Shown: positions 1 to 64,000 of the stretch, in pieces
How the letters are laid out: each line of letters starts with the position of its first letter
Numbering within the stretch: the first letter of the stretch is position 1
DNA from: Dyella nitratireducens
GTDB taxonomy: Bacteria > Pseudomonadota > Gammaproteobacteria > Xanthomonadales > Rhodanobacteraceae
NCBI RefSeq assembly: GCF_014642835.1
Contig: NZ_BMJA01000002.1
Location: forward strand, 1,178,867-1,242,866
Direction of reading: 5' to 3'
Length of the DNA stretch: 64,000 nt
Translations under genes and position numbers: made by a program
The notes under the pieces: generated by a model
The model's database searches: none
Seen by the model: only the letters and a program-made list of their open reading frames with translations
Told to the model about the DNA's origin: nothing

Positions 1-640
1 AGGCGCGGATGAGGCCAAGCTGGTCCTTGGTCCAGTTCAAGCGGCCGACGGTGCCGATGATCCGGGTCTGCTCAGGCAGATCCAGCAGGCGTACGACCCG
101 GTTACGCGCCGACGACGATGCGGTCTCGAACGCTTCCACACGAATGCCGTTGGGTACCACGCACGCTTTCGAGGACGGGATGATGCCGCGCCTGATCGCG
201 TCGCTGCGCGCCGCTTCGCACACCGTGACCACCGTGTTGGTGCGTGCCAGCGCACGCCGATACAGCCATTCCCGCCGCCGCGCGCGGCGATTCACGCCCA
301 TGCCGTGGCGCGTGTTGATCACCTGTCGCATGGGAAGGCCGCAGGTGGCGAGCACGGCCTGGTAATGCGCGACCGCATTGTGGGTATGCAGCACTTCCGT
401 GGCATGCGTGCTCACCATCCGGCGCGCGCGCGCCAGCGCCGTCAGGTCCAGTCCCTGGCGTTTTTCACACACCTTCACCGCAATGCCCAGCTCGTCCAGC
501 TCATGGGCCAGCGAGCCGGACGAATACAGGCACACGACCTGGCAGCGATGCCCTTGCCGGTGCTGGTATTTGACCAGCTCCAGCACCATGCGCTCGAGGC
601 CGCCGCGATCCAGGCTTTCGACGAAGTGGGTGATGTTCAC
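1..640 (-). CDS. Glycosyltransferase family 4, N-terminal part (runs off the left edge)
   Basis: The reverse strand is open from a GTG at 640 to the window edge, giving about 213 residues with no stop. It begins with NITHFVESLDRGGLERMV, the usual first strand and glycine-rich loop of GT-B retaining glycosyltransferases (GT4), and later shows a VVPNGI segment and GTVGRLNWTKDQ, the start of the second Rossmann half that binds the nucleotide sugar. The GTG start overlaps the stop of the preceding CapK-like gene (GTGA at 637-640), which implies translational coupling. The expected role is adding a sugar to a lipid-linked exopolysaccharide repeat unit at the cytoplasmic face of the membrane. Donor and acceptor cannot be read from the sequence, and the C-terminal half is outside the window. 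Confidence 0.85.
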   Translation of the reverse strand, partial: MNITHFVESLDRGGLERMVLELVKYQHRQGHRCQVVCLYSSGSLAHELDELGIAVKVCEKRQGLDLTALARARRMVSTHATEVLHTHNAVAHYQAVLATCGLPMRQVINTRHGMGVNRRARRREWLYRRALARTNTVVTVCEAARSDAIRRGIIPSSKACVVPNGIRVEAFETASSSARNRVVRLLDLPEQTRIIGTVGRLNWTKDQLGLIRA

Positions 641-1995
641 GGCGTCAGCTCCGATACCGTGACACGCCGTTTTCCGCTATGCGTGAGCGGAATATCGTCG
701 ACGAAGTGGCAATGCAGCTGCACACTGTCGCCGAGCACCTTGTCGACCTCGCGACGTATGTATGCCAGCGAGGCATCATCGAAACCGGCGCCACGCACGA
801 TGGACAGATCGAGGCGATCAAGCCGGCGCTGCACCAATTGGAAACGCTGCAAGCCAGGGACGTCCTTGAGCATGTGCGGAAAGAATTCGCCCGGCAGCAC
901 GTGCCCGCTCGGCGTGCGAATCGCATCGAGGACGCGGCCATCGACACGCGTCAGCAACGGCAAGCCACGCCCACAGGCGCAACGCGCGGTGGACGCTGTC
1001 GCCATGTCACCGTTGGCGTAGCGCACGAACGGCATGCCGTAGTTGAAAAGGTCGGTGATGACGACATCGCCGGTCTGGCCGTCTTTGGCGGCACCTTGCG
1101 GCGTCTGCAACTCCACCACCAGATGATCGCTGTTGACGTGCAGGCCATGGCGCTGCTCGCACTCGGCGGCGATCAACATGAACTCGCGACAGCCATAGGT
1201 GTTGAAGGCGGGCGCCATGAAGGCTTGCTGGATCGCATCGCGCTGGAAGACGTGCATCGCCTCGGCACCGCCGATGATGGCGTGCGGCTGCCAGATTTTG
1301 CGGCCGCTGGCGATCAGCCATTGGGCGAGCTGCACCAGGGGTCCGACATAGGCGACGATGATGTCCGGGCGATAGCGGTCGATCGCATCGGCGTATTCGG
1401 CCATGTTCGCTTCCGTCATCTTGAAGCTGTTGAGGATGCGGCGTGCGAAGACGGCGTTGTAGAAGCGGTCTTTGAGCTGATGCGCACGCGTGGGGTCACC
1501 GACCGGTCCACCCCAAAGGAACAGGGTGCGGCGTCCCATGCGCGAACCGGCCCATTCGTAGCCGCGCCACATCACCGCCGTTCGGCGGTCGTTGCTTTCG
1601 CGCGTAAAGCCGAAACGCATCGGTTCACCGGTCGAGCCGCCGGTCGCTTTGTATAACAAGCGATCGCGCCAGGAGTCGGCTTTGAGCTCGTCGAAATGTT
1701 CGCGGATATCGGCCTTGCTCAGTGTCGGAAGGTTTGCATAGTCGTCGAGATTGCGAATGTCCCTGGGCGCGATGCCCAGTTCGCGCCACCGCCTGCGGTA
1801 GTAGGGCACCTCGCGGTAGCAATGTTCGAGCAGTTGCTGCAACCGTTCCCATTGCAAGGCGGCGATCTGTTCTGGCGCCAGCCACTGATCGCGCCGATAG
1901 CCGTCGAGATAGGCCAGGGTGCGGCGGCGTCTCAAGCCCGTCTCGTAGGCTGGAAACAGCACGCGCCGAAAGGCTGCTTCATACAGGCTGTTCAT
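637..1995 (-). CDS. CapK/PaaK-like adenylate-forming enzyme of an exopolysaccharide locus
   Basis: A 452-residue protein of the phenylacetate-CoA ligase-like (PaaK/CapK) family. The phosphate-binding loop TGGSTGEP is at residues 118-125, followed by an NTYGCRE segment corresponding to the YGxxE core motif, and a C-terminal lid domain. The ATG at 1995 was chosen because it overlaps the upstream stop as ATGA and because the open frame further upstream is antisense-like sequence of another gene. Family members in polysaccharide operons are thought to activate a carboxylic acid for transfer to the polymer, but the substrate is unknown. The neighbours (Wzy-like protein, deacetylase, GT4) support a polysaccharide role. 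Given the adjacent NRPS, a role in loading or releasing the peptide is an alternative that I cannot exclude. Confidence 0.8.
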   Translation of the reverse strand: MNSLYEAAFRRVLFPAYETGLRRRRTLAYLDGYRRDQWLAPEQIAALQWERLQQLLEHCYREVPYYRRRWRELGIAPRDIRNLDDYANLPTLSKADIREHFDELKADSWRDRLLYKATGGSTGEPMRFGFTRESNDRRTAVMWRGYEWAGSRMGRRTLFLWGGPVGDPTRAHQLKDRFYNAVFARRILNSFKMTEANMAEYADAIDRYRPDIIVAYVGPLVQLAQWLIASGRKIWQPHAIIGGAEAMHVFQRDAIQQAFMAPAFNTYGCREFMLIAAECEQRHGLHVNSDHLVVELQTPQGAAKDGQTGDVVITDLFNYGMPFVRYANGDMATASTARCACGRGLPLLTRVDGRVLDAIRTPSGHVLPGEFFPHMLKDVPGLQRFQLVQRRLDRLDLSIVRGAGFDDASLAYIRREVDKVLGDSVQLHCHFVDDIPLTHSGKRRVTVSELTP

Positions 1996-3257
1996 GTGGA
2001 GACTCGCAGCAGCACGGCAACCAGCACGAAAAACCCGGCGATGCTGCCAGCCGATGCCGAAAACCAGAGCCAACCGTTGCTTGCCAGCTTGAACAGGCGC
2101 AGGCCAGGAAAGCGTTGCCGCGCGCTGACGTAGTAGCCCACCACCATGGCAGCTAAGAGATACATCACCACCGTATAGCTTCGGCTGAGGAAAAAAGCCG
2201 CCGAAAACAGGCCGCATAGCGATAGCAGCAAGGTCAGCGCCATGCGCTGTTCGCTCTGCCATGCCTTGGCGCGCGCCGGGTCATCGATGTCGTCGGGCTT
2301 GTGGCGCAGCACGGTCAGCATCATCCAGAAGCTGTAGCCGACAAAAGCCAGCCACAGCATGTAGCCGACAAAACCCGTCTCGGCCAGCACCAGCACGAAG
2401 GAGTTGTGCGCGGTGAGGTCGTTGTACTCGGTGAAATTACCCGCGCCCACACCGAATACCGGGTGGGACAGAAACATGTGCAGGCCTTCGTACCATGCAT
2501 TCACGCGGCCGGATGCCGATTCTTCATCCGGGTCCAGATCCTCCATGCGGGACGACAGCAGTTTCATGCATGCCAGGCCGACGACGCCCAAGGTGCCGGC
2601 AGTGATGAAACCTCGCCGGTACCAGACATACACGCCCGCCACGACCAGCACGGCGAGGAGCGCGCCGCGCGAGTTGGTGAGATACGTGCCATAGAACAGC
2701 AGCGCCGCACACGCCAGCCAGAACAGGCGCAGCATCAACCCACGCAGCGTGCTGAGATAAACCGACATGGGAAGCGCGGTGGCGAACAGCAGGCCCAGGT
2801 CGTTGGGATCATTGAAAATGCCGATGTATTGGATCCGTCCGTCTTCCGAAATCGGCACTCCCGTCCAGCCCATGCCGGTTCTGGCTTGTTGTATGCCGTG
2901 TATGGCCAAAACCACCGAGCAGAGAACGAATACGGCCATCGCGATCTTCACGCGCTGCTGCGTATTGCACGCCGCGGCGAAAACGAAGAAGGCGATGGCG
3001 ATGGGGCCGAATTTTTCGAATTGGTCCAACGCGCCGCCGAACCAGCCATTGACGACCACGGAGATCATCAGCACCAGCAGAAAGATGGGCAGGATGACGA
3101 ATTGTGGCGCCGCGAACGTCTTGGCGTTCGAAGCCAGCCAGCACAGAAAGGCCGCGATCAGCACCACCGGCAGAATCGGTATGCCGACAAAGGCCGCCAT
3201 GTATTCCTGCGGGCGGATGATGGTCAGCACCAGATAGAGAAGGATCAACGGAAACAT
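1992..3257 (-). CDS. O-antigen ligase / Wzy-type polymerase-like membrane protein
   Basis: A 421-residue integral membrane protein starting MFPLILLYLVLTIIRPQEY and containing about ten hydrophobic segments. A periplasmic loop carries AHNSFVLVLAETG, the conserved His-containing Wzy_C/WaaL signature. The NDPNDLG and NSRGA segments are also typical of the O-antigen ligase-like proteins of exosortase/PEP-CTERM exopolysaccharide clusters. It would polymerise or ligate lipid-linked repeat units on the periplasmic side. The start ATG overlaps the deacetylase stop by one base (TGATG at 3255-3259) and its own stop overlaps the CapK-like start (ATGA), so the genes 4357 to 1 form a tightly coupled unit. 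Polymerase and ligase functions cannot be separated by sequence alone. Confidence 0.85.
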   Translation of the reverse strand: MFPLILLYLVLTIIRPQEYMAAFVGIPILPVVLIAAFLCWLASNAKTFAAPQFVILPIFLLVLMISVVVNGWFGGALDQFEKFGPIAIAFFVFAAACNTQQRVKIAMAVFVLCSVVLAIHGIQQARTGMGWTGVPISEDGRIQYIGIFNDPNDLGLLFATALPMSVYLSTLRGLMLRLFWLACAALLFYGTYLTNSRGALLAVLVVAGVYVWYRRGFITAGTLGVVGLACMKLLSSRMEDLDPDEESASGRVNAWYEGLHMFLSHPVFGVGAGNFTEYNDLTAHNSFVLVLAETGFVGYMLWLAFVGYSFWMMLTVLRHKPDDIDDPARAKAWQSEQRMALTLLLSLCGLFSAAFFLSRSYTVVMYLLAAMVVGYYVSARQRFPGLRLFKLASNGWLWFSASAGSIAGFFVLVAVLLRVST

Positions 3258-4357
3258 CAGGCGTGGACCTGCTCGTGCGTCGATTCGTGGTTGGCGGTGG
3301 GATAACTGACCAGGCTCGGCAACGTCAGCATGGCGGCGAACCAGCCGGGACCCATCATGCGTTCGACCGGAAGGCGGCGAAGCGCATAGCGGTTGGATGC
3401 GGGCCGCGGATTGGTGCCGCAGATGTAGCAGACGGCCAACTGGAAACCGGCATCGCGCGTGGCGTCCATGACCGCCTTGTCGAAGGCCCGATCGCCACCG
3501 ACCGGATAGGACATCAAGGTGGCGGGAGCGCCAAGCTCGCGATCCAGCGTCGCTTTGGATTGACGCACTTCGTGCTCCATCCGCCCGCGCTGCAGCTTGG
3601 CCAGCATGCGGTGATACACGCCATGCGAGCCGATCTCGAAGCCCGCGGCGTGCATGTCGCGGACCTGGTCCCAGGTCATCGGGCGGCAATCTTCGGGCCG
3701 CACGTTGCTTGGCATCTGCCACTCGTTCTCCAGGCGCGCAATCATCGCTTCCTGTTCCATGGCATCGATGCTTTTCATGTTCTTCAACACCGTGCCCGCG
3801 AGCGAACGCCGCAGATCGCGATCGCCCGGCATGGGTACATCCATGTCTATTTCCGGAAGTACCAGGCGCGGTGCGCGGGTAAGCAGGATCATGTGCACAA
3901 GCCAGTCGTACCCGAATGGCTTGCCGGTATCGATGTGGCCGGTCGAGACGAAGAATGTCGCCGGAATATTCAGTTCGCGCAGGATGGGGTAGGCGATGCG
4001 GTAATTGTCGTCGTAGCCATCGTCGAAGGTGATCGCCACGGCATCCGGCGGCAGCGTGGCACCCGTGTTCAATGCGGCGGCGATGTCGCTGAGGCGCAGC
4101 GGAACGAAGTGTTGCTTCACGTGCAGCATCTGCGCGCGGAAGCGCTCCGGCGTCGTGCTGATCAATTCCAGATCGAAGTCGAACGTGGCCGCATCGGGAA
4201 GCGGCATCACCCGGTGATAGGCCAGGATGCGTAGATCTTTTTGCCACCATGAGCGCACGCGCTGCAAGGGATGCAGTGCGCCGGTGCTGTAGCACAGTTC
4301 TGCCATCCGCCCACGGATACCGGATGCCCTGCCATGACCTTCTTCCTGAGCCAACAT
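3257..4357 (-). CDS. Polysaccharide deacetylase (NodB-like, CE4)
   Basis: A 366-residue protein with the NodB homology domain. Motif 1 is TFDDGYDDN at residues about 110-118 (the Asp pair binds metal and acts as base), motif 2 is SHGVYHRML (the two metal-binding His), and motif 3 is MSYPVGG. A hydrophobic piece IPATFFVSTGHID lies between motifs 1 and 2. Deacetylases of this kind remove N- or O-acetyl groups from exopolysaccharide sugars. I chose the ATG at 4357 (MLAQEEGHG). ATGs at 4384 and 4306 are in the same frame and remain possible, and no clear ribosome-binding site decides between them. No convincing signal peptide is visible. It is the first gene of the stop-start coupled set that continues leftward, 174 bases after the NRPS. 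Confidence 0.85.
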   Translation of the reverse strand: MLAQEEGHGRASGIRGRMAELCYSTGALHPLQRVRSWWQKDLRILAYHRVMPLPDAATFDFDLELISTTPERFRAQMLHVKQHFVPLRLSDIAAALNTGATLPPDAVAITFDDGYDDNYRIAYPILRELNIPATFFVSTGHIDTGKPFGYDWLVHMILLTRAPRLVLPEIDMDVPMPGDRDLRRSLAGTVLKNMKSIDAMEQEAMIARLENEWQMPSNVRPEDCRPMTWDQVRDMHAAGFEIGSHGVYHRMLAKLQRGRMEHEVRQSKATLDRELGAPATLMSYPVGGDRAFDKAVMDATRDAGFQLAVCYICGTNPRPASNRYALRRLPVERMMGPGWFAAMLTLPSLVSYPTANHESTHEQVHA

Positions 4358-4531
4358 GGATGGAGTCCTCAGTGGTGAGCGCATCGCGCGGATGCGCGCG
4401 CGACGACGGTGAAAAAGACGTGCCCGGCGCAGCGGCGGCTGGGCGTGCACGCGATCGATCGCCATGCACGCGACGGCCCGCCGGCCGTGGCCCGGATCCT
4501 CGTATCGGTTCCCCCCGGACCGATGCTCATG

Positions 4532-7500
4532 TCAGCGGCGCCCGAACCAATGACCCAGGCGTGAGCCGAGCGTTGCGCGCGGCGGCTCCTTGGCCACACT
4601 TTCGGATAATCCTGCCGCCAGCGTTCCGAGCGTGCCGTTGGCGATGTCCAGCAGGTTCAGCGACATGCCGGTCTGGCGTTGTACGCGCGCGGCCATGTCG
4701 ACCGCCATCAGCGAGTGACCGCCGATGTCGAAGAAGTTGTCGCTGGTGCGAACGCGTGCGATGCCAAGCAGTTCTTTCCACAGGCTGGCAAGCAGCTGCT
4801 CATTGGCGGTCTTTGGTTGCGTGGCGCTGTCCTCGATGCTGTCGTCGCCCGATGACTCGGCCGGCAATGGCAGCGCGGCGGTGTCCACCTCGCCGTTGGC
4901 CATCAAGGGCAAGGCATCGAGGAACATCAGGTGCTGCGGTACTTCGTGCGCAGGTAGCGCGGCAGCCAGGTCAGCCACCAGCCGGTTGGCATCAAGCGCA
5001 TGCCCGGGGGCGGCAACGACATAGGCATCGATGTGCGCGCCGCCAAGCTGATTCATGCGCGCTACGGCGACGGCACGACTGACCCAGGGCTGGCTGAGCA
5101 GTTCGGCTTCGGTGGTCGCCAGGTCGGCCTCCCGGCCGTGAATGCGCTCACGGCGGTCGGTGCGGCCCATTTCCTGGATGTTGCCGCTCACCAGCCACCG
5201 TCCGCGGCGGTGCGTGCGTTGCAAGCGCATGTCCGCCGACATGATGGACGCCGTCACGGCGCCATGGTCATGCGCTGTAGCACGCATGCCGAATGGTTGG
5301 CTGAGCGATACGCCGCCAACGTGGATTTCGCCGATGGCACCGATCGGGCAAGGCTGCTGCTGGCCATCGAGAATCCAGACGGCGGTATTTGCGAGTGGCC
5401 GGCCACTGTGCAGACTTTCTGCCGGCCGTTCGATGCGACCGCAGGACATCGCCAGTGCACCATCGGCGGAGCCCGATACATTCCAGATGCCGGCGCAGCA
5501 TTCGGCCAGTTTTACCGCCAGCTCGGGCGTGGGCCGGCCATCGATGCAAACAGTCTTCATGGCCATGCGGCCCGTCCAGTTCGTAGAAAGCATCGACTGC
5601 CACGCGTCGGGGGCGGCGAACATCAGGCTTGCCTGATGGTTCTGCGTCAATTTGATCAGGGCTTCGCCATCGCGTGCCTCGCGTTGGCCGGCAAGAATCA
5701 ATTCGGCACCAAGCGCCATCGGCAGCAGGTTTTCGATGATGGCGTCGCTCGTCGCGGGTGAGGCTGTCGCAAGGATGCGGTCGTCTGCCGACAAGGCGAG
5801 CGAATCCTGCAACCCGTGCAACGCATTGGCGATCGCACGATGCGTAAATCCCGCGCCGCAGGGCCGGCCGTCAGCATCGGGCACGTAGGCGACGATCGCG
5901 ACATGGTCGCCGACGTCTTGCATCGCCAACGCGCTGCGATCGCTCGCGGCACCGATGATCTCGACCGTGTCCGCGTCGAACCACAAGGCTTGCGCGCGTG
6001 GCCATTGCAGTGCGCTCTCCAGCGCGCTGTCGCCGACCAGCAGACTGATGCGCGCATCGGCAATGATCTCCTTCAGGCGTGCGGCCGGATCGGTGGCATC
6101 CAGCAGCACGCAGACGCTGCCGGCCTTGAGGATTCCCAGCATGCCGGCCAATCGGTTAATCCCGGGCTCCGCGCAAAGCCCGATGACCGTGCCGGTGCTT
6201 GCGCCGCGTGCACGCAGGCAATGGGCGATACGGTTGGCGCGTTGCTCGATATCCAGGTAGCGCGTCCCCCAGCTGCCGAAGGTCAGCGCCGTTTTTTCCG
6301 GTGCTCGGTCGGCTTGCCGTTCGAACATGGCCGGCACGCTGTTCGGCAGATTCACGGCTACGGACGTTGCGTTCCAGGCCTGCTCCTGCGCCAGCTCGGC
6401 ATCGCCGATGGCGGTGAGCGAGCTGATGCGTTGCCGCGGGTCCCCGCTGACGCGCGCCATCATGGCCAGGTAGCGATCACGCAGCAGGCGAGCTGTTTCG
6501 GCTTGCAGAATGTCGGCGTTATAGGTGACGCCACCGACCATGCCCTTGTTGCTCTCCAGGAACCACAGGCCCAGGTCTTCCGTGGCGCCGCTCTGGAACA
6601 GCAGGATTTGTTCGTGCGCCAGCCCGCCCCAGTCGACGATGCGTTGCCGCGCATCCTGGAACGAAAACAGCGCCTGGTAGAGCACCGCGCCACTGCCGGC
6701 GCCAACGCGCAACTCCCGTTGCAGGTATTCCAGCGGTACATCCGGATGGCCGAAGCTTTCGATCGCCGCGCATTTGACGTAACGAACGAAATCGATAAAC
6801 GAAAGCGCCGTATCAACATGGATGTGTAACGGCAACAGATTATTGAAATAACCCATCACCGATTCGACTTCGGTCTGGTTGCGCGCACGCACCGGCGTGC
6901 CGACCACCAGATCGCTCTCGCCGGCCATGCCGCTGAGCAATACGTAATACAGCGCCAGCAAGGTCATGTTGAGCGTGGCATCGGCGGCGCGCGCGACGTC
7001 GTGCATCGCATCGGTCGCCTGCTTGGGCACACGGATCCATTCGGTACGGCCGATGCCGGACATGCCCGGCCGCCTCGGCTGATCGGTGGGCAAGGCGCGA
7101 ATGTCCGCCATCTTCGCCAGGCGCTCGCGCCAGTACGCAAGCTGTGTCTGGAACTGCGGCCCCTCCAGCCATTGCGTATGCCAGACGGCGAAATCGCCGT
7201 AGCTGACAGGCAGCGGCGCCAGCGGCGATGGCGCGCCTTCCGTGAACGCCCGATACAACGACGACAGTTCGGCATACAGAATGTCGAACGACCAGCCATC
7301 CCAGATGATGTGGTGGGGCATGAAGAAAAATACGTGGTCGTCGTCGCCCAGGCGGAACATGCGAGCACTGAACAGCGGCGCCTGGGTGAGATCGAACGGC
7401 GTATCGGTAAGCGCCTGCAGGCGCTTCATCAGCTCGGATTCCCGCTCGCTCTCCGCCACGCCGGAAAGGTCTTCGGCGGGGAACAGCGGCACGTCGAGGT

Positions 7501-10500
7501 AGGCGGCGACGATCTGCTCGACGCCATGGCCATCGCGGCGGAACGCCGTGCGCAAGATCGGTTGGCGCTGTATCAAAGCTTGCAGCGCAAGCTGGAATGC
7601 CGCCTCGTCGAGATGACCGCGCAAGCGATGCGCGGAGGGTGCGTTATACGTCACGCGACCGGGTTGCAGTTCTTCCAGCGACCACAAGCGGCTCTGCATC
7701 AGCGACAGCGGTGCGCGGCTTTGATCCGCGCGCTGGGCGATGGGTTGTGCGGCAGGCGTAGCCCCGCTGGCTACCTGTGCCTGGATCGCCGCGGCAAGCG
7801 CGGCAATTGTCGGTGCATCGAACAAGGTGCGGAACGACAAGGTGATGCCGAACTCGCGGTTCAAGCGGGCGGTGAGCTGCGCTGCCAGCAAGGAATGGCC
7901 GCCGAGGGCGAAGAAGTCGTCGCGTACGTCGAGATCCGGCAGCGACAAAACACTTTCCATGGCCGCCGCCACGCGGCGCTCGTCGTCGTTGCGTGGTGCG
8001 ATGCGCGCCGTTTCCGACGCGACCGAATGTATTTGCGGCGCGGGCAATGCCTTGCGATCGGTCTTGCCGTTCGGCAGCAGTGGGATCGCACTGAGCGGGA
8101 TGATGTGCTGCGGCAGCATGTAGTCCGGCAGGCGCTGCTTGAGCCGGTCACGCAGCGTCGTTTCGTCGAAATCCGCGTCTTCGCGCAGCACGACGTAAGC
8201 GACGAGCCGGACGTCGCCCGGACGGTCCTCGCGTGCCATCACGACGGCGCGGTCGACCTCGGGTACATCGGCAAGCACGGCTTCGATTTCGCCCAGTTCG
8301 ATGCGATAGCCACGCACCTTCACCTGGAAGTCCAGCCGTCCCAGATGTTCGAGCATGCCGTTGGACAGCCAGCGGCCACGGTCGCCGGTGCGATACATGC
8401 GTGCGTCGTTCCGTCCTGCGAACGGGTCGGGCAGGAAACGTTCGGCATCGAGCTCGGGGCGATTCAAATAGCCCAGCGTGACGCCGGCGCCGCCAATGTA
8501 GATTTCACCCGGCACGCCCAGCGGGCAGGGCGCGCGTCGCTCGTCCAGGATGTGCACCTGGGTATTGGCGATCGGACGGCCGATGAAAATGCCGGAGCGC
8601 GGATGGTCGACCCGCCAATACGTCGAATAGACCGTGGTTTCGGTGGGGCCGTAGCCGTTCCAGACGTCGCTGCAGCGCTGCAGCAGCGCTTCGGCAAGAT
8701 CGACCGCCAGCGGCTCGCCGCCGGATACGGCGCGAAAACGTTCGCGCCCTTGCCAGCCTGCCTCGATCAGGATGCGCCAGCCGGAAGGGGTGGCCTGCAT
8801 CATGGTTGCGCCGCTTTGCTCCACCAGCTTGCGCAGGGCGGCGCCGTCGCGGACGTCGTCACGATCGGCAATGACGACCTCGGCGCCAACGCTCAACGGC
8901 AGCATCAATTCCATGAAGGCGATATCGAACGACAGCGTCGTGACGGCAACCAGCCGATCATCTTCAGCGATGCCCGGCACGCCTTGCATGCTGGTGAGGA
9001 AATTCGATGTCGTGCGATGCGGGACGCGCACGCCCTTGGGCCGTCCGGTCGAGCCGGACGTGAAAATGACATAGGCCACGGAGTCGGGCGTTGCTTCCGA
9101 GCCGTCGCGCGGCAAGCGCGTGGCGAAAGCCAATTCGATCTCATGTGCATCGCGCTTCAGTGACAGCACACGCGAAGCAGGGAATTCAAAAGCGGGTGGC
9201 GCGATGTCATCGACGATGAGCATGGCCAGGGCAGCATCTTCGGCCATGAACGCCAGGCGGTCGGCGGGAAACTGCGGATCGAGCGGCACATAGCCGGCAC
9301 CGGCCTTGAGCACGGCGAGTACGGCCGCCAGCATGTCCACCTTGCGCGCCAGCGCAATGCCGACCAGTTTGCCGCGACCGACGCCGCGATCGCGCAGGAC
9401 CCGCGCGAGCTGATTGGCGCGGGCGTCCAACTGGGCATAGCTCAGCTGCCTTGCGCCATGCCGTACCGCGGCGTTGTGCGGGACGCGGTCAACCTGTTGC
9501 TCAAAATAGTCGTGTGCGAGCCTTTGCTCCGGATACGGCGTGCTGGCCGGCTGCAGCGTCGCGATGCCGCGCTGCGCAGCTTCTGACAGCAGGTCGAGTT
9601 CCTGCACGGCTGCCTCGGGTGTTGCGACGGCACGGCGCAGCAGGGTTTCGTATGCATCGAGCCAGCACTGGATCGTTTCGCCACGGAACAGGTCGCTGTT
9701 GTATTGGCATTCCAATCGCAGGCCATCGCCGACTTGCACCGCATTGACGAATAGCTCGAAATTTTCGAATGCACGCGCGTTTCCGGAGAATTCGAAACGC
9801 AGGCCGGGGAAGGAGACGGTACGTTCGTCCAGTGCCTGATCCAGGTTGAACAGCACGCTGACCAACGGTAGCCGGCCTGGATCGCGCGGCATCGCCAATC
9901 GCGCAAGCAAGCTGCCGAGCGTGTATTGCCGATGTTCGAATGCATCGAGCAGATCGCCACGACATTGGTCGAGCACGGTGGCGAACGAAGCTTGCGCGTC
10001 GATCGCGGTGCGCAATGGCAGCACGTTGACGCAATGGCCGACCAGATGCTGCCGCCCGTCGATCGCTTGTCCGGCGCTGGGAATGCCGACGACCACATCG
10101 TCCTGGACGGTCAACCGATGCAGCAGGGCGCTGAAGGCGGCCAGCAGCGTCGCATAGAAGCTCGCGCCGCGCTTCGCTCCCATGCGCTTGATGTCGGCGA
10201 TCAGGGCGGCATCCAGCGTGCGGTCTTCGCGTTGCGAGGCAAAGCTGCGATGACGGCGGCGCGCGCTGTCGGTGGGAAGATCCAGTGACGGCAATGCGCC
10301 ACTGAATCGGCTCAGCCAGTACTGCTCGTCGTCGTGGCCGCCATCGGTGTGTGCGCGTGCCGTTTCGGCGACGGCGTAGTCCGTGAAGGCGTCCGCCGGC
10401 GTGGGGCCTTCGCCTTGACCCAGCTGTTGCGCGTACAACGCGGCGAGATCACGCACGATCACGCCGAACGACCAGCCATCGCAGACGATGTGGTGCGCCG

Positions 10501-10966
10501 TAAAGATGAGCAAGTGTTCGTGTGCGCCAAGCTTAAGCAGATGGGCGCGCACCAGCGGGCCGTGCTCCAGATCGAACGGCGTACCGACGGCCAGGTTGAG
10601 CGCGGCGGACATTTTTCCGTTGCGTGCGGTTTCATCCAGCCCGGACAGATCGTTGACGACGCAGTCCAGCGCCAGGTGGGTGGCGATGCAAAGCTCGTTG
10701 CCGTCTGCGCTTAAGGTGGCACGCAGTGCTTCATGCCGATCGACCACGCCTTGCAGCGCTGCCTGCAGGGCGGCAACGTCCAGCTCGCCGGATAGCCGTA
10801 TCGACACCGATTCGTTATAGGCGAGCGAGGCTTCCTGCTCGAGTTTCGCGGCCAGCCATATCTCGCGCTGCGATGCCGTCGCGGGCACGACACGCGCGAG
10901 TGCGGCATCGGCAAACGGATCGTAGTCGACCGCCGTGGAGATCATGCTCACATCGCTGGCATTCAT
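4532..10966 (-). CDS. Nonribosomal peptide synthetase, C-A-T-C-A(degenerate)-T
   Basis: A 2144-residue two-module NRPS. Module 1 has a condensation domain (about 20-460, active HHIVCDGWS from His158), an adenylation domain (about 490-990, core YVIFTSGSTGRPKGV from 632, NGYGPTE and TGDRGRW intact), and a carrier with LGGHSLL (Ser1025). The specificity positions read roughly D-I-M-Q-V-G-G-V-Y-K, nearest in my memory to DILQ-type glycine codes; this is a weak prediction. Module 2 has a condensation domain (HHIIWDGWS from 1218), an adenylation-like domain (about 1540-2040) and a carrier IGGHSLM (Ser2085). The second A domain has lost its core motifs: position 1693 reads AYVPDADGRPCGAG, the YGPTE site reads NVSGSADG, TGD reads THRRG. 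No thioesterase or reductase follows. It starts 10 bases after the megasynthase with a GAGGAG ribosome-binding site. Confidence 0.95.
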   Translation of the reverse strand: MNASDVSMISTAVDYDPFADAALARVVPATASQREIWLAAKLEQEASLAYNESVSIRLSGELDVAALQAALQGVVDRHEALRATLSADGNELCIATHLALDCVVNDLSGLDETARNGKMSAALNLAVGTPFDLEHGPLVRAHLLKLGAHEHLLIFTAHHIVCDGWSFGVIVRDLAALYAQQLGQGEGPTPADAFTDYAVAETARAHTDGGHDDEQYWLSRFSGALPSLDLPTDSARRRHRSFASQREDRTLDAALIADIKRMGAKRGASFYATLLAAFSALLHRLTVQDDVVVGIPSAGQAIDGRQHLVGHCVNVLPLRTAIDAQASFATVLDQCRGDLLDAFEHRQYTLGSLLARLAMPRDPGRLPLVSVLFNLDQALDERTVSFPGLRFEFSGNARAFENFELFVNAVQVGDGLRLECQYNSDLFRGETIQCWLDAYETLLRRAVATPEAAVQELDLLSEAAQRGIATLQPASTPYPEQRLAHDYFEQQVDRVPHNAAVRHGARQLSYAQLDARANQLARVLRDRGVGRGKLVGIALARKVDMLAAVLAVLKAGAGYVPLDPQFPADRLAFMAEDAALAMLIVDDIAPPAFEFPASRVLSLKRDAHEIELAFATRLPRDGSEATPDSVAYVIFTSGSTGRPKGVRVPHRTTSNFLTSMQGVPGIAEDDRLVAVTTLSFDIAFMELMLPLSVGAEVVIADRDDVRDGAALRKLVEQSGATMMQATPSGWRILIEAGWQGRERFRAVSGGEPLAVDLAEALLQRCSDVWNGYGPTETTVYSTYWRVDHPRSGIFIGRPIANTQVHILDERRAPCPLGVPGEIYIGGAGVTLGYLNRPELDAERFLPDPFAGRNDARMYRTGDRGRWLSNGMLEHLGRLDFQVKVRGYRIELGEIEAVLADVPEVDRAVVMAREDRPGDVRLVAYVVLREDADFDETTLRDRLKQRLPDYMLPQHIIPLSAIPLLPNGKTDRKALPAPQIHSVASETARIAPRNDDERRVAAAMESVLSLPDLDVRDDFFALGGHSLLAAQLTARLNREFGITLSFRTLFDAPTIAALAAAIQAQVASGATPAAQPIAQRADQSRAPLSLMQSRLWSLEELQPGRVTYNAPSAHRLRGHLDEAAFQLALQALIQRQPILRTAFRRDGHGVEQIVAAYLDVPLFPAEDLSGVAESERESELMKRLQALTDTPFDLTQAPLFSARMFRLGDDDHVFFFMPHHIIWDGWSFDILYAELSSLYRAFTEGAPSPLAPLPVSYGDFAVWHTQWLEGPQFQTQLAYWRERLAKMADIRALPTDQPRRPGMSGIGRTEWIRVPKQATDAMHDVARAADATLNMTLLALYYVLLSGMAGESDLVVGTPVRARNQTEVESVMGYFNNLLPLHIHVDTALSFIDFVRYVKCAAIESFGHPDVPLEYLQRELRVGAGSGAVLYQALFSFQDARQRIVDWGGLAHEQILLFQSGATEDLGLWFLESNKGMVGGVTYNADILQAETARLLRDRYLAMMARVSGDPRQRISSLTAIGDAELAQEQAWNATSVAVNLPNSVPAMFERQADRAPEKTALTFGSWGTRYLDIEQRANRIAHCLRARGASTGTVIGLCAEPGINRLAGMLGILKAGSVCVLLDATDPAARLKEIIADARISLLVGDSALESALQWPRAQALWFDADTVEIIGAASDRSALAMQDVGDHVAIVAYVPDADGRPCGAGFTHRAIANALHGLQDSLALSADDRILATASPATSDAIIENLLPMALGAELILAGQREARDGEALIKLTQNHQASLMFAAPDAWQSMLSTNWTGRMAMKTVCIDGRPTPELAVKLAECCAGIWNVSGSADGALAMSCGRIERPAESLHSGRPLANTAVWILDGQQQPCPIGAIGEIHVGGVSLSQPFGMRATAHDHGAVTASIMSADMRLQRTHRRGRWLVSGNIQEMGRTDRRERIHGREADLATTEAELLSQPWVSRAVAVARMNQLGGAHIDAYVVAAPGHALDANRLVADLAAALPAHEVPQHLMFLDALPLMANGEVDTAALPLPAESSGDDSIEDSATQPKTANEQLLASLWKELLGIARVRTSDNFFDIGGHSLMAVDMAARVQRQTGMSLNLLDIANGTLGTLAAGLSESVAKEPPRATLGSRLGHWFGRR

Positions 10967-10976
10967 GGCATGCTCC

Positions 10977-13900
10977 TCATGCGCTCAGTTTCATGTACTT
11001 GCCCGGTGCGTCGGGATTGGGCACGAACCAGGTCGGTTTGCCTTCCTCGTCTTTGCCGAGGCGTGCGCCGGCAACGGGTGGGTTGGCGGCATCCAGCGGA
11101 CGCGCTTCGGCCTTTTTGCGGCGGGGCAGGAACTCGGCTTCCTGCAGTTCGAGTACGGAATCCTTGAACGCCCTGGCGATCGCAACGAAATCCTCTTCGC
11201 CATGTGCGGTGGTGAAAAAGCAGGGGAAGTTGTCGAGGATATGGATGCCGCGGCTGCGCATCATCGCGAACAGCAAATCCTGCAGCGGATGGTCTTCCAG
11301 GAAGTTGGTTTTCCATACGGACGCAAAATGAGTCACCTTGATTGGTGCACCCGCGTCTGCGCAGAACGTGTTCAGCTCATCGGCCAGCGATGTGGTACGC
11401 GCGTTGAGACGCTCCTGCAAAGCGGCACCCGATGTCTTGAGGTGATCGAGCACCGCATGGGCGGCGGCGAGCGCAAGCGGATGGCGCACGAAGGTGCCGG
11501 CGAAATAGGTGACGCCGACCGTCGGAATCGATGCATCGCCGAATTGCCAGCCGCCGCCGTCGAGCGCATCCATGTATTTGCGCTTGCCCGCGATGACGCC
11601 GATCGGGAAGCCGCCGCCGACGACCTTGCCATAGGAGGCCAGGTCGGCATCGATGCCGAGCACCGCCTGCGCGCCACGTGGGTGCGAGCGGAAGCCGGTG
11701 ACGACTTCGTCGAAGATCAGCAAGGCACCGGCGTCGCTGGTGATGGCGCGCAATTCCTGCAGGAACTCGCGCGGCTGGAAATCGGGGCGACGACTCTGCA
11801 CCGGCTCGACCAGCACGGCGGCAATCGATGCGGCGCGCTCGCGGATGATCGCGAGCGATTCGGGCGTACCGTAGTCGAGCACCAGTACATGCTCGGCGGT
11901 GTTGCGCAGAATGCCTGGAGCAGCTGGTACCGAGCGCAGTTTTTTCGTGCCGCGCACGATCACTTCGTCGAAGATGCCGTGATACGAGCCGGTAAAGATC
12001 ACCAGCGTGTCGCGGCCGGTGACGGTGCGCGCCACGCGCACGGTTCCCATCACCGCTTCGGATCCGGTGTTGCATAGCGCGGCGCGGTCGAATCCGGTGA
12101 GCTCGCAGACCTGTTTGGCGACGACGCCGGCCAGCGGATGTTGCGGGCCAATTTCATAGCCCAGGTCGAGCTGTTTGCGCACGGCATCCAGCACGAAATC
12201 CGGCTGCCAGCCGAACAGATTCATGCCGAAGCCATTCAGCGCATCGACGTATTCATGGCCGTCCAGATCCCACACCTTCGAACCTTTGGAGCGTTCGATC
12301 ACGATCTGGTAGATGATTTCCTTCAGCAACGGCCGGAACCCGTTGACCACGCGCGGATCGGCCAGGTGCGGACGATGTTCCTGCGTGTACGCCTTCGATC
12401 GGCGCGTGCGCTCGATGTAGCGGCGCATGAAGGCATCCAGGCGAGCGCGCTGGCGACCGGTCAGCTCGGTGGAGCCAGAATGGATGCGTGCGATCGCGCC
12501 GAACGCCTTTTTGACGTCGTAGGTCGTATGCGCGAGCGCGGCCTCTTCGTCCGGCGGCGTATCGGCGGCCTGCACGGCCGGCCGCGCCTCAACCGATGGT
12601 GGCGGCGGTGCAACGGCTGTGGCCACCGGTGCCGTTGCCGGCGCCGGGTTGCCCGCATGTGCGAGCAAGGCCAATTGCTGCTGCATGATCAGCATCTGCT
12701 GCTGGATCACGTCTTGGATCAATCCACCATTCGCGGGTAGGGACATGACGGATACCTGACTGGTCGTGGCGGCAGGTGCGGCGGGCGTCGTGGCGACGGC
12801 TGCGTCGGCCGCGGTGGCGACTGCTTCGGCTTCGGGCGGCAACAGCCGGTCGATATGCTGGGCAAGGCTTCCGAACGAGGAATGCGATTCCATCAATTCG
12901 CGGAAGGTGATCTTCAGCGCAAAGGTTTTCTGCAGCTGCAAGGCCACCTGGGTCAGCGACAGGGAATCGAGGCCGAGTTCGACGAAATGCGTGCTCGGGT
13001 CCACACCGTCGAATTCGGTGCCGGCAACGTCTTCGAACAGTGCGCTGAGTTGGGCGATCAGGCGCGTCGCGCGTGTGGATGTAGTCGACGGGGCAGGGGC
13101 CATGGTGGCCTCCGGAATGAGGTTGAGAGGTGTGGTAGCCGTCGCGGCGAATTCGGATCGCACGGGAAGCGTGATGACGTTCGATACCACTGCTGCGGGC
13201 GGTGCATTGGAAGCGCTTGGTGCATCGATCCAATGGCGCTTGCGCTCGAATGGATACGTCGGCAGCCGCACGCGCTGCTTGCGCTGCCGGTGATCCAGTT
13301 GGCCGACCGATATGTCGACACCGTATGACCAGCATTGGCCGACCGCATCGAGCCACGCGGCGCGTTCGTTCGACGGGCTGTCCGCCAACGAGGCCAGCAC
13401 CACTCTGCCGCGGCTTTGCGAATGCTGGCGTGCCAGCAGGCTGAGGGTGGTGCGTGGCCCCACTTCGAGAAACGCGTATTGCGGTTCGGCCAGCAGGCTT
13501 TGCAATGCCGTCGAAAAGCGCACGGTGCCGCGCAGATGCCGTGTCCAGTATTCCGCGGATGTCGCTTCGTCGTCGCTCAGCATGCCGCCGGTCAACGTCG
13601 ACGCAATCGGTATGCGTGGCGCTGCCAGGGCGATCTTCTCGACTTCCTGCCGGAAGGGCGCCAGCGCAGGGTCCATCATGACGGAATGGAACGCGTGCGA
13701 CGTGTGCAACAGCCGGCAAGCGACACCGGCTTGTTCGAGTTCCGCCTGGAATGCCTGGATAAGCGGTGCTTCGCCCGACACCACGCAGGCATTGGGTGCA
13801 TTTTCGGCCGCGAGCGATAACGTGGACGGAAGGCGCGCCGTCAGTTGTGCGGCATCCATGCGAACGGACAGCATCGAGCCGGCCGGCAGCGCCTGCATCA

Positions 13901-16900
13901 GGCGTCCACGCCGGGCGATCAGGCGTGCGCCATCCGCAAGGCTCATCACGCCGGCGATCACTGCCGCGACGAACTCACCCACGCTGTGGCCGATCATGGC
14001 CACGGGCGTCACGCCATAATTCATCCACAGGCGCGCAAGCGCATATTCCATTGCAAAGATGGCCGGCTGGGTGAGGCTGGTTGCACGTAGCGCATCGGCA
14101 TCATCCGCAAACAGCCGCTCGCGCAAGTCGAAGCCGAGCTCATCGCGAAGGATTGCTGCGCATTCGTCGAGCGCTGCGCCGAAGGCGGGTTCGGTTTCAT
14201 ACAGCCTGCGTCCCATGCCGGCGTATTGCGAGCCCTGGCCGGGGAACGTGAAGACGATGCCTGGCGAGGGATTGAGCGCAGTCTTTGTAGACGATGACGT
14301 TGCCGGTTCCTGCAACCGTTTCGCGGCATCGTCAACGCTGTCGGCAACGAGGTGGATGCGATGCGCAAAGACCTTTCGCCCCTTGCATAGGGTCAAGGCG
14401 ATATCGGCGAGTTGAGCGCCCGGTTGCCGTGAGAGGTGTCCGCCCAGCTGCGCTACCGCATGGCCGAGCGCGACATCGCTGCGCGCGGAAAGCAGCAACA
14501 GCTGCGGGCCATCGGCCACATCGGAGGGTTCACGTTGCGGCGGCTCCTCAAGCACCACGTGCGCGTTCGTACCGCCGACGCCAAAGGAACTCACGCCCGC
14601 GCGCAGCGGGCCGCCGTCAAACGTCCAGGCGCGCAAGCGGTCATTGACGAAAAATGGCGAGTTGGCGAGATCGAGTTTCGGGTTGCTGGCATGAAAGTGC
14701 AGCGACGGCGGCAGGCGCCGTTCGGCCAAAGACAGCGCCGTCTTGATCACGCCGGCCGCGCCGGCCGCCATGACGAGATGGCCTACGTTGCTTTTGACCG
14801 AACCGATCGCGCAGACGCCACGCTCGTTCGTGCTTTGGCGAAATACCTGGGTCAATCCCTCGATCTCGATGGGATCGCCCAGCGGCGTGGCGGTGCCGTG
14901 GGTTTCCACGTAGGAAATCGAATCAGCCTGCACACCGGCGTTATCCAGCGCCATCGTTATCACGGCGGCTTGTCCTGCACTGCTGGGTGCGGTGAAGCTC
15001 GCCTTGGTGCCGCCATCGTTGTTCACTGCGGCACCGCGAATCACGGCATAGATCGGATCGCCGTCCTGCAGCGCGTCGGAGAGCCGTTTCAACAACACGA
15101 CGGCAGCGCCGTCACTGAATACCGTGCCGCGCGCATCGGCATCGAAGCTGCGCGTATGCCCATCGGGCGACAGCATCGAGCCTTCCTGCGAGACGTAGCC
15201 GCTGCGCGGCGGGCATGCGATGGACGAGCCGCCGGCAAGCGCCATGTCGCAGTGGCCGGCGCGCAAGGCGTCGAACGCCTGGCAAAGTGCGACCAGCGAG
15301 GTCGAGCATGCGGTATTCATGCTGATCGCCGGACCGGTAAGGTTGAGTTTGTGTGCGATGCGTGTGGCGAGATAATCCTTTTCGTTGGCCAGCATCACCT
15401 GGAACGCGCCGAGCTTGTCGACCAGGTCCGGCCGCGTGCTGATGTGGCGCTGGAAATAGCTGGCGTTATGCATGCCGCCGAAGACACCCACCGGCACGTC
15501 ATGCTCGTCCGGCACGTAGCCGCCGCGTTCCAGGCATTCCCAGCACAGCTCGAGGAAGACCCGCTGCTGCGGATCCATCAGCTCTGCTTCGCGCGGTGAC
15601 ATGCCGAAAAAGGCGGCGTCGAAGTTTTCCACGCCGTCGATGACACCGCGTGCGGCGACGTAGGCCGGGTCTCTACGCTGTTCGGCCGGGATGCTCGGAT
15701 CGAGTTCGTCCGCACCGAAAAAGGTGATCGACTCGCGGCCGGCGCAGAGATTGTCCCAGAACGTCTCGACGTCGTTCGCGCCGGGGAAGCGGCCTGCCAT
15801 CGCGATGATGGCGACGGGTTCGGCGGTCGTGGGGGAGCGATGATGGGAAAGACGCGAGGCCAGTGCGGCACGTGCGTCGCCATGGTCGATCATCGCAGCG
15901 AGTGCGGCGGGCGTGGGCGCGCCGAAGAAGGCGGCGATGGTGGGCACGCTCGATGCCAGTTCGCCATGCATGTGCGTCACCGTGCGCACGGCCAGCAGCG
16001 AATTTCCGCCAAGATCGAAGAAGTGATCGTTGCGGCCGACTTGATCCAGGCCGAGCGCGTCGGCGAACAGTTCGCAAATCCGCTGTTCGGTTTTTCCGAT
16101 CGCGGGCACGTAGACACCGGCCAGCTCGGGACGGCGATTATCCGGCGCGGGCAGGGCGCGGCGATCGAGTTTTCCATTGGCCGTGACGGGCAGCGCATCC
16201 ATCGCGATGTAGATGGCAGGCACCATGAAGTCCGGCAGCGTGTGCGCCAATTGATCGCGCAACGCACGGGCGCCCAGCGATGCATCATCGGCAACGTAAT
16301 AGGCTACCAATCGCTTCTGGCCTGGCCGATCTTCGCGGACCAGCACGGCGCATGCGCGCAGGCCAGGGTGGCGTTGCAGGGCCGCCTCGATTTCGCCGAT
16401 CTCGATCCGGTAGCCGCGAATTTTGATCTGGCCATCGGCCCTGCCGACGAACTCGACCACGCCATCCGGCAACCAGCGCACGAGATCGCCGGTGCGGTAC
16501 AGGCGCTCACCGTCGGCGCCAAACGGATGCGCAACGAAGCGCTCGGCGGTCAATTCGGCGCGCGCCAGGTAGCCACGCGCCAGGCCGGCGCCGCCGATAT
16601 ACAACTCGCCGATCACGCCGGTGGGCACCGGTTCGCCGTGGCTGTTCAATACATACAGCGTGGTGTCGGCGATCGGGCGGCCGATCGGAATCGAGCGCTC
16701 ATGCGTGTCGATGTCGCGTGGAATGCGATACGTTGCTGCAAACGTCGTGCATTCGGTCGGGCCGTAGCCGTTGATGATGGTGATGCCGGGCAATGCGGCA
16801 TAGGCCTTGCGCACGTGCGCGACCGACAGCGCTTCGCCACCGATCAGCAGTTGCTGGAGGCCGCGCAGTTTCTGCGCATTGTCATCGACGATCGCATTGA

Positions 16901-18287
16901 ACAGCGCCGCCGTCAGCCATGCGATGCGCGCGCCGTGGCGCTCGATCGTATCTTCCAGTCCGCAGCCGGTGGGAATGCGTTCGCCATGCACAATGCAGGT
17001 GCCGCCATTGAGCAAGGCACCCCATATTTCCAGCGTCGACGCGTCGAAGCCGAGTGGTGCGGCGTGCAAGAGGCGGGGCTGGCTGCCGAGGTCGATATAC
17101 GTGACGTCGCGCACCAGACGGATGATGGATCGATGCATGATCTCGACGCCTTTCGGCGTGCCGGTGGAACCGGACGTATACATCACGTAGGCGAGGGCGC
17201 TTCCATCAACAGAAGGCGGTTGATACGTCGATGCATCGCGTTCCAATGATTCGAGTTGCACAACCGGCAGCTGGATACCTGGCAATGCCGGAACATCGGC
17301 ACCGGCAATCATCAGCGCGGCGCGCGCATCGTTGATCACAAAGACGAGGCGCTCCGCCGGATAGCTCGGGTCCAGCGGAAGATAGGCTGCGCCGGCTTTG
17401 AGAATGCCCAGGATGGCGATCAGCGCTTCCGGTGAACGTTCGAGCATGAGTGCGACCGGTGCGCCGGGTTGGACGCCTGCGGCCATCAGGCCCGCTGCGA
17501 CGCGATCGGAGCGCACATCGAGCTCGGCGTAGGAAAGCGTGAGATCAGGCGATTCGATGGCCGGCGACGTGGCGTGCTGACGGGCTTGTTGCTTGAACAA
17601 GTCATGCACGGTGTCGGCCGCGCGGCGCGATACGGCGGTGGCGTTCCATTCGATCAGCATGCGATGGCGTTCGTCTGGATCGCAGACGTCGAACGACGAC
17701 AAATCGGTATCGGCGCTCGCACACAACCATGCAAGGGCACGCATGACGCCGGCAAACAGCAAATCGATCGCGGCAATACTGAGCGGCGCGCGGAACGCCA
17801 CTTCGATCCGTGCCGTGGATGTTTGCACGCTCCAGTAGCTGTCGGTGGTGCCGGCCGAGGCATCGCATGCATGCGCAGCGTCGGGCGAAGGAAGATCGTC
17901 GCTGACAACCCACGTGGTACGGCTGCTGTTCGGCGCGGCCTTGCCGAGCGATAAACAGAATGCTTCCAGCCACGCATCGCGCCCACCGGCGCGCGGCACG
18001 TCGACCGACCACTGCCTCGAAACGTCCCCATCGGCATGGCTGGCTGCAACGGCCTGCGCGCCGGTGAGCTTCGATTCGACCAGCGTCAAGGCGGCACAAA
18101 GCATGGCCGTGACACGCACGCCGTGTCGCTGCGCGGTGTCTTGGAGTGCGGTGACCAGAGATGCATCGGGCGCGCCTTCGCTGCGCGTCCAGCCGGTTGC
18201 GCAAACGCCGGTTTGGGCTGGCAGCACGTCGCATAGCATGCTGCCTTCAGCCGTATCGTCCTGGGGCCTGGCTACGCCTATGTTCAT
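10977..18287 (-). CDS. Hybrid NRPS-PKS with aminotransferase: (C-remnant)-A-T-KS-AT-ACP-AMT
   Basis: A 2436-residue megasynthase. Residues 1-215 resemble the tail of a condensation domain with no HHxxxDG motif, then the linker [12 protein letters not shown]. The A domain (about 225-720) has [15 protein letters not shown] from 367 and positions D-A-L-W-L-G-G-T-F-K, close to known valine codes (DAFWIGGTFK). The carrier Ser is 763. The KS has NTACSTSL (Cys994), [10 protein letters not shown] and SNVGHL. The AT has GHSVGEF (Ser1435) and HAFH, the malonyl-type signature. The ACP is GLDSLSL (Ser1775). After an Ala/Pro linker and an MQQQLALL segment comes a class III PLP aminotransferase (about 1905-2400; FDEVVTGFR, Lys2221 in SYGKVVGGG), as in mycosubtilin and microcystin synthases. 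There is no KR, DH or ER. Inferred chemistry is an aminoacyl starter, one malonate extension, then beta-keto transamination. Start at 18287 follows GGACGG. Confidence 0.95.
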
Positions 18288-18347
18288 GAGGTTTCCGTCC
18301 TCCCCGCAGATATGGGCAACACCCTGTTGCGTTACGTGATCATTCGG

Positions 18348-19265
18348 TCAATCGGCCAATGCATAGGCGCTCGGATGCGCCAGCGATGGGCACGCTGGTA
18401 GACGGCTGCCAGTCCCGTGCGTGGCGACCATCACGGACGCGGCGGCATAGGTCAGCGTGTCGACCAAGGGGCGCTTGCCCACCGGCACCGGTTTGATGCC
18501 TTTGCGGTAAAGCAGATCGTTCACGACATGGCGCATGGCGTTCCGCCGTGTCGCTGCCGTGCTGTAAGTGAAGCTGATGGTGATGGACGGCTCGTCGCCC
18601 GTTTCAACCATGTGCGGACTGGTGATGGGCATGTAGACACCCATGCCAGGGCCGACGGTGTAGACGTGGGCGCGTTCGCGAAAGGCTTCGCTCCACTTCA
18701 CCAAACCCAGATCATGCCGGGCATGGAAAACGTCGCGTGCGTGCTCGCTGCATACCTGGGTGTCTTCGGCATCCCACACGTAAACTTTCTTGGTGCCGCG
18801 AATCTGCAGCAGGATGCCGTGATTGCGGTCGATATGAAACGGCGTGATGGTGTGCGGTGAGGCTACGAAAATCCATCCGGCGCGGTAATGCATGCCCGGG
18901 TCCTTGCGCTCGATCAATGGCTGGATCGGATCCATCGCCAGGTCGACCAGGCTGCGGTAGGTCGGGTCGTCCTGCACGTGACGCAGCAGCATCCAAGCCT
19001 TGGCGTCGTTGATGCCTTGCAAGGTGTCAGCAGCGGACTTGCGGTTGGGATATAGACGGCCGACGTCATCGAAATTCGCATCCGCACCGGCTTCGTTGTT
19101 GAACGTAAACAGCCGCGTGCTGCCCTGGAAACGCTTGCCCAATGCCACCAGCTGGTCGGGCTGCAACAGGGGATGTTCGGACAAGCGGTGGCGCACGGCC
19201 TGGATGCGCTGCGGGTCGAAGGTATCCCAATCAAGATCGATCAGTGCCGTCGCGCCGGTGTTCAT
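18348..19265 (-). CDS. Cupin/JmjC-type Fe(II)/2-oxoglutarate oxygenase-like protein of the NRPS operon
   Basis: A 305-residue protein. The segment ITPFHIDRNHG places the metal-binding His144-x-Asp146, the following GTKKVYVWD strand is typical of the cupin_8/JmjC-like fold, and ITSPHMVETG supplies the distal His218. These three ligands are those expected for an Fe(II)/2-oxoglutarate oxygenase. The ATG at 19265 was chosen over an upstream one at 19334 because it gives the usual N-terminus. The gene ends 60 bases before the megasynthase in the same direction, so it is probably the first gene of that operon and hydroxylates an amino acid, a carrier-bound intermediate or the finished peptide. The substrate is an inference from position only. 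Confidence 0.75.
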   Translation of the reverse strand: MNTGATALIDLDWDTFDPQRIQAVRHRLSEHPLLQPDQLVALGKRFQGSTRLFTFNNEAGADANFDDVGRLYPNRKSAADTLQGINDAKAWMLLRHVQDDPTYRSLVDLAMDPIQPLIERKDPGMHYRAGWIFVASPHTITPFHIDRNHGILLQIRGTKKVYVWDAEDTQVCSEHARDVFHARHDLGLVKWSEAFRERAHVYTVGPGMGVYMPITSPHMVETGDEPSITISFTYSTAATRRNAMRHVVNDLLYRKGIKPVPVGKRPLVDTLTYAAASVMVATHGTGSRLPACPSLAHPSAYALAD

Positions 19266-19486
19266 GATTGAGCCCCCCTTCATACGAAAAAGTTGGTGCA
19301 GGGCGTAAATGTTCTTTGCGCCGACGCATCGCACACGCCGTTCATCACGACGTTCTTACTGACCGCAACAGGCATTTGATGCCAAATACTGACGTGGATA
19401 CGTCAGTCCCCCACTGCTTCCCCGTTTTGTTGCATGTCCATCAACTTGCCGATGCACCTAAGCTTGTACGGTGCATCGCCCCACAT

Positions 19487-20251
19487 TCATTTGGACTGGA
19501 ACGCCAACAACCACAAAATGGCGCCTTGTGCCGGGGCGCCTGTCCAGCTGACGTTGTAGCTGCCTGCAGCAGCGACCTGTCTGTAGGCCACCGCGCATTG
19601 CACACCGCTGTTATCGGGAAGCTTCAGGTAGCTGTCGATAACCGTGAATCCGTTATTGGGTACGGCGGACATGCGCTTGATGCCGCCATCGCCCCACCAT
19701 ATGGCGATCAGCGTTGCCGGACCGCTGGTGGTGACGTTGCCGCTGGTCATGACCGTGCCGGTGGGCGCGTAATTCTGGCTGACGTCGCGCAGGACACCCG
19801 CATCCCTGATCTCGATGAACGGCACGGAGATTTCGCCCACCGCATTGCCGTTCTTGATGAAGCTGACGGTGTGGCCGGGGCCGCCTTTGGCCGCGAGCGC
19901 CACATAGGCTTTGACGTTGAAGCGATCGCCGTAGCCGTTGCCGAAGGGAACGTCGTTGCCCAGTTGTTTCCAGCGATTGCCGTAGTTGTCGATCGGATCC
20001 AACGCGTTGCTCGAATAACCGCCGTTGAAGACGATCAACGAACTGCCACGTTGCTGTGTTGTGATCGGATCGGTAATGACCGGGCTGGTTCCGAGCCCTT
20101 CGGATTGGGTTTGCAGCGTATGGGCACCCAGCGAAGAGGTGGGGGCGCCAGGAGTCCCCTGGGCTGGCATGCAACCTGCTACAGCAACCAAAAGCGCGCC
20201 GACCGCGGTGTAGCGGCAACAGGCGGCAACGTAGTCGCGACAGCCTTGCAC
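19487..20251 (-). CDS. Putative secreted lipoprotein of unknown function
   Basis: A 254-residue protein with a positively charged start, a hydrophobic stretch GALLVAVAGC and a lipobox ending in Cys27, so it should be processed by signal peptidase II and lipid-anchored. The mature part is Gly/Asn/Thr-rich with beta-type periodicity; phrases such as SLIVFNGGY, YVALAAKGGPGHTVSF and SYNVSWTGAPAQGAILWLLAF suggest a jelly-roll or Ig-like fold, but I do not recognise the family. It is separated from the JmjC gene by about 220 bases and is divergent from the J-domain gene, so its link with the NRPS operon is uncertain. Confidence 0.65.
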   Translation of the reverse strand: MQGCRDYVAACCRYTAVGALLVAVAGCMPAQGTPGAPTSSLGAHTLQTQSEGLGTSPVITDPITTQQRGSSLIVFNGGYSSNALDPIDNYGNRWKQLGNDVPFGNGYGDRFNVKAYVALAAKGGPGHTVSFIKNGNAVGEISVPFIEIRDAGVLRDVSQNYAPTGTVMTSGNVTTSGPATLIAIWWGDGGIKRMSAVPNNGFTVIDSYLKLPDNSGVQCAVAYRQVAAAGSYNVSWTGAPAQGAILWLLAFQSK

Positions 20252-20421
20252 GGGATCCCCTCCCTAGGGATTGGCTTCGATTTTGAGAACTAGGTCACAC
20301 TAAGTCAAGCTAAAAATGTGCTTGCGTCGGCGTTCCCGCTGCGCGAGGCTAACCGTGTTCCTTCACAGCCGCCGAGGCGGCCAGACGTGCAGAACCGCCA
20401 CCATGCGACAGGGGAAATGGC

Positions 20422-21105
20422 ATGGCCAACGAGATCGATTTTCTTGAGTTGTATCGGCAGCTCAGGGTGAGCCCCGATTGCAGCCTGGAGGAATTCAAGC
20501 GGGCATATCGCCGCTGCGTATCCACCTTGCATCCTGACCGTAAACCTCCGGGGCATGAGGGGTATAAGAACTCACGCAGCGGGCAACGCCTGCAGCAGCT
20601 CAATGTTCAATACGAGGCGGCGATGGAATTCCACCGGCTTCATGGGCGTCTGCCCGGAGCGCCACCGCCCTCGGTTGTCACGCCGCAAAGAGTCAACCCA
20701 CCGCCGCGCCCGCCACCGCCACCACCGGTAATGACGCAGGCATCTTCGGCGGTGCCGCGACGTCCGCACGTAAAGTGGCTGATTCCGATTGCATTGCTTG
20801 CCATCTGCATTCTGTTTTGGGGTGCATCCGCGGTGACGCCCCCATCGGATGGCGGCAACGACAACGCCACCCGCGACAACGATGCCACGCTTGCTGAAGC
20901 ACCGGCTGCGCCGACGCTGACGTTGGGCATGTCGCCGGAAAACGTGCGCACCATCGAAGGCAATCCTGTCGAAATTCGTGATGATCTGTGGGAATACGGA
21001 CCATCGTGGATACGCTTCGACCACGGTTCGGTGATCGATTGGTATAGCTCGCCCTTGCATTCGCTGAAAACGGCCCAGGCACGGCCGCCCACGGCGCACA
21101 ACTGA
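20422..21105 (+). CDS. J-domain (DnaJ-like) membrane-anchored protein
   Basis: A 227-residue protein. Residues 5-65 form a J domain with LYRQLRVSP, FKRAYRRCV and the diagnostic His-Pro-Asp at 37-39 (TLHPDRKPPG), the site that stimulates DnaK ATPase. A proline-rich linker (about 80-105) precedes one transmembrane helix, WLIPIALLAICILFW, near residues 117-132. The C-terminal part (TLGMSPENVRTIEG, DDLWEYGPSWIRFDHG, VIDWY) resembles the small BON/SmpA-like pattern in which G-M-S-xx-V-xxx-x-G-x-P is followed by W-x-Y-G and is probably extracytoplasmic. Topology N-in, C-out is inferred. It stands alone on the plus strand between leftward genes and may deliver DnaK to a membrane or envelope process; the client is unknown. 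Confidence 0.75.
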   Translation: MANEIDFLELYRQLRVSPDCSLEEFKRAYRRCVSTLHPDRKPPGHEGYKNSRSGQRLQQLNVQYEAAMEFHRLHGRLPGAPPPSVVTPQRVNPPPRPPPPPPVMTQASSAVPRRPHVKWLIPIALLAICILFWGASAVTPPSDGGNDNATRDNDATLAEAPAAPTLTLGMSPENVRTIEGNPVEIRDDLWEYGPSWIRFDHGSVIDWYSSPLHSLKTAQARPPTAHN

Positions 21106-21147
21106 TTCGATGCCGTTCGTTACACCGTGTGGAGGCGAGTGCGGCGC

Positions 21148-22548
21148 TCAGCGTGCGCCGCGACTGAACAGCACGACCTCCACGGTTTCGACAAGGATCA
21201 TCATGTCGAACAGCAAATTGTGGTTTTTCACGTAAAAAAGGTCGTATTTGAGCTTTTCAGCGGCATCTTCTTCCGATGCACCATACGGATAGCTCAACTG
21301 CGCCCAGCCGGCGAGACCAGGCTTCAAGCAGTGGCGCAAGCTGTAGAAAGGAATTTTCGTGGCCAGGTCGGCAACGAATTGCGGCCGTTCGGGGCGTGGA
21401 CCGACGATGCTCATCTCACTCTTCAGCACGTTCCACAGTTGCGGCAACTCGTCAAATCGCAACTTGCGGCAAATACGGCCGACGCGAGTCACACGATCGT
21501 CGTGCTTGCTGGCCCAGCGCGCCACGCCGTCGCGTTCGGCGTCGGTGCGCATGCTGCGGAATTTGAGCAGCCAAAACGTATGGCCGTTTTTACCGACGCG
21601 TTCCTGCCGATACAGTATGGGCAGGCCGGGGCCGGATTCGAGCCGAATGGCCAAGGCTACCGCCAGCATCAATGGCCAGCACAGCAGCAGCAGCACCGCC
21701 GCGGCCGCTATGTCGAAACAGCGCTTGGTCAGCTGATGCAGCGGCGTCGCGTGAAAACCACCGGAAAAAACCAGCCAGGACGGTTCGAGCCAAGACAATT
21801 GCACGCGCCCGGATTCACGTTCAAAGAAGGTGGTGAGGTCGGTGATCATCACACCAGCCTGCCGGCATTGCAGCAAGCCATCCATCGGAAGCCTGCCGCG
21901 GCGATCGTCGACACTGACGACGATCTCGTCGATTTGCTCGCGCTTGACCAGGATGGGCAGCGGACCGTCGAACGTCAGCAGCTTTTCCGCGGGAATCGCG
22001 ATTTCCTCGCCGGCGCAAGGTACATAACCGACGATGGTAAAACCGCGGCGATCCGAACGCCGGCGCATGCGGTTATGAATCTGCGCGGCACGTTGCCCCG
22101 TGCCGAGAATCAATACGCGCGGCTTGAGCGATTCAATATCCACCACCCGCATAAAAAGCAGGCGAAACAGCATGACTGCCAGGAAGCCCATCACCAGCGC
22201 GATGCTCAGTACACCGCGGCCGACATACGCCTGCGGCACGATGTAATAGCCGATGATCAGCAACAGGCCGCCAATGACGAAGCCGACGGCCTGGCGCGCC
22301 ACCGCGCCTTGCCACGTCGTGCGCAGATGCGTTCGGTATTCACCGAGCGCCGCCATGCCAAGCATGATGACCAGGCCGAAGATGAGCGATCGCAGCAGCA
22401 AATGATGCGAAAAATCGACCAATTCATCGGCATTGCGGAAATAGCGAAGCTGCATCGCCAGATAAAGAGAAGATGCAAGCAGCAGCAATTCGGCCATGCC
22501 GAACAGCAATAACCAACGCACTGTCTGACGTCGCAGAAAGCGAAGCAT
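21148..22548 (-). CDS. Undecaprenyl-phosphate sugar phosphotransferase (EpsB_2/WcaJ-like), initiates exopolysaccharide
   Basis: A 466-residue polyprenyl-phosphate hexose-1-phosphate transferase. The N-terminal third has four to five membrane helices, followed by a Rossmann-like CoA_binding_3 part (RVLILGTGQRAAQIHNRM) and the catalytic bacterial sugar transferase domain: KRCFDIAAAAVLLLL membrane re-entrant segment, YRQERVGKNGHTFWLLKFRSM, RKLRFDELPQLWNVL, MSIVGPRPERP and LKPGLAGWAQ. These match the PEP-CTERM-associated EpsB_2 group. It loads the first sugar phosphate on undecaprenyl phosphate at the inner membrane. ATG at 22548 (MLRFLRRQTVR) is preferred; an in-frame ATG at 22626 would add a 26-residue charged extension. 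It faces the J-domain gene tail to tail and serves the EPS genes on both sides of the NRPS. Confidence 0.9.
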   Translation of the reverse strand: MLRFLRRQTVRWLLLFGMAELLLLASSLYLAMQLRYFRNADELVDFSHHLLLRSLIFGLVIMLGMAALGEYRTHLRTTWQGAVARQAVGFVIGGLLLIIGYYIVPQAYVGRGVLSIALVMGFLAVMLFRLLFMRVVDIESLKPRVLILGTGQRAAQIHNRMRRRSDRRGFTIVGYVPCAGEEIAIPAEKLLTFDGPLPILVKREQIDEIVVSVDDRRGRLPMDGLLQCRQAGVMITDLTTFFERESGRVQLSWLEPSWLVFSGGFHATPLHQLTKRCFDIAAAAVLLLLCWPLMLAVALAIRLESGPGLPILYRQERVGKNGHTFWLLKFRSMRTDAERDGVARWASKHDDRVTRVGRICRKLRFDELPQLWNVLKSEMSIVGPRPERPQFVADLATKIPFYSLRHCLKPGLAGWAQLSYPYGASEEDAAEKLKYDLFYVKNHNLLFDMMILVETVEVVLFSRGAR

Positions 22549-22824
22549 CTGGCCCCTCAACGCTTGTCCCCATGCTTCGAAATTACGCCATTTTTTTATC
22601 GGTGTCGATGCCAATATCGCACGCAATCAAGTTGTTACATGCGCGATACATGGGCGGCGTTACATGGCTGATACATCGGTGCGAAATCACTCGAAGAACG
22701 CACGCGCCGGTACAGTTATTAACATTGGGCAAGCGCGGGGCTGAGGTATCCCCACGTTTTTCAACCAAAGATTGCCATTCACTCAAATAGATGGCTTGTG
22801 GCGATGTGTGCCGCTTTTTTTGCT

Positions 22825-23062
22825 CGTCATTCCGGCGAAAGCCGGAATCCAGTGTAAATACGTTGTGCGCAGCACTCCTAACCTTTTTATGTTGTGTGCT
22901 TTCGCACAGCATATTTGTACTGGATGATTCGCTTCGCTCACCCCTCCGGGGCCGTCCTTCGGACGTTCTCCGCGCTTTGCGCTCCGTCCGGCCTTCGCCG
23001 GAATGACGGTGAGGTACTACGAAACTTCCCCGGACAGCAGTGAGCGAACGCCGGGGAATGAC
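22825..23062. repeat. Cluster of extragenic palindromic repeats
   Basis: The gap 22549-23077 has no convincing gene. It contains a unit of the common type CGTCATTCCGGCGAAAGCCG at 22825-22853, whose inverted copy CGGCCTTCGCCGGAATGACG lies at 22989-23008. A third, diverged pair (CTTCCCCGGAC and CGCCGGGGAATGAC) follows at 23025-23062. Between them are further short inverted repeats around TCGCTTCGCTCA and GTCCTTCGGAC. Such bacterial interspersed palindromes form strong RNA hairpins and often sit downstream of genes. Here they lie between the GMC oxidoreductase stop and the sugar transferase start. No promoter is obvious in the remaining 276 bases of the gap. Confidence 0.75.
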
Positions 23063-23077
23063 AAACAAAGGCGTAAC

Positions 23078-24757
23078 CTACACCGCTTCCGACATCGCAG
23101 AATTACGCATCAGCGCGCGCAGCTGATCGGCAAGGCGCAAGGCGAGGGCGACAACCGTAAAGGTCGGAAACGCCCAGCCGCCAGTCGGAAACACCGAGCT
23201 CCCTGCAATATGCAGATTGTCGACGCCATGCACGCGGCAGCGGGTATCGACGACACCGCGCTGTGGATCGTCCGACATGCGTGTGGTGCCCAGGTGATGC
23301 GCGGTGGTATGGACTTTGGCAGTTGTGTTGTCGTCGTCGTTCAACCATGCGGCAGGCTGATAGGTGCCACCGCATGCCCGGGCAAGCTCGGTGCCGAACA
23401 GTGCCGCGGCGGTCCGGTAGGTATGGCGATCGAGCGCGGTAAGCCGCCAGTCGACGCAGACCTTCGGCAAACCCAAGACGTCGCGCTCGCGTGCGAGCGT
23501 GATACGGCTGTCGGGATTGGGAGCCTGTTCGAAATACCCGATCAGTTCGACCCGGTTGCTGCGCACGGTCGATTTTTTTTGCAGTTTATGCAGAAGCGCC
23601 TTGACGATATCGGCGGAGCCAAGTCCAACGCGTAGCGCCAACATGGCAAGGTTGGTACTACGCTCGTTGATATCATCATCGCTGGAAGGCGCGTTTTTCA
23701 GCGCCGCGCAAAGTCGCGCTTCCAGCAGCGCATTTTCGTCTTGCACGGATGGCCGCAGCGCGGCGCGAAAATCGCGCAAGGACCGAATGCCTTGCGGTAC
23801 GGATCCTTCGACGGCAAACGGATGCACGCGTCCATTCAAAATACCGCGTGCTTCCTGAAACGCATGCGATAAACCGATTTCGGGAAACGCGGCTGAAGGG
23901 CCTTTGCCAAGATTCCGATCGTAAGGGCGGGTGACGCGCTCCGGCATATCGGTAATGACCGTGCCAATGCTGCCGCAGGGATGATCCATGAAATAGCGGC
24001 CGACGAGATCGTGTTCATTCCCTAGACCATGCGGCAAAACAGATTGGGACAACAGCAGCATGCGTGCATTTTCGATACCGCCGCAGGCAAGCACATAATG
24101 TTGCGCGCGCACGACGCCCTTGCGCCCGTTAATGGCGCCGATGTGCGCGTGGCGGACCGAGGTGCCGCTGGCCGACGCATGGAGTTCGAGCAGGTTGGCA
24201 TGCAGCAGCACGGTGACATTCGCTGCTTTTTCCAGCTGAGTTCGATACGCCTTGCCGAACAGAATCGGGCTGCGCGCAAATACGGGATTCACCAGCTTGT
24301 CGGCGTCGAAGGAAATCGGAGCGTGCGCCACCGGCGTCGAAAACGAGCCGTCGGTGAGATGATGCGCCTCGATCTGGCAGTACTCACGGGCGCGTTCGTA
24401 ATAAGGCGTCAAATCATCGTAGGCGATGGGCCAACCGCTATGCGGCACCCAGTCGCGTTCGACCAAGTCGCGACTACCCAATGGAATGCAGCCGCCGCCC
24501 CATAAATTGCAGCTGCCGCCGAATACGCGCATGCGCGACGTGCCGGCATCAAACGGCAGGGTGCCAATGGACATGCCTTCGTACAAAGCCTGGCTTTGCT
24601 CTTCACCGGTGGCGCCGCCGCCTTCGATCAGGCATACGGTGATGGGTGTGCCGATGAAGTGCCGCGCGATCGCAATGCCGGCAGCGCCTGCTCCGATGAT
24701 GCACAAATCGGCGTCCATGTCGGAGACGGCCGAACCAGCCAGATAGTCGATGATCAC
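23078..24757 (-). CDS. GMC-family FAD-dependent oxidoreductase
   Basis: A 559-residue flavoprotein. The FAD-binding GAGAAG is at residues 22-27 after DADLCII, with MRVFGGSCNLWGGG (the second GMC signature region), HYVLACGGIENARMLL, and a C-terminal HHLGTTRMSDDPQ and NLHIAGSSVFPTGG...PTFTVVALALRLAD, where FAD and active-site His residues lie. It most resembles the bacterial choline/glucose-oxidoreductase-like GMC proteins often found in polysaccharide and natural-product loci. It probably oxidises an alcohol, perhaps a sugar or polyketide hydroxyl; the substrate is unknown. The start is GTG at 24757 preceded by GGGGGCG; ATG at residue 14 is the alternative. It sits 53 bases after the epimerase in the same direction. 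Confidence 0.85.
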   Translation of the reverse strand: MIIDYLAGSAVSDMDADLCIIGAGAAGIAIARHFIGTPITVCLIEGGGATGEEQSQALYEGMSIGTLPFDAGTSRMRVFGGSCNLWGGGCIPLGSRDLVERDWVPHSGWPIAYDDLTPYYERAREYCQIEAHHLTDGSFSTPVAHAPISFDADKLVNPVFARSPILFGKAYRTQLEKAANVTVLLHANLLELHASASGTSVRHAHIGAINGRKGVVRAQHYVLACGGIENARMLLLSQSVLPHGLGNEHDLVGRYFMDHPCGSIGTVITDMPERVTRPYDRNLGKGPSAAFPEIGLSHAFQEARGILNGRVHPFAVEGSVPQGIRSLRDFRAALRPSVQDENALLEARLCAALKNAPSSDDDINERSTNLAMLALRVGLGSADIVKALLHKLQKKSTVRSNRVELIGYFEQAPNPDSRITLARERDVLGLPKVCVDWRLTALDRHTYRTAAALFGTELARACGGTYQPAAWLNDDDNTTAKVHTTAHHLGTTRMSDDPQRGVVDTRCRVHGVDNLHIAGSSVFPTGGWAFPTFTVVALALRLADQLRALMRNSAMSEAV

Positions 24758-24810
24758 TTCGCCCCCAGACGCTCACGGTTTCGTGCGCATGCCACAGCGA
24801 GCTGCATAAA

Positions 24811-25821
24811 CTACTCGCGGTAGTAGTCCCGATACCAGCTTACGAAGTTGGCGATGCCTGTGGCTACAGAAATTTTTGGTGCATAACCTACGGACTGTAT
24901 CAGTTCTGTTACATCCGCTTCGGTATCGGGTACGTCACCAGCCTGCAAGGGAAGCATCTCCATCTTCGCCTTGCGGCCCAGGCATTGCTCAAGCACCTCG
25001 ATGTAGCGAAGCAATTCAACGGGCTGCTCGTTACCGATGTTGTACAGCCGATAGGGCGCTACGCCGCTGCTGCTGGGATCGGGGGCGGCGCCATTCCAGC
25101 CGGCATTTTTATCTGGAACGCTATCCAAGGTGCGAATGACACCTTCGACGATATCGTCTATGTAGGTAAAGCTGCGCTTGTGTTTTCCATGGTTGAAAAC
25201 CTTGATCGGCTCACCGGCAAGCATGGCTTTGGTGAACAGGAACAGCGCCATGTCAGGACGGCCCCACGGTCCGTATACCGTAAAGAACCGCAGACCGGTG
25301 CTGGGGATGTTGTACAAGTGTGCATAGCTATGCGCCATCTGCTCGTTGGCTTTTTTGGTGGCCGCGTAGAGCGTGAGCGGATGTTCGGTGGACTGGTGCT
25401 CGGAGAAGGGCATCGCGGTGTTGGCGCCGTAGACCGAACTCGTCGAGGCGAACACCAGATGTTCGACCGGGTGATGCCGGCAGCCCTCGAGAATATGCAA
25501 AAAGCCAATGACATTGCTGGAAGCGTAAACGTGCGGGTTTTCAGCGGCGTAACGCACGCCCGCTTGCGCGGCGAGGTTGATAACGCGTTGCGGCCTATGC
25601 GATGCGAAGGTTTTTTCTACGGCGCCGCGATCGGCAAGATCGGCGTGGATGTGCGTATAGCGCGGATGTTCGACGAATCGCGCCAGGCGCGCCTTTTTCA
25701 GGCGGACATCATAATAGTCGTTGAGATTGTCGAAACCGATGACGTCGTCGCCGCGTTCAAGCAACTTGAGTGCAACATGTGAACCGATAAAGCCGGCCGT
25801 GCCGGTGACGAGCACTTTCAT
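24811..25821 (-). CDS. UDP-sugar 4-epimerase (UDP-glucuronate epimerase-like)
   Basis: A 336-residue extended short-chain dehydrogenase. It has the NAD-binding GTAGFIGSH at residues 7-15, the [17 protein letters not shown] segment characteristic of the UDP-glucuronate 4-epimerase (CapI/LspL) group, the catalytic STSSVYG Ser and the YAATKKANE Tyr-x3-Lys pair, and [15 protein letters not shown] and SFTYIDD for UDP-sugar binding. It interconverts the C4 configuration of a UDP-hexuronic acid in the cytoplasm. Lying 14 bases downstream of the UDP-sugar dehydrogenase in the same direction, the two should give a UDP-uronate such as UDP-galacturonate, or its N-acetyl form, for the exopolysaccharide. 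Confidence 0.9.
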
Positions 25822-25835
25822 GGCATGACATCCTG

Positions 25836-27113
25836 TTAAAGGCGTCCGTCGACTGCTTCGCGCGGGAGTACGTATTTCACGTCATAAATCACGGATGATG
25901 GCTTGCCAAAGGCACGTATGCCTTCCGCACCCAAGGCAACAAATTCCCGATGGCCGACGGCGATGATCACCGCATCGTAAGCGCCATCCTGCGGCCGGCC
26001 TACAGGCGTAATGGCGTATTCGTGCTCGGCCTCGGCGGCACTGACCCAAGGATCGTGCACATCGACCTGCGCGTTGTAGCCGCAAAGCGCCTTGAGGATA
26101 TCCACCACACGTGTGTTGCGCAGATCCGGACAGTTTTCCTTGAACGCCAAGCCCAGCACCAGGATGCGTGCGTTCACCGGGTTGATGCCTTTGCGTACCA
26201 TCAAACGGATCACTTCGCTGGCGACATAGGGACCCATGCTGTCGTTGGTGCGCCGTCCGGCAAGGATGACATCCGGGTGATGCCCGACTTCTTGTGCCTT
26301 GTGCGTGAGGTAATACGGATCCACGCTGATGCAATGGCCACCGACGAGGCCTGGACGGAAGGGCAGGAAGTTCCACTTTGTGCCGGCCGCCTGCAATACC
26401 TCAAGCGTGTCGATGCCCAGCTTGTTGAACAGGATCGCCAGATCGTTGACCAACGCAATATTGAGGTCACGCTGGGTGTTCTCGATGACCTTGGCCGCCT
26501 CGGCCACTTTCAGCGAGCTCACCTTGTGCGTACCGGCGGTGATCACCGAACCATACAGGCTATCGACAAAATCCGCGGTTTCCGGTGTCGAGCCGGACGT
26601 GACTTTAAGAATGCTGGTGACGCGATGCTGCTTGTCGCCGGGATTGATGCGCTCAGGACTGTAGCCGGCGAAGAAGTCGCGGTTGTAAACGAGGCCCGAT
26701 TCCTTTTCGAGAATCGGAATACAAATTTCCTCTGTGCAGCCCGGATACACCGTTGATTCGTAAACCACCACGTCGCCCGCCGAGAGCACCTTGCCCAAGG
26801 CTTCGCTCGCCTTGATCAATGGCGTCAGGTCAGGGCGCTTGGCATTGTCGATGGGCGTCGGCACGGTGACGATGTACGTGTTGCGATCAGCCAGATCGGC
26901 GATATCCGCGCTAAACCGCAATCGCGTGGCCTCGGCCAGTTCTGCCGGGCTCACTTCCAGCGTGCTGTCGTGACCGGCACGCAGTTCGTCGATACGCGTT
27001 TTTTTTATGTCAAAACCGATCGTGTCGTAGTGCTTGCCAAATTCCACGGCCAGCGGAAGGCCCACATAGCCGAGTCCAATGATGGCGAGCTTGGTGTTCT
27101 CCAGCTTCCGCAT
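25836..27113 (-). CDS. Nucleotide-sugar dehydrogenase (TviB/WbpA-like UDP-N-acetylhexosamine or UDP-hexose 6-dehydrogenase)
   Basis: A 425-residue UDP-glucose/GDP-mannose dehydrogenase family protein. The NAD motif [10 protein letters not shown] is at residues 13-22, the central domain has [19 protein letters not shown], and the catalytic Cys lies in [12 protein letters not shown]. The C-terminal UDP-binding part has [16 protein letters not shown]. The wording of these motifs is that of the TviB/VipA and WbpO/WbpA groups, which oxidise UDP-GlcNAc or UDP-GalNAc at C6, rather than plain UDP-glucose dehydrogenases. ATG at 27113 (MRKLENTK) was chosen; the open frame extends upstream without a better start. 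It heads the leftward row, so a promoter is expected just to its right. Confidence 0.9.
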
Positions 27114-27463
27114 GCGAATCCCCCGATCCTTGCAATTTTTCGTACGACATGGAGCGAGCTGCTGACGCGCAGTTGACACTAGCGGCGGATTGCCCGCAAC
27201 TGTTTCAAACCTGTACATGCAAAAGGGCACTCATGGGAGCTGCGGGCCAGCTTTGAATTGCCGCGTTCGACGGCCCGATTCCTGTTTGCCGCCATATCTC
27301 ATCCATGGCTAAGTAATTGATTTAATGATGGTGGCATCGTCGATCGGCCACCATGTCCAGGCCTGCAACTGTGGGGTGATTCCCCCGCGTCAGCATTGGA
27401 GGCGGCGGCTGCCTAACGCATAATCCGCCATGGGTGCGAGGTAGCGATCGGGCAGGGTGGTCA
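27114..27463. promoter_or_regulatory. Divergent intergenic region between the EPS operon and a two-component system
   Basis: These 350 bases separate the leftward nucleotide-sugar dehydrogenase from the rightward response regulator, so they must hold both promoters. I see no coding potential. A moderately A+T-rich stretch around 27300-27335 (CTAAGTAATTGATTTAATGA) is the likeliest promoter core. No clear palindromic operator is visible. Because the two operons are divergent, the response regulator is a reasonable candidate regulator of the EPS genes. Confidence 0.4.
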
Positions 27464-28138
27464 ATGACATCAATAGAGCTGAGTCCGGCGCTCATCGTCG
27501 AAGACGATCCGGCAACTCGGCGGCGCCTGCATACGTTGCTGGTCGGCTTGCTCGGCGCTGATGCCGTTATTGCAATGGCCGATTCCGTGGCATCGGCGAT
27601 GGCGACGGCAAGGAAGGAGTCGTTCGCCTTGGCATTGATCGACGTGGGTCTGCCCGATGGCAACGGGGTGGATGTTATTGCCTGGTTGCACGTGCATGCT
27701 CCCGATACCGTTTCGGTAGTGATTTCCACCTGGGGCCATGAGGACACCGTGCTGGCGGCGCTGCGTAGCGGGGCGACGGGTTATCTGCTGAAAGAAAGCG
27801 AAGACATCGAGCTTGGCCTGTCGCTGAAAAGCTTGCGGCGCGGAGGTGCTCCGATCGATCCGGTAATTGCGCGGCGCATTCTTGCGCAGGTGTCAGGGAC
27901 AGAACCCATGGCCGAGACTGCCACGGTGCCCGCATCACCGACGCCACAGCTTTCCGAACGAGAGTTGGAGATTCTTCATCTGGTCGCGCGCGGCTACAGC
28001 AACCCTGAAATCGCGGCCATGACGGGGCTCTCGCGTTTCACCATCGAAGATCACACCAAAAAGATCTATCGCAAACTGGCGGTGAACTCGCGCATGGCGG
28101 CGGTATTCGAAGCAAACTCCTTGGGTTTGCTCAAGTGA
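27464..28138 (+). CDS. NarL/LuxR-type response regulator
   Basis: A 224-residue response regulator. The receiver domain has the acidic pocket VEDD at residues 12-15, the phosphoacceptor Asp60 in LIDVGLPDGNG, the switch Ser/Thr in VVISTWG and the conserved Lys in GYLLKES. The LuxR-type helix-turn-helix is C-terminal: LSERELEILHLVARGYSNPEIAAMTGLS...VEDHTKKIYRKL-like sequence. ATG at 27464 gives MTSIELSPALIVEDD; a second ATG ten codons upstream has no support. Its stop overlaps the kinase start (GTGA at 28135-28138), so the pair is co-translated. Targets are unknown; the divergent EPS operon is the nearest candidate. Confidence 0.92.
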   Translation: MTSIELSPALIVEDDPATRRRLHTLLVGLLGADAVIAMADSVASAMATARKESFALALIDVGLPDGNGVDVIAWLHVHAPDTVSVVISTWGHEDTVLAALRSGATGYLLKESEDIELGLSLKSLRRGGAPIDPVIARRILAQVSGTEPMAETATVPASPTPQLSERELEILHLVARGYSNPEIAAMTGLSRFTIEDHTKKIYRKLAVNSRMAAVFEANSLGLLK

Positions 28139-29985
28139 CGTGGCGCATCCTGGTCGGCATCGTCTTGCTTTGGGTTTTGGCAGGATGTGCGTCTCACCGT
28201 GCGACTGATCGCGATGCGCTGGTTACCCTGACCCAAGTCGATGCTGTGCGGGGAAGCTGGCAAGCCAATGAAGCACCCGTTGAGGGCTGGATGCCAGTGA
28301 GCTTGCTCGATGATTGGAGCAAACGCTGGCCGACTCATGACGGTGTGGTCTGGTATCGCTTGCATATGAACGTGCGCAACGCGAACCAGCCGATTGGCTT
28401 GTTGCTCGACTATGTGTGTCTCGCCGATGCCGTATACGTCAACGGCAGCCTGGTGCATCGTGATCCCAGTTTGACCGAGCCGCTTTCGCGCAGTTGGGTA
28501 GCGCCGCAGTATTTTTTGCTTGACAAGCCCTTGCTGCAATCCGGCGACAACATCGTGTTGATTCGCGTCTCTGGCCTGGCGGCTTATCAACCAGGCTTGG
28601 GTACCGTTCGCTACGGTGATCCACAGGCAGCATATTCGGAATATCGCAAAGCTTGGCTGGTGCGCTACCAGCTTCGCTTTTTCGATTTTGCGATCAGTGC
28701 CGTGCTGGGCGGCGTGTTCCTGATGATGTGGCTGTTCCGCCGCAAAGACACCACCTACGGCTGGTATGCGCTCAACGTCCTGATCGGTGCAGTATTCGAG
28801 TGGAATTACATTGCATCGGATGTCTGGCCATTCTCCGGTACTGATGGTTTCGAAGCTTTCAATGTGGCTGTTTACGTGGCCTATGTATGCAGCTTCGCGG
28901 TGTTTCTGCTGCGTTATTGCGAACGACGCTGGCCGCGTTTGGAGCGCATTTTATTTGTGCTGTCTTTGCTCGCGTTTGCCTGCGCACTGTGCGCACCGGG
29001 TTGGGTAGGCCCTTCGCGCGGACCGTGGATCGCTGTTGCATCGCTGATTTATTACATTGCGCTGCCCACGTTCATGATCCACGCATGGCGTAGCCGAAAG
29101 ACCGATCAGCGTGTATTGGCGTTGTGCCTGATCATTCCCATGGTTGCATCGGTGCATGACATCCTGCTGTTTTACGAGCTGGTGCACGATCGCACTTATC
29201 TGCTGGCATTGACGGCACCATTCACCCTTGTCGGCATGGGCTTTGTATTGGCGTATCGATTTTCTGCCGCCATGCGTCGCGTGGATGGCTTCAATACCGA
29301 GTTGCAAACCAAGGTCGATGCTGCGACGACTGAACTTTCTACCAGCCTGGAGCGCGAGCATACGCTGGCTTTGGCGACCACCCGCATGAGCGAGCGCCTG
29401 AACCTGGTGCGCGATCTGCATGATGGTTTCGGCGGGAGCCTGGTCAGCGCCATCGCGGCGCTGGAACATCCCGCATCAGAGCAGGGTGCCAAGCCCACCA
29501 TCGAGACGCTGAAAGAGTTGCGTGACGACTTGCGTCTGGTCATCGACACCACGGCGCAGGATCACAGCCGAGACCTCGCAGAATTGTTGGGGCCGTTCCG
29601 CTATCGATGGACGCGACGCCTGGATGCGATCGATATCGAAGCACGATGGCAGTTCGAATCGTTGGAGGGTTTGCACTTGAGTGCTGCGCAGCAACTGGAC
29701 TTGCTGCGCTTTCTGCAAGAAGCGCTTACCAATGTCATGAAGCACAGTGGCGCGACATGCGTGGATGTGACCATGCGCGTCGCCGAAGAAAACTTGCACG
29801 TCACGGTACAAGACAACGGCCGTGGCTTCGACCCGGTCATTGCTCGCGCCAATGCTGGTGGCGCCGGTCTCAACAGCTTGAATGCACGTGCGCATCGGCT
29901 CAACGGCGCTTGGGTACTTGATGCCGAACCGGGCACAGGGGCCACCTTGAAATTGATCATCCCGCTTATCACGGCAGCAAGCTAA
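28135..29985 (+). CDS. Membrane sensor histidine kinase (HisKA_3 type) with an N-terminal lipobox
   Basis: A 616-residue kinase with a GTG start coupled to the regulator. The first 18 residues form a signal peptide ending LLWVLAGC, a textbook lipobox with Cys18. A periplasmic beta-rich domain (about 20-175; WYRLHMNV, GLLLDYVCLADAVYVNG) resembles 7TMR-DISM sensor domains. About seven membrane helices follow (180-380), then a coiled linker and the dimerisation helix with RDLHDGFGG, phospho-His429, and a HATPase with LQEALTNVMKHSGA and DNGRGFD. It should phosphorylate the adjacent regulator on Asp60. The combination of a lipid-anchoring signal with a polytopic kinase is odd: the N-terminus of the sensor domain would be tethered to the outer face of the inner membrane. 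Confidence 0.9.
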   Translation: MTWRILVGIVLLWVLAGCASHRATDRDALVTLTQVDAVRGSWQANEAPVEGWMPVSLLDDWSKRWPTHDGVVWYRLHMNVRNANQPIGLLLDYVCLADAVYVNGSLVHRDPSLTEPLSRSWVAPQYFLLDKPLLQSGDNIVLIRVSGLAAYQPGLGTVRYGDPQAAYSEYRKAWLVRYQLRFFDFAISAVLGGVFLMMWLFRRKDTTYGWYALNVLIGAVFEWNYIASDVWPFSGTDGFEAFNVAVYVAYVCSFAVFLLRYCERRWPRLERILFVLSLLAFACALCAPGWVGPSRGPWIAVASLIYYIALPTFMIHAWRSRKTDQRVLALCLIIPMVASVHDILLFYELVHDRTYLLALTAPFTLVGMGFVLAYRFSAAMRRVDGFNTELQTKVDAATTELSTSLEREHTLALATTRMSERLNLVRDLHDGFGGSLVSAIAALEHPASEQGAKPTIETLKELRDDLRLVIDTTAQDHSRDLAELLGPFRYRWTRRLDAIDIEARWQFESLEGLHLSAAQQLDLLRFLQEALTNVMKHSGATCVDVTMRVAEENLHVTVQDNGRGFDPVIARANAGGAGLNSLNARAHRLNGAWVLDAEPGTGATLKLIIPLITAAS

Positions 29986-30446
29986 ATAGCGAGCCCCCCC
30001 GAGCTCGGGGATCGACGCTAGACACGTCAAACGACAAGCTTCGCGACGAACCATGACGTTTTTCGGCGCGCGATAAAGCCCATCGCGACAAAGCTCATGC
30101 GGTATGCGCACACCTGATCCGGAAGCGGATCGGGAAGGTGTCGTTTTGACCTCGGTTTCTGGACCGCCAGTTGGCGTGTTGAAGCCCCGGACGAAACGTA
30201 AAGCGGGGGCAATGCCGAGGCAGCGTCAGTACCTCATCAGCAGAGTTGCATCGTAGCGAGAAGCAATACGTGATTTCTGTGATCAACATCATTCGATCGA
30301 TCACGCGAAGCAGAGCGTCATCGCGGCGCATCGTCATGCACAACGTCGATCTGCGCATGCCTGACTAAGAAATTTGCTGCCCACCGAGCGCAACCGCAAC
30401 ACCCACACAAACACACGATTCAAGTTCGTATCACAGGGGATAACTC
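29986..30446. other. Intergenic region upstream of the autotransporter
   Basis: No gene is visible in these 461 bases. Just after the kinase stop there is a self-complementary CCCCGAGCTCGGGG at about 29996-30010, which could act as a weak terminator but lacks a following T-run. Further on, ATCATTCGATCGATCACGCG around 30287-30307 contains overlapping GATC palindromes. The autotransporter promoter must lie in the right part; I cannot identify -35 and -10 boxes with confidence. The start codon at 30447 is preceded by AGGGGAT. Confidence 0.35.
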
Positions 30447-33400
30447 ATGAACCATACCTACCGGCTTGTCTGGAACCGTGCGCTGCGCGTATGGCAGGTG
30501 GCCTCCGAGTTGGCGCACGCACCGCAAGGCATGACTGTTCACGCGGATGTTGTGGCAAGTACTGGCCCACGTCGACGCTTGGTGCAGGCGTGTGCAGTGG
30601 CGTTGTTCGGCATGTTCGCTGCGATGGCGCCGATGCATGCCATGGCACAAACCGTTGTCGGTGCTACCGGTGGTGCCGGATCGACGGGCACCGCTCGCAA
30701 TTCGCCTCCGGGCGATTGGGGTATCGGTGGTTCAGGTGGTAGCGCAGCAGCAGAAAACGGGACTTCGCCCGCAGCGGGTGCTGCCGGCGGGGATCAGTAC
30801 AACAGTGGCAGCCAAGGTACCGTTGGCAGCGGTGGCGGTGGTGGTGGTGGTTCGAACAGTCCTTACCATCTCTCTGCAGGCGGTGCGGGTGGTGCTGCTT
30901 ACCAAGGTTGGTCAGCCGGTGGTGCGGGCGGTACCGGTGGTGCGGGCGGCGGTGGTGGTGGCGGCGGCGGTGGTGGTTATGCCGGTTGGTATGTCGGCAC
31001 GGCGTCCTCGCCGACCTCCATCACTAATGCATATGTCGGCGGCGCAGGTGGTGCTGGCGGCAGCGCCAACAGCGGCAACTCGACAGCGTCAGGTGGTAGT
31101 GGCGGCACCGGTGGTGATGGACTGGTGGGCAGTGCGTTCAACCTCACCGTGCAATCCGGAGCCAGCGCCACGGGTGGCAACGGTGGCAGCGGCGGTTCGA
31201 GCGGCGGCACCGGCGCTACAGGTGGCGTTGGAGGCGTCGGTGGACAAGGTGGCGCTGGCGGCGATGGTGTTGGTGGTTCCGGTTCTACGTTGACCAACCA
31301 GGGCAATATCACGGGTGGTAACGGCGGTATGGGTGGTGCGGCAGGAGGCCTGGCAGGCGGAGGTATAGCCGGTAATGGCGGTACGGGCGGCACCGGTGTT
31401 TCGGGATCGGCAATGACCGTGGTGAATACCGGCACCATCACCGGCGGCAATGGCGGTAGTGCTGGCAATCCCGGCGCAGGTGCTGCAGGTACACCAGGAG
31501 TAGGAGGCGCAGGTGTCGCCGCGTCCGGTAATGCGACCATCATCAACGCCGGCACCATTTCAGGTGGATTCGGAAATAACGGAACCAGTGCGCAAGCTGC
31601 TGCCGTGAATTTCACTGGCGGCGGTAACACGTTGGTGCTGGAAGCCGGTTCAACCTTGAACGGCAATGCAGTCAGTGCAGGTGGCGACACGTTGGCACTG
31701 GGCGGCAATACCAACAGCAGCTTTAACGTGACCAACGTGGTTTCGACGCTGTCCGGAAGTCTTACTGGCACTCAGTACATCGGGTTCGGCACGTTGCAAG
31801 AGTCCGGCTCCGCCACCTGGACGGTGACAGGCACCAACAACAGTGGGGCAGGCTGGTTGCTCAATTCAGGCGTGCTGTCGGTGTCTTCGACCAACGGCGC
31901 CGAGCTTGGCCCATCGGTGACGTTCAACGGCGGCACACTCAACTTCGCAAACAGCAGCGCAGCGACGTATGCCGGCAATATCGTGGTCGGCAGCAACGGC
32001 GGCACGCTCAATGCCGATGGCGGCGATCCGACGAATTTCGCCAACAATGCCGTCACGCTTACTGGCAACGTTTCCGGCGCCGGAGCGTTGGTACTGAATG
32101 CTGATCCCGCAAGCGTGAACGGGACGGTGGTGCTCAATGGCGCAGGTAGCACGCAATCGGTTGGAACCCTCACGGCCGATAACGGCATCGTCGAGATCGG
32201 CGATGGAAGCACCTCTGTCAACGTGGCCGTCGGCAACCTCAATGTCAATGGCAGCACCGAACTGAGCGTGTCGCACAACGCGGTGCTGCAGGTTAACGGC
32301 GCGATCAATGCGGCGAGCAGTTCCACGTTCATGCTCAACGGTGAACTCGATGTCACCGACAGTACGGCGATCGGAACTCAGTTGGGCGTCAACGGATCGG
32401 GCACCGTTTCCGTTGCACAGGGCGCAACACTCAACTTGCAACAAGGGTTCTACGGTGAAGGGCTGCTGACGGTAAGCGGTAACGGCACACTGCTTGATAC
32501 GGGTATGGCCAGCAACATCATCGGCATGACGATCAACAGCGGCGCGACCTTCCAGATCGGCAACGGCGGCGCTTCCGGTAGCATCGCGGTCGGGCCGTCA
32601 AGTTTTACGGACAATGGCACGCTGGTCTGGAACCACAACGATCAAGTTGCACCGTCGTTTTCGATCAGTGGCAGCGGTGGGCTAACCCAGGAAGGTACTG
32701 GCACCTTGACCCTGAGCCACACCAACACCTACACCGGTGCCACGGTGGTGAACGGCGGTTCGATTGCGGTGACGAATACGGGCAGCCTTGGTACGGGGGC
32801 ACTGAACATCGCCAGCGGCGGCGAAGTTGATCTCGCCAACACCTCGCAACAGATTGCATCGCTCAATGGTGCGGGCGTGCTTCAGCTCAATGGCACTGCG
32901 CTGGCGATCACGGATAACAGCGCAAGCGTGTTTTCCGGCTCGATCGGCGGCAATGGTTCGTTGAACTACAGCGGCAGCGGATCGCTGACGCTCGATGGCA
33001 ACAGCAGCGCCTTCACCGGCAGCACGACGGTGGCAAACGGTATGCTGGTTGTCGGCAGCGTGGCTGGCAATGGCGCAACGCTGGGTGGCAACGTGACGGT
33101 GGACAGTAGTGCAACGCTGCGCGGTTACGGCACCATCGGCGGTAGCGTCAATGTGTTGAGTGGTGGCTATCTGGCTCCAGGCCATTCCATCGGCACGCTC
33201 ACCATCAATGGCGATCTCAACCTGGCACAGAGCAGTGCGCTGAATGACGACTTCGGCGCACCGGGTGCAAACTTCCAGACGGCGGGTACCGGCGACAGCG
33301 TGCATGTGGGCGGCAATCTTTCGCTCAACGGCGCCACGCTCAACGTCAACGATGTCGGCGGCATGGGTGCAGGTTTGTACAACCTGTTCACCTACGGTGG

Positions 33401-36400
33401 CACGTTGAGCGAAACGAACGGTGGCCTGACGCTGGGCACCACGCCAGCCGGCCAAATTTTGCAATTGCAAACTTTGACGGCGCAGAAGCAGATCAATCTG
33501 ATCGATACCACCGGCCTCACGCTCACTTTCTGGAATGCAAACGGACAGGCTTCCAGTACACAGATGGGAGGCGGCAGCGGTGCCTGGTCGGCCACCGCGC
33601 CGCAATGGACCGATGCGAGCGGCAGCGTGCCGAATTCAACCATGCAGCCGCAGCCAGGTTTTGCCATCTTCGGCGGCACATCGGGCACCGTGACGGTGGA
33701 CGATAGTGCCGGTGCGGTGCAAGCGAGCGGCATGCAGTTCGCAACGAGTGGCTACGTGCTCAGTGGCGGCACATTGACGTTGACGGGTACGGCGCCGGTG
33801 ATTCGCGTTGGCGATGGTTCCAGCGCAAGTGCCGGCATGACCGCCACCATCAACAACGTACTGGCGGGCAATGCTGGATTGACCAAGACCGATGCCGGCA
33901 CCTTGGTGCTGGGTGGTATCAATACTTATAGCGGCGGCACTGCCATCAACGGCGGCACGCTGGTTGTATCGAGTGATGCCAACCTCGGCAATGTTTCCGG
34001 TGGCCTCAGCTTTGACGGCGGCACGCTGGAAAATACCGTGGCTTTCAACACGGGCAGGGCGATCACGCTTGCCGGTAACGGCACCCTGCAAACCAATGCC
34101 GATCTTCTGATCTCCGGCGTTGTCGCTGGCAACGGCGGGTTGAACAAGACCGGCACAGGCACTCTGACTCTTGCTGGCGCCAACACTTACGGCGGCGTCA
34201 CCACGATCAGTGCAGGCACGCTCCAGCTCGGCAATGGTGGCAGTACGGGTTTGGTGGGCGGCACGATTGTCGACAACGCAGCGCTGGTCTTCGATTTAAG
34301 TGGCACCAACAGCGCCGACACCATCAGCGGCACCGGTACTCTGACCCAGGCGGGTAACGGCACATTGGTATTGTCGGCCGCCAATACCTACACCGGCGGC
34401 ACCACGATAAGCGCGGGCACGCTGCAACTCGGGAATGGCGGCAGCACGGGTTCGGTGGTTGGCACGATTGTCGACAACGCGACGCTGGCTTTCGACTTCG
34501 GTGGCACCCAAAGCGTCAACAACACCATCACCGGCAATGGCACGGTGGCACAAGCCGGCGCGGGCACCACCATCTACAGCGGTAACGCCCGTGGCATCAC
34601 CTGGTTGGTGCAGCAAGGAACCTTGCAGCTTGGCGACGGCACGAATGCCTTTAGCCAGACGAGTACCACCAGTGGTCCGTTGGTGACGGTGGTCAACGGC
34701 GCAGGATTTATCAACGCGGCGCACGCATCGATCAGTGGCAGTCAGGGCGCCCAAGGCACTAACGGTGCGTATGGCTATGGCGGCAATGGCGGTAACGGTG
34801 GTGTGGGTGGTGCCGGTGGTGTGGCGGTCAGCCTCGGCAGCAACAGCAGCAGCACCAACAATGGCCAGTTGCTAGGCGGCGCAGGCGGCAACGGCGGTTA
34901 CGGCGGCGGCTCCAACAGCGGCTATGGCGGTAACGGTGGCACGGGCGGTGCAGGCGGCATGGCGATTACCGTCGGCAGCAACAGCACGTTCACCAATACC
35001 GGCAGTGTTGCGGGCGGAGTAGGCGGTGTCGGTGGATACAGCGCAAGCGGCAGCACCATTACGCAGGGTGGCCTCGGTGGTAACGGCGGCGCGGGTGGTG
35101 CCGGCGTTGCTGCGTATGCCGGCGCCGCGGTGAGCAATAGCGGCACGATTTCGGGCGGCACTGGCGGTGCTGGCTATCTCGCGGCAGGCATCAACCATGT
35201 CGCGGGTGCCGGTGTCGGTGGTAACGGTGGCGCCGGCGTTTCTGGCGCGGGCTTCGCGCTGATCAATAGCGGTGCGGTTTTCGGCGGTGACGGTGGTGCG
35301 GGTGCTGCCAATCCTCTTGTTGGCGAAGGCAATGGCGCGGTTGGTGGCGATGGTGGTGTAGGCGGTGTGGCGGTTCAAGCGGGCGATGGCACGCAAATCA
35401 CCAACAACCATGGCGCGACCATGACAGGTGGTTCTGGTGGTTCCGGCGGCACAGGAGCATTTGGTCCTGATGCTGGCGGTGGCAACGGCGGCATCGGTGG
35501 TGCGGGTGTCGCGGGCTCGAATTTTTCTCTCAGCAATGCCGGTGACATTGTCGGTGGAACTGGCGGTCTGGGAGGAAGTGGTGGCGTCAGCTTCATCACG
35601 GCAGGTGCTGCTGGCGGTGATGGTGGCATGGGCGGGGCAGGCGTTGATGGCACCGGTTTCACGCTCGAAAACACCGGCAGCATTACCGGTGGTAACGGGC
35701 AGAGCGGTGGTGGAGGTGGTGCCAACCACAGCAGCACGACCGACAGTACGGGTGGCAACGGTGGTTCGGGTGGAGTCGCTGGTGCGGGGGTCAACCTCGG
35801 GCAGGGCAGCACACTGGTCAACAGCGGCAGTATCGCGGGTGGTGATGGCGGTGCCGGTGCGCCTGGCGGCGGTTATAGCGGTGGCGCTCCTGTCCAGAAT
35901 GGTGTGAGCGGCAGCAATGGTGCCGGCGGTGTGGGCGTGGTCGGTCTTGGCAACGATCGCGTGGTGACCAGTGGCAATATCTCAGGCGGCCTGGCTGGCG
36001 ATGGCAGCACGCTTGCCGATGCCGTGACGTTCTCCGGTGGTGGCAACACGTTGGTGCTTGAGAACGGCTATAGCTTTACCGGCAATGTGATCAGCACCAG
36101 CGGCAGCACTGGGAGTGGCGATACATTTGCGTTGGGCGGTAACGCGAATGGCAGCTTCGACCTTTCTTCGCTGGTCTCGACACTTTCGGGCAGCTTGAGC
36201 GGCACGCAATTCGTTGGCTTCGCGCAATTCCTGAAGGAAGACGGCGGCACCTGGACGCTTAGCGGCAGCGGCACGCAAAACTGGACGATCAGTGGCGGCA
36301 CATTGCAAGGTGATGCGACAGCGATTCAAGGCAATGTAAGTTTCGCTCCTGCCGAGGGCAACGTTGCAAGCGTGATCTTCGATCAGGGCAGCGGCAATAC

Positions 36401-38264
36401 CAACAGCTCGGTCAACGCGATTTACGCAAGCGTGATCAGTGGCAACGGCGTGTTGATAAAGACGGGCAACGGCACGCTGACGCTGATCGGAAGCAACAGT
36501 TACACCGGTGGCACCACGATCGCTGCTGGTACCTTGCAGGTTGGCAGCGGCGATACCAGTGGTGCCATCACCGGCAATGTTTTGGACAACGGCGCGCTGG
36601 TTTTTGACCGCTCGGATAACCTGAGTTTTGCCGGCAGCATTTCCGGCAGCGGTAGCCTGACCAAACTCGGTGCGGGCACGTTGATATTGGACAGTGCCAA
36701 TACATACTCCGGCATGACGACGGTTGCTGCGGGTACCTTGGAGGTTGGTGATAGCGCGCACGCTACCGCGACCTTGGCCGGCGATGTCACCGTCGATCAA
36801 GCGGCGACCTTGCGCGGTCACGGCACGATCGATGGCGATGTCGTGAACAGTGGTGTGGTGTGGCCGGGTGGTTCGGTCGGGGTACTGACCATCCAGGGTA
36901 ATTACACTCAGCAGGCCAATGGCAGCTTGCAGATTGACGTAACGCCCACCAAGGCATCGGAGTTGCTGGTCAATGGCAATGCAAGCCTGGCTGGCACCTT
37001 GAATCTGATCTATGCCCCCGGCACGTACACGCCTTCCACTTTTACCCTGGTACAGGCGAAGGCGGTAAGCGGCAGCTTCACGACCGTCAACGCATCGGGT
37101 TCGATACCGACGGCCCTGAATCCAAAAGTGCAAGACACTGCAACACAGGTTGATCTGGTATTGAGCACGGCCACGACGTCCCCCAGTCCAACCCCGACTC
37201 CAACGCCCACTCCAGCTCCAGCTCCAACACCCACTCCGACCCCGACGCCAACTCCCGCCCCCACTTCAGGCACGCAGACGGTGAAAGTGGCGCCCAGCGA
37301 CGGATCGCTCTATGGCAACCTCATGCGCAGCGTGACCATGGCCGGGGAACAAAATCTTCGCGCCGTGCTGGATAACGGTCTGCCTGATATTCAAAACCAT
37401 TGCAGCGCTGAGAAGTCCACGCGAGGTACGAGTTCATCCGGATGCAGCGGTGGTCTGTGGATGCAATACAGCGGTTCCAGTCTGGCCATCGACGGTACCG
37501 ACGGACTCCACGCATCCGGTTTCAGCCTTCTTGGTGGTGCGGACCATGCATTCGGTGCGATACGCGCTGGTGTGGAAGCGGGCCTTGATCGCATCAATGC
37601 GAACGACCCGCAGCGCGGCAATGGAAGCATTGATGGCGAGCATGCGGGCGTGTATGCATTGGCTGACGTTGGTCCGTTGATACTGTCGGCTACCGCTGAT
37701 GCAGCCCACCAGCACTACCGTGTTGACCGCTATACAGGCATCGGCCATGCCGTTGCCCATCCTGATGGTGAAACTACGTCGGCTGCGCTGCAGGCTGCGT
37801 GGCCCATGCACATTGCACTGTGGCAATGGACGCCGAAAGTCGGCTTGCTTTATCAGCACCAAAGCCTGGATGGCTTTACCGAGACGCAACCCGATAGCAA
37901 TCCGTTAGCGTCGGCATATGCAGTTGATGGTGCGCACAGCACCTACAACACGATGTTGCCGTATGTCGCCATGACGCTCAGCGGCGTGTTCCATTACCGC
38001 GATGTCACCTATGTACCGGCTTTCACGGCGGGATATCGCTATGACACACGTGACGCTACAGCTCCCACGGTAAACGTCGCCGCCGCTGATGGCACCTTGT
38101 TTGCTCTGTCTGGCGCAAGGCTGGGAAGAGGGCAGGCAACGGCGGGTGCACGCATCACCGCTGAAGCAGGTGCATCGTGGAATGTCTATGTCGACTACCA
38201 GGGCTTGTTCGCAAACCATGCACATGATCAGGCGTTGAGCCTGGGGTTCACGAAGTATTTTTGA
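30447..38264 (+). CDS. Giant glycine-rich autotransporter (type Va secretion) with PATR repeats
   Basis: A 2605-residue autotransporter adhesin-like protein. It begins with an extended signal peptide region (MNHTYRLVWNRALRVWQVAS) and a signal peptide cleaved near MAQT (about residue 68). The passenger alternates two glycine-rich blocks of GGxGG/GGTGG type (about 72-385 and 1430-1848) with passenger-associated transport repeats (GNGTLTLAGANTYSGGTTI-like units, about 630-1400 and 1990-2140), which form a beta-helix. A Pro-Thr/Ala linker (2245-2275) leads to the C-terminal beta-barrel (about 2280-2605) ending in an aromatic residue, as expected for BamA recognition. Two Cys flank residue 2316. 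It is intact over 7.8 kb. Function is probably surface adhesion or biofilm; a sulfotransferase gene follows. Confidence 0.95.
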   Translation: MNHTYRLVWNRALRVWQVASELAHAPQGMTVHADVVASTGPRRRLVQACAVALFGMFAAMAPMHAMAQTVVGATGGAGSTGTARNSPPGDWGIGGSGGSAAAENGTSPAAGAAGGDQYNSGSQGTVGSGGGGGGGSNSPYHLSAGGAGGAAYQGWSAGGAGGTGGAGGGGGGGGGGGYAGWYVGTASSPTSITNAYVGGAGGAGGSANSGNSTASGGSGGTGGDGLVGSAFNLTVQSGASATGGNGGSGGSSGGTGATGGVGGVGGQGGAGGDGVGGSGSTLTNQGNITGGNGGMGGAAGGLAGGGIAGNGGTGGTGVSGSAMTVVNTGTITGGNGGSAGNPGAGAAGTPGVGGAGVAASGNATIINAGTISGGFGNNGTSAQAAAVNFTGGGNTLVLEAGSTLNGNAVSAGGDTLALGGNTNSSFNVTNVVSTLSGSLTGTQYIGFGTLQESGSATWTVTGTNNSGAGWLLNSGVLSVSSTNGAELGPSVTFNGGTLNFANSSAATYAGNIVVGSNGGTLNADGGDPTNFANNAVTLTGNVSGAGALVLNADPASVNGTVVLNGAGSTQSVGTLTADNGIVEIGDGSTSVNVAVGNLNVNGSTELSVSHNAVLQVNGAINAASSSTFMLNGELDVTDSTAIGTQLGVNGSGTVSVAQGATLNLQQGFYGEGLLTVSGNGTLLDTGMASNIIGMTINSGATFQIGNGGASGSIAVGPSSFTDNGTLVWNHNDQVAPSFSISGSGGLTQEGTGTLTLSHTNTYTGATVVNGGSIAVTNTGSLGTGALNIASGGEVDLANTSQQIASLNGAGVLQLNGTALAITDNSASVFSGSIGGNGSLNYSGSGSLTLDGNSSAFTGSTTVANGMLVVGSVAGNGATLGGNVTVDSSATLRGYGTIGGSVNVLSGGYLAPGHSIGTLTINGDLNLAQSSALNDDFGAPGANFQTAGTGDSVHVGGNLSLNGATLNVNDVGGMGAGLYNLFTYGGTLSETNGGLTLGTTPAGQILQLQTLTAQKQINLIDTTGLTLTFWNANGQASSTQMGGGSGAWSATAPQWTDASGSVPNSTMQPQPGFAIFGGTSGTVTVDDSAGAVQASGMQFATSGYVLSGGTLTLTGTAPVIRVGDGSSASAGMTATINNVLAGNAGLTKTDAGTLVLGGINTYSGGTAINGGTLVVSSDANLGNVSGGLSFDGGTLENTVAFNTGRAITLAGNGTLQTNADLLISGVVAGNGGLNKTGTGTLTLAGANTYGGVTTISAGTLQLGNGGSTGLVGGTIVDNAALVFDLSGTNSADTISGTGTLTQAGNGTLVLSAANTYTGGTTISAGTLQLGNGGSTGSVVGTIVDNATLAFDFGGTQSVNNTITGNGTVAQAGAGTTIYSGNARGITWLVQQGTLQLGDGTNAFSQTSTTSGPLVTVVNGAGFINAAHASISGSQGAQGTNGAYGYGGNGGNGGVGGAGGVAVSLGSNSSSTNNGQLLGGAGGNGGYGGGSNSGYGGNGGTGGAGGMAITVGSNSTFTNTGSVAGGVGGVGGYSASGSTITQGGLGGNGGAGGAGVAAYAGAAVSNSGTISGGTGGAGYLAAGINHVAGAGVGGNGGAGVSGAGFALINSGAVFGGDGGAGAANPLVGEGNGAVGGDGGVGGVAVQAGDGTQITNNHGATMTGGSGGSGGTGAFGPDAGGGNGGIGGAGVAGSNFSLSNAGDIVGGTGGLGGSGGVSFITAGAAGGDGGMGGAGVDGTGFTLENTGSITGGNGQSGGGGGANHSSTTDSTGGNGGSGGVAGAGVNLGQGSTLVNSGSIAGGDGGAGAPGGGYSGGAPVQNGVSGSNGAGGVGVVGLGNDRVVTSGNISGGLAGDGSTLADAVTFSGGGNTLVLENGYSFTGNVISTSGSTGSGDTFALGGNANGSFDLSSLVSTLSGSLSGTQFVGFAQFLKEDGGTWTLSGSGTQNWTISGGTLQGDATAIQGNVSFAPAEGNVASVIFDQGSGNTNSSVNAIYASVISGNGVLIKTGNGTLTLIGSNSYTGGTTIAAGTLQVGSGDTSGAITGNVLDNGALVFDRSDNLSFAGSISGSGSLTKLGAGTLILDSANTYSGMTTVAAGTLEVGDSAHATATLAGDVTVDQAATLRGHGTIDGDVVNSGVVWPGGSVGVLTIQGNYTQQANGSLQIDVTPTKASELLVNGNASLAGTLNLIYAPGTYTPSTFTLVQAKAVSGSFTTVNASGSIPTALNPKVQDTATQVDLVLSTATTSPSPTPTPTPTPAPAPTPTPTPTPTPAPTSGTQTVKVAPSDGSLYGNLMRSVTMAGEQNLRAVLDNGLPDIQNHCSAEKSTRGTSSSGCSGGLWMQYSGSSLAIDGTDGLHASGFSLLGGADHAFGAIRAGVEAGLDRINANDPQRGNGSIDGEHAGVYALADVGPLILSATADAAHQHYRVDRYTGIGHAVAHPDGETTSAALQAAWPMHIALWQWTPKVGLLYQHQSLDGFTETQPDSNPLASAYAVDGAHSTYNTMLPYVAMTLSGVFHYRDVTYVPAFTAGYRYDTRDATAPTVNVAAADGTLFALSGARLGRGQATAGARITAEAGASWNVYVDYQGLFANHAHDQALSLGFTKYF
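37180..37268 (+). repeat. Pro-Thr/Ala-Pro coding microrepeat in the autotransporter
   Basis: About 89 bases of CCNACN and CCNGCN hexanucleotide units encode an alternating Pro-Thr and Pro-Ala linker between passenger and barrel. Synonymous third bases vary, so it is not a pure slippage tract, but its length could still change by recombination. A flexible, extended linker of this kind spaces the beta-helix from the outer membrane. Confidence 0.8.
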
Positions 38265-38382
38265 CCTATGGCATGGCCATGGATGGCCTGCCACCTTGTC
38301 TCGTTTGGTCACGGCAGAAGAAAGGCCATCTGCTTCATGCCGGTGTAGCGCCAGTTGAAATCCACAGCAAACCAGGGGCTCC

Positions 38383-39201
38383 ATGTCGCGTGCTATTCAT
38401 TTCATTTCCGGCCTGCCACGATCGGGGTCGACGCTGCTAGCCGCCTTGTTGCGCCAGAACCCACGCTTTCATGCGGGAATGAGCAGCCCGGTGGCCGGCA
38501 TGTTCAATAATCTGCTGGGTGAGATGAGCGGGCGCAATGAATTCTCGGTCTTCATCGACGACGCGCAGCGTGAGCGTGTGCTGCGCGGGCTGTTCGACAA
38601 CTACTACGGGCCGGATATCGATGCGCAAGTCATCTTCGACACCAATCGCATGTGGTGCAGTAAATTACCCGTGCTTCGAACGCTGTTTCCCCATGGCCGA
38701 ATCATCGCTTGCGTGCGCCACGTATCCTGGGTGATGGACAGCTTCGAGCGACTGACTCGGCGCAATGTTTTCCAGCCGTCCTCGATTTTCAGTTACCGGC
38801 CGGGTACAACTGTTTATTCGCGCACCGAAGGGTTGGCGGGCGGCGACGGCCTGGTGGGGCATGCATACAACGCATTGAAAGAAGCCTATTTCGGCGAACA
38901 CGCGGCACAGCATTTGATGTTGGTGCAATACGAAACGCTGACGAACGATCCGGCGCGCGTGTTGGCTGCCATCTATGCGTTTCTTGACGAGCCCGCGTTT
39001 GAGCATGACTTCGAAAACATCAGCTACGACGCCACCGAATTTGACCTGCGTGCAGGCACTCCGGGCCTGCACGCAGTGCGTCCTCGGGTGGAGGCAATCT
39101 GCAACGAAACCATCCTGCCACCCGACGTGTTTCGTCGTTACGAAAATGACGCGTTTTGGCGCGACCCGAATATCAATCTGCGTAGGGTGCAAGTGGTTTA
39201 G
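38383..39201 (+). CDS. Sulfotransferase family protein
   Basis: A 272-residue cytoplasmic protein. The 5'-phosphosulfate loop is GLPRSGSTLLAAL at residues 10-22 after the first strand HFIS, and the 3'-phosphate region is RIIACVRHVSWVMDSFERL. A C-terminal LMLVQYETLTNDPARVLAAIYAFLDEP segment matches PAPS-dependent sulfotransferases, including those of the tyrosylprotein type. It lies 118 bases after the autotransporter in the same direction and may sulfate a surface glycan, a peptide or the autotransporter itself; no acceptor can be named from sequence. It converges with the GH76 gene, 24 bases apart. Confidence 0.82.
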   Translation: MSRAIHFISGLPRSGSTLLAALLRQNPRFHAGMSSPVAGMFNNLLGEMSGRNEFSVFIDDAQRERVLRGLFDNYYGPDIDAQVIFDTNRMWCSKLPVLRTLFPHGRIIACVRHVSWVMDSFERLTRRNVFQPSSIFSYRPGTTVYSRTEGLAGGDGLVGHAYNALKEAYFGEHAAQHLMLVQYETLTNDPARVLAAIYAFLDEPAFEHDFENISYDATEFDLRAGTPGLHAVRPRVEAICNETILPPDVFRRYENDAFWRDPNINLRRVQVV

Positions 39202-39225
39202 GGATGTTTGGAATGCTTTGCGCGG

Positions 39226-40392
39226 TTATCGTCCTCTGACGTCTCCGATCAGCACACTGAGCGCGCTGGCCTGAGTGCGCCAGTCGAATACGTTCGGGTG
39301 GTCATCGTTGGTGGCTCCGGCCCAACGCGTGCCAAGTCGGCCGACGGCATCGCGATCGTTTTTCCAGATGCTTTGGGCTTGTATATCGAGAAAGGCCGCG
39401 TACCGGCGATCGTGGGTGGTATCGACCAAGTCGGTCCAATAGCGCATGAAGATGCCCTTGAATTGCTCACCGTCATCGCTGCAGGTTTTATCCAGCGCGT
39501 CACAGGTTTCAGTCAGGACGCCGTCGATCACCAGTGCGTTGGGACCGATCGCAGAATCGGCCAAGCGGCGCACGGCGACCAGGATCTGCGGATCCCTGGT
39601 GGCGCGCCACAGTTCCAGGCCAGCGCCGATGGCCAAACCCTGGTTGTAGGTCCAAACAGTCTGGCCGTTGTTGGTGCAGGCATTGGTGAGGCCGTCGTTG
39701 ACCAAGCCATCGGCATTGATCATGCCGCTGCGCTGGAACCATGCCCAGGCCGTGCGGGATCGAGCCAGCCACTGCTTGTCGTCAGGGATCCGGTTATGCA
39801 GTTCGGCGGTGAGCCGGATGAACAGTCCGTTGGTGACGGCGTTCTTGTAGGTACGCGCGGCACTCCACCAGACGCCACCACCACAGGTACTGGTATCCCA
39901 GTAACCGTACACGTAGTTGGCAATGATGACCGCCATGGCCAGGTACTTCGGGTTGCGGGTCAGGTCATAGGCTTCTACCCAGGTCAGCCCCCACCATTCG
40001 GTGTCGTCGATAGACTGGCTGGTGAAATTGCCCAGCGAAGGCTCACCCTGCAGTACGCCGGCTGGAAACACGCCCTTATTCTTTTTGAAGGTGTTGTCCA
40101 ATTGGCTGAGATAGCGGCGATCGCCCGTGCGTTGCATGTAATCGCCAATGGTTTGCAAGGCGACTGCCGAATTCCACCAATTGGACGGAAACCAGGCCTT
40201 GTTTGGGTCGTAGGAACTCATCAGCACATCCGCAGCCATCCGGGCACGGGCAACGGCGGTCAGATCGCCGGTGTGCGAGTTGGATGGGTACGTTGGTTCG
40301 GTTGCCGTCGAAGGTAAGGTAACGGCCATGGCCGTCAAGCCGGCTGCAATCAGCAGCGCCTGAACTCGTGTACGTATTGTCTGGAGACTCAT
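39226..40392 (-). CDS. Secreted glycoside hydrolase family 76 (alpha-1,6-mannanase-like)
   Basis: A 388-residue protein with a signal peptide (start MSLQTIRTRVQALLIAAG, cleavage near STATE). The mature protein has the alternating helical pattern of an (alpha/alpha)6 barrel and the paired acidic residues of GH76 in SIDDTEWWGLTWVEAYDLT, the catalytic Asp-Asp. Other family features are SNWWNSAVALQTIGDYM, CGGGVWWSAARTYKNAVTNGLF and WTYNQGLAIGAGLELW. GH76 enzymes cleave alpha-1,6-mannan backbones of fungal or mycobacterial origin, so the enzyme may serve fungal cell-wall feeding. ATG at 40392 was selected over 40455 because it directly starts the signal peptide. Confidence 0.88.
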   Translation of the reverse strand: MSLQTIRTRVQALLIAAGLTAMAVTLPSTATEPTYPSNSHTGDLTAVARARMAADVLMSSYDPNKAWFPSNWWNSAVALQTIGDYMQRTGDRRYLSQLDNTFKKNKGVFPAGVLQGEPSLGNFTSQSIDDTEWWGLTWVEAYDLTRNPKYLAMAVIIANYVYGYWDTSTCGGGVWWSAARTYKNAVTNGLFIRLTAELHNRIPDDKQWLARSRTAWAWFQRSGMINADGLVNDGLTNACTNNGQTVWTYNQGLAIGAGLELWRATRDPQILVAVRRLADSAIGPNALVIDGVLTETCDALDKTCSDDGEQFKGIFMRYWTDLVDTTHDRRYAAFLDIQAQSIWKNDRDAVGRLGTRWAGATNDDHPNVFDWRTQASALSVLIGDVRGR

Positions 40393-40440
40393 GAAAAATG
40401 TTTGGCTGGAAGCTAAGGCGCAATCGGATCTGAGTCGCCA

Positions 40441-40652
40441 AAGATGACACAGCAAAAGGGTGGGTGGTGCATGTTTAAGCGGTTGGGTGACAAGGTTGGT
40501 GTCGTTAGGTAATTAACTATGTCACCCACTAGATTGGGTTTATAAGTCATATGTAAACAAATACTTACATATTTCTTCGTGGCGGCGCCTAGCGTCACGC
40601 TGTAAAAAGATGACATGGTTATGTGGAGATTCTGAAATAGGTGACATGGTTA
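40441..40652. repeat. Array of short TGACA-containing repeats, possible transposon end or MITE
   Basis: The gene-free stretch 40393-40825 contains five related motifs: AAGATGACACAGC (40441), GGGTGACAAGGTT (40485), the inverted TAACTATGTCACCC (40514-40527), AGATGACATGGTTA (40608-40621) and AGGTGACATGGTTA (40639-40652). The third and fifth form imperfect inverted repeats about 125 bases apart. A further copy, AGGTGACATGG, lies at 47053 just after tniQ. This fits transposase binding sites at an element end or a small non-autonomous element, but no target-site duplication was identified. The rest of the gap shows no gene. Confidence 0.45.
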
Positions 40653-40825
40653 AAGGGTCTGCAGTCGCCGAGATGATGCTCCCATTCAGTTGATGAAGTC
40701 GTTTGGGAAAGTCGGCCAGCTTGAACCGGGCTAGCCTAGGTACTGGCAATTTGGAGGGCTCAGCCGTATGCATATCAACAGCTGATATATATTGGAGTGA
40801 ACTAGATCATTTCAGGGTCGCAGCC

Positions 40826-41185
40826 ATGAGCGCTATGAAGGTCATTAAAATTGGTATTTTGTCTCAAGACAAAATGCGAGAACGCGCACTTATGATTGCT
40901 CGCGGTGACTACAAGCCAAAAAAGGGCGAGCCCAAAATCTGGTTCACGTCGATGAAGTCCGTTGCCGAAGTGCTGAGTGATGAGAACCGTGCGCTACTAC
41001 GCTCCATAGCCCAAACCAAACCAGCGTCGATTACGGAACTTGCCAACGAAACTGGCCGTCACGCCAGCAATCTCTCTCGGACGCTAAACACCATGTCGCG
41101 CTATGGCCTTGTCGATTTACTCCCCTCTGGTCGGTCCGTCCGCCCGATCACAAAAGCCGCGGAGTATCACTTGGTTATGGATTAA
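40826..41185 (+). CDS. HVO_A0114-family winged helix DNA-binding protein (antitoxin-like)
   Basis: A 119-residue protein beginning with MSAMKVIKIGILSQDKM. The signature KPKKGEPKIWFTSMKSVAEVLSDENRALL is that of the HVO_A0114/TumA group, followed by a MarR/ArsR-like winged helix (ITELANETGRHASNLSRTLNTMSRYGLVDL). TumA-type proteins usually pair with a TumE-like (DUF6516) toxin just upstream. No such toxin is visible upstream here, only repeats, so this looks like an orphan antitoxin or stand-alone repressor left in accessory DNA. The open frame continues upstream to 40703, but the ATG at 40826 gives the family N-terminus. Confidence 0.7.
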   Translation: MSAMKVIKIGILSQDKMRERALMIARGDYKPKKGEPKIWFTSMKSVAEVLSDENRALLRSIAQTKPASITELANETGRHASNLSRTLNTMSRYGLVDLLPSGRSVRPITKAAEYHLVMD

Positions 41186-41274
41186 GCGCCTTCATAGAGT
41201 TTTTCATCGATGCGCCATAATCAACGAAGTGAAGTGTTGCTCTAGAACAATTAAGCGTAAGCACTAGAAGTCGC

Positions 41275-41619
41275 TCAATTTTCGTCCAGATATGCCTGTC
41301 GTTTTTGACTGAGAACATTCGAAAATCGCTCAATAAAATCAGCCATCGCTCCTCGAAAACGGAGGGCCTCGGCAGGGAGCGCAATACCCAACTCCCGTGC
41401 AACAGCGGTCGCATATGCCATTTGAGAGGAGGTGGGTGGCTGGAGATCGGAGTCGAGGCATTGCGCTAAGCTGTTAGCAAAACAAACAGCAAGGCGTTCT
41501 CGAAAGAGATCGATTCTCCCTGATAGATAAGCTCGATCGTACTGAAGAATCCAGGCTTCCCTGATGCAGTCATCGATTGGGATTGTGATTGCATCCTCAT
41601 CGTTCAGAACGAGTTGCAT
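41275..41619 (-). CDS. Hypothetical protein, 114 residues
   Basis: A small acidic, mainly helical protein (MQLVLNDEDAITIPIDDCI..., ending RQAYLDEN) with no signal peptide, membrane segment or motif that I recognise. The ATG at 41619 follows a run of nine G, which can act as a ribosome-binding site; an upstream ATG at 41646 precedes that run. It is divergent from the XRE regulator gene, with 116 bases between the starts, an arrangement common for a regulator and its target in mobile elements. Coding is supported by the regulator arrangement rather than by homology. Confidence 0.5.
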   Translation of the reverse strand: MQLVLNDEDAITIPIDDCIREAWILQYDRAYLSGRIDLFRERLAVCFANSLAQCLDSDLQPPTSSQMAYATAVARELGIALPAEALRFRGAMADFIERFSNVLSQKRQAYLDEN

Positions 41620-41735
41620 TCGCCCCCCCCCAAGTACCAATGTCAAGCGGACTTGCGCTTAATGCTACGAAACTCGTAGTATCGGACGCAAGGCAAAATT
41701 ACGAATCTCGTAGGCACCACCTGCGAGGTTCAATC

Positions 41736-42053
41736 GTGCCCAAAAGCCTTGATATCCGGCTAGCCTTTCAGAAACGCCTGAAAGACATACGTCAACTACG
41801 CCAGCTGTCTCAAAAGGAGCTGGGTATACTTGCGGGGTTAGATCGTTTTGTGGCCAGTGCACGGATAAATAGGTACGAGCAGGGCGTCCATGAGCCGGAT
41901 CTGGCGACGATCGCGAGGTTAGCCACCGCTTTAGATGTGCCTACCGCATACTTATTTGCCGATGATGAACGTTTAGCTCGGCTAATCTTGGCGTTCAACC
42001 AGCTGACGCTCTCCGAGAAAGATCGGGTGCTTAAGAGTATTGAAGCCAAATAA
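41736..42053 (+). CDS. XRE-family (Cro/C1-type) transcriptional regulator
   Basis: A 105-residue protein with an HTH_3 domain at about 8-70: LAFQKRLKDIRQLRQLSQKE, ELGILAGLDRFVASARINRYEQG and EPDLATIARLATALDVPTAYLF follow the classical five-helix pattern. A short C-terminal tail (LSEKDRVLKSIEAK) may dimerise. GTG at 41736 is chosen because GCGAGG lies seven bases upstream and the family N-terminus starts there. It probably autoregulates and represses the divergent 114-residue gene. Confidence 0.8.
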   Translation: MPKSLDIRLAFQKRLKDIRQLRQLSQKELGILAGLDRFVASARINRYEQGVHEPDLATIARLATALDVPTAYLFADDERLARLILAFNQLTLSEKDRVLKSIEAK

Positions 42054-42069
42054 GGCCAACGCGATGCAC

Positions 42070-42483
42070 CTAGCTATCGCCGACTACTTGGCCGCCGCGT
42101 CGGACTACGACATTGACTATCGCTAGGGTGACCGTGACATGCGGTAGCGGCCCAAGCGCGTTGGCGATATGGCTCGTCAGGCCAAAACCCATTGATAGCG
42201 TGGCTCAGCAGTCGCCAGTCGCCGCCAAAGTCACAAACAATATGTGGCTCAGGAACGGCCTCAAAAATTGGCGTAATCACCGCATCAGCGTTTGATCATC
42301 CATTGCATTATTTCCTCCACTAAGCAGAGGGTCAACATGTTGCTGGACGAACGGGGTTGCGTCCACGGGAAGTGGGTTTCGTTCGGCGTAGAACACATGC
42401 CTAGCGTCTTGGCTAACTGGCGCAAGACTTACCAGTTCATCACCATCCGAGTCGGCAAACTCCGTGTCGAGGAACAAGATCAT
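42070..42483 (-). pseudogene. Frameshifted 3'-5' exoribonuclease-like (DnaQ-fold) gene
   Basis: The reverse strand encodes three collinear pieces in different frames. The first (from 42483) reads MILFLDTEFADSDGDELVSL...RHVFYAERN, with the DxE exonuclease motif (DTEF). It stops at DDQTLMR. The next piece, ITPIFEAVPEPHIVCDFGGD, continues after a one-base loss near 42280. The third, GFGLTSHIANALGPLPHV, resumes after one extra T in a T-run near 42188 and ends with TAG at 42070-42072. Reassembled, the product is about 137 residues of a small RNase T-like nuclease that I recall from xanthomonad accessory DNA. Two frameshifts make it inactive, in line with decaying mobile DNA. Confidence 0.7.
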
Positions 42484-42562
42484 GCAAAGGCCCTATGTGA
42501 ATGCCTTGCTAAAAGGAAATATCACAAAAAATTTTTCCGTCGACAGTCCTATCAATTCGGAC

Positions 42563-42650
42563 TGTTTTTCAGAATCAGTTTGACTCACTCTTGCACTATT
42601 TATGAATCACTTTTGAGCTACATCTGCACCATCTTTGACTCATCTTTGCA
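42563..42650. repeat. Probable tniA-proximal transposon end with three TniA-binding-like repeats
   Basis: The 295-base gap 42484-42778 is A+T-rich and has no gene. It contains TTTGACTCACTCTTGCA (42579-42595), TTTGAGCTACATCTGCA (42613-42629) and TTTGACTCATCTTTGCA (42634-42650): the outer two match at 14 of 17 bases, the middle one less well. The sequence TGTTTTTCAGAATC begins at 42563, just outside the first repeat, and recalls the 5'-TGT termini of Tn7/Tn5053-like elements. Multiple TnsB/TniA-binding repeats upstream of the transposase gene are standard for this group. A single diverged inverted copy may lie at 47093-47110. Confidence 0.5.
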
Positions 42651-42778
42651 TTCGATCACTATGTAGCTTCTTTCAAAATTGATCGTATGTGATAGCGCAA
42701 TACAAAGGATACGCACTTGTTGAGTAAAGGTGGGATGTAGTAATCATTAGCGAGTGCAATCGGGACTGGTGCGTAATC

Positions 42779-43042
42779 ATGCAGACCATACCGGACAAGC
42801 GAGAACATCTCGCTACGTTCCTGCCTAGGAAGCCAATTCTCAGTGCAGCTGAATTGGCGGTGCTGATGGGATATCCAACGACAGCTGCCCTATCTAAGGC
42901 TAGGCAACGAGGTGTCTTACCCGTGGCCATGTTCCAGCTGCCAAAGCGCCGCGGGTGGTTTGCTTCAACTGAATTGGTGCTTGCTTGGCTCGACCGGACA
43001 CTTGCTGGTTCGTCCCGAACTACGAAGGAGGGCACCTCATGA
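42779..43042 (+). CDS. Small DNA-binding-like protein of the transposition module
   Basis: An 87-residue protein, MQTIPDKREHLATFLPRKPI..., with a predicted helix-turn-helix like that of excisionases or MerR-type small proteins: LSAAELAVLMGYPTTAALSKARQRGVLPVAMFQL, followed by a GWFASTELVLAWLDR segment typical of such winged HTH factors. It lies between the left repeats and tniA. A regulator of the tni operon or a helper for transposition is plausible. I do not recognise the exact family. No strong ribosome-binding site precedes the ATG. Confidence 0.6.
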   Translation: MQTIPDKREHLATFLPRKPILSAAELAVLMGYPTTAALSKARQRGVLPVAMFQLPKRRGWFASTELVLAWLDRTLAGSSRTTKEGTS

Positions 43043-43078
43043 CATAGCCCAATCTGTAACGATGGGCTTTGAAAAAGT

Positions 43079-43200
43079 GAAAGCCTCGCATGTGGCGTGC
43101 GAGGCTTTCAGGTAGCAGCGGTTTGTAATGCTCCGCACCGCTATCTTCAAAGCTCCCAGCGCCCGTGTCAATGCCCTGCGGCTAATTATTGAAGCCGCAG
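43079..43200 (+). promoter_or_regulatory. Two strong RNA hairpins upstream of tniA
   Basis: A perfect 12-base stem, GAAAGCCTCGCA (43079-43090) with TGCGAGGCTTTC (43098-43109), is followed by an 8-base stem CTGCGGCT (43176-43183) with AGCCGCAG (43193-43200). Neither is followed by a T-run. They lie in the 237 bases between the small HTH gene and tniA and could act as a terminator, an attenuator, or a structured leader limiting transposase expression. Confidence 0.6.
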
Positions 43201-43279
43201 CGGGCTGACACATCTCAAACGCCTGGCCTCGATAGGGGCTTCGCTTGCGCTCCGCGTGACCGCAGGGGTGGGAGGTTTT

Positions 43280-45082
43280 ATGACCAGTAGTTCATTGAAG
43301 ATCGGAAGTCGTTGGGCTTACGGCGAGCGAGTTGTGGAATTCGACGGACCATTGAACATTCGACAAGTGCAAGTGCGCGATTTAGGGACGGGCGAACTCT
43401 TGCCGGTCGCTATGCACGAATTGAAGCCATTACCAACATCGATTCAAAAGAAACGAATCGAACCAACGATGGTTCCCCAACTGGAATGGGATCGTGCACT
43501 GTCCTTGGCGAGGGCATTCGAGCCGTACGTGGAGGAGAACTGTTTACCTAGGAAAGTGACTAAGGAGATCGCTGCTCAATGTGGATTGAGTGCGCGACAG
43601 GTTCTTCGGTATCGCGCAGCCTACCAACGTGGCGCTACGACTACTACTCTCGTACGCCAGAAAGGTGGTCGCCCCCAGGGATTACGGCTACTTGACTACA
43701 GGGTTGAGCAGATCATTCAACACGTGATCACAAAGCACTATGCACTTCGCGAAAAAGTCTCTAAGGAAGAAGTTTGCGAACGAGTAAGGTTGTTGTGCCG
43801 TCGATTGAACCTTGCGCTCCCCGATCCGAAGACTGTGGTCAAACGGATCCGCGAACAAAACGATTATGCGTTTGCGTGCAAGCAACTTGGAACTAAGGTC
43901 GCCAAACAAAGTTACGAGGCAAGACCAGGCAAGCTCATCGTCGACGCGCCCCTCAAGCTGGTGCAAATTGATCACACTCTCGCGGACATTTTGTTAGTTG
44001 ATGAGAATGATCCTAATCGAGTCATCGGTCGCCCGTGGCTAACGTTAGCGATCGACGTCTCTACCCGCGTCGTGCTGGGGTACTTTCTAAGTTTTAACGC
44101 GCCATCATCCATTTCGGTGGCCATGTGTTTAGCACACTCCATGCAGCCGAAAATGGAAAATTTTCGGGATCCATTGGAATGGATCATGTATGGAAAGCCG
44201 CTTCGCATTCTCGTCGATAACGGTAAAGATTTTCGAAGCCTGGCGCTGATTCGTGGATGTGAGCAGCACGGTATTACGCTGGATTGGCGGCCTGTGCGTC
44301 GACCGCATTATGGCGCGCACATCGAACGCCTAATGGGCACCTTCATGCAAATGGTACACACGCTGCCAGGCACGACATTCAGTAACCCCCAACAGAGAGG
44401 GGACTATCCGAGTGAGAAGCGTGCATGCCTTACCTTGCGAGAGTTCCGGGCATGGTTAGTGGAGAAGATCTGCCGAAGCTATCACGTGCGCAGACATCGC
44501 GCCCTAGGAAAACCACCGCTGTTGGCCTGGGAACATGCCTTTCGATGTGAAGATGGATCCTTCGATCCACCGCCAACGCCAATGAATAGAGAAGCACTTT
44601 GGCGCGATTTCTTTCCCTTCGAGCGTCGCCGCCTGCAACGCACTGGGGTGCAATTTAAAGGGACTCGTTATTGGCACGAGTCCTTCGTATCACTGATTCA
44701 CCCGGAGCGTTATGTGATGCTTCACTATGATCCTGATGATTTGTCTCGCATATGGGTTCGTGATGATGACGACGCACTGATCGAGGCTAAGGCTATTGCG
44801 GGGCGAGCGAAAGGGGAGGCAACGCGGTATACGCTGAGCAGTGACGAACAAGCGCGTCTCGACCGAATTCAGTTGGAAGGATACGAACGAGCCGACGCCA
44901 TTCAGCAAACAGCTGAAACACGCCGTCGTCAACGTCGTCGAAATGAAGCAATCGTTGCACCGCCGATCTCCCGGGGTAAGCGTGGCGGGCGGCGGAACGC
45001 TACGCGCCACACACAAACCGCTAGCGATACATCATTCATACCTTTGGATCGCCAGTCGATTACGGTGGAGGTGCTTTCGTGA
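43280..45082 (+). CDS. tniA: TniA/TnsB-type DDE transposase
   Basis: A 600-residue transposase. N-terminal DNA-binding HTH segments (TKEIAAQCGLSARQVLRYRAAY) precede a Mu/rve integrase core. The catalytic triad is visible: Asp231 in VQIDHT, Asp313 in LVDNGKDF and Glu349 in HIERLMGTF, with the exact 35-residue spacing between the second Asp and Glu. A beta-barrel Mu_C domain (RLQRTGVQFKGTRYWHESFV, RIWVRDDDD) and a basic C-terminal tail that would contact TniB follow. ATG at 43280 is chosen because GGGAGG lies five bases upstream. It cuts and joins element ends. The stop overlaps the tniB start (GTGA). Confidence 0.93.
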   Translation: MTSSSLKIGSRWAYGERVVEFDGPLNIRQVQVRDLGTGELLPVAMHELKPLPTSIQKKRIEPTMVPQLEWDRALSLARAFEPYVEENCLPRKVTKEIAAQCGLSARQVLRYRAAYQRGATTTTLVRQKGGRPQGLRLLDYRVEQIIQHVITKHYALREKVSKEEVCERVRLLCRRLNLALPDPKTVVKRIREQNDYAFACKQLGTKVAKQSYEARPGKLIVDAPLKLVQIDHTLADILLVDENDPNRVIGRPWLTLAIDVSTRVVLGYFLSFNAPSSISVAMCLAHSMQPKMENFRDPLEWIMYGKPLRILVDNGKDFRSLALIRGCEQHGITLDWRPVRRPHYGAHIERLMGTFMQMVHTLPGTTFSNPQQRGDYPSEKRACLTLREFRAWLVEKICRSYHVRRHRALGKPPLLAWEHAFRCEDGSFDPPPTPMNREALWRDFFPFERRRLQRTGVQFKGTRYWHESFVSLIHPERYVMLHYDPDDLSRIWVRDDDDALIEAKAIAGRAKGEATRYTLSSDEQARLDRIQLEGYERADAIQQTAETRRRQRRRNEAIVAPPISRGKRGGRRNATRHTQTASDTSFIPLDRQSITVEVLS

Positions 45083-45957
45083 ATCCGCTCTATTCCTACC
45101 TTTCCAAGACGGCGCTGGCCCAACTAGATCTTCCCCCACAGGAACGTATGCGTTTGATGTTTGTTGACCGCTTTGTTGCCCATGAACGCGTGGCTTACAT
45201 GATTAAGTACTGCGAGTTCCTAATGCGCAAACCCCCGGGAGTGAGACCCACCGGCTTATTGGTAACCTGTCCCAGTGGTTCAGGTAAAACGACTATGGCT
45301 GAGATCCTAACGCGACGATATCCGCCCATGGGTGCGACCCCGCAATCGGCGGCGACCTTCCCAGTGATCTATCTCAGCATGACTGATGCAAGGGAGGCTA
45401 AGGAAATCTATACGCGCATGCTAAAAGAATGGAAGGTTCCCTACATAAAGGGGCTTACGCTCGAAGAGCGTCGCGACAAAGTCGTGGAGCTGGCAACGGT
45501 AACTAAGCTTCGCCTGATCATCATTGATGAAGTTCAGGATGTCCTTTTGGTTACACCACGGCAGCAAGTCTTGGCACTCCTAGCCATTAAATTCATCATG
45601 AACACAGTCAAAGTTCCTGTCTTAGCTTTAGGGACACAGGATGCTCGTGCGTCTCTCGCGGCTGACCAGCACCTCGATTCGCGCTTCGAAAAACAAGAGC
45701 TTCCTACATGGATAGCGGACGGCTACTTTCGCAATTTCCTTGAGGCATATCTCGAGCAGTTACCTTTGAAAAAGAGGTCGGATCTGACATCTCAAAGCAT
45801 GATGGATTTTATCATCAAGGAGACGGGCGGTCTGATGCGCGAAATTATTAAGCGCCTTCAGCGATCAGCTGCATTAGCGATTCAAATAAATGAAGAACGT
45901 ATCACCAAAGAGATCTTTGTTCGCACCAACTACGTATTTCCAGAGCTGGAGGTATGA
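45079..45957 (+). CDS. tniB: TniB/TnsC-type AAA+ ATPase
   Basis: A 292-residue AAA+ protein. The Walker A is CPSGSGKTT from residue 64, the Walker B IIIDEVQDV with Asp150-Glu151, sensor 1 is PVLALGTQDA, and an arginine-containing SRFEKQEL segment follows. TniB/TnsC uses ATP-dependent filament assembly on DNA to link the target selector TniQ to the transposase TniA. The GTG start overlaps the tniA stop and its own stop overlaps the tniQ start (ATGA), so all three subunits should be made in fixed ratio. Confidence 0.92.
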   Translation: MNPLYSYLSKTALAQLDLPPQERMRLMFVDRFVAHERVAYMIKYCEFLMRKPPGVRPTGLLVTCPSGSGKTTMAEILTRRYPPMGATPQSAATFPVIYLSMTDAREAKEIYTRMLKEWKVPYIKGLTLEERRDKVVELATVTKLRLIIIDEVQDVLLVTPRQQVLALLAIKFIMNTVKVPVLALGTQDARASLAADQHLDSRFEKQELPTWIADGYFRNFLEAYLEQLPLKKRSDLTSQSMMDFIIKETGGLMREIIKRLQRSAALAIQINEERITKEIFVRTNYVFPELEV

Positions 45958-47024
45958 GACCTGTCGACCAACAGCTCTCGGTACAATCATTAAAACCTTC
46001 GGAGGATGCGGGCTATCGATCTGCATCTTGGATTGATGCCTGCCAGACAAGTCGTGACCTCTGTCGGCCATATCGATGGTGGGTGGAGGCTCTTGGTCCC
46101 GACGAAACGTTTCGCTCTCTCATAGAGCGTGCGGATCGCTTTCACGGGGAACCACCTCCGGATACTCCTTATGTGTGGCAAGACTCTTCCTCTTACGGCA
46201 ACTGCGATGCGCCAAACAGCTATGAGCTCCTTCGACTTGCACGCATGCTAGATGTTTCCGCAGTCGAGTTATTCAAACATCGGCTGGAGGACGGTCCACA
46301 TTTGCTTTATCCCACGGAGCGAAGAGCGTATTGCCCGCAATGTATCCGGGAAGATCATGCTGAGGGTCGACCACGAGCGTTTCGACGGGAGTGGGCCCGC
46401 TTTTTCGTACTGGGCTGCTCAAGCCACCGAACAACATTGCACTGGGCTGAGCCGCGCCTATCCTCCCTCAAGGACATGGACATTGAAGTGCGCTTGCAAC
46501 CCGAAGAGCCCTGGCAGCAGGAGCTCCTCCAAGTGATAGACCAATTTGCGCTGACCCTCGAGGCGAGTCTGTGGAACAAGGCGCGATGGCCTACGAACTG
46601 GTACGGAACGCCGGCCTCCGCACGCGCGTACCTCGCACGTCATTTATGCAATTTGATGGGAGTCCCCGCAACGCTGCCTCTCGTCCACCTGTGGACGCAA
46701 AACTTACCCTTTCCTTTTGTGGCGGTACCTAAGCGGCCCATGCCACCACTCTATGGACCGGCATGGGAAAACGCGCGACGAATAGGGCGGCCCGCCTGGC
46801 GACGAGCTGCATTATGGTTGACAGCATGGAGAGTGATTCCAGGACTACCGGCACACTGGAAACCGATAACCCTTCCGACGCATCACCTCGACGCGATCGA
46901 TGAATGGTGGGAGGGTGTTCCAGCAACGCCCCATCGGTTCAAACAGTGGCGCACGTACGATGCATTGCGGCGATCATGTATCCCCATCGTGATAGATCAT
47001 GCAAAACGGGACTCTATGAAATGA
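45954..47024 (+). CDS. tniQ: TniQ/TnsD-like target-selection protein
   Basis: A 356-residue protein. The SASWIDACQTSRDL...SLIERADRF start and NSYELLRLARMLDVSAVELFKHRL part correspond to the TniQ domain with its HTH. A zinc-finger cluster follows: YCPQCIREDH and LGCSSHRTTL. TniQ-family proteins direct TniB/TniA to target DNA. The C-terminal third (WWEGVPATPHRFKQW...) is shorter than in TnsD. That length and the absence of tnsA argue for a Tn5053/Tn402-like route rather than Tn7-like site-specific insertion at an attTn7 site. The start overlaps the tniB stop by four bases. Confidence 0.85.
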   Translation: MRPVDQQLSVQSLKPSEDAGYRSASWIDACQTSRDLCRPYRWWVEALGPDETFRSLIERADRFHGEPPPDTPYVWQDSSSYGNCDAPNSYELLRLARMLDVSAVELFKHRLEDGPHLLYPTERRAYCPQCIREDHAEGRPRAFRREWARFFVLGCSSHRTTLHWAEPRLSSLKDMDIEVRLQPEEPWQQELLQVIDQFALTLEASLWNKARWPTNWYGTPASARAYLARHLCNLMGVPATLPLVHLWTQNLPFPFVAVPKRPMPPLYGPAWENARRIGRPAWRRAALWLTAWRVIPGLPAHWKPITLPTHHLDAIDEWWEGVPATPHRFKQWRTYDALRRSCIPIVIDHAKRDSMK

Positions 47025-47062
47025 ATGTAAGGCCGTTACCACAGACCAAAGAAGGTGACATG

Positions 47063-47191
47063 GCGATTAGGGCGCGTTATCGCGGGTAGGTTTGCACTTG
47101 GCTCCTCAAAGTTTTGGGGTAGGGTAGGCGGCGAATTGGTTGTGACTTGGTGTCTAACAAGAAAGTGTCCGCTTTCGACTCGAAGCGGACA
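47063..47191. repeat. Dispersed palindromic repeat, copy 1
   Basis: This copy has the GCGATTAG...GTTATCGCGGGTAGG half at 47063-47090 and the palindrome TGTCCGCTTT...GAAGCGGACA at 47166-47191. It occupies most of the 295 bases between tniQ and the acyltransferase. The same two-part unit recurs at five further intergenic places to the right. The palindrome would fold into a 9-10 base-pair hairpin in either transcript. Confidence 0.75.
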
Positions 47192-47319
47192 AATCTGTTT
47201 AACCCGTTTCGTCCCGCGCGGCCCACCACTCGTCACTGGGCGGGGGCCGTTTGTCACCCGGCCGAAGATCGCGATGGATAGTCGAGCCAAGGTTGGGTGA
47301 CCATCACGGGAACCCGACC

Positions 47320-48510
47320 ATGAATCGCCGCCACGACATTGACACTTTGCGCGTACTCGCCTTCGGTCTGTTGATCCTCTATCACATCGGCATGCTTTAC
47401 GTGGCACCTGTCGCCGACTGGGGATTTACCTTCAAGAGCAGCTACCTCGCCGACTGGCTGACTTACCCCATGCTGTTTCTCAACCGTTGGCGGATGGAAT
47501 TGCTGTTTCTGATCTCTGGCCTGGCGGTGCACTTCCTGCGCGGACATACCTCGCTGGCACGGCTGGCAGGAAAGCGCAGCCTGCGACTGTTACTACCACT
47601 GGTATTCGGCATGCTGGTGGTCATCCCGGTGCAGCCTTACGTACAAGGCATGATCGAGCACGCCATCGTGCCGGGCTTCTTTGCTTTTCTGCCGTACTAC
47701 TGGACGCACGCCTATCACGACTATGGGCTGACATGGGCCCACCTGTGGTACCTGCCATACGTGTGGCTTTACACGATGCTGCTGCTGGCGTTATTGCCTG
47801 CGTTGGAATCGGATGCTGGTCAACGGCTGCGGGCGACCATCCAGCGCATGCATGGTACGGCACTTCTACTGGTACCGACGCTGCCGTTGCTGCTCGCAGG
47901 GACGCTGCGCCACCACTATCCCGAAACGCACGCACTGTTCGGTGACTGGTGCGCACATGCGCTGTACTTCACGATGTTCTTCTACGGTTATCTGCTGGGT
48001 ACCGACCGCGGCTTGTGGACCGAACTGGCTCGCCTGCGTCGCGCCTCGCTGGTCACAGCGCTGACCTGCTTCGCGCTGTATCTGTTCCTCGACAAGTTCG
48101 CAGGTGGCTTGATCCACCGACCGCTGACGCATGCCACCGTGATCGCAGCAGGTTGGTTGATCGAGGCATTGCGCTACACCTATTGCTGGACCGCCATTGC
48201 CGCCATACTCGGTTGGGGCCATGCATATTTGAACCGCCCGTTCGGTTGGCTGCCGTATGCGCGCGAGGCGGTGTACCCATGGTATGTGCTGCATCAGAGT
48301 TTGATGTTACTGGTGGCGTACTGGTTGCTGCCGTTACGGCTGGGTCCCCTATTGGAACCTACACTTGTATTGTTCGGCACGGTAAGTGGGTGTGCGCTGT
48401 TGCATGAGTTCGTGATTCGTCGCACGAGTTGGCTACGGCCACTGTTCGGACTGGATGTCAAACCACGCTTGCTTACCAACACTTCACGGCTGGCTGATGA
48501 GTCGGCTTGA
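47320..48510 (+). CDS. Acyltransferase family 3 membrane protein
   Basis: A 396-residue polytopic protein with about ten membrane helices. It begins RRHDIDTLRVLAFGLLILYHIGM, the standard N-terminal signature of acyltransferase 3 (OafA/OpgC/NodX) proteins with the conserved Arg and the LYH histidine, and contains FLNRWRMELLFLISG and WYVLHQSLMLLVAYW. Members move acyl groups, such as acetyl or succinyl, from cytoplasmic donors to periplasmic glycans. The KPRLLTNTSR tail is cytoplasmic. No operon partner adjoins it; it may modify the exopolysaccharide or periplasmic glucans. ATG at 47320 gives the family N-terminus. Confidence 0.85.
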   Translation: MNRRHDIDTLRVLAFGLLILYHIGMLYVAPVADWGFTFKSSYLADWLTYPMLFLNRWRMELLFLISGLAVHFLRGHTSLARLAGKRSLRLLLPLVFGMLVVIPVQPYVQGMIEHAIVPGFFAFLPYYWTHAYHDYGLTWAHLWYLPYVWLYTMLLLALLPALESDAGQRLRATIQRMHGTALLLVPTLPLLLAGTLRHHYPETHALFGDWCAHALYFTMFFYGYLLGTDRGLWTELARLRRASLVTALTCFALYLFLDKFAGGLIHRPLTHATVIAAGWLIEALRYTYCWTAIAAILGWGHAYLNRPFGWLPYAREAVYPWYVLHQSLMLLVAYWLLPLRLGPLLEPTLVLFGTVSGCALLHEFVIRRTSWLRPLFGLDVKPRLLTNTSRLADESA

Positions 48511-49481
48511 GCGAATGTCCTGCGATACCGCGACGATGCGCCCACGCCAACAGACCGCTGTGGCAAAGGGAGCGTTCCGGATTTAAATCAATATCAACGG
48601 TGGCTTTTGGCCGATAGATTGGTCCGCTTGCACGCTGAGGATGTCCGCTTTCGACGCAAAGCGGACATTAGTCACGGTAGAACGAATCTGCGGCGACTGC
48701 CGAAGCACTGTGATTAGTGACTGTTATCGTGGGCATCCGCGTTCGGCCTTGGACTCATCCGCAAAACGTTTACTTCTCATAGCTCATCCGATCCTCAAAA
48801 GGCACTATCCGGTGTCTACGGAATCGAGGGCGTACCACTGGCGGTACGCCGCAAAGAGATAATTGGTGATGCAAGTGTCAATTTTCATCTGTGTCGCACT
48901 ATTCCTACTTAAGTTCGATGGCGCAAGAACTTCTCCGCTCTTGCGCTAAGCAACTTCAAAGTTCTGTCTATGAACGGTCCTGGCAAACTCACGTTTATCA
49001 GAAGACAACATGCGCAAGAAATATCGCCATGCAAGTTCTTAGCTAAGTTCGGCCTAATAAATGTAATAGAAAGTACTTCATGTCTTCACCACTCATACAC
49101 GACTCAAACCGTATTTAACTCCACGCTCGATGTTGTTCGGTTGAACAACATTCTAAGGAAGACATTGGAAGTGCGCCGCTGCATCCGGATCGATCTTTTG
49201 CTCGGCGACACATGGGTTGGAGGGTCAAAAAAAGGAATTCTTCTTTCTCTGTCCGTGATGATTGCGCCGCACTCTGTGGCGCAGCACATTATTCATCGAC
49301 ATTCTTTCACCATCGCATTCTCGAGGCGGTCGGCCCTGGCACTCGCAAGGGTCGGCGATGATGGCTCATGTACCAACGTGAGCTTTGTGCCTAGTTGTTG
49401 CCTACATTGGAGTCGGATGACACTAGGCAAAATGTAGGGAAAGACCTTGTACAACATTGACATTTAGAAGGATGTTTAGCC
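48511..49481. other. Long gene-poor gap with dispersed repeat copy 2
   Basis: These 971 bases hold the palindrome TGTCCGCTTTCG...AAAGCGGACA at 48642-48667 and its companion TGATTAGTGACTGTTATCGTGG at 48711-48732. The remainder is A+T-richer. A 155-codon open frame at 48970-49437 has no ribosome-binding site, an implausible composition and no recognisable domain, so I do not call it. AAGGATG at 49469-49475 is the probable ribosome-binding region of the next gene. I see no RNA gene. Confidence 0.6.
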
Positions 49482-50234
49482 ATGAAACTCGCTGCAATCT
49501 CCTCAGCTCTATTTATCCTCACGGCCTCAATCGCATCAGCTCAACAACCCTCCAGTGCGCAGACTCCTGCCCACGGCGTGCCGAACGAAACTGATTCGTC
49601 ATTTAGCAAAGCTACTCAAATTCACGGTATAGGGATACCGCCAGGCCAACTTGTTGCAAGCCTGCCAGATTTAAAGCAGCAAGCCTCCATTGGTAACGCG
49701 CAGGCGGCCGCAAAGCTTGCGGCGGCCCTTTTAATGTGCAACGCCCAGGCCAGCAGATCTACTGCTGACTCGTTCTATCAAGAACACTGCGTGGGACTTA
49801 CGCCTGAAGATATCAATGAACGCGGCAAGTGGCTGAGCGTAGCCGCCAGTGGTGGAGACGTAGAAGCACAATACGGGTACGCACAAGGTGGACAGAGCGC
49901 CATCGTGGGAACGCAACTCGACGGAGGTTCGCCCGTGACACTTTCCGTCTACAAGGAAAATGCAAGGAAGTATCTGTTAGGCCTCGCACAAAAATGCAAC
50001 ATCGACGCAATTTCGTTGATTGCACTTGATGGGCGACGAAATGGGATGTTCTTCGGCAACGAACCGGACACCAGTTACAAATTCCTTTTGGTTTACGAGG
50101 CCATTGCCCGTAAGCCGATGGTCGGATCCATCGCCGCTGATCAGAAGCAGCTCGAAGACAAGATCGCCTCCGGCACCGCACTGTCCAGTGCTCGGCAGGA
50201 AGCAGACGCGTTCGTCAACGAATACTGCAAATAA
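49482..50234 (+). CDS. Secreted Sel1-like repeat protein, small
   Basis: A 250-residue protein with a clear signal peptide (MKLAAISSALFILTASIASA, cleavage before QQ). The mature part has helical pairs with the Sel1/TPR-like wording NAQAAAKLAAALL and ERGKWLSVAASGGDVEAQYGYAQG, suggesting two imperfect solenoid units, and three Cys near residues 86, 104 and 164. Such periplasmic proteins usually mediate protein-protein contacts. It begins a rightward row of closely spaced genes; the next gene starts 11 bases after its stop. Confidence 0.7.
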   Translation: MKLAAISSALFILTASIASAQQPSSAQTPAHGVPNETDSSFSKATQIHGIGIPPGQLVASLPDLKQQASIGNAQAAAKLAAALLMCNAQASRSTADSFYQEHCVGLTPEDINERGKWLSVAASGGDVEAQYGYAQGGQSAIVGTQLDGGSPVTLSVYKENARKYLLGLAQKCNIDAISLIALDGRRNGMFFGNEPDTSYKFLLVYEAIARKPMVGSIAADQKQLEDKIASGTALSSARQEADAFVNEYCK

Positions 50235-50245
50235 GGACATTCCCC

Positions 50246-50614
50246 ATGTTAAAGGTCTATGCGATTTCGGCGATTCTTCTCATCGCCGCGCTACCTCGTG
50301 TGTCAAACGCAGCCAGTATTTACGTCGTCCATCAGGATGGCGTCGATCATGCTTTCATTTGCTCAGCTTGTACGCTGGCTGAGCCATTTCCGGACGCAAC
50401 ATCAGCGGGGATCATCAGCAACTGGGAGACCGGGACAGGCGACTTTCTCGGACCGGCCGGCCAGACCGGCATTACCCACACGTTGCAGCCGGGCGACACA
50501 GTACAGCTGTGCAATGTCCAAGGATGCGAGACGTATACGGAGTCGTCGGAACATATTCTGACTAATGGCACCAATCATCCCTTCAAGACAAACACGTGTC
50601 CCGCCGGTGGCTAG
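50246..50614 (+). CDS. Small secreted protein with four cysteines
   Basis: A 122-residue protein with a signal peptide (MLKVYAISAILLIAALPRVSNA). The mature 100 residues contain HAFICSACT, VQLCNVQGCETY and NTCPAGG, giving five Cys, so disulfides are likely, and a PGDTVQLCN turn that recalls cupredoxin-like beta folds. I do not recognise the family. It is 11 bases after the Sel1-like gene, with an AAGGA-type ribosome-binding site inside that gap, so the two are co-transcribed. Confidence 0.65.
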   Translation: MLKVYAISAILLIAALPRVSNAASIYVVHQDGVDHAFICSACTLAEPFPDATSAGIISNWETGTGDFLGPAGQTGITHTLQPGDTVQLCNVQGCETYTESSEHILTNGTNHPFKTNTCPAGG

Positions 50615-50715
50615 TTCCGATGCCTCGATTAGCGTGCGAACCGAAAAACTGAGACGCGCAGAACAAAATCTATTCGAGATCTATTGTGAACGTCCACAAA
50701 AGGAGCAATACAGCC

Positions 50716-51639
50716 ATGTCCAGAAATCAAGCCATAAGCCTATTCCTCGCAATGGCAATGTCTGGTTACGCGCCACTGACCTTAGCCCAGACGCAGCCCA
50801 TCGCTGGCGCGAAGACAGTAAAAGTTATCAAGGACAACCAAGGTAGAGTAAGCGCACTTTGCAAGTACAACTCAGCGACCAGCGAGAGTCTTAAGTACGA
50901 CTGCGGCACCTCTCAAAAAGTACCAGTTGGCGTGGTGCAATGGACCTACTCCTATTGCGACGCCGAGGCTTCACAAAGCGGATCTTGTTCAAGCCCGGGG
51001 TTGTTGTTGAGTAAGCAGAGATATGACTCAACGTCCGCAATGCCAACCAGATATATCTACTACACCAGCAGTGATACGTCGGGTTGCAACGTACCCAGTG
51101 GCTCTTGCCACATGGAGGGACAGTTGTGGAAGGTGGAGAGTGGGAAAAAAGCAGTGATCTACACGCGCTATGACCTCACGTCAGCCACAGGAAATAAGTC
51201 GAACGTCACTCAGCTCAGAAATAAAAAGGGCGTGCTGTATGACCTGTCATACAACTCCCATGGCAACATAGAAACATGGACGATGCGCACAAAAAAAGAC
51301 GGTTCGCCCAGCGCAAACGACGTAACAACGACGTTTAAATATAACAATGCAAACAAGGTTTCGAGTATCACCAACAATGAAGGTCTTGAAATCGATCTCT
51401 TCTACGACGGCTCAAACAAACTAACTTCCATTGATGGACTTCCTGGAAATCAAGCGTCGTCGCAAGCGTTGTTGGCATCGCATGGACTGAAGTCACATGA
51501 CAAGTTTTCTGCCGCAGTAGAGCTAGAGCGATACAGGCTCATCAACCTTTCCCGCATGATGGCGAATTCCTATAAGTACACCGATGCGGTGGCGGGTTTA
51601 GAAAAGCTTGAGCTACAGCTATCGAAGAACTTCGAGTGA
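50716..51639 (+). CDS. Secreted protein with RHS/YD-like repeats
   Basis: A 307-residue protein from an ATG preceded by AGGAG; the signal peptide is MSRNQAISLFLAMAMSGYAPLTLA. The central part contains YD/RHS-like units: DNQGRVSALCKYNS, YNSHGNIETWTM, YNNANKVSSITNNEG and FYDGSNKLTSIDGLPG, about 20 residues each. It lacks the full RHS core and a toxin tip, so it is not a typical Rhs effector; the C-terminal 60 residues are helical. Six to seven Cys lie in its first half. Its function is unknown. It may be a carbohydrate-binding or shell-like surface protein. Confidence 0.6.
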   Translation: MSRNQAISLFLAMAMSGYAPLTLAQTQPIAGAKTVKVIKDNQGRVSALCKYNSATSESLKYDCGTSQKVPVGVVQWTYSYCDAEASQSGSCSSPGLLLSKQRYDSTSAMPTRYIYYTSSDTSGCNVPSGSCHMEGQLWKVESGKKAVIYTRYDLTSATGNKSNVTQLRNKKGVLYDLSYNSHGNIETWTMRTKKDGSPSANDVTTTFKYNNANKVSSITNNEGLEIDLFYDGSNKLTSIDGLPGNQASSQALLASHGLKSHDKFSAAVELERYRLINLSRMMANSYKYTDAVAGLEKLELQLSKNFE

Positions 51640-51708
51640 CGCTTCGTGCGGACCAATCTAACTCGCACGCGATTCATGCGAAACCCACTGATCTAACGAG
51701 GTCTAACC

Positions 51709-52056
51709 ATGGAAACCACACCCCCGTTAACGCGGCTCATCGTGACAACGCAGAAAGACAGGGAACCGCGATCGGCAAGATCGCCAGCAACGTCAGCAGA
51801 CCGAACTGAAAGTCTTTACTCTTTGGTCAATTTGGGAGGTATGCCTGCGCTTCAGCTGTCTCCCGCGGAGGCTATTCGACTCTCGCTTGAGAGCCACTAT
51901 GCTAGCGAACGTGCAATGGACGACCCTGTAAAAGCAGCCGGGCAAGAGATCGATTCTCCATGCAGCAAACTGGAGGATACCGACAACCACGATTCTGCCC
52001 ACAACGACCTCGACAATGATCCTGAATGCGCTAGGGACGGCAGTTGTAATGCATAG
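51709..52056 (+). CDS. Candidate precursor peptide: Asp/Asn/His-rich tail with three cysteines
   Basis: A 115-residue protein without a signal peptide. Residues 1-35 are Thr/Arg/Ser-rich; residues 36-70 (SLYSLVNLGGMPALQLS, PAEAIRLSLESHYASERAM) look like an amphipathic leader helix; residues 82-115 hold eight Asp, four Asn, two His and Cys85, Cys107 and Cys113 (the tail DPECARDGSCNA). Tyr37 and Tyr64 sit beside acidic residues. GAGG lies ten bases before the ATG. The modular leader-like and polar tail design, plus the downstream JmjC oxygenase, sulfotransferase and ABC exporter, suggest a ribosomally made, modified peptide. This is an inference; no known precursor family was recognised, and an ordinary acidic protein is possible. 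Confidence 0.55.
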   Translation: METTPPLTRLIVTTQKDREPRSARSPATSADRTESLYSLVNLGGMPALQLSPAEAIRLSLESHYASERAMDDPVKAAGQEIDSPCSKLEDTDNHDSAHNDLDNDPECARDGSCNA

Positions 52057-52146
52057 CCGCACCTACTCGTCGTTGTTTTGATCCCTTGGTGCGTATTTCA
52101 AATCAAGTGGGTTAGTTACCGTCGACTACCGCTGCGCTAACTCAAA

Positions 52147-52208
52147 GAGGTGATTACCTCGACAAGATGATCTAGAGCGCGCGAAACAGGCTATAGGCTT
52201 GTTTCGCG
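52147..52208 (+). promoter_or_regulatory. Tandem hairpins between the candidate peptide and the JmjC gene
   Basis: GAGGT-GATT-ACCTC (52147-52160) is a small stem, and CGCGAAACA (52180-52188) pairs perfectly with TGTTTCGCG (52200-52208). There is no T-run after the second. Placed in the 249-base gap after a putative precursor gene, a leaky terminator or processing site that lets the peptide message exceed the enzyme message is a reasonable reading. The rest of the gap has no gene. Confidence 0.5.
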
Positions 52209-52305
52209 ATGCTCCTATACAGCTACTAGCCAAAATAAAACTTACGTGAAACTACAAGCGGGTAAGCGATCCGTTGAAGGATCAAATGCCAAGGAGCTAT
52301 AGCAC

Positions 52306-53538
52306 ATGAATCTGGAATCTCTATTATTTCCTATTGGCCTCGAGGAATTTAATAGAACGTATTGGTCGAAACAGTTCTTGCGTATCGCACGTGACAACAC
52401 GAAATATTACAACGACATGTTTTCCGAAGTGGACATGGAAAACACGCTTTACATCGCAAGTCGGTTTCCGGGTGCTGTGCAAGAAATCGCTGAGGACACT
52501 GTTATCCGGACGATCCATACACCGGAAGATGCCGTCAATACATTCAACGCGAAAAGATCACTGCGAATCAATGCCATTCAGAGATTTTCTATCACTTTGG
52601 AGAAGCTAACCAGAAACCTAGCCAAGGTGATTAGTTCTCCAATAAATATCAATCTCTACATGTCGCCATTCTCTGGGCAAAAGGCCCTTCCGCGACACTA
52701 CGACTTGCACGACGTCATCGTTCTACAGATATCTGGCAGGAAGAAATGGAAAATCTTTGAGCCACGTGTGGAGCTTCCTCTAGAGACACTCCCACGACTG
52801 CAGTACGAAACAAATGATGATGTGCGGCGATTTCGCGTGCAGGAACTTGGAGGAGGCAGGGACTGCGTGGAAATGGCGAGCGAGTTCGTCGTCGAACCTG
52901 GCGATCTCCTTTATTTGCCACGCGGCTTTTACCATGAAGCGCTGACTGACAATGACGCGGGTGCTTCTTGCCATTTAACCATCGGAGTAAAACCAACCAC
53001 ATACCTGGATCTATTTGCTCTCGCGCTAGCTGATGCCGCTTACGCGGATCCTCGCCTAAGAGGGCATCTGCCGCTCGGATTAGCGAAAAGCGCACCCTTG
53101 CAGTCTGAAGCGATACGCGCATTCAATGAAATTTCCAGAGACTTGCCTACGCACTTCAACTCAAACAAAGCACTGAGTAAATATATCGGCCTTCTACATC
53201 GAGCCCACAAAGGTTCTCTGCAAAATCAGCTGTTCTCCCGGCAAGCTACGGCCACAGACATCAACGCACTCACGATTGATTCCAGGCTGGGTGTTCGTGA
53301 CGGCACACTACTTGGTCTTGACTATAGCTCTTCTCCAGTCCACCTATGCTTTGGAGAGAATAGGTTCGCTATCGAAGACGACTACATCGAGGCCTGTCAA
53401 TTTCTCTGTGATAACAGTGATTTCAGTTCTTCCATGCTACCCGGACCACTGACTGCGCAACAGAAGCTCACTCTCCTGCGTCAGCTCATGGTCGAAAACA
53501 TCGTCTTCATGAGGGAGCAATCTCATGCCGCAGCATGA
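52306..53538 (+). CDS. JmjC/cupin_4 (YcfD-like) oxygenase
   Basis: A 410-residue protein whose start follows AAGGAG. The N-terminal half is a JmjC barrel: SPFSGQKALPRHYDLHDVIVLQI gives the metal-binding His131-x-Asp133, GRKKWKIF is the usual following strand, and LPRGFYHEAL supplies the distal His210. The C-terminal half is helical, with a winged-helix-like end as in the ribosomal oxygenases YcfD and MINA/NO66. Those enzymes hydroxylate Arg or His in ribosomal proteins with Fe(II) and 2-oxoglutarate. Here the neighbours point to a peptide substrate instead, most simply the Asp/Asn/His-rich tail encoded upstream. It overlaps the sulfotransferase gene by 14 bases. Confidence 0.85.
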   Translation: MNLESLLFPIGLEEFNRTYWSKQFLRIARDNTKYYNDMFSEVDMENTLYIASRFPGAVQEIAEDTVIRTIHTPEDAVNTFNAKRSLRINAIQRFSITLEKLTRNLAKVISSPININLYMSPFSGQKALPRHYDLHDVIVLQISGRKKWKIFEPRVELPLETLPRLQYETNDDVRRFRVQELGGGRDCVEMASEFVVEPGDLLYLPRGFYHEALTDNDAGASCHLTIGVKPTTYLDLFALALADAAYADPRLRGHLPLGLAKSAPLQSEAIRAFNEISRDLPTHFNSNKALSKYIGLLHRAHKGSLQNQLFSRQATATDINALTIDSRLGVRDGTLLGLDYSSSPVHLCFGENRFAIEDDYIEACQFLCDNSDFSSSMLPGPLTAQQKLTLLRQLMVENIVFMREQSHAAA

Positions 53539-54520
53539 ACGAAGGGACGTCCCCAGTCAGCTACACGGGCGCATACCTTCTCGCTTTCTGTTTGACAAGT
53601 TTATTGTTCATTGGACAAGGCTCGACGAAAAAGGTTTGGCGGAACCTTTTTTTCATCAGACCATAGAGCGCTTGCGCAGAACCGGTCAACACGATGTGAT
53701 CGCAACAAGCATAAGTGTCCTGCTGCGCATCAAGGAGGAAATACGACCTAACGGCTTTATCTTTCACATTTCTCGCTGCGGTTCGACTCTCTTAGCCAAC
53801 GCAATGCGATGCTTCGCGGGGTCAACAGTCGTATCCGAATCAAAGCTCATTTCCAAGGCGCTATTGTTGCAGCATGACTTGATTCGCTTCACTGGCGAGT
53901 CTGTGGCCAGAGAAGATTTGCTACGAGGCTTGGTTCGCTCCTACGGTAGACGGCAAACGGAGCAGGACACAAGTTTGATCTTTAAGCTGTCCAGTTGGAA
54001 CATTACACATATCGATGTCTTTCGACATCTATGGCCCGATGTACCCATTGCCATAGTGATAAGAGACCCTTTAGAGGTCGCTGTATCGCTAATGAAGGGG
54101 CCGCCAGGGTGGCTTGCCGAGAGTAGATTTGACGAATTGGTAAGGTCCGACATCAGAAGCCACGTCGAACTCCAACATTCACAGACTATGGAGTCTCGGT
54201 GCGCCCGTATTCTTGGTGAATATCTGAACGCCGCGCTGCTTGTAGCCCATGATCCTCTGTGCTGCTTGGTCGACTATAAAGATATTTCACTCAATAAAGC
54301 ATTGGAGATTGCGAAGTTCTTTAATATCGCTACGCGAAATGATGTGGATATGAGCGCATTGGAAGCTACGTTATCGAAATACTCAAAGGACCCCAATGCC
54401 GCTCGCCTTTACTCAGATGACACCCTTCTTAAGCAGGGAAGTGCGTCCAATCAATTGCGTGAAGAGATAAATGTCAGGGCGCGCCCCTTCTATGAAAGGC
54501 TTTTGGGTCAATTGCATTGA
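53525..54520 (+). CDS. Sulfotransferase-like protein overlapping the JmjC gene
   Basis: A 331-residue cytoplasmic protein. The 5'-phosphosulfate loop is ISRCGSTLLANAM from residue 82, preceded by the strand GFIFH, and IAIVIRDPLEVAVSLM is the 3'-phosphate-binding strand-helix with the conserved Arg and Asp-Pro. The loop carries CG where other family members have SG. The first 80 residues (FIVHWTRLDEKGLAEPFFHQTIERL) form an extra N-terminal domain that I do not recognise and that may bind the acceptor. ATG at 53525 lies inside the JmjC gene, so the two enzymes are translationally linked. It could transfer sulfate to Tyr or to a hydroxyl made by the JmjC enzyme. Confidence 0.75.
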   Translation: MPQHERRDVPSQLHGRIPSRFLFDKFIVHWTRLDEKGLAEPFFHQTIERLRRTGQHDVIATSISVLLRIKEEIRPNGFIFHISRCGSTLLANAMRCFAGSTVVSESKLISKALLLQHDLIRFTGESVAREDLLRGLVRSYGRRQTEQDTSLIFKLSSWNITHIDVFRHLWPDVPIAIVIRDPLEVAVSLMKGPPGWLAESRFDELVRSDIRSHVELQHSQTMESRCARILGEYLNAALLVAHDPLCCLVDYKDISLNKALEIAKFFNIATRNDVDMSALEATLSKYSKDPNAARLYSDDTLLKQGSASNQLREEINVRARPFYERLLGQLH

Positions 54521-54747
54521 CTTGACGATGCATAACGATTAGCAGCCTGATCTGAAGGTTGGAAGATCCCGCGGTAGGACGCTCAACCTGCGTATTGATC
54601 GGTGACCAGTTTGTTCGGAGTGGCATTGCGTGCGCACACCCTTGGTTTTAATCCAGCGACAACAAGCAACATATGCGCACAACGCATCGACGTTAGACCA
54701 TGGAAATCTGCGCAAGCAATCATCAGCACAGCCATAAGTTGAAGGCC

Positions 54748-56634
54748 ATGATCACTGATTTTCAGCCACCGCACGGCTCAAGCGATGCCGACAACCGCAG
54801 AAAAGATCGCTTGCGTAAGCTTGGGGCACTGAGTAACGCACCTCGATTCTTTAAGGACATATGGCGCATCAATCGAAGTATGTTTGTGGCAACCATCTTT
54901 CTTCGAGTGGTTAGATCAGCGCTTCCTGTACTCCTGCTCTTAGTAACAAAAAGAGTAATCGATGTGGTAGCGCATCAGGCGCCACTTGCGAGATCTTTGC
55001 GTTGCTTCCACGGCGTCTCACTTCAGGTCTGCGACGCGTTCATACCCTGGACTCAATTGATTTGGGTTTTCGTCATTGCTGTCACGTCCCTTACCTTTGG
55101 CAAGATATCGTCCTTGTTGGAAAGCATATTAGGCGGTTCGTATCAGCACACAGCAAGTGTTGCTTTGATGCGACACGCCTCGACACTGGATCTATCTAGC
55201 TTTGAGAACCCCAAGGTTCAGGACCAACTTGACAGGGCTCGAAAACAAATCGCCGCACGTACGCCATTGCTTGCGCAATCTCTATCTCAAATTCAGAGCT
55301 CGCTAACGCTATTTGCGTATGCGACCGGAGTCGCGTTGTATGCGCCAAAACTTATCGTAATCATTGTTTTAGGTTGGATTCCCGCGGCGCTGTGCGGCAT
55401 GCACTTCAATACGGTTAGCTATATTGAAGAAAAGAACAAGCTGCCGCAGCGGCGCTACCTGGACTATTTAAGGAACTTGGTGGCCAGTTCAGCTCCCGCG
55501 AAAGAAATCAAAGGCTATCGCCTTGCCGACTACTTTATTGAGCAGTACGCGAGCCTATCGAACGCATTGCACAAGCAAGAGACCCATTTTGTCTTACGAC
55601 GTACACTGGTTACTTCATTGCTAAGTTGCCTAGGTGCGATTGCACAGCTTTGTGCCTACCTATACTTAATTGTTGCAGTCATGGGCGGTGGGCTCTCTAT
55701 CGGGGGATTTGCCTTTCTCGTGATGAGCCTGCTTCGCATAACGAACCTAATGCAATCATCGACAACCGGCCTGACTCAATTGGCAAGCCAAGCCCTGTAT
55801 CTTGATGATCTGTACGATTTTCTAAGCGAGAAATCGCGGATGACAGAGGCGCTATCACCTCGCCCGTTCCCCCAGCGAATGCAAAGCGGTGTTGAGTTTA
55901 GGAACGTATCGTTTGAATACACGGGTGCTCACACTCATGCGATAAATGACATTAGCTTTACCCTAAGACCGGGCGAGGTCATCGCGTTCGTGGGTGAGAA
56001 CGGAGCTGGTAAGTCAACCATCGTGAAACTCTTATCTCGAATGTATGACGCCACATCAGGAAGCATTCTTATCGATGGTGCCGATATTTCAGACTATTCG
56101 ACCGATGATATTCGCAGCAACATCGTTACCACGCATCAGGACTTTATAAGGTATCAACTCAGAGCTATAGATAACGTTCGTTTTGGTGACATTCTCGATG
56201 GGGCGAATGAAGAAAGAATCCACAGATCTATTGATTACGCATCCGCTGCTGCACTAATCGCCAAGCTGAAGGGTGGTCTTCGCCAAATTGTGGGACATCT
56301 TTTCGAAGGAGGTGTCGGCCTATCTGGCGGCGAATGGCAAAAATTAGCCATTGCGCGGTCTTATATGGGTCGGGCGCAGATCTATATCTTCGATGAGCCA
56401 ACGGCTTCGTTGGATGCGAAGTCAGAACAGGCTACCTTTAGTAGAATTAAAGAGCTCGCACGAGGTGCGTCTGCGGTCATAATTTCGCATCGATTCTCAA
56501 CAGTGAGAATGGCTGATCGCATTTACGTAATGGACGGCGGGAAAATCATACAAGCCGGTACGCACGAACAGTTGATGGCTACTCCGGGTTCATATAGCGA
56601 CCTGTTTACCTTACAAGCAGCCGGTTACAGGTAG
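54748..56634 (+). CDS. ABC transporter, fused membrane and ATPase domains (peptide exporter-like)
   Basis: A 628-residue half-transporter. The transmembrane domain spans about residues 45-340 with six helices. The ATPase has the Walker A GENGAGKST at 416-424, Q-loop THQDFIRYQ, signature LSGGEWQK from 525, Walker B IYIFDEP from 545 and the switch His in VIISHRFSTV. There is no C39 leader peptidase domain, so any leader must be removed by another protease. This architecture matches exporters of RiPP and lasso-type clusters as well as lipid exporters. ATG at 54748 is chosen; another at 54700 would add 16 residues. It lies 227 bases after the sulfotransferase in the same direction. Confidence 0.88.
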   Translation: MITDFQPPHGSSDADNRRKDRLRKLGALSNAPRFFKDIWRINRSMFVATIFLRVVRSALPVLLLLVTKRVIDVVAHQAPLARSLRCFHGVSLQVCDAFIPWTQLIWVFVIAVTSLTFGKISSLLESILGGSYQHTASVALMRHASTLDLSSFENPKVQDQLDRARKQIAARTPLLAQSLSQIQSSLTLFAYATGVALYAPKLIVIIVLGWIPAALCGMHFNTVSYIEEKNKLPQRRYLDYLRNLVASSAPAKEIKGYRLADYFIEQYASLSNALHKQETHFVLRRTLVTSLLSCLGAIAQLCAYLYLIVAVMGGGLSIGGFAFLVMSLLRITNLMQSSTTGLTQLASQALYLDDLYDFLSEKSRMTEALSPRPFPQRMQSGVEFRNVSFEYTGAHTHAINDISFTLRPGEVIAFVGENGAGKSTIVKLLSRMYDATSGSILIDGADISDYSTDDIRSNIVTTHQDFIRYQLRAIDNVRFGDILDGANEERIHRSIDYASAAALIAKLKGGLRQIVGHLFEGGVGLSGGEWQKLAIARSYMGRAQIYIFDEPTASLDAKSEQATFSRIKELARGASAVIISHRFSTVRMADRIYVMDGGKIIQAGTHEQLMATPGSYSDLFTLQAAGYR

Positions 56635-56808
56635 CCTTGATGCAAACGTTCCCCCGAAGCTTTTCCATAGGGCAGGCGCGGTTTCCATGGGACACAGTTT
56701 GGTCTAAGTTCGACCCCATAGAATTTTTTGGCCAGTTCCAATATTCGGTACGCGGCCTAACAATTCGTCCATACGGACGTCTCTGACGCACCTAACTCAG
56801 GTGTTGAA

Positions 56809-56898
56809 TGTCCGCAGCCAAAAGCGGGCCTGGAGCAGGGCGATTAGAAGGGGTTATCGAGGATAGGGTGAGTGTCCGCTTTCGACCCGAAGCAGACA
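56809..56898. repeat. Dispersed palindromic repeat, copy 3 (complete unit)
   Basis: Within the 313-base gap 56635-56947 this copy shows the whole composite unit: a diverged palindrome starting TGTCCGCAGCC (56809), the CGATTAG...GTTATCGAGGATAGG centre, and a second palindrome TGTCCGCTTT...GAAGCAGACA at 56873-56898. The rest of the gap has no gene. Confidence 0.75.
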
Positions 56899-56947
56899 TA
56901 AGCTGCAGTTCAATGGTCATGAAACTGACGATGGTGAAAGGACGATC

Positions 56948-58150
56948 ATGCCCTTACAGGTAAGTCAGATCGCAGCCCCACAAGAACCATTCGATCGAAT
57001 AAGTGCCATTGATATTTTGCGTGGCATCGCCTTGTTCGGCGTGCTGATGGTCAATCTCGTCACGGAGTTCCGCGTCGACGTCTTTCAACAATTTCTACCC
57101 ACGACAAGTCCGGCGTCTGAAATGGATCATTACGTCGAAACGGGAGTCGGCGTCTTTCTGGAATTGAAAGCCTTTGCCTTGTTCTCGTTCCTGTTCGGCG
57201 TTGGTTTGGCCATCCAATTTGAACGTCTTGCTAAAACTCAACGGCGGTTAGTCTTGTTGGTTCGGCGACTCGTCGTGCTCTTGGGGTTTGGCCTCATCCA
57301 CTTCTACTTGATTTGGAACGGGGACATTCTGACCGAATATGCGCTGATCGGTTTGATTGCACTCCCCATGCTTTACCTCTCCAACGTGTGGTTAGCGACG
57401 ATTGCGTTGCTCCTCTTGGCCTTTTACATGGGTCTGCCGCATTCCTTGTCGCCTGACTTCTTTTGGCCTTCAACCGAGTGGCTTCAACAGCATGTGGAAG
57501 AGGCAAACCGCGTGTACGCGTCGGGCAGCTATGCAGAGATTCTAAAATTCAGTTGGCAGGAAATTCCTCATATTGTTCCACTCCATCTCGCGATAGCGTC
57601 CCGAACGTTGGCACTTTTCTTGTTGGGAGCTGTGGCGTGGCGAACGGGGTTGCTCCGTCAGCCGAAGCGCCATCAAGCGTTGCTTGTGGGTTTGATGGTG
57701 TTTGGCCTTTTGGTGGGCAGTGCGTTGAACTTGCTTGAAGCGGTAGGGCCTCATTCAACGTGGATCGGCGTGGCGCGCACACTTGATGGCTTGGCGCCAC
57801 TGAGCCCGGTGATCCTGGCCATGGGTTACATGAGTGCAGTGATCGTCCTGGTTTCGTTCACGCCGGCCCGCGGTGTCCTCTCCGTTTTCGGTCCTCTCGG
57901 GCGCATGGCCTTTACCAACTACCTCATGCAGTCGCTAATCTTCTGCGGAATCTTTTATGGCTACGGGCTGGGTTATTTCGGAAAGTTAGGCGCCACCAGT
58001 ACATTGATCCTTGGCGTAGCGGTTTATGCGATACAGATCGTGATCAGCATTCGATGGTTAGAACGTTACCGATTCGGGCCCGTAGAATGGCTATGGCGCA
58101 CCTTGATGTACGGCACTCGCCAGCCCTTCGCGCAATTTAGAACTATTTGA
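56948..58150 (+). CDS. DUF418 family membrane protein (YeiB-like)
   Basis: A 400-residue polytopic protein. RISAIDILRGIALFGVLMVNLV at residues 17-38 is the family's N-terminal signature, KAFALFSFLFGVGLAIQFERL follows, and the C-terminal DUF418 domain (about 230-390) includes GPLGRMAFTNYLMQSLIFCGIFYGYGLG and RFGPVEWLWRTLMYG. The family is distantly related to acyltransferase 3 and heparan acetyltransferase-like proteins; no reaction is proven. It stands between dispersed repeats as a single gene. Codon use looks closer to the GC-rich core genes than to the preceding cluster. Confidence 0.85.
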   Translation: MPLQVSQIAAPQEPFDRISAIDILRGIALFGVLMVNLVTEFRVDVFQQFLPTTSPASEMDHYVETGVGVFLELKAFALFSFLFGVGLAIQFERLAKTQRRLVLLVRRLVVLLGFGLIHFYLIWNGDILTEYALIGLIALPMLYLSNVWLATIALLLLAFYMGLPHSLSPDFFWPSTEWLQQHVEEANRVYASGSYAEILKFSWQEIPHIVPLHLAIASRTLALFLLGAVAWRTGLLRQPKRHQALLVGLMVFGLLVGSALNLLEAVGPHSTWIGVARTLDGLAPLSPVILAMGYMSAVIVLVSFTPARGVLSVFGPLGRMAFTNYLMQSLIFCGIFYGYGLGYFGKLGATSTLILGVAVYAIQIVISIRWLERYRFGPVEWLWRTLMYGTRQPFAQFRTI

Positions 58151-58152
58151 AC

Positions 58153-58214
58153 CTGCTTTCGATCCAAAGTAGACGTTAGGGCAAATCGATTAGAGAGAGT
58201 TATCGAGGCTAGGA
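58153..58214. repeat. Dispersed palindromic repeat, copy 4 (degenerate)
   Basis: CTGCTTTCGATCCAAAGTAGACG immediately follows the DUF418 stop and is a decayed version of the palindrome; ATCGATTAG...GTTATCGAGGCTAGG at 58186-58213 is the second half. Position right after a stop codon resembles a transcription terminator or mRNA-stabilising hairpin. The following 226 bases hold no gene. Confidence 0.6.
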
Positions 58215-58440
58215 CGGAGATGCTTTTGGCACGGGGAGAAGTGCCGGCGGCGTACTGCCAACCAGACTGCATTCAAAAGCCAAAATACCTTCTCAATAGT
58301 GGTCGAAAGCTTGCTACGCGCCCGCAGCTCTATTGATTGCTCCTGCGTCATCTTTATTGGCAACTCATTGGCGGTGGAAAAGTTTGGCCAATGAAGCCAA
58401 ACAACTTGCCGGCACGAGGCCGTCCACAGTGTTCGTCAAA

Positions 58441-59091
58441 CTAATCGGACTGTCTCTTTATTACCAACACAGATTTTGACCGATAGAAAACCATATTTAT
58501 CCTGATGTGATCAAATTCATCAAAGACTTGGTACTTGAACACATCCTGATGCTCACCATGGACTTGAGAGCTTCTCATATCCTCATCCATCAATTTGCAA
58601 ATATTTTCGAAAGTTTTATGTATCTCCGGAGGCGCGTCGTTAACGATTCCAAGGAAGATCGGATGGACGACAATAGTTCCCGTAAGCTTCCTCAATCCAC
58701 GGTGATGGTGATAGTAGATTCCTCGCGCCACCTTACCTAACGCTTCATCGAGAATATCTTCATCAACAGGCGCGGTCTTGCCTATGGTTAGGCCCTCTTG
58801 GGTTCGTTCCATACCAAAACGATGAAGGGACGTTTCCGGATTCTTTGCATGCCTAATGACAGATCTGATAGTTCCTCCCCTAACATCTTTTGGTACACCC
58901 TCGGCGACGGAGGTCAAGATGAACTTCAAGTACTCATCAGCACTAGATTTCGCCTGATTGTGCGTAGTGCACGAAGGAACAATGATCGGTCGAAGAGTGG
59001 CGAACGTGCCCGATTGGAATAGCGCCTTGGGAGGGACATGGTCGCCTTGACCAATGGCCCTTTCATCGCAGCAGTAACAGGATGTGCTCAC
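58441..59091 (-). CDS. HNH-like zinc-binding protein of unknown function
   Basis: A 216-residue protein. CYCCDERAIGQGDHVPPKALF and IVPSCTTHNQAKSSADEYL form a treble-clef/HNH-like arrangement: Cys-x-x-Cys, an Asp-His pair and a Cys-x-x-His-Asn. This resembles HNH nucleases of small defence or mobile systems. The C-terminal 130 residues (KVARGIYYHHHRGLRKL, FDEFDHIRINMVFY) are unassigned. GTG at 59091 is chosen because GGGGAG lies six bases before it; an in-frame TTG at 59124 would lengthen it by 11 residues but lacks a ribosome-binding site. It is A+T-rich and stands alone between repeats. Confidence 0.6.
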   Translation of the reverse strand: MSTSCYCCDERAIGQGDHVPPKALFQSGTFATLRPIIVPSCTTHNQAKSSADEYLKFILTSVAEGVPKDVRGGTIRSVIRHAKNPETSLHRFGMERTQEGLTIGKTAPVDEDILDEALGKVARGIYYHHHRGLRKLTGTIVVHPIFLGIVNDAPPEIHKTFENICKLMDEDMRSSQVHGEHQDVFKYQVFDEFDHIRINMVFYRSKSVLVIKRQSD

Positions 59092-59163
59092 CAAATACTC
59101 CCCATTTATAATTGGCGAATTCAATCATGGCTTTCATGTTTGAGAAAACTTAGTTTACCTGTA

Positions 59164-59258
59164 TGTCCGTTCTTGGCCGAAAGCAGAGGCCAGGGCAGGG
59201 TGATTAGTCTGTGTTATCGGTGGTAGGGCGGTTGTCCGTTTTCGACCCAAAGCGGACA
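59164..59258. repeat. Dispersed palindromic repeat, copy 5 (complete unit)
   Basis: A full composite unit: TGTCCGTTCTTGGCC...AAGCAGAGG at 59164-59189, TGATTAG...GTGTTATCGGTGGTAGG in the middle and TGTCCGTTTT...AAAGCGGACA at 59233-59258. It fills the gap between the HNH-like gene and the amidase stop. Confidence 0.75.
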
Positions 59259-59306
59259 CCTCGGTCCTTCCAGCCGGAAAGGGTCAGACAATTAGATGAC
59301 CGTGGC

Positions 59307-60767
59307 TTAGAGATTCAAGACGGCCTCTACTCGGCGAGCCAAGCTCAGCATGGCGCGGTCGCTTTGTAAGGGGCCATCGAGCTCCAGGCCGATAGGAAGA
59401 CCATTTCCTGACAAACCTATCGGCAGGTTGATGCCCGGTAAACCGACGCTGCTTGCTGACACCGTGTTGATCGCCAGCGAGAGATCGGTGACTTCCTTGC
59501 CTCCAATGACAAACTTTTTCTGCTGATCGATCAGCGGTGCCGTGCATGGCGTGGCTGGCTGGAGAATGGCCATAGCTCCTTGCGCGGCAAATACTTTGTC
59601 CAGTCGGCGCTGAATTTCCGGGCGAGTGATAGACAGCGCTGTTTGATAGGTTTCGCGGGATATCGCGCCACCGCCTCCAGGCAACACCATGTATCCCCAG
59701 ATCTCTTGCAACTCCGGACTTAGAGCCTGATGGATCTCATCAAACGTCGCTGGTATCTGATGACTACGGAGAAACTCTGTCAGTGCGCCCATGGTTTCGT
59801 GAAAGAAAATGGGCCACGTTGCGGAATGGACGAGGGAGCCATAGTCGTCACCAAGATCTACCTCGATAACTTCAGCGCCTGCGTCTCGAAGCTGGCGTAA
59901 CGACTCACGGAAGCGCGCTTCAACCTCGGCATCGACCAGGTCGAGGGAATGGCGAGGTGCATAGGCCAGTCGGGTGCCTCTCAGGTCATGCACTAGCTTG
60001 AATGATTCTTCGGAGCCGTCGCCTGTTACGACTTGGTCTACAAGCTGGATATCTTCAACGCTGCGTGCGAATACGCCGGTCGTGTCGAGAGTATGGGAAA
60101 CGGGCGCCACCCCGTTGCGAGGCCAGCGACCTGTCGTCGGTTTGAAGCCTACCACCCCGACAAGAGATGCGGGCACGCGGATTGAGCCCACGGTGTCACC
60201 GCCCAAAGAAGCGGGGACAATGTTTGCGCCCACGGACGCCGCTGATCCGCTTGAAGATCCACCTGGCACGCGATCATGCGCGTGTGGATTCTCCACTTGA
60301 CCGAAGCTTCCGTTGGCGCCCGTTAGCCCGAAGGACATCTCAACCAAGTTGTTCTTCCCAAACACCAATGCCCCCGCGTCCTTGATCGCGCGAACGGCAT
60401 CCGCATCCTCCTTTGGCACGAAGTGACGAAGGGCACTAACCCCGAAACTTGTTGCCAAGCCCTTCGTCAGGTAACTGTCCTTCACTCCGATCGGAACACC
60501 CAAGAGGGGGGATGTCACGCCGGCAGCGCGCGCTTTGTCTGCGTCCCTAGCAGCAGCGAGCACTTTGGCTTCATCAATGCTGATGAAAGCATTGAGATCG
60601 GCATGCTCACGTGCGCGTTGCAGTAGCGCCAACGTGTAGCTCTCGGAGGTAACTTCGCCGCGCCTGATGGCGGACGCTGCCTCCACGAGTCCTAGCGTGC
60701 TTAAGTCTGTCGCGCCTGTTGGCGCAGAACGGCTGGATACATCGGTGCCGGCGATTTTCTCGTTCAT
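59307..60767 (-). CDS. Amidase-signature hydrolase (IaaH-like)
   Basis: A 486-residue amidase. Lys96 in GVPIGVKDSYL, the cis-Ser in GGSSSGSAASV (169-179) and the nucleophile Ser195 in GGDTVGSIRVPAS form the Ser-cisSer-Lys triad. A Val replaces the second Gly of the usual DTGGSIR. Members hydrolyse amides such as indole-3-acetamide, mandelamide or aryl amides; substrate is not predictable. ATG at 60767 follows GGAGAGG eight bases upstream; an upstream ATG at 60785 is unlikely. Although it lies downstream of the MarR-hydrolase pair in the same direction, a 247-base gap separates them. Confidence 0.88.
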   Translation of the reverse strand: MNEKIAGTDVSSRSAPTGATDLSTLGLVEAASAIRRGEVTSESYTLALLQRAREHADLNAFISIDEAKVLAAARDADKARAAGVTSPLLGVPIGVKDSYLTKGLATSFGVSALRHFVPKEDADAVRAIKDAGALVFGKNNLVEMSFGLTGANGSFGQVENPHAHDRVPGGSSSGSAASVGANIVPASLGGDTVGSIRVPASLVGVVGFKPTTGRWPRNGVAPVSHTLDTTGVFARSVEDIQLVDQVVTGDGSEESFKLVHDLRGTRLAYAPRHSLDLVDAEVEARFRESLRQLRDAGAEVIEVDLGDDYGSLVHSATWPIFFHETMGALTEFLRSHQIPATFDEIHQALSPELQEIWGYMVLPGGGGAISRETYQTALSITRPEIQRRLDKVFAAQGAMAILQPATPCTAPLIDQQKKFVIGGKEVTDLSLAINTVSASSVGLPGINLPIGLSGNGLPIGLELDGPLQSDRAMLSLARRVEAVLNL

Positions 60768-61014
60768 AAGTCCTCTCCAGAACATAAAGGATGTGCCCTT
60801 GTAGGGCCCGCTCAGGGCGGTATCGCACGGCCATTACGATCACTATCTAGGGCGACGCGATGGGCCGTTCGTCAGAAGCGGCCCCGTATGCCATGCAACA
60901 ACTGCCAATCGGCCGACCAGTCCACGAAAGGGTTTGGAAGCCTCATGTTGTGGTACGGAACGGGTCAACTTTGGCGGACCTGTTTCGGCCTTGCGCTGTC
61001 GACAGCAATAGTCG

Positions 61015-61905
61015 TCAGAGAAACGATTCGCGGATCTCGGCGATCACCAACTTCGGATCCTGGCTGTGGGCGTAATGGCCGATCCCGGTCAGTTCTTTGA
61101 ATTCGACGCCGAGCCGCTCGGCCAGTTCTTCGCCCATTGCCTTCACGATGTAAGGGTCGAGCTCGCCCCATACCACCTTCACGTTGGCCTTCATTTCTCC
61201 CAGCCGTTGCTCGAAATAGTTTTCGTCGCGCGTGAAGTGCAAGTAATAGTGATAGAAGGCGTCCATTGTCGTCATGCCGCTGTGGTTCCAGCTCCGGGCC
61301 ATGTCGTCTTTGAACTCGCGAGCCACGTCGAATTGCGCTTCCGGTGGTAGTCCAGCTCCAAAGCCCTTGCCTTCGACGACACCCTCCCATGCGGCGTTTC
61401 GAGCGTCGCGGATCTGATCGGCCATCGGCTTCATCTTCAGATCGCGCAGCATGGGGTGCATAAGATCGGGTCGGTCGAACGGCGCGAAATCGCCGACGAT
61501 GATTCGGCGCGCGACGTCGGGTTCATCTAGCGCGAGGAGGAGCGTTGGCAGCGCGCTGATGTCGGTGGCGTAGATGGTGAGGGTCGAGCGATCTATTCCA
61601 GCTGCGGCGATATATTGCCCAAGGAGCTTTGCGTACGTGCGCGGCGCATAGTCGAAGTTTTCGACGGCAGGCCGTGACGAGAGCCCATAACCCGGCCAGT
61701 CGAACGTGTGAACGTCATAGTCGTCAGCGAGGGCGCGCGCGACCTCGGGCCACGCATAAATTGTTTCGGGGAACCCATGCAGCAGAATCACCGTGCCCTT
61801 GGGCTGTTCCGCATGGACCACCATGCGGCGGACCGAGATGCCGCTGTCGAGTTCGATCATGTCGATTTCGGTCTTCGGCTTCGTTTGGATGTTCGTGTCA
61901 GTCAT
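61015..61905 (-). CDS. Alpha/beta hydrolase with an aspartate nucleophile (epoxide hydrolase/dehalogenase-like)
   Basis: A 296-residue alpha/beta hydrolase. The oxyanion loop HGFPE is at 43-47 and FDWPGYGLSSRP at 68-79. The nucleophile elbow reads YATDISA (Asp115) instead of GxSxG, as in epoxide hydrolases and haloalkane dehalogenases, which use Asp. VVWGELDPYI and GIGHYAHSQDP supply the acid and the catalytic His. The elbow has Ala before the Thr rather than Gly, which is unusual. It is preceded by a perfect TTGTATATACAA palindrome and the MarR-type gene, so it is probably induced by a small hydrophobic ligand. Confidence 0.85.
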   Translation of the reverse strand: MTDTNIQTKPKTEIDMIELDSGISVRRMVVHAEQPKGTVILLHGFPETIYAWPEVARALADDYDVHTFDWPGYGLSSRPAVENFDYAPRTYAKLLGQYIAAAGIDRSTLTIYATDISALPTLLLALDEPDVARRIIVGDFAPFDRPDLMHPMLRDLKMKPMADQIRDARNAAWEGVVEGKGFGAGLPPEAQFDVAREFKDDMARSWNHSGMTTMDAFYHYYLHFTRDENYFEQRLGEMKANVKVVWGELDPYIVKAMGEELAERLGVEFKELTGIGHYAHSQDPKLVIAEIRESFL

Positions 61906-61930
61906 CTGTATTCTCCGGAGTTTAATTTGA

Positions 61931-61942
61931 TTGTATATACAA
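61931..61942. promoter_or_regulatory. MarR-type operator upstream of the hydrolase gene
   Basis: TTGTATATACAA is a perfect 12-base palindrome, extended on both sides as ATTGTATATACAACAT. It lies 26 bases before the hydrolase start and 13 bases after the regulator stop. A near copy precedes the marR-like gene, which supports it being the regulator's binding site. Confidence 0.7.
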
Positions 61943-61955
61943 CATAAAAAGCAAC

Positions 61956-62420
61956 TTATTCAGCGAGATCGTCTAGCGGCAGACTGTCCGCCACGCCGAT
62001 CAGGGCATCCGCACCTTCTTTGCCGAGTACCTTTCGTGCTTCTGCCTGTGCCGCGCGCCATCTTGGCGCCGCCGCAGCCAGCAGTTCACGACCGGCCTTC
62101 GATAGGATGATCGGTCGACTGCGGCCTTCTGCCGCGAGCTCCTTGACCCATCCTTCCTTGAGCAAAAGCGCGAGGTTACGCGTCAAGGTCGATCGATCCT
62201 GATAATTGGCTCGCCCAATCTCGGCGCGGCTCGCGCCGTCCAGCTTCGCAATTGTCGCCAGCAGCGAAACCTGAGCCGACCCGACCCCCAGGGGCCGCAT
62301 CTCTTGATCGTAAATATTGGTGACGACGCGCGAGATCCGGCGTGTACGCGTTAGCAAGCATTCGCGAACCACTTCGTCCACGAAGGCTGCATTGGCGGAT
62401 GTGATTTCAGCGTTCTTCAT
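61956..62420 (-). CDS. MarR-family transcriptional regulator
   Basis: A 154-residue winged-helix regulator. The DNA-binding part is VSLLATIAKLDGASRAEIGRANYQDRSTLTRNLALLLKEGWV, with the recognition helix RSTLTRNLALL, and the wing EGRSRPIILSKAGRELL. Flanking helices form the dimerisation core. ATG at 62420 (MKNAEITSANAAF) was preferred to ATGs at 62447 and 62450, since those lie on top of the second operator. It is immediately upstream of the alpha/beta hydrolase in the same direction and should repress both genes. Confidence 0.88.
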   Translation of the reverse strand: MKNAEITSANAAFVDEVVRECLLTRTRRISRVVTNIYDQEMRPLGVGSAQVSLLATIAKLDGASRAEIGRANYQDRSTLTRNLALLLKEGWVKELAAEGRSRPIILSKAGRELLAAAAPRWRAAQAEARKVLGKEGADALIGVADSLPLDDLAE

Positions 62421-62432
62421 GAGCTCAGTATG

Positions 62433-62444
62433 GTGTATATGCAA
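62433..62444. promoter_or_regulatory. Second MarR-type operator, upstream of the regulator gene
   Basis: Read on the minus strand, TTGCATATACAC at 62433-62444 matches ten of twelve positions of the hydrolase operator TTGTATATACAA. It lies 13 bases before the chosen start, as expected for autorepression. Confidence 0.55.
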
Positions 62445-62481
62445 CATCATGTCAAGGGGCGACCGACACCGCCACGGCGAA

Positions 62482-62545
62482 TGTCCGTTTTCGACCCAAA
62501 GCAGACGTTATGGCACACCGACTAGCCTGTGTTATCGCGGGTAAG
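62482..62545. repeat. Dispersed palindromic repeat, copy 6
   Basis: TGTCCGTTTT...AAAGCAGACG (62482-62507) is followed by CCGACTAGCCTGTGTTATCG and CGGGTAAG to 62545. It lies in the 320-base gap between the MarR gene and the last rightward gene. The rest of that gap has no visible gene; the start at 62741 is preceded by a weak GTAGGG. Confidence 0.7.
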
Positions 62546-62740
62546 CCAGGATGAAACTTGTCGATAGAGGTCAAAACACATCCTTTTTTGCCACTTTTAT
62601 TTGCGCGCAGACAGCCCACAACTTCACTGCTCCGTAAGGAAATGCGCCCTCATTAGCTGTAACTCTATTGAGAGTGGCCCTGGCACGTTCATTGCTCCGC
62701 CCTTGAAAGGCTTACTTTGAAATCATCAAGTAGGGCATTA

Positions 62741-64000
62741 TGAGCAACGGTCAACAAGTCGCTGAATCTCGAAATAGAGCAGAACGTGGGGGTTTCGCGC
62801 CACGCGACACGCGCCAAATCCAATTGACGCCCAATCGATATCATCGGCTGCTGCAAGTCATCGGTCGGCTACAGCCAGGCGCAGGTGGGGATGCTTTACA
62901 AAGCGCGCAGGCGGTTGCGATTGACTGGTTGCGCAATCGCAAGCAATGGAATATTTCCGACGCGCAGGCGAGCGGTGGTGTTCCGCTTGAAGTAGAGATC
63001 GAAGAAAGCACCCGCTCGTTGCTCATCGAGTCCGCGCCTGGTCTTTGGGCAATCCGACTCAATGATCCGTGTGGCCAAATTCCAGGGCGCCAGTGGCGCG
63101 TGGAATTGGTTCTTGTCGACATGAACGATGGCAACGGGCCGGCGTTTGGGTGTTCCCTCAGCGTGCTGGTGCCTTCCGGCATCGATGAAGTGCTCGTTAC
63201 GCCCGGCATTCCTGCGGTAGTAGGAATGTTGGCCAAGTCCCATGGGCTGTCCGATGGCGGGTTCAAACTCGACGGCACAGTTTGGGAAGTGGATCGTCCC
63301 GCGGACGTCGATCGATTAATCGCCTTTATCGAAACGCCCGCGCGAATGGTTCCTGTCGTTGCGGTTAGCGTGCCCCGGAACGATGGGAGTTTTGTGGAGC
63401 CTGCAGAGATTGCGCGTGCACTGGCAGGACTTGCTCTGGTGGTCACGTTATCCGCAGACGCAGCGCAGGAAGTGACTGCGCGTTACGGGCGCGCTCTGGG
63501 TGTATTTGGCAACGCAGTGCGGATGTATCGCGTCGGTTTTGACCCAGATGTCGATGCGTGGCATCGCCACCCCCTATACGTCGCAAGCAGTTGGGAGCGG
63601 CGCATCAGAGCGGTGACTAAAATTCTGCAGTTCGACGCAATGGCAGACAGCGTCAGTGTTCGCGATGAAAATCGAGACATCCCCAGTTTCAGTGTCATTC
63701 GCCGAATTGCCTCCGAGCAACGAATCCAAGCGGCGCTAAAGAACCGTCAGACGGATGCCGAGGCATTCGAAGAGCTGGCAGCTGCTGTTTCGAGATTTCA
63801 AGCGCAAGCCGACGAGTGGCAGCGCATGGCACTCGATGAAGAGGAGAGCGCCAAACAAGCCGTTCAAGCGCAGCGTGAAACGAAGATTCGTCTCTACCAG
63901 CTGGGGGCCCGCATTGAAGCCTTAGAAGCTCAGCTGCGTGAATGTGGTGGAAACAGTCGCGAGGCCAATCCAACTTCGTTCGAGGATTTACGCGAATGGG
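62741..64000 (+). CDS. Large hypothetical protein, partial (runs off the right edge)
   Basis: The plus strand is open from ATG 62741 to the window end: 420 residues with no stop. It starts MSNGQQVAESRNRAERG. Residues 60-180 form an alpha/beta domain (VAIDWLRNRKQWNISD, SLLIESAPGLWAIRLNDP). A second part, VPVVAVSVPRNDGSFVEPAEIARALAGLALVVTLSADAA, then TARYGRALGVFGNAVRMYRVGFDP, follows, and a coiled coil begins near residue 335 (AAVSRFQAQADEWQRMALDEEES). I do not recognise a named family. The design (nucleotide-sensing-like core plus long coiled coil) is similar to structural ATPase or defence proteins. The C-terminal part is missing, so no function is claimed. Confidence 0.65.

Follow-up and report, generated by a model that had tools for sequence, protein, structure and literature searches.

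A candidate modified-peptide cluster in Dyella nitratireducens that joins a JmjC oxygenase gene to a sulfotransferase gene

What would be made by four adjacent genes of Dyella nitratireducens that appear to encode a small polar peptide, a JmjC oxygenase, a sulfotransferase and an ABC exporter? The first-pass annotation of the window, by which is meant the whole stretch of 64,000 nucleotides that was analysed, drew the four genes on one strand with the sulfotransferase start inside the oxygenase gene. Both points bore out: an ORF check confirmed all four reading frames (Table 1), and the ATG of P0003 at 53525 precedes the end of P0002 at 53538, an overlap of 14 bp. Shine-Dalgarno-like stretches were picked out by eye 5' of P0001 (GAGG), P0002 (AAGGAG) and P0003 (GAGGGAG), and a gap of 249 bp separates P0001 from P0002. 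In the preferred reading, which is given an even chance, the locus would be a horizontally acquired modified-peptide cluster that combines NO66-like hydroxylation with TPST-like sulfation, with P0001 as the likeliest substrate and P0004 for export. In short, P0002 would hydroxylate one or more residues of an exported polypeptide, probably at C-beta (C3), and P0003 would then sulfate that polypeptide with PAPS as donor. The most economical acceptor would be the new hydroxyl, and otherwise Tyr or Ser/Thr. P0004 would export the product, and an unlinked protease would remove the leader; Pfam found no protease gene in the four-gene cluster.

Table 1. Features of the locus, with positions in the window
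Feature	Position	Strand	Length	Basis or remark
P0001, candidate precursor peptide	51709..52056	+	115 aa	ORF; Asp/Asn-rich tail; weak coding evidence
P0002, JmjC Fe(II)/2OG oxygenase, NO66/MINA53 type	52306..53538	+	410 aa	JmjC_2 E 9.1e-22 (Pfam)
P0003, PAPS-type sulfotransferase	53525..54520	+	331 aa	SRCGSTLL ... SE ... RDPLEVAVS; start inside P0002
P0004, ABC exporter of MsbA/MDR type	54700..56634	+	644 aa	ABC_tran E 1.5e-29
TniA-like (Mu-transpos_C), TniB and TniQ transposition genes	43256..47024	+		Pfam; same low-G+C stretch, upstream of cluster

The best PDB chains for P0002 are NO66 and MINA53 (E 4e-20 to 2e-19), and YcfD is matched only at E 1e-3. The oxygenase had been called YcfD-type, which is not right; the genome encodes a separate YcfD-like protein elsewhere. 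That protein scores 2.5e-65 against YcfD. In a tree whose bootstrap had not settled, it groups with two other YcfD-like proteins on a branch of their own (100/100), and P0002 is long-branched and lacks a sister group with support. The residues H131, D133 and H210, which from knowledge of the family we take to be the iron ligands, and K146, presumably the 2-oxoglutarate lysine, are present in P0002 and fall in invariant alignment columns. All four are found in 50 of the 53 aligned proteins (P0002 included), and the other three, which are YcfD-like, have Arg instead of Lys. With its catalytic residues in place, P0002 is an intact JmjC oxygenase. It resembles NO66 and MINA53 in its JmjC ligands and aligns with them over the JmjC region, but unlike these proteins or YcfD it is clustered with a sulfotransferase and an exporter. 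P0002 matched nothing in NCBIfam at E 1 or in the phage collection at E 1e-5, and single-protein searches of the genome contig collection with P0002 or P0003 yielded no confirmed relative. An RRE/PqqD-like C-terminus that might bind leaders in P0002-type enzymes was considered and is not supported (hhalign probability 0.9%).

P0003 is, by sequence only, a TPST-like PAPS-dependent sulfotransferase. The Pfam match to Sulfotransfer_3 (E 2.9e-4, 21.6 bits) lies below the curated cut-off of 27, and the single sequence retrieved no sulfotransferase from the PDB. A profile built from 13 members of the P0003 subfamily (A3) has protein-tyrosine sulfotransferase 1 as its nearest PDB match (E 2.4e-6). 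The subfamily conserves R84, G86, S87, T88, E105, R180 and S188, which are PAPS-site and catalytic residues. The likeness to TPST is based on the TPST1 match and the conserved Arg/Glu/Arg/Ser.

The relatives of P0003 provide evidence that the two activities belong together. Neighbours were counted with tblastn seeds because simple ORF picking is unreliable in G+C-rich loci; the seeds were AspH from L057, L058, L061 and L064, JmjC-like from L026, 2OG from L026 and L047, and cupin from L046. A gene of the Fe(II)/2-oxoglutarate oxygenase type lies beside or near 21 of 26 P0003 relatives; the seeds came from the very loci counted, so the figure describes a pairing that had already been noticed in the same data. 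The oxygenase neighbours comprise 17 that are like aspartyl/asparaginyl beta-hydroxylase (AspH), three that are JmjC or JmjC-like and one other. In 15 of the 21 pairs the matches are on the same strand and within 111 bp, and in three of the 17 AspH cases the oxygenase and the sulfotransferase are fused in one reading frame. Given this recurrence and the three fusions, the predicted coupling of hydroxylation to sulfation as a module is well supported. The AspH seeds matched none of 26 JmjC-only loci (300 kb). A P0003-type sulfotransferase is missing from most JmjC relatives: none of 26 JmjC loci has one, and only at the plasmid loci L046, where it lies 2.9 kb away, and L092 was it seen with a JmjC gene of this kind.

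Other bacteria, with hydroxylases of other kinds, seem to use such a two-step decoration with a hydroxyl and then a sulfate. It has been considered whether coupled beta-hydroxylation and O-sulfation could be a general, undescribed bacterial protein modification, in which oxygenases of two families, JmjC and AspH, would hydroxylate surface proteins or exported peptides and a single dedicated TPST-like subfamily, sometimes fused to the oxygenase, would sulfate them, the Dyella cluster being the ABC-exported peptide version. This broader proposal is tentative and is considered rather doubtful. Sulfation of residues that an oxygenase must first hydroxylate would, if true, mean that protein sulfation is not confined to encoded Tyr, Ser and Thr. 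With the pairings and fusions, a handful of proteins would be enough for a direct test of the idea, and the P0003 subfamily offers a genome-mining handle by which further modified peptides or surface proteins could be found. No paper on a RiPP with JmjC enzyme and sulfotransferase, or on oxygenase-sulfotransferase pairing, was found among the matches listed from the open-access literature.

Hydroxylation, then sulfation, then export was the order of events first suggested for this locus. The coupling of the two modifications is supported, whereas the 115-residue ORF as their substrate is weakened by its lack of a homolog and its low coding score. P0001 has the polar, Cys-containing tail ascribed to it, which is Asp/Asn-rich over about residues 82-115 with three Cys and two His, and this acidic Asp/Asn/His-rich tail would be the part that is modified. 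P0001 has the highest D+N count per 31-residue stretch among the 322 window ORFs of at least 60 residues. Coding evidence for the ORF is weak: the score of 0.02 is the best of six frames, yet equals that of the lowest-scoring of 15 known genes (range 0.02-0.28). No match was found to P0001 in Pfam or PADLOC, or in NCBIfam at E 1, and no homolog in plasmids (best E 6) or elsewhere in its own genome, where a second match (E 0.09) was rejected, given that it sits in an ORF that overlaps other genes. A D-x-D motif that the tail might share with JmjC-associated Tat proteins was likewise rejected by a profile test and by shuffles. The profile of the Tat repeats did not retrieve P0001, and the spaced-Asp motifs are not significant in composition-preserving shuffles (P about 0.25 and 0.22 for each alone and 0.07 for both combined). 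DNDP alone gives P 0.014, for a motif picked after the sequences were viewed.

The pair could instead act on another surface or secreted polypeptide encoded elsewhere, with P0001 unrelated or untranslated. This alternative is judged improbable, if not greatly so, and the weak coding score of P0001 speaks for it. So does the closest relative of P0003, G032, a member of the same family at L026, which has an overlapping JmjC-like/sulfotransferase pair in a locus with no homolog of P0001 or P0004. The expectation that a small upstream gene would be kept with the pair fails at this locus, where the JmjC-like partner has lost its iron-ligand residues. AspH-sulfotransferase relatives are often found near phage Tail-Collar proteins, with Collar seed matches in nine of the 26 P0003-relative loci (L033, L046, L058, L059, L060, L062, L063, L068 and L148), and small peptides are not established there, which also favours a different substrate. 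Against it, the exporter gene comes directly after the pair, P0001 is the ORF densest in Asp/Asn, and a small ORF adjoins several JmjC relatives. In Tistrella (L092) a small unannotated ORF (5674-5865), picked by eye among several, lies just upstream of a JmjC gene that adjoins a P0003-type sulfotransferase, which suggests that the precursor peptide may simply diverge fast. P0001 is the most likely substrate in the preferred reading of a modified-peptide cluster, as a candidate.

The RaxX-RaxSTAB system of Xanthomonas, as described in the available part of the source, encodes together a peptide that is secreted with a sulfated tyrosine, its sulfotransferase and ABC export (PMC6637879). P0001 to P0004 likewise comprise a candidate small peptide, a TPST-like sulfotransferase and an ABC exporter, to which the Dyella cluster adds a JmjC oxygenase. 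P0003 might then sulfate Tyr64 (or Tyr37) of P0001, with the oxygenase modification independent; the profile match to protein-tyrosine sulfotransferase 1 and the position of Tyr64 within an acidic stretch, LESHYASERAMDD, are in keeping with this. However, residues 37 and 64 are the only Tyr in P0001 and its acidic tail has none; whether the mature peptide would carry a RaxX-like Tyr depends on where the leader is cut. RaxB, a C39 peptidase-ABC transporter, removes a double-glycine leader, whereas P0004 contains no Peptidase_C39 by Pfam, as the first-pass annotation had noted. No RaxA-like HlyD-type gene was seen among the 20 window proteins scanned. Relatives of P0003, unlike the RaxST system, pair with oxygenases, and a RaxX-like peptide is considered unlikely.

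Comparison with RiPPs lends the preferred reading some precedent. The locus may be a RiPP cluster in the general sense: a candidate peptide ORF, which would be translated and modified, lies next to genes for two modifying enzymes and an exporter. The absence of standard maturases was upheld, with no LanM, YcaO, radical SAM or lasso B/C domain in a Pfam scan of 20 window proteins, a subset of the window's genes. In the biphenomycin family, ornithine hydroxylation by the JmjC or cupin enzymes BipG/BpmG/PbsQ is a tested precedent for JmjC-type tailoring of a ribosomal precursor, according to the available text of the sources (PMC12257519, PMC12707348). These clusters, as there described, also use MNIO, an arginine-to-ornithine step and a B12 radical SAM enzyme, none of which is seen in the Dyella cluster, and 'sulfo' is absent from the main text of PMC12707348 as available. 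The methanobactin operon also places a sulfotransferase in a RiPP setting: the accessible part of the source assigns MbnS (PF00685) to sulfonation of a genetically encoded Thr, with no JmjC enzyme there (PMC3621798). Several JmjC relatives adjoin genes for peptides that are candidate RiPPs, bacteriocins or Tat-exported repeat proteins. These include a Nif11 peptide with a LanM-type protein (L103), LanM with an NHLP exporter (L042), PqqD/Asn-synthase loci (L046, L092) and a peptide with a C39 exporter (L091, L115, L035). Tat-signal repeat proteins occur at nine of 49 JmjC loci, and a JmjC relative in Streptomyces clavuligerus has a small peptide and an ABC exporter nearby.

The exporter bears on a further alternative, in which the pair would tailor a small molecule or lipid that P0004 exports. 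Small molecules are substrates of many sulfotransferases, and the best NCBIfam models for P0004 are MsbA lipid A exporters, with scores far under their cut-offs. A scan of 20 window proteins revealed no biosynthetic gene set, and the nearest PDB relatives of both the JmjC enzyme and the sulfotransferase act on proteins; this alternative is considered very improbable. The start of P0004, drawn at 54700, may be at 54748 instead, as judged by eye. Its ABC_membrane match is weak (25 bits against a Pfam cut-off of 28), and it is 29% identical over 640 residues to an ABC protein near the JmjC gene on a Streptomyces clavuligerus plasmid. In a PADLOC search for anti-phage defence systems at E 1e-5 the only three matches were all to P0004, with none for P0001-P0003, which gives the cluster no assignment to a defence model.

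To return to the modified-peptide cluster, the gene set has a foreign look and was probably acquired horizontally. Promoter- and terminator-like sites at 51500-57000 showed no excess over shuffled sequence, and no DNA match to 51650-54700 was found in plasmids. The G+C content of the cluster is 49.3%, against 58.2% for the window, and the TniA-like, TniB and TniQ genes represent a possible route by which the cluster may have been acquired.

As the first-pass annotation claimed, four plus-strand open reading frames span the cluster stretch, and the gene for the sulfotransferase P0003 begins inside that for the JmjC oxygenase P0002; the two overlap by 14 bp.

Features of the 51709-56634 cluster and of other stretches mentioned in the text
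Feature	Coordinates	Strand	Assignment
P0001, candidate precursor peptide (115 aa)	51709-52056	+	Pfam: no match
P0002, oxygenase	52306-53538	+	JmjC_2, E 9.1e-22
P0003, sulfotransferase	53525-54520	+	Sulfotransfer_3 below threshold, 21.6 of 27 bits
P0004	54700-56634	+	ABC exporter, without C39
TniA-like/TniB/TniQ genes	43256-47024
Autotransporter and following sulfotransferase gene	30447-39201		2605 aa (ESPR, PATR repeats); Sulfotransfer_3, E 3.3e-16
DNA used as genus query	38383-40455
Asp/Asn hydroxylase of locus L057	L057:4419-5300		weak C-terminal match to Nif11, a RiPP-leader-type domain, E 7e-4, below cut-off

Relatives of P0003 were surveyed at 26 loci, 14 and 8 from two genome searches and 4 from plasmids, and partners were detected with seeds of AspH-like (aspartyl/asparaginyl beta-hydroxylase-like), JmjC-like and other 2OG oxygenases. 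A partner was detected in 21 of the 26, a tally of a pattern already noticed rather than a blind test, since the seeds were drawn from the very loci counted. The partner is AspH-like in 17 (L027, L028, L030-L034, L057-L062, L064, L068, L147, L148), JmjC or JmjC-like in three (L026, L046, L092) and another 2OG oxygenase in one (L047); five loci have no detected partner (L029, L048, L063, L067, L149). As a control, 26 JmjC-only loci (300 kb) were matched neither by the AspH seeds nor by P0003 and an Azospirillum sulfotransferase as queries. By the partner tally and the empty controls, the general rule is an oxygenase with a P0003-type sulfotransferase, and the JmjC version is a minority of it. 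A different sulfotransferase type (Sulfotransfer_1) follows the JmjC gene at L111.

In fifteen of the 21 pairs both genes share a strand and no more than 111 bp separates their matches (L147 and L148 included, from match coordinates). The L047 pair has a gap of 332 bp, L060 (383 bp) and L062 (330 bp) are divergent, L064 and L092 are convergent, and in the loosest pair, L046, the JmjC gene is on the opposite strand, 2.9 kb off. A single reading frame spans both matches in three of the 17 AspH loci (L027, L033, L148), which, judged by sequence, encode naturally fused proteins that join a P0003-type sulfotransferase to an Asp/Asn beta-hydroxylase-like domain. Pfam recognizes only the AspH half of the L033 fusion (E 9.6e-14), and tblastn with P0003 finds the sulfotransferase halves at E about 1e-18 (L033), 2e-19 (L027) and 1e-13 (L148); the AspH protein of L057 has E 1.8e-14. 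At L026, the closest P0003 relative, the JmjC-like protein falls below the Pfam cut-off and aligns with no residue at H131 and D133 of P0002 and Cys at H210; two genes upstream match 2OG-FeII_Oxy_3, one below cut-off.

Phage Tail-Collar-type proteins (seed matches) occur near nine of the sulfotransferase genes (L033, L046, L058-L060, L062, L063, L068, L148). Seven of the nine loci also contain a GNAT gene, and L046, L060 and L062 have Asn-synthase and HPr-kinase-like genes in addition.

Taken together, the overlapping genes, a pairing that recurs and the fusions that occur in nature suggest that P0002 and P0003 act in sequence on one substrate. An exported polypeptide would be hydroxylated by P0002 and sulfated by P0003, and the product exported by P0004; we infer that the sulfate acceptor would be the newly made hydroxyl.

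The label "YcfD-type", initially given to P0002, had to be abandoned. A PDB search with P0002 finds NO66 and MINA53 at E 4e-20 to 2e-19, whereas YcfD, the L16 arginine hydroxylase, is barely matched (E 1e-3). The YcfD-like protein of this genome is L040, a second JmjC_2 protein, whose match to the L16 arginine hydroxylase has E 2.5e-65 and which falls in a fully supported branch apart from P0002. P0002 is therefore not the ribosomal YcfD. Of the 53 proteins aligned, P0002 counted, 50 keep H131, D133, K146 and H210, and Arg replaces K146 in the other three, all YcfD-like. Given that excerpts of published work describe His C-3 hydroxylation by NO66 and MINA53 (PMC9994133) and hydroxylation of L16 Arg81 by YcfD (PMC6006756), a C-beta hydroxyl would be the likeliest product of P0002.

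As a single sequence P0003 matched no sulfotransferase in the PDB; a 13-member profile matched protein-tyrosine sulfotransferase 1 (E 2.4e-6). Conserved in the alignment are R84 (first PAPS motif), E105 (between motifs), and R180 and S188 (second motif), R84 and S188 not strictly, being His and Ala in L026. The residue types that PMC6637879 names for sulfotransferases are Arg, Ser and, as base, His or Glu.

The evidence on P0001 as substrate is divided. Counted for it are its position, a fair ribosome-binding stretch in front, and its Asp+Asn density, the highest of 322 window ORFs (11 in a 31-residue stretch). No homolog was found on plasmids or elsewhere in its own genome. Its codon score, 0.02, equals the poorest score among 15 training genes. 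It is exceeded by 9 of 42 other untrained ORFs of at least 80 aa beyond 40 kb, among them several that may be genuine genes. No spaced-Asp motif in it was significant, and a search with the Tat-repeat profile did not detect P0001. On this evidence, the complete model, in which P0001 is hydroxylated by P0002, sulfated by P0003 and exported by P0004, is evenly balanced between right and wrong.

Peptide, maturase or export genes also adjoin some P0002 relatives: a Nif11 peptide and LanM-type synthetase (L103), LanM and NHLP export genes (L042), PqqD and Asn-synthase genes (L046, L092), C39-ABC exporters with small peptides (L091, L115, L035), an NHase-alpha-like leader peptide (L122) and radical SAM genes (L044, L045). 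In S. clavuligerus the neighbor is a peptide of 48 aa, rich in Asp and Pro; about 2.7 kb beyond lies an ABC protein that shares 29% identity with P0004. Other relatives, such as L106, L108, L112 and L114, have no recognizable neighbor of this kind. Proteins with a Tat-type signal (RRxF) and repeats such as TDSDTGAYADAAGNGRG occur in nine of 49 JmjC loci (L098-L102, L104, L105, L126, L134), and their repeat motif had no match in 464 kb of other loci, some overlapping. The genomes in which these small Tat-signal proteins with DxD...GxGR repeats adjoin JmjC genes belong to five family labels (f37, f38, f48, f224, f263); of five scanned, none exceeded a Pfam cut-off and one exceeded an NCBIfam cut-off, for the Tat signal only.

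JmjC/cupin genes lie near ABC exporter genes on plasmids of E. coli, Moraxella and Acinetobacter (L088, L090, L091), possibly specifying modified bacteriocins; for E. coli, one of 25 Escherichia records matched. On two Streptomyces plasmids (L095, L096), small peptides with the end TPSDGGGTGRSDGND precede genes for a JmjC protein and for an aldo/keto reductase, with an APH-like kinase too in L095, a candidate RiPP cluster.

RaxX/RaxST works somewhat similarly, combining peptide, sulfotransferase and ABC protein, but has a C39 exporter, which the present cluster lacks; biphenomycin resembles it in JmjC tailoring but uses MNIO and radical SAM enzymes, both absent here. No publication on the combination present here was found in searches of an open-access library.

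The cluster appears to have been gained by horizontal acquisition, given its low G+C (49.3% versus 58.2% for the window), the Tni genes and patchy matches. Neither P0003 (E 1e-10) nor P0002 (E 1e-5) matched any of 15 other same-genus genomes. With its own genome counted, P0002 was found in 6 of 197 family (E 1e-5), 6 of 299 order (E 1e-10) and 7 of 369 class genomes (E 1e-14), and its profile, A1, matched 18 of 398 phylum genomes (E 1e-25).

The window holds a second sulfotransferase gene, directly after that of a large autotransporter. The DNA query listed for this stretch matched 15 of 16 genus genomes, its own counted, many matches lying within the sulfotransferase part, several per genome in some.
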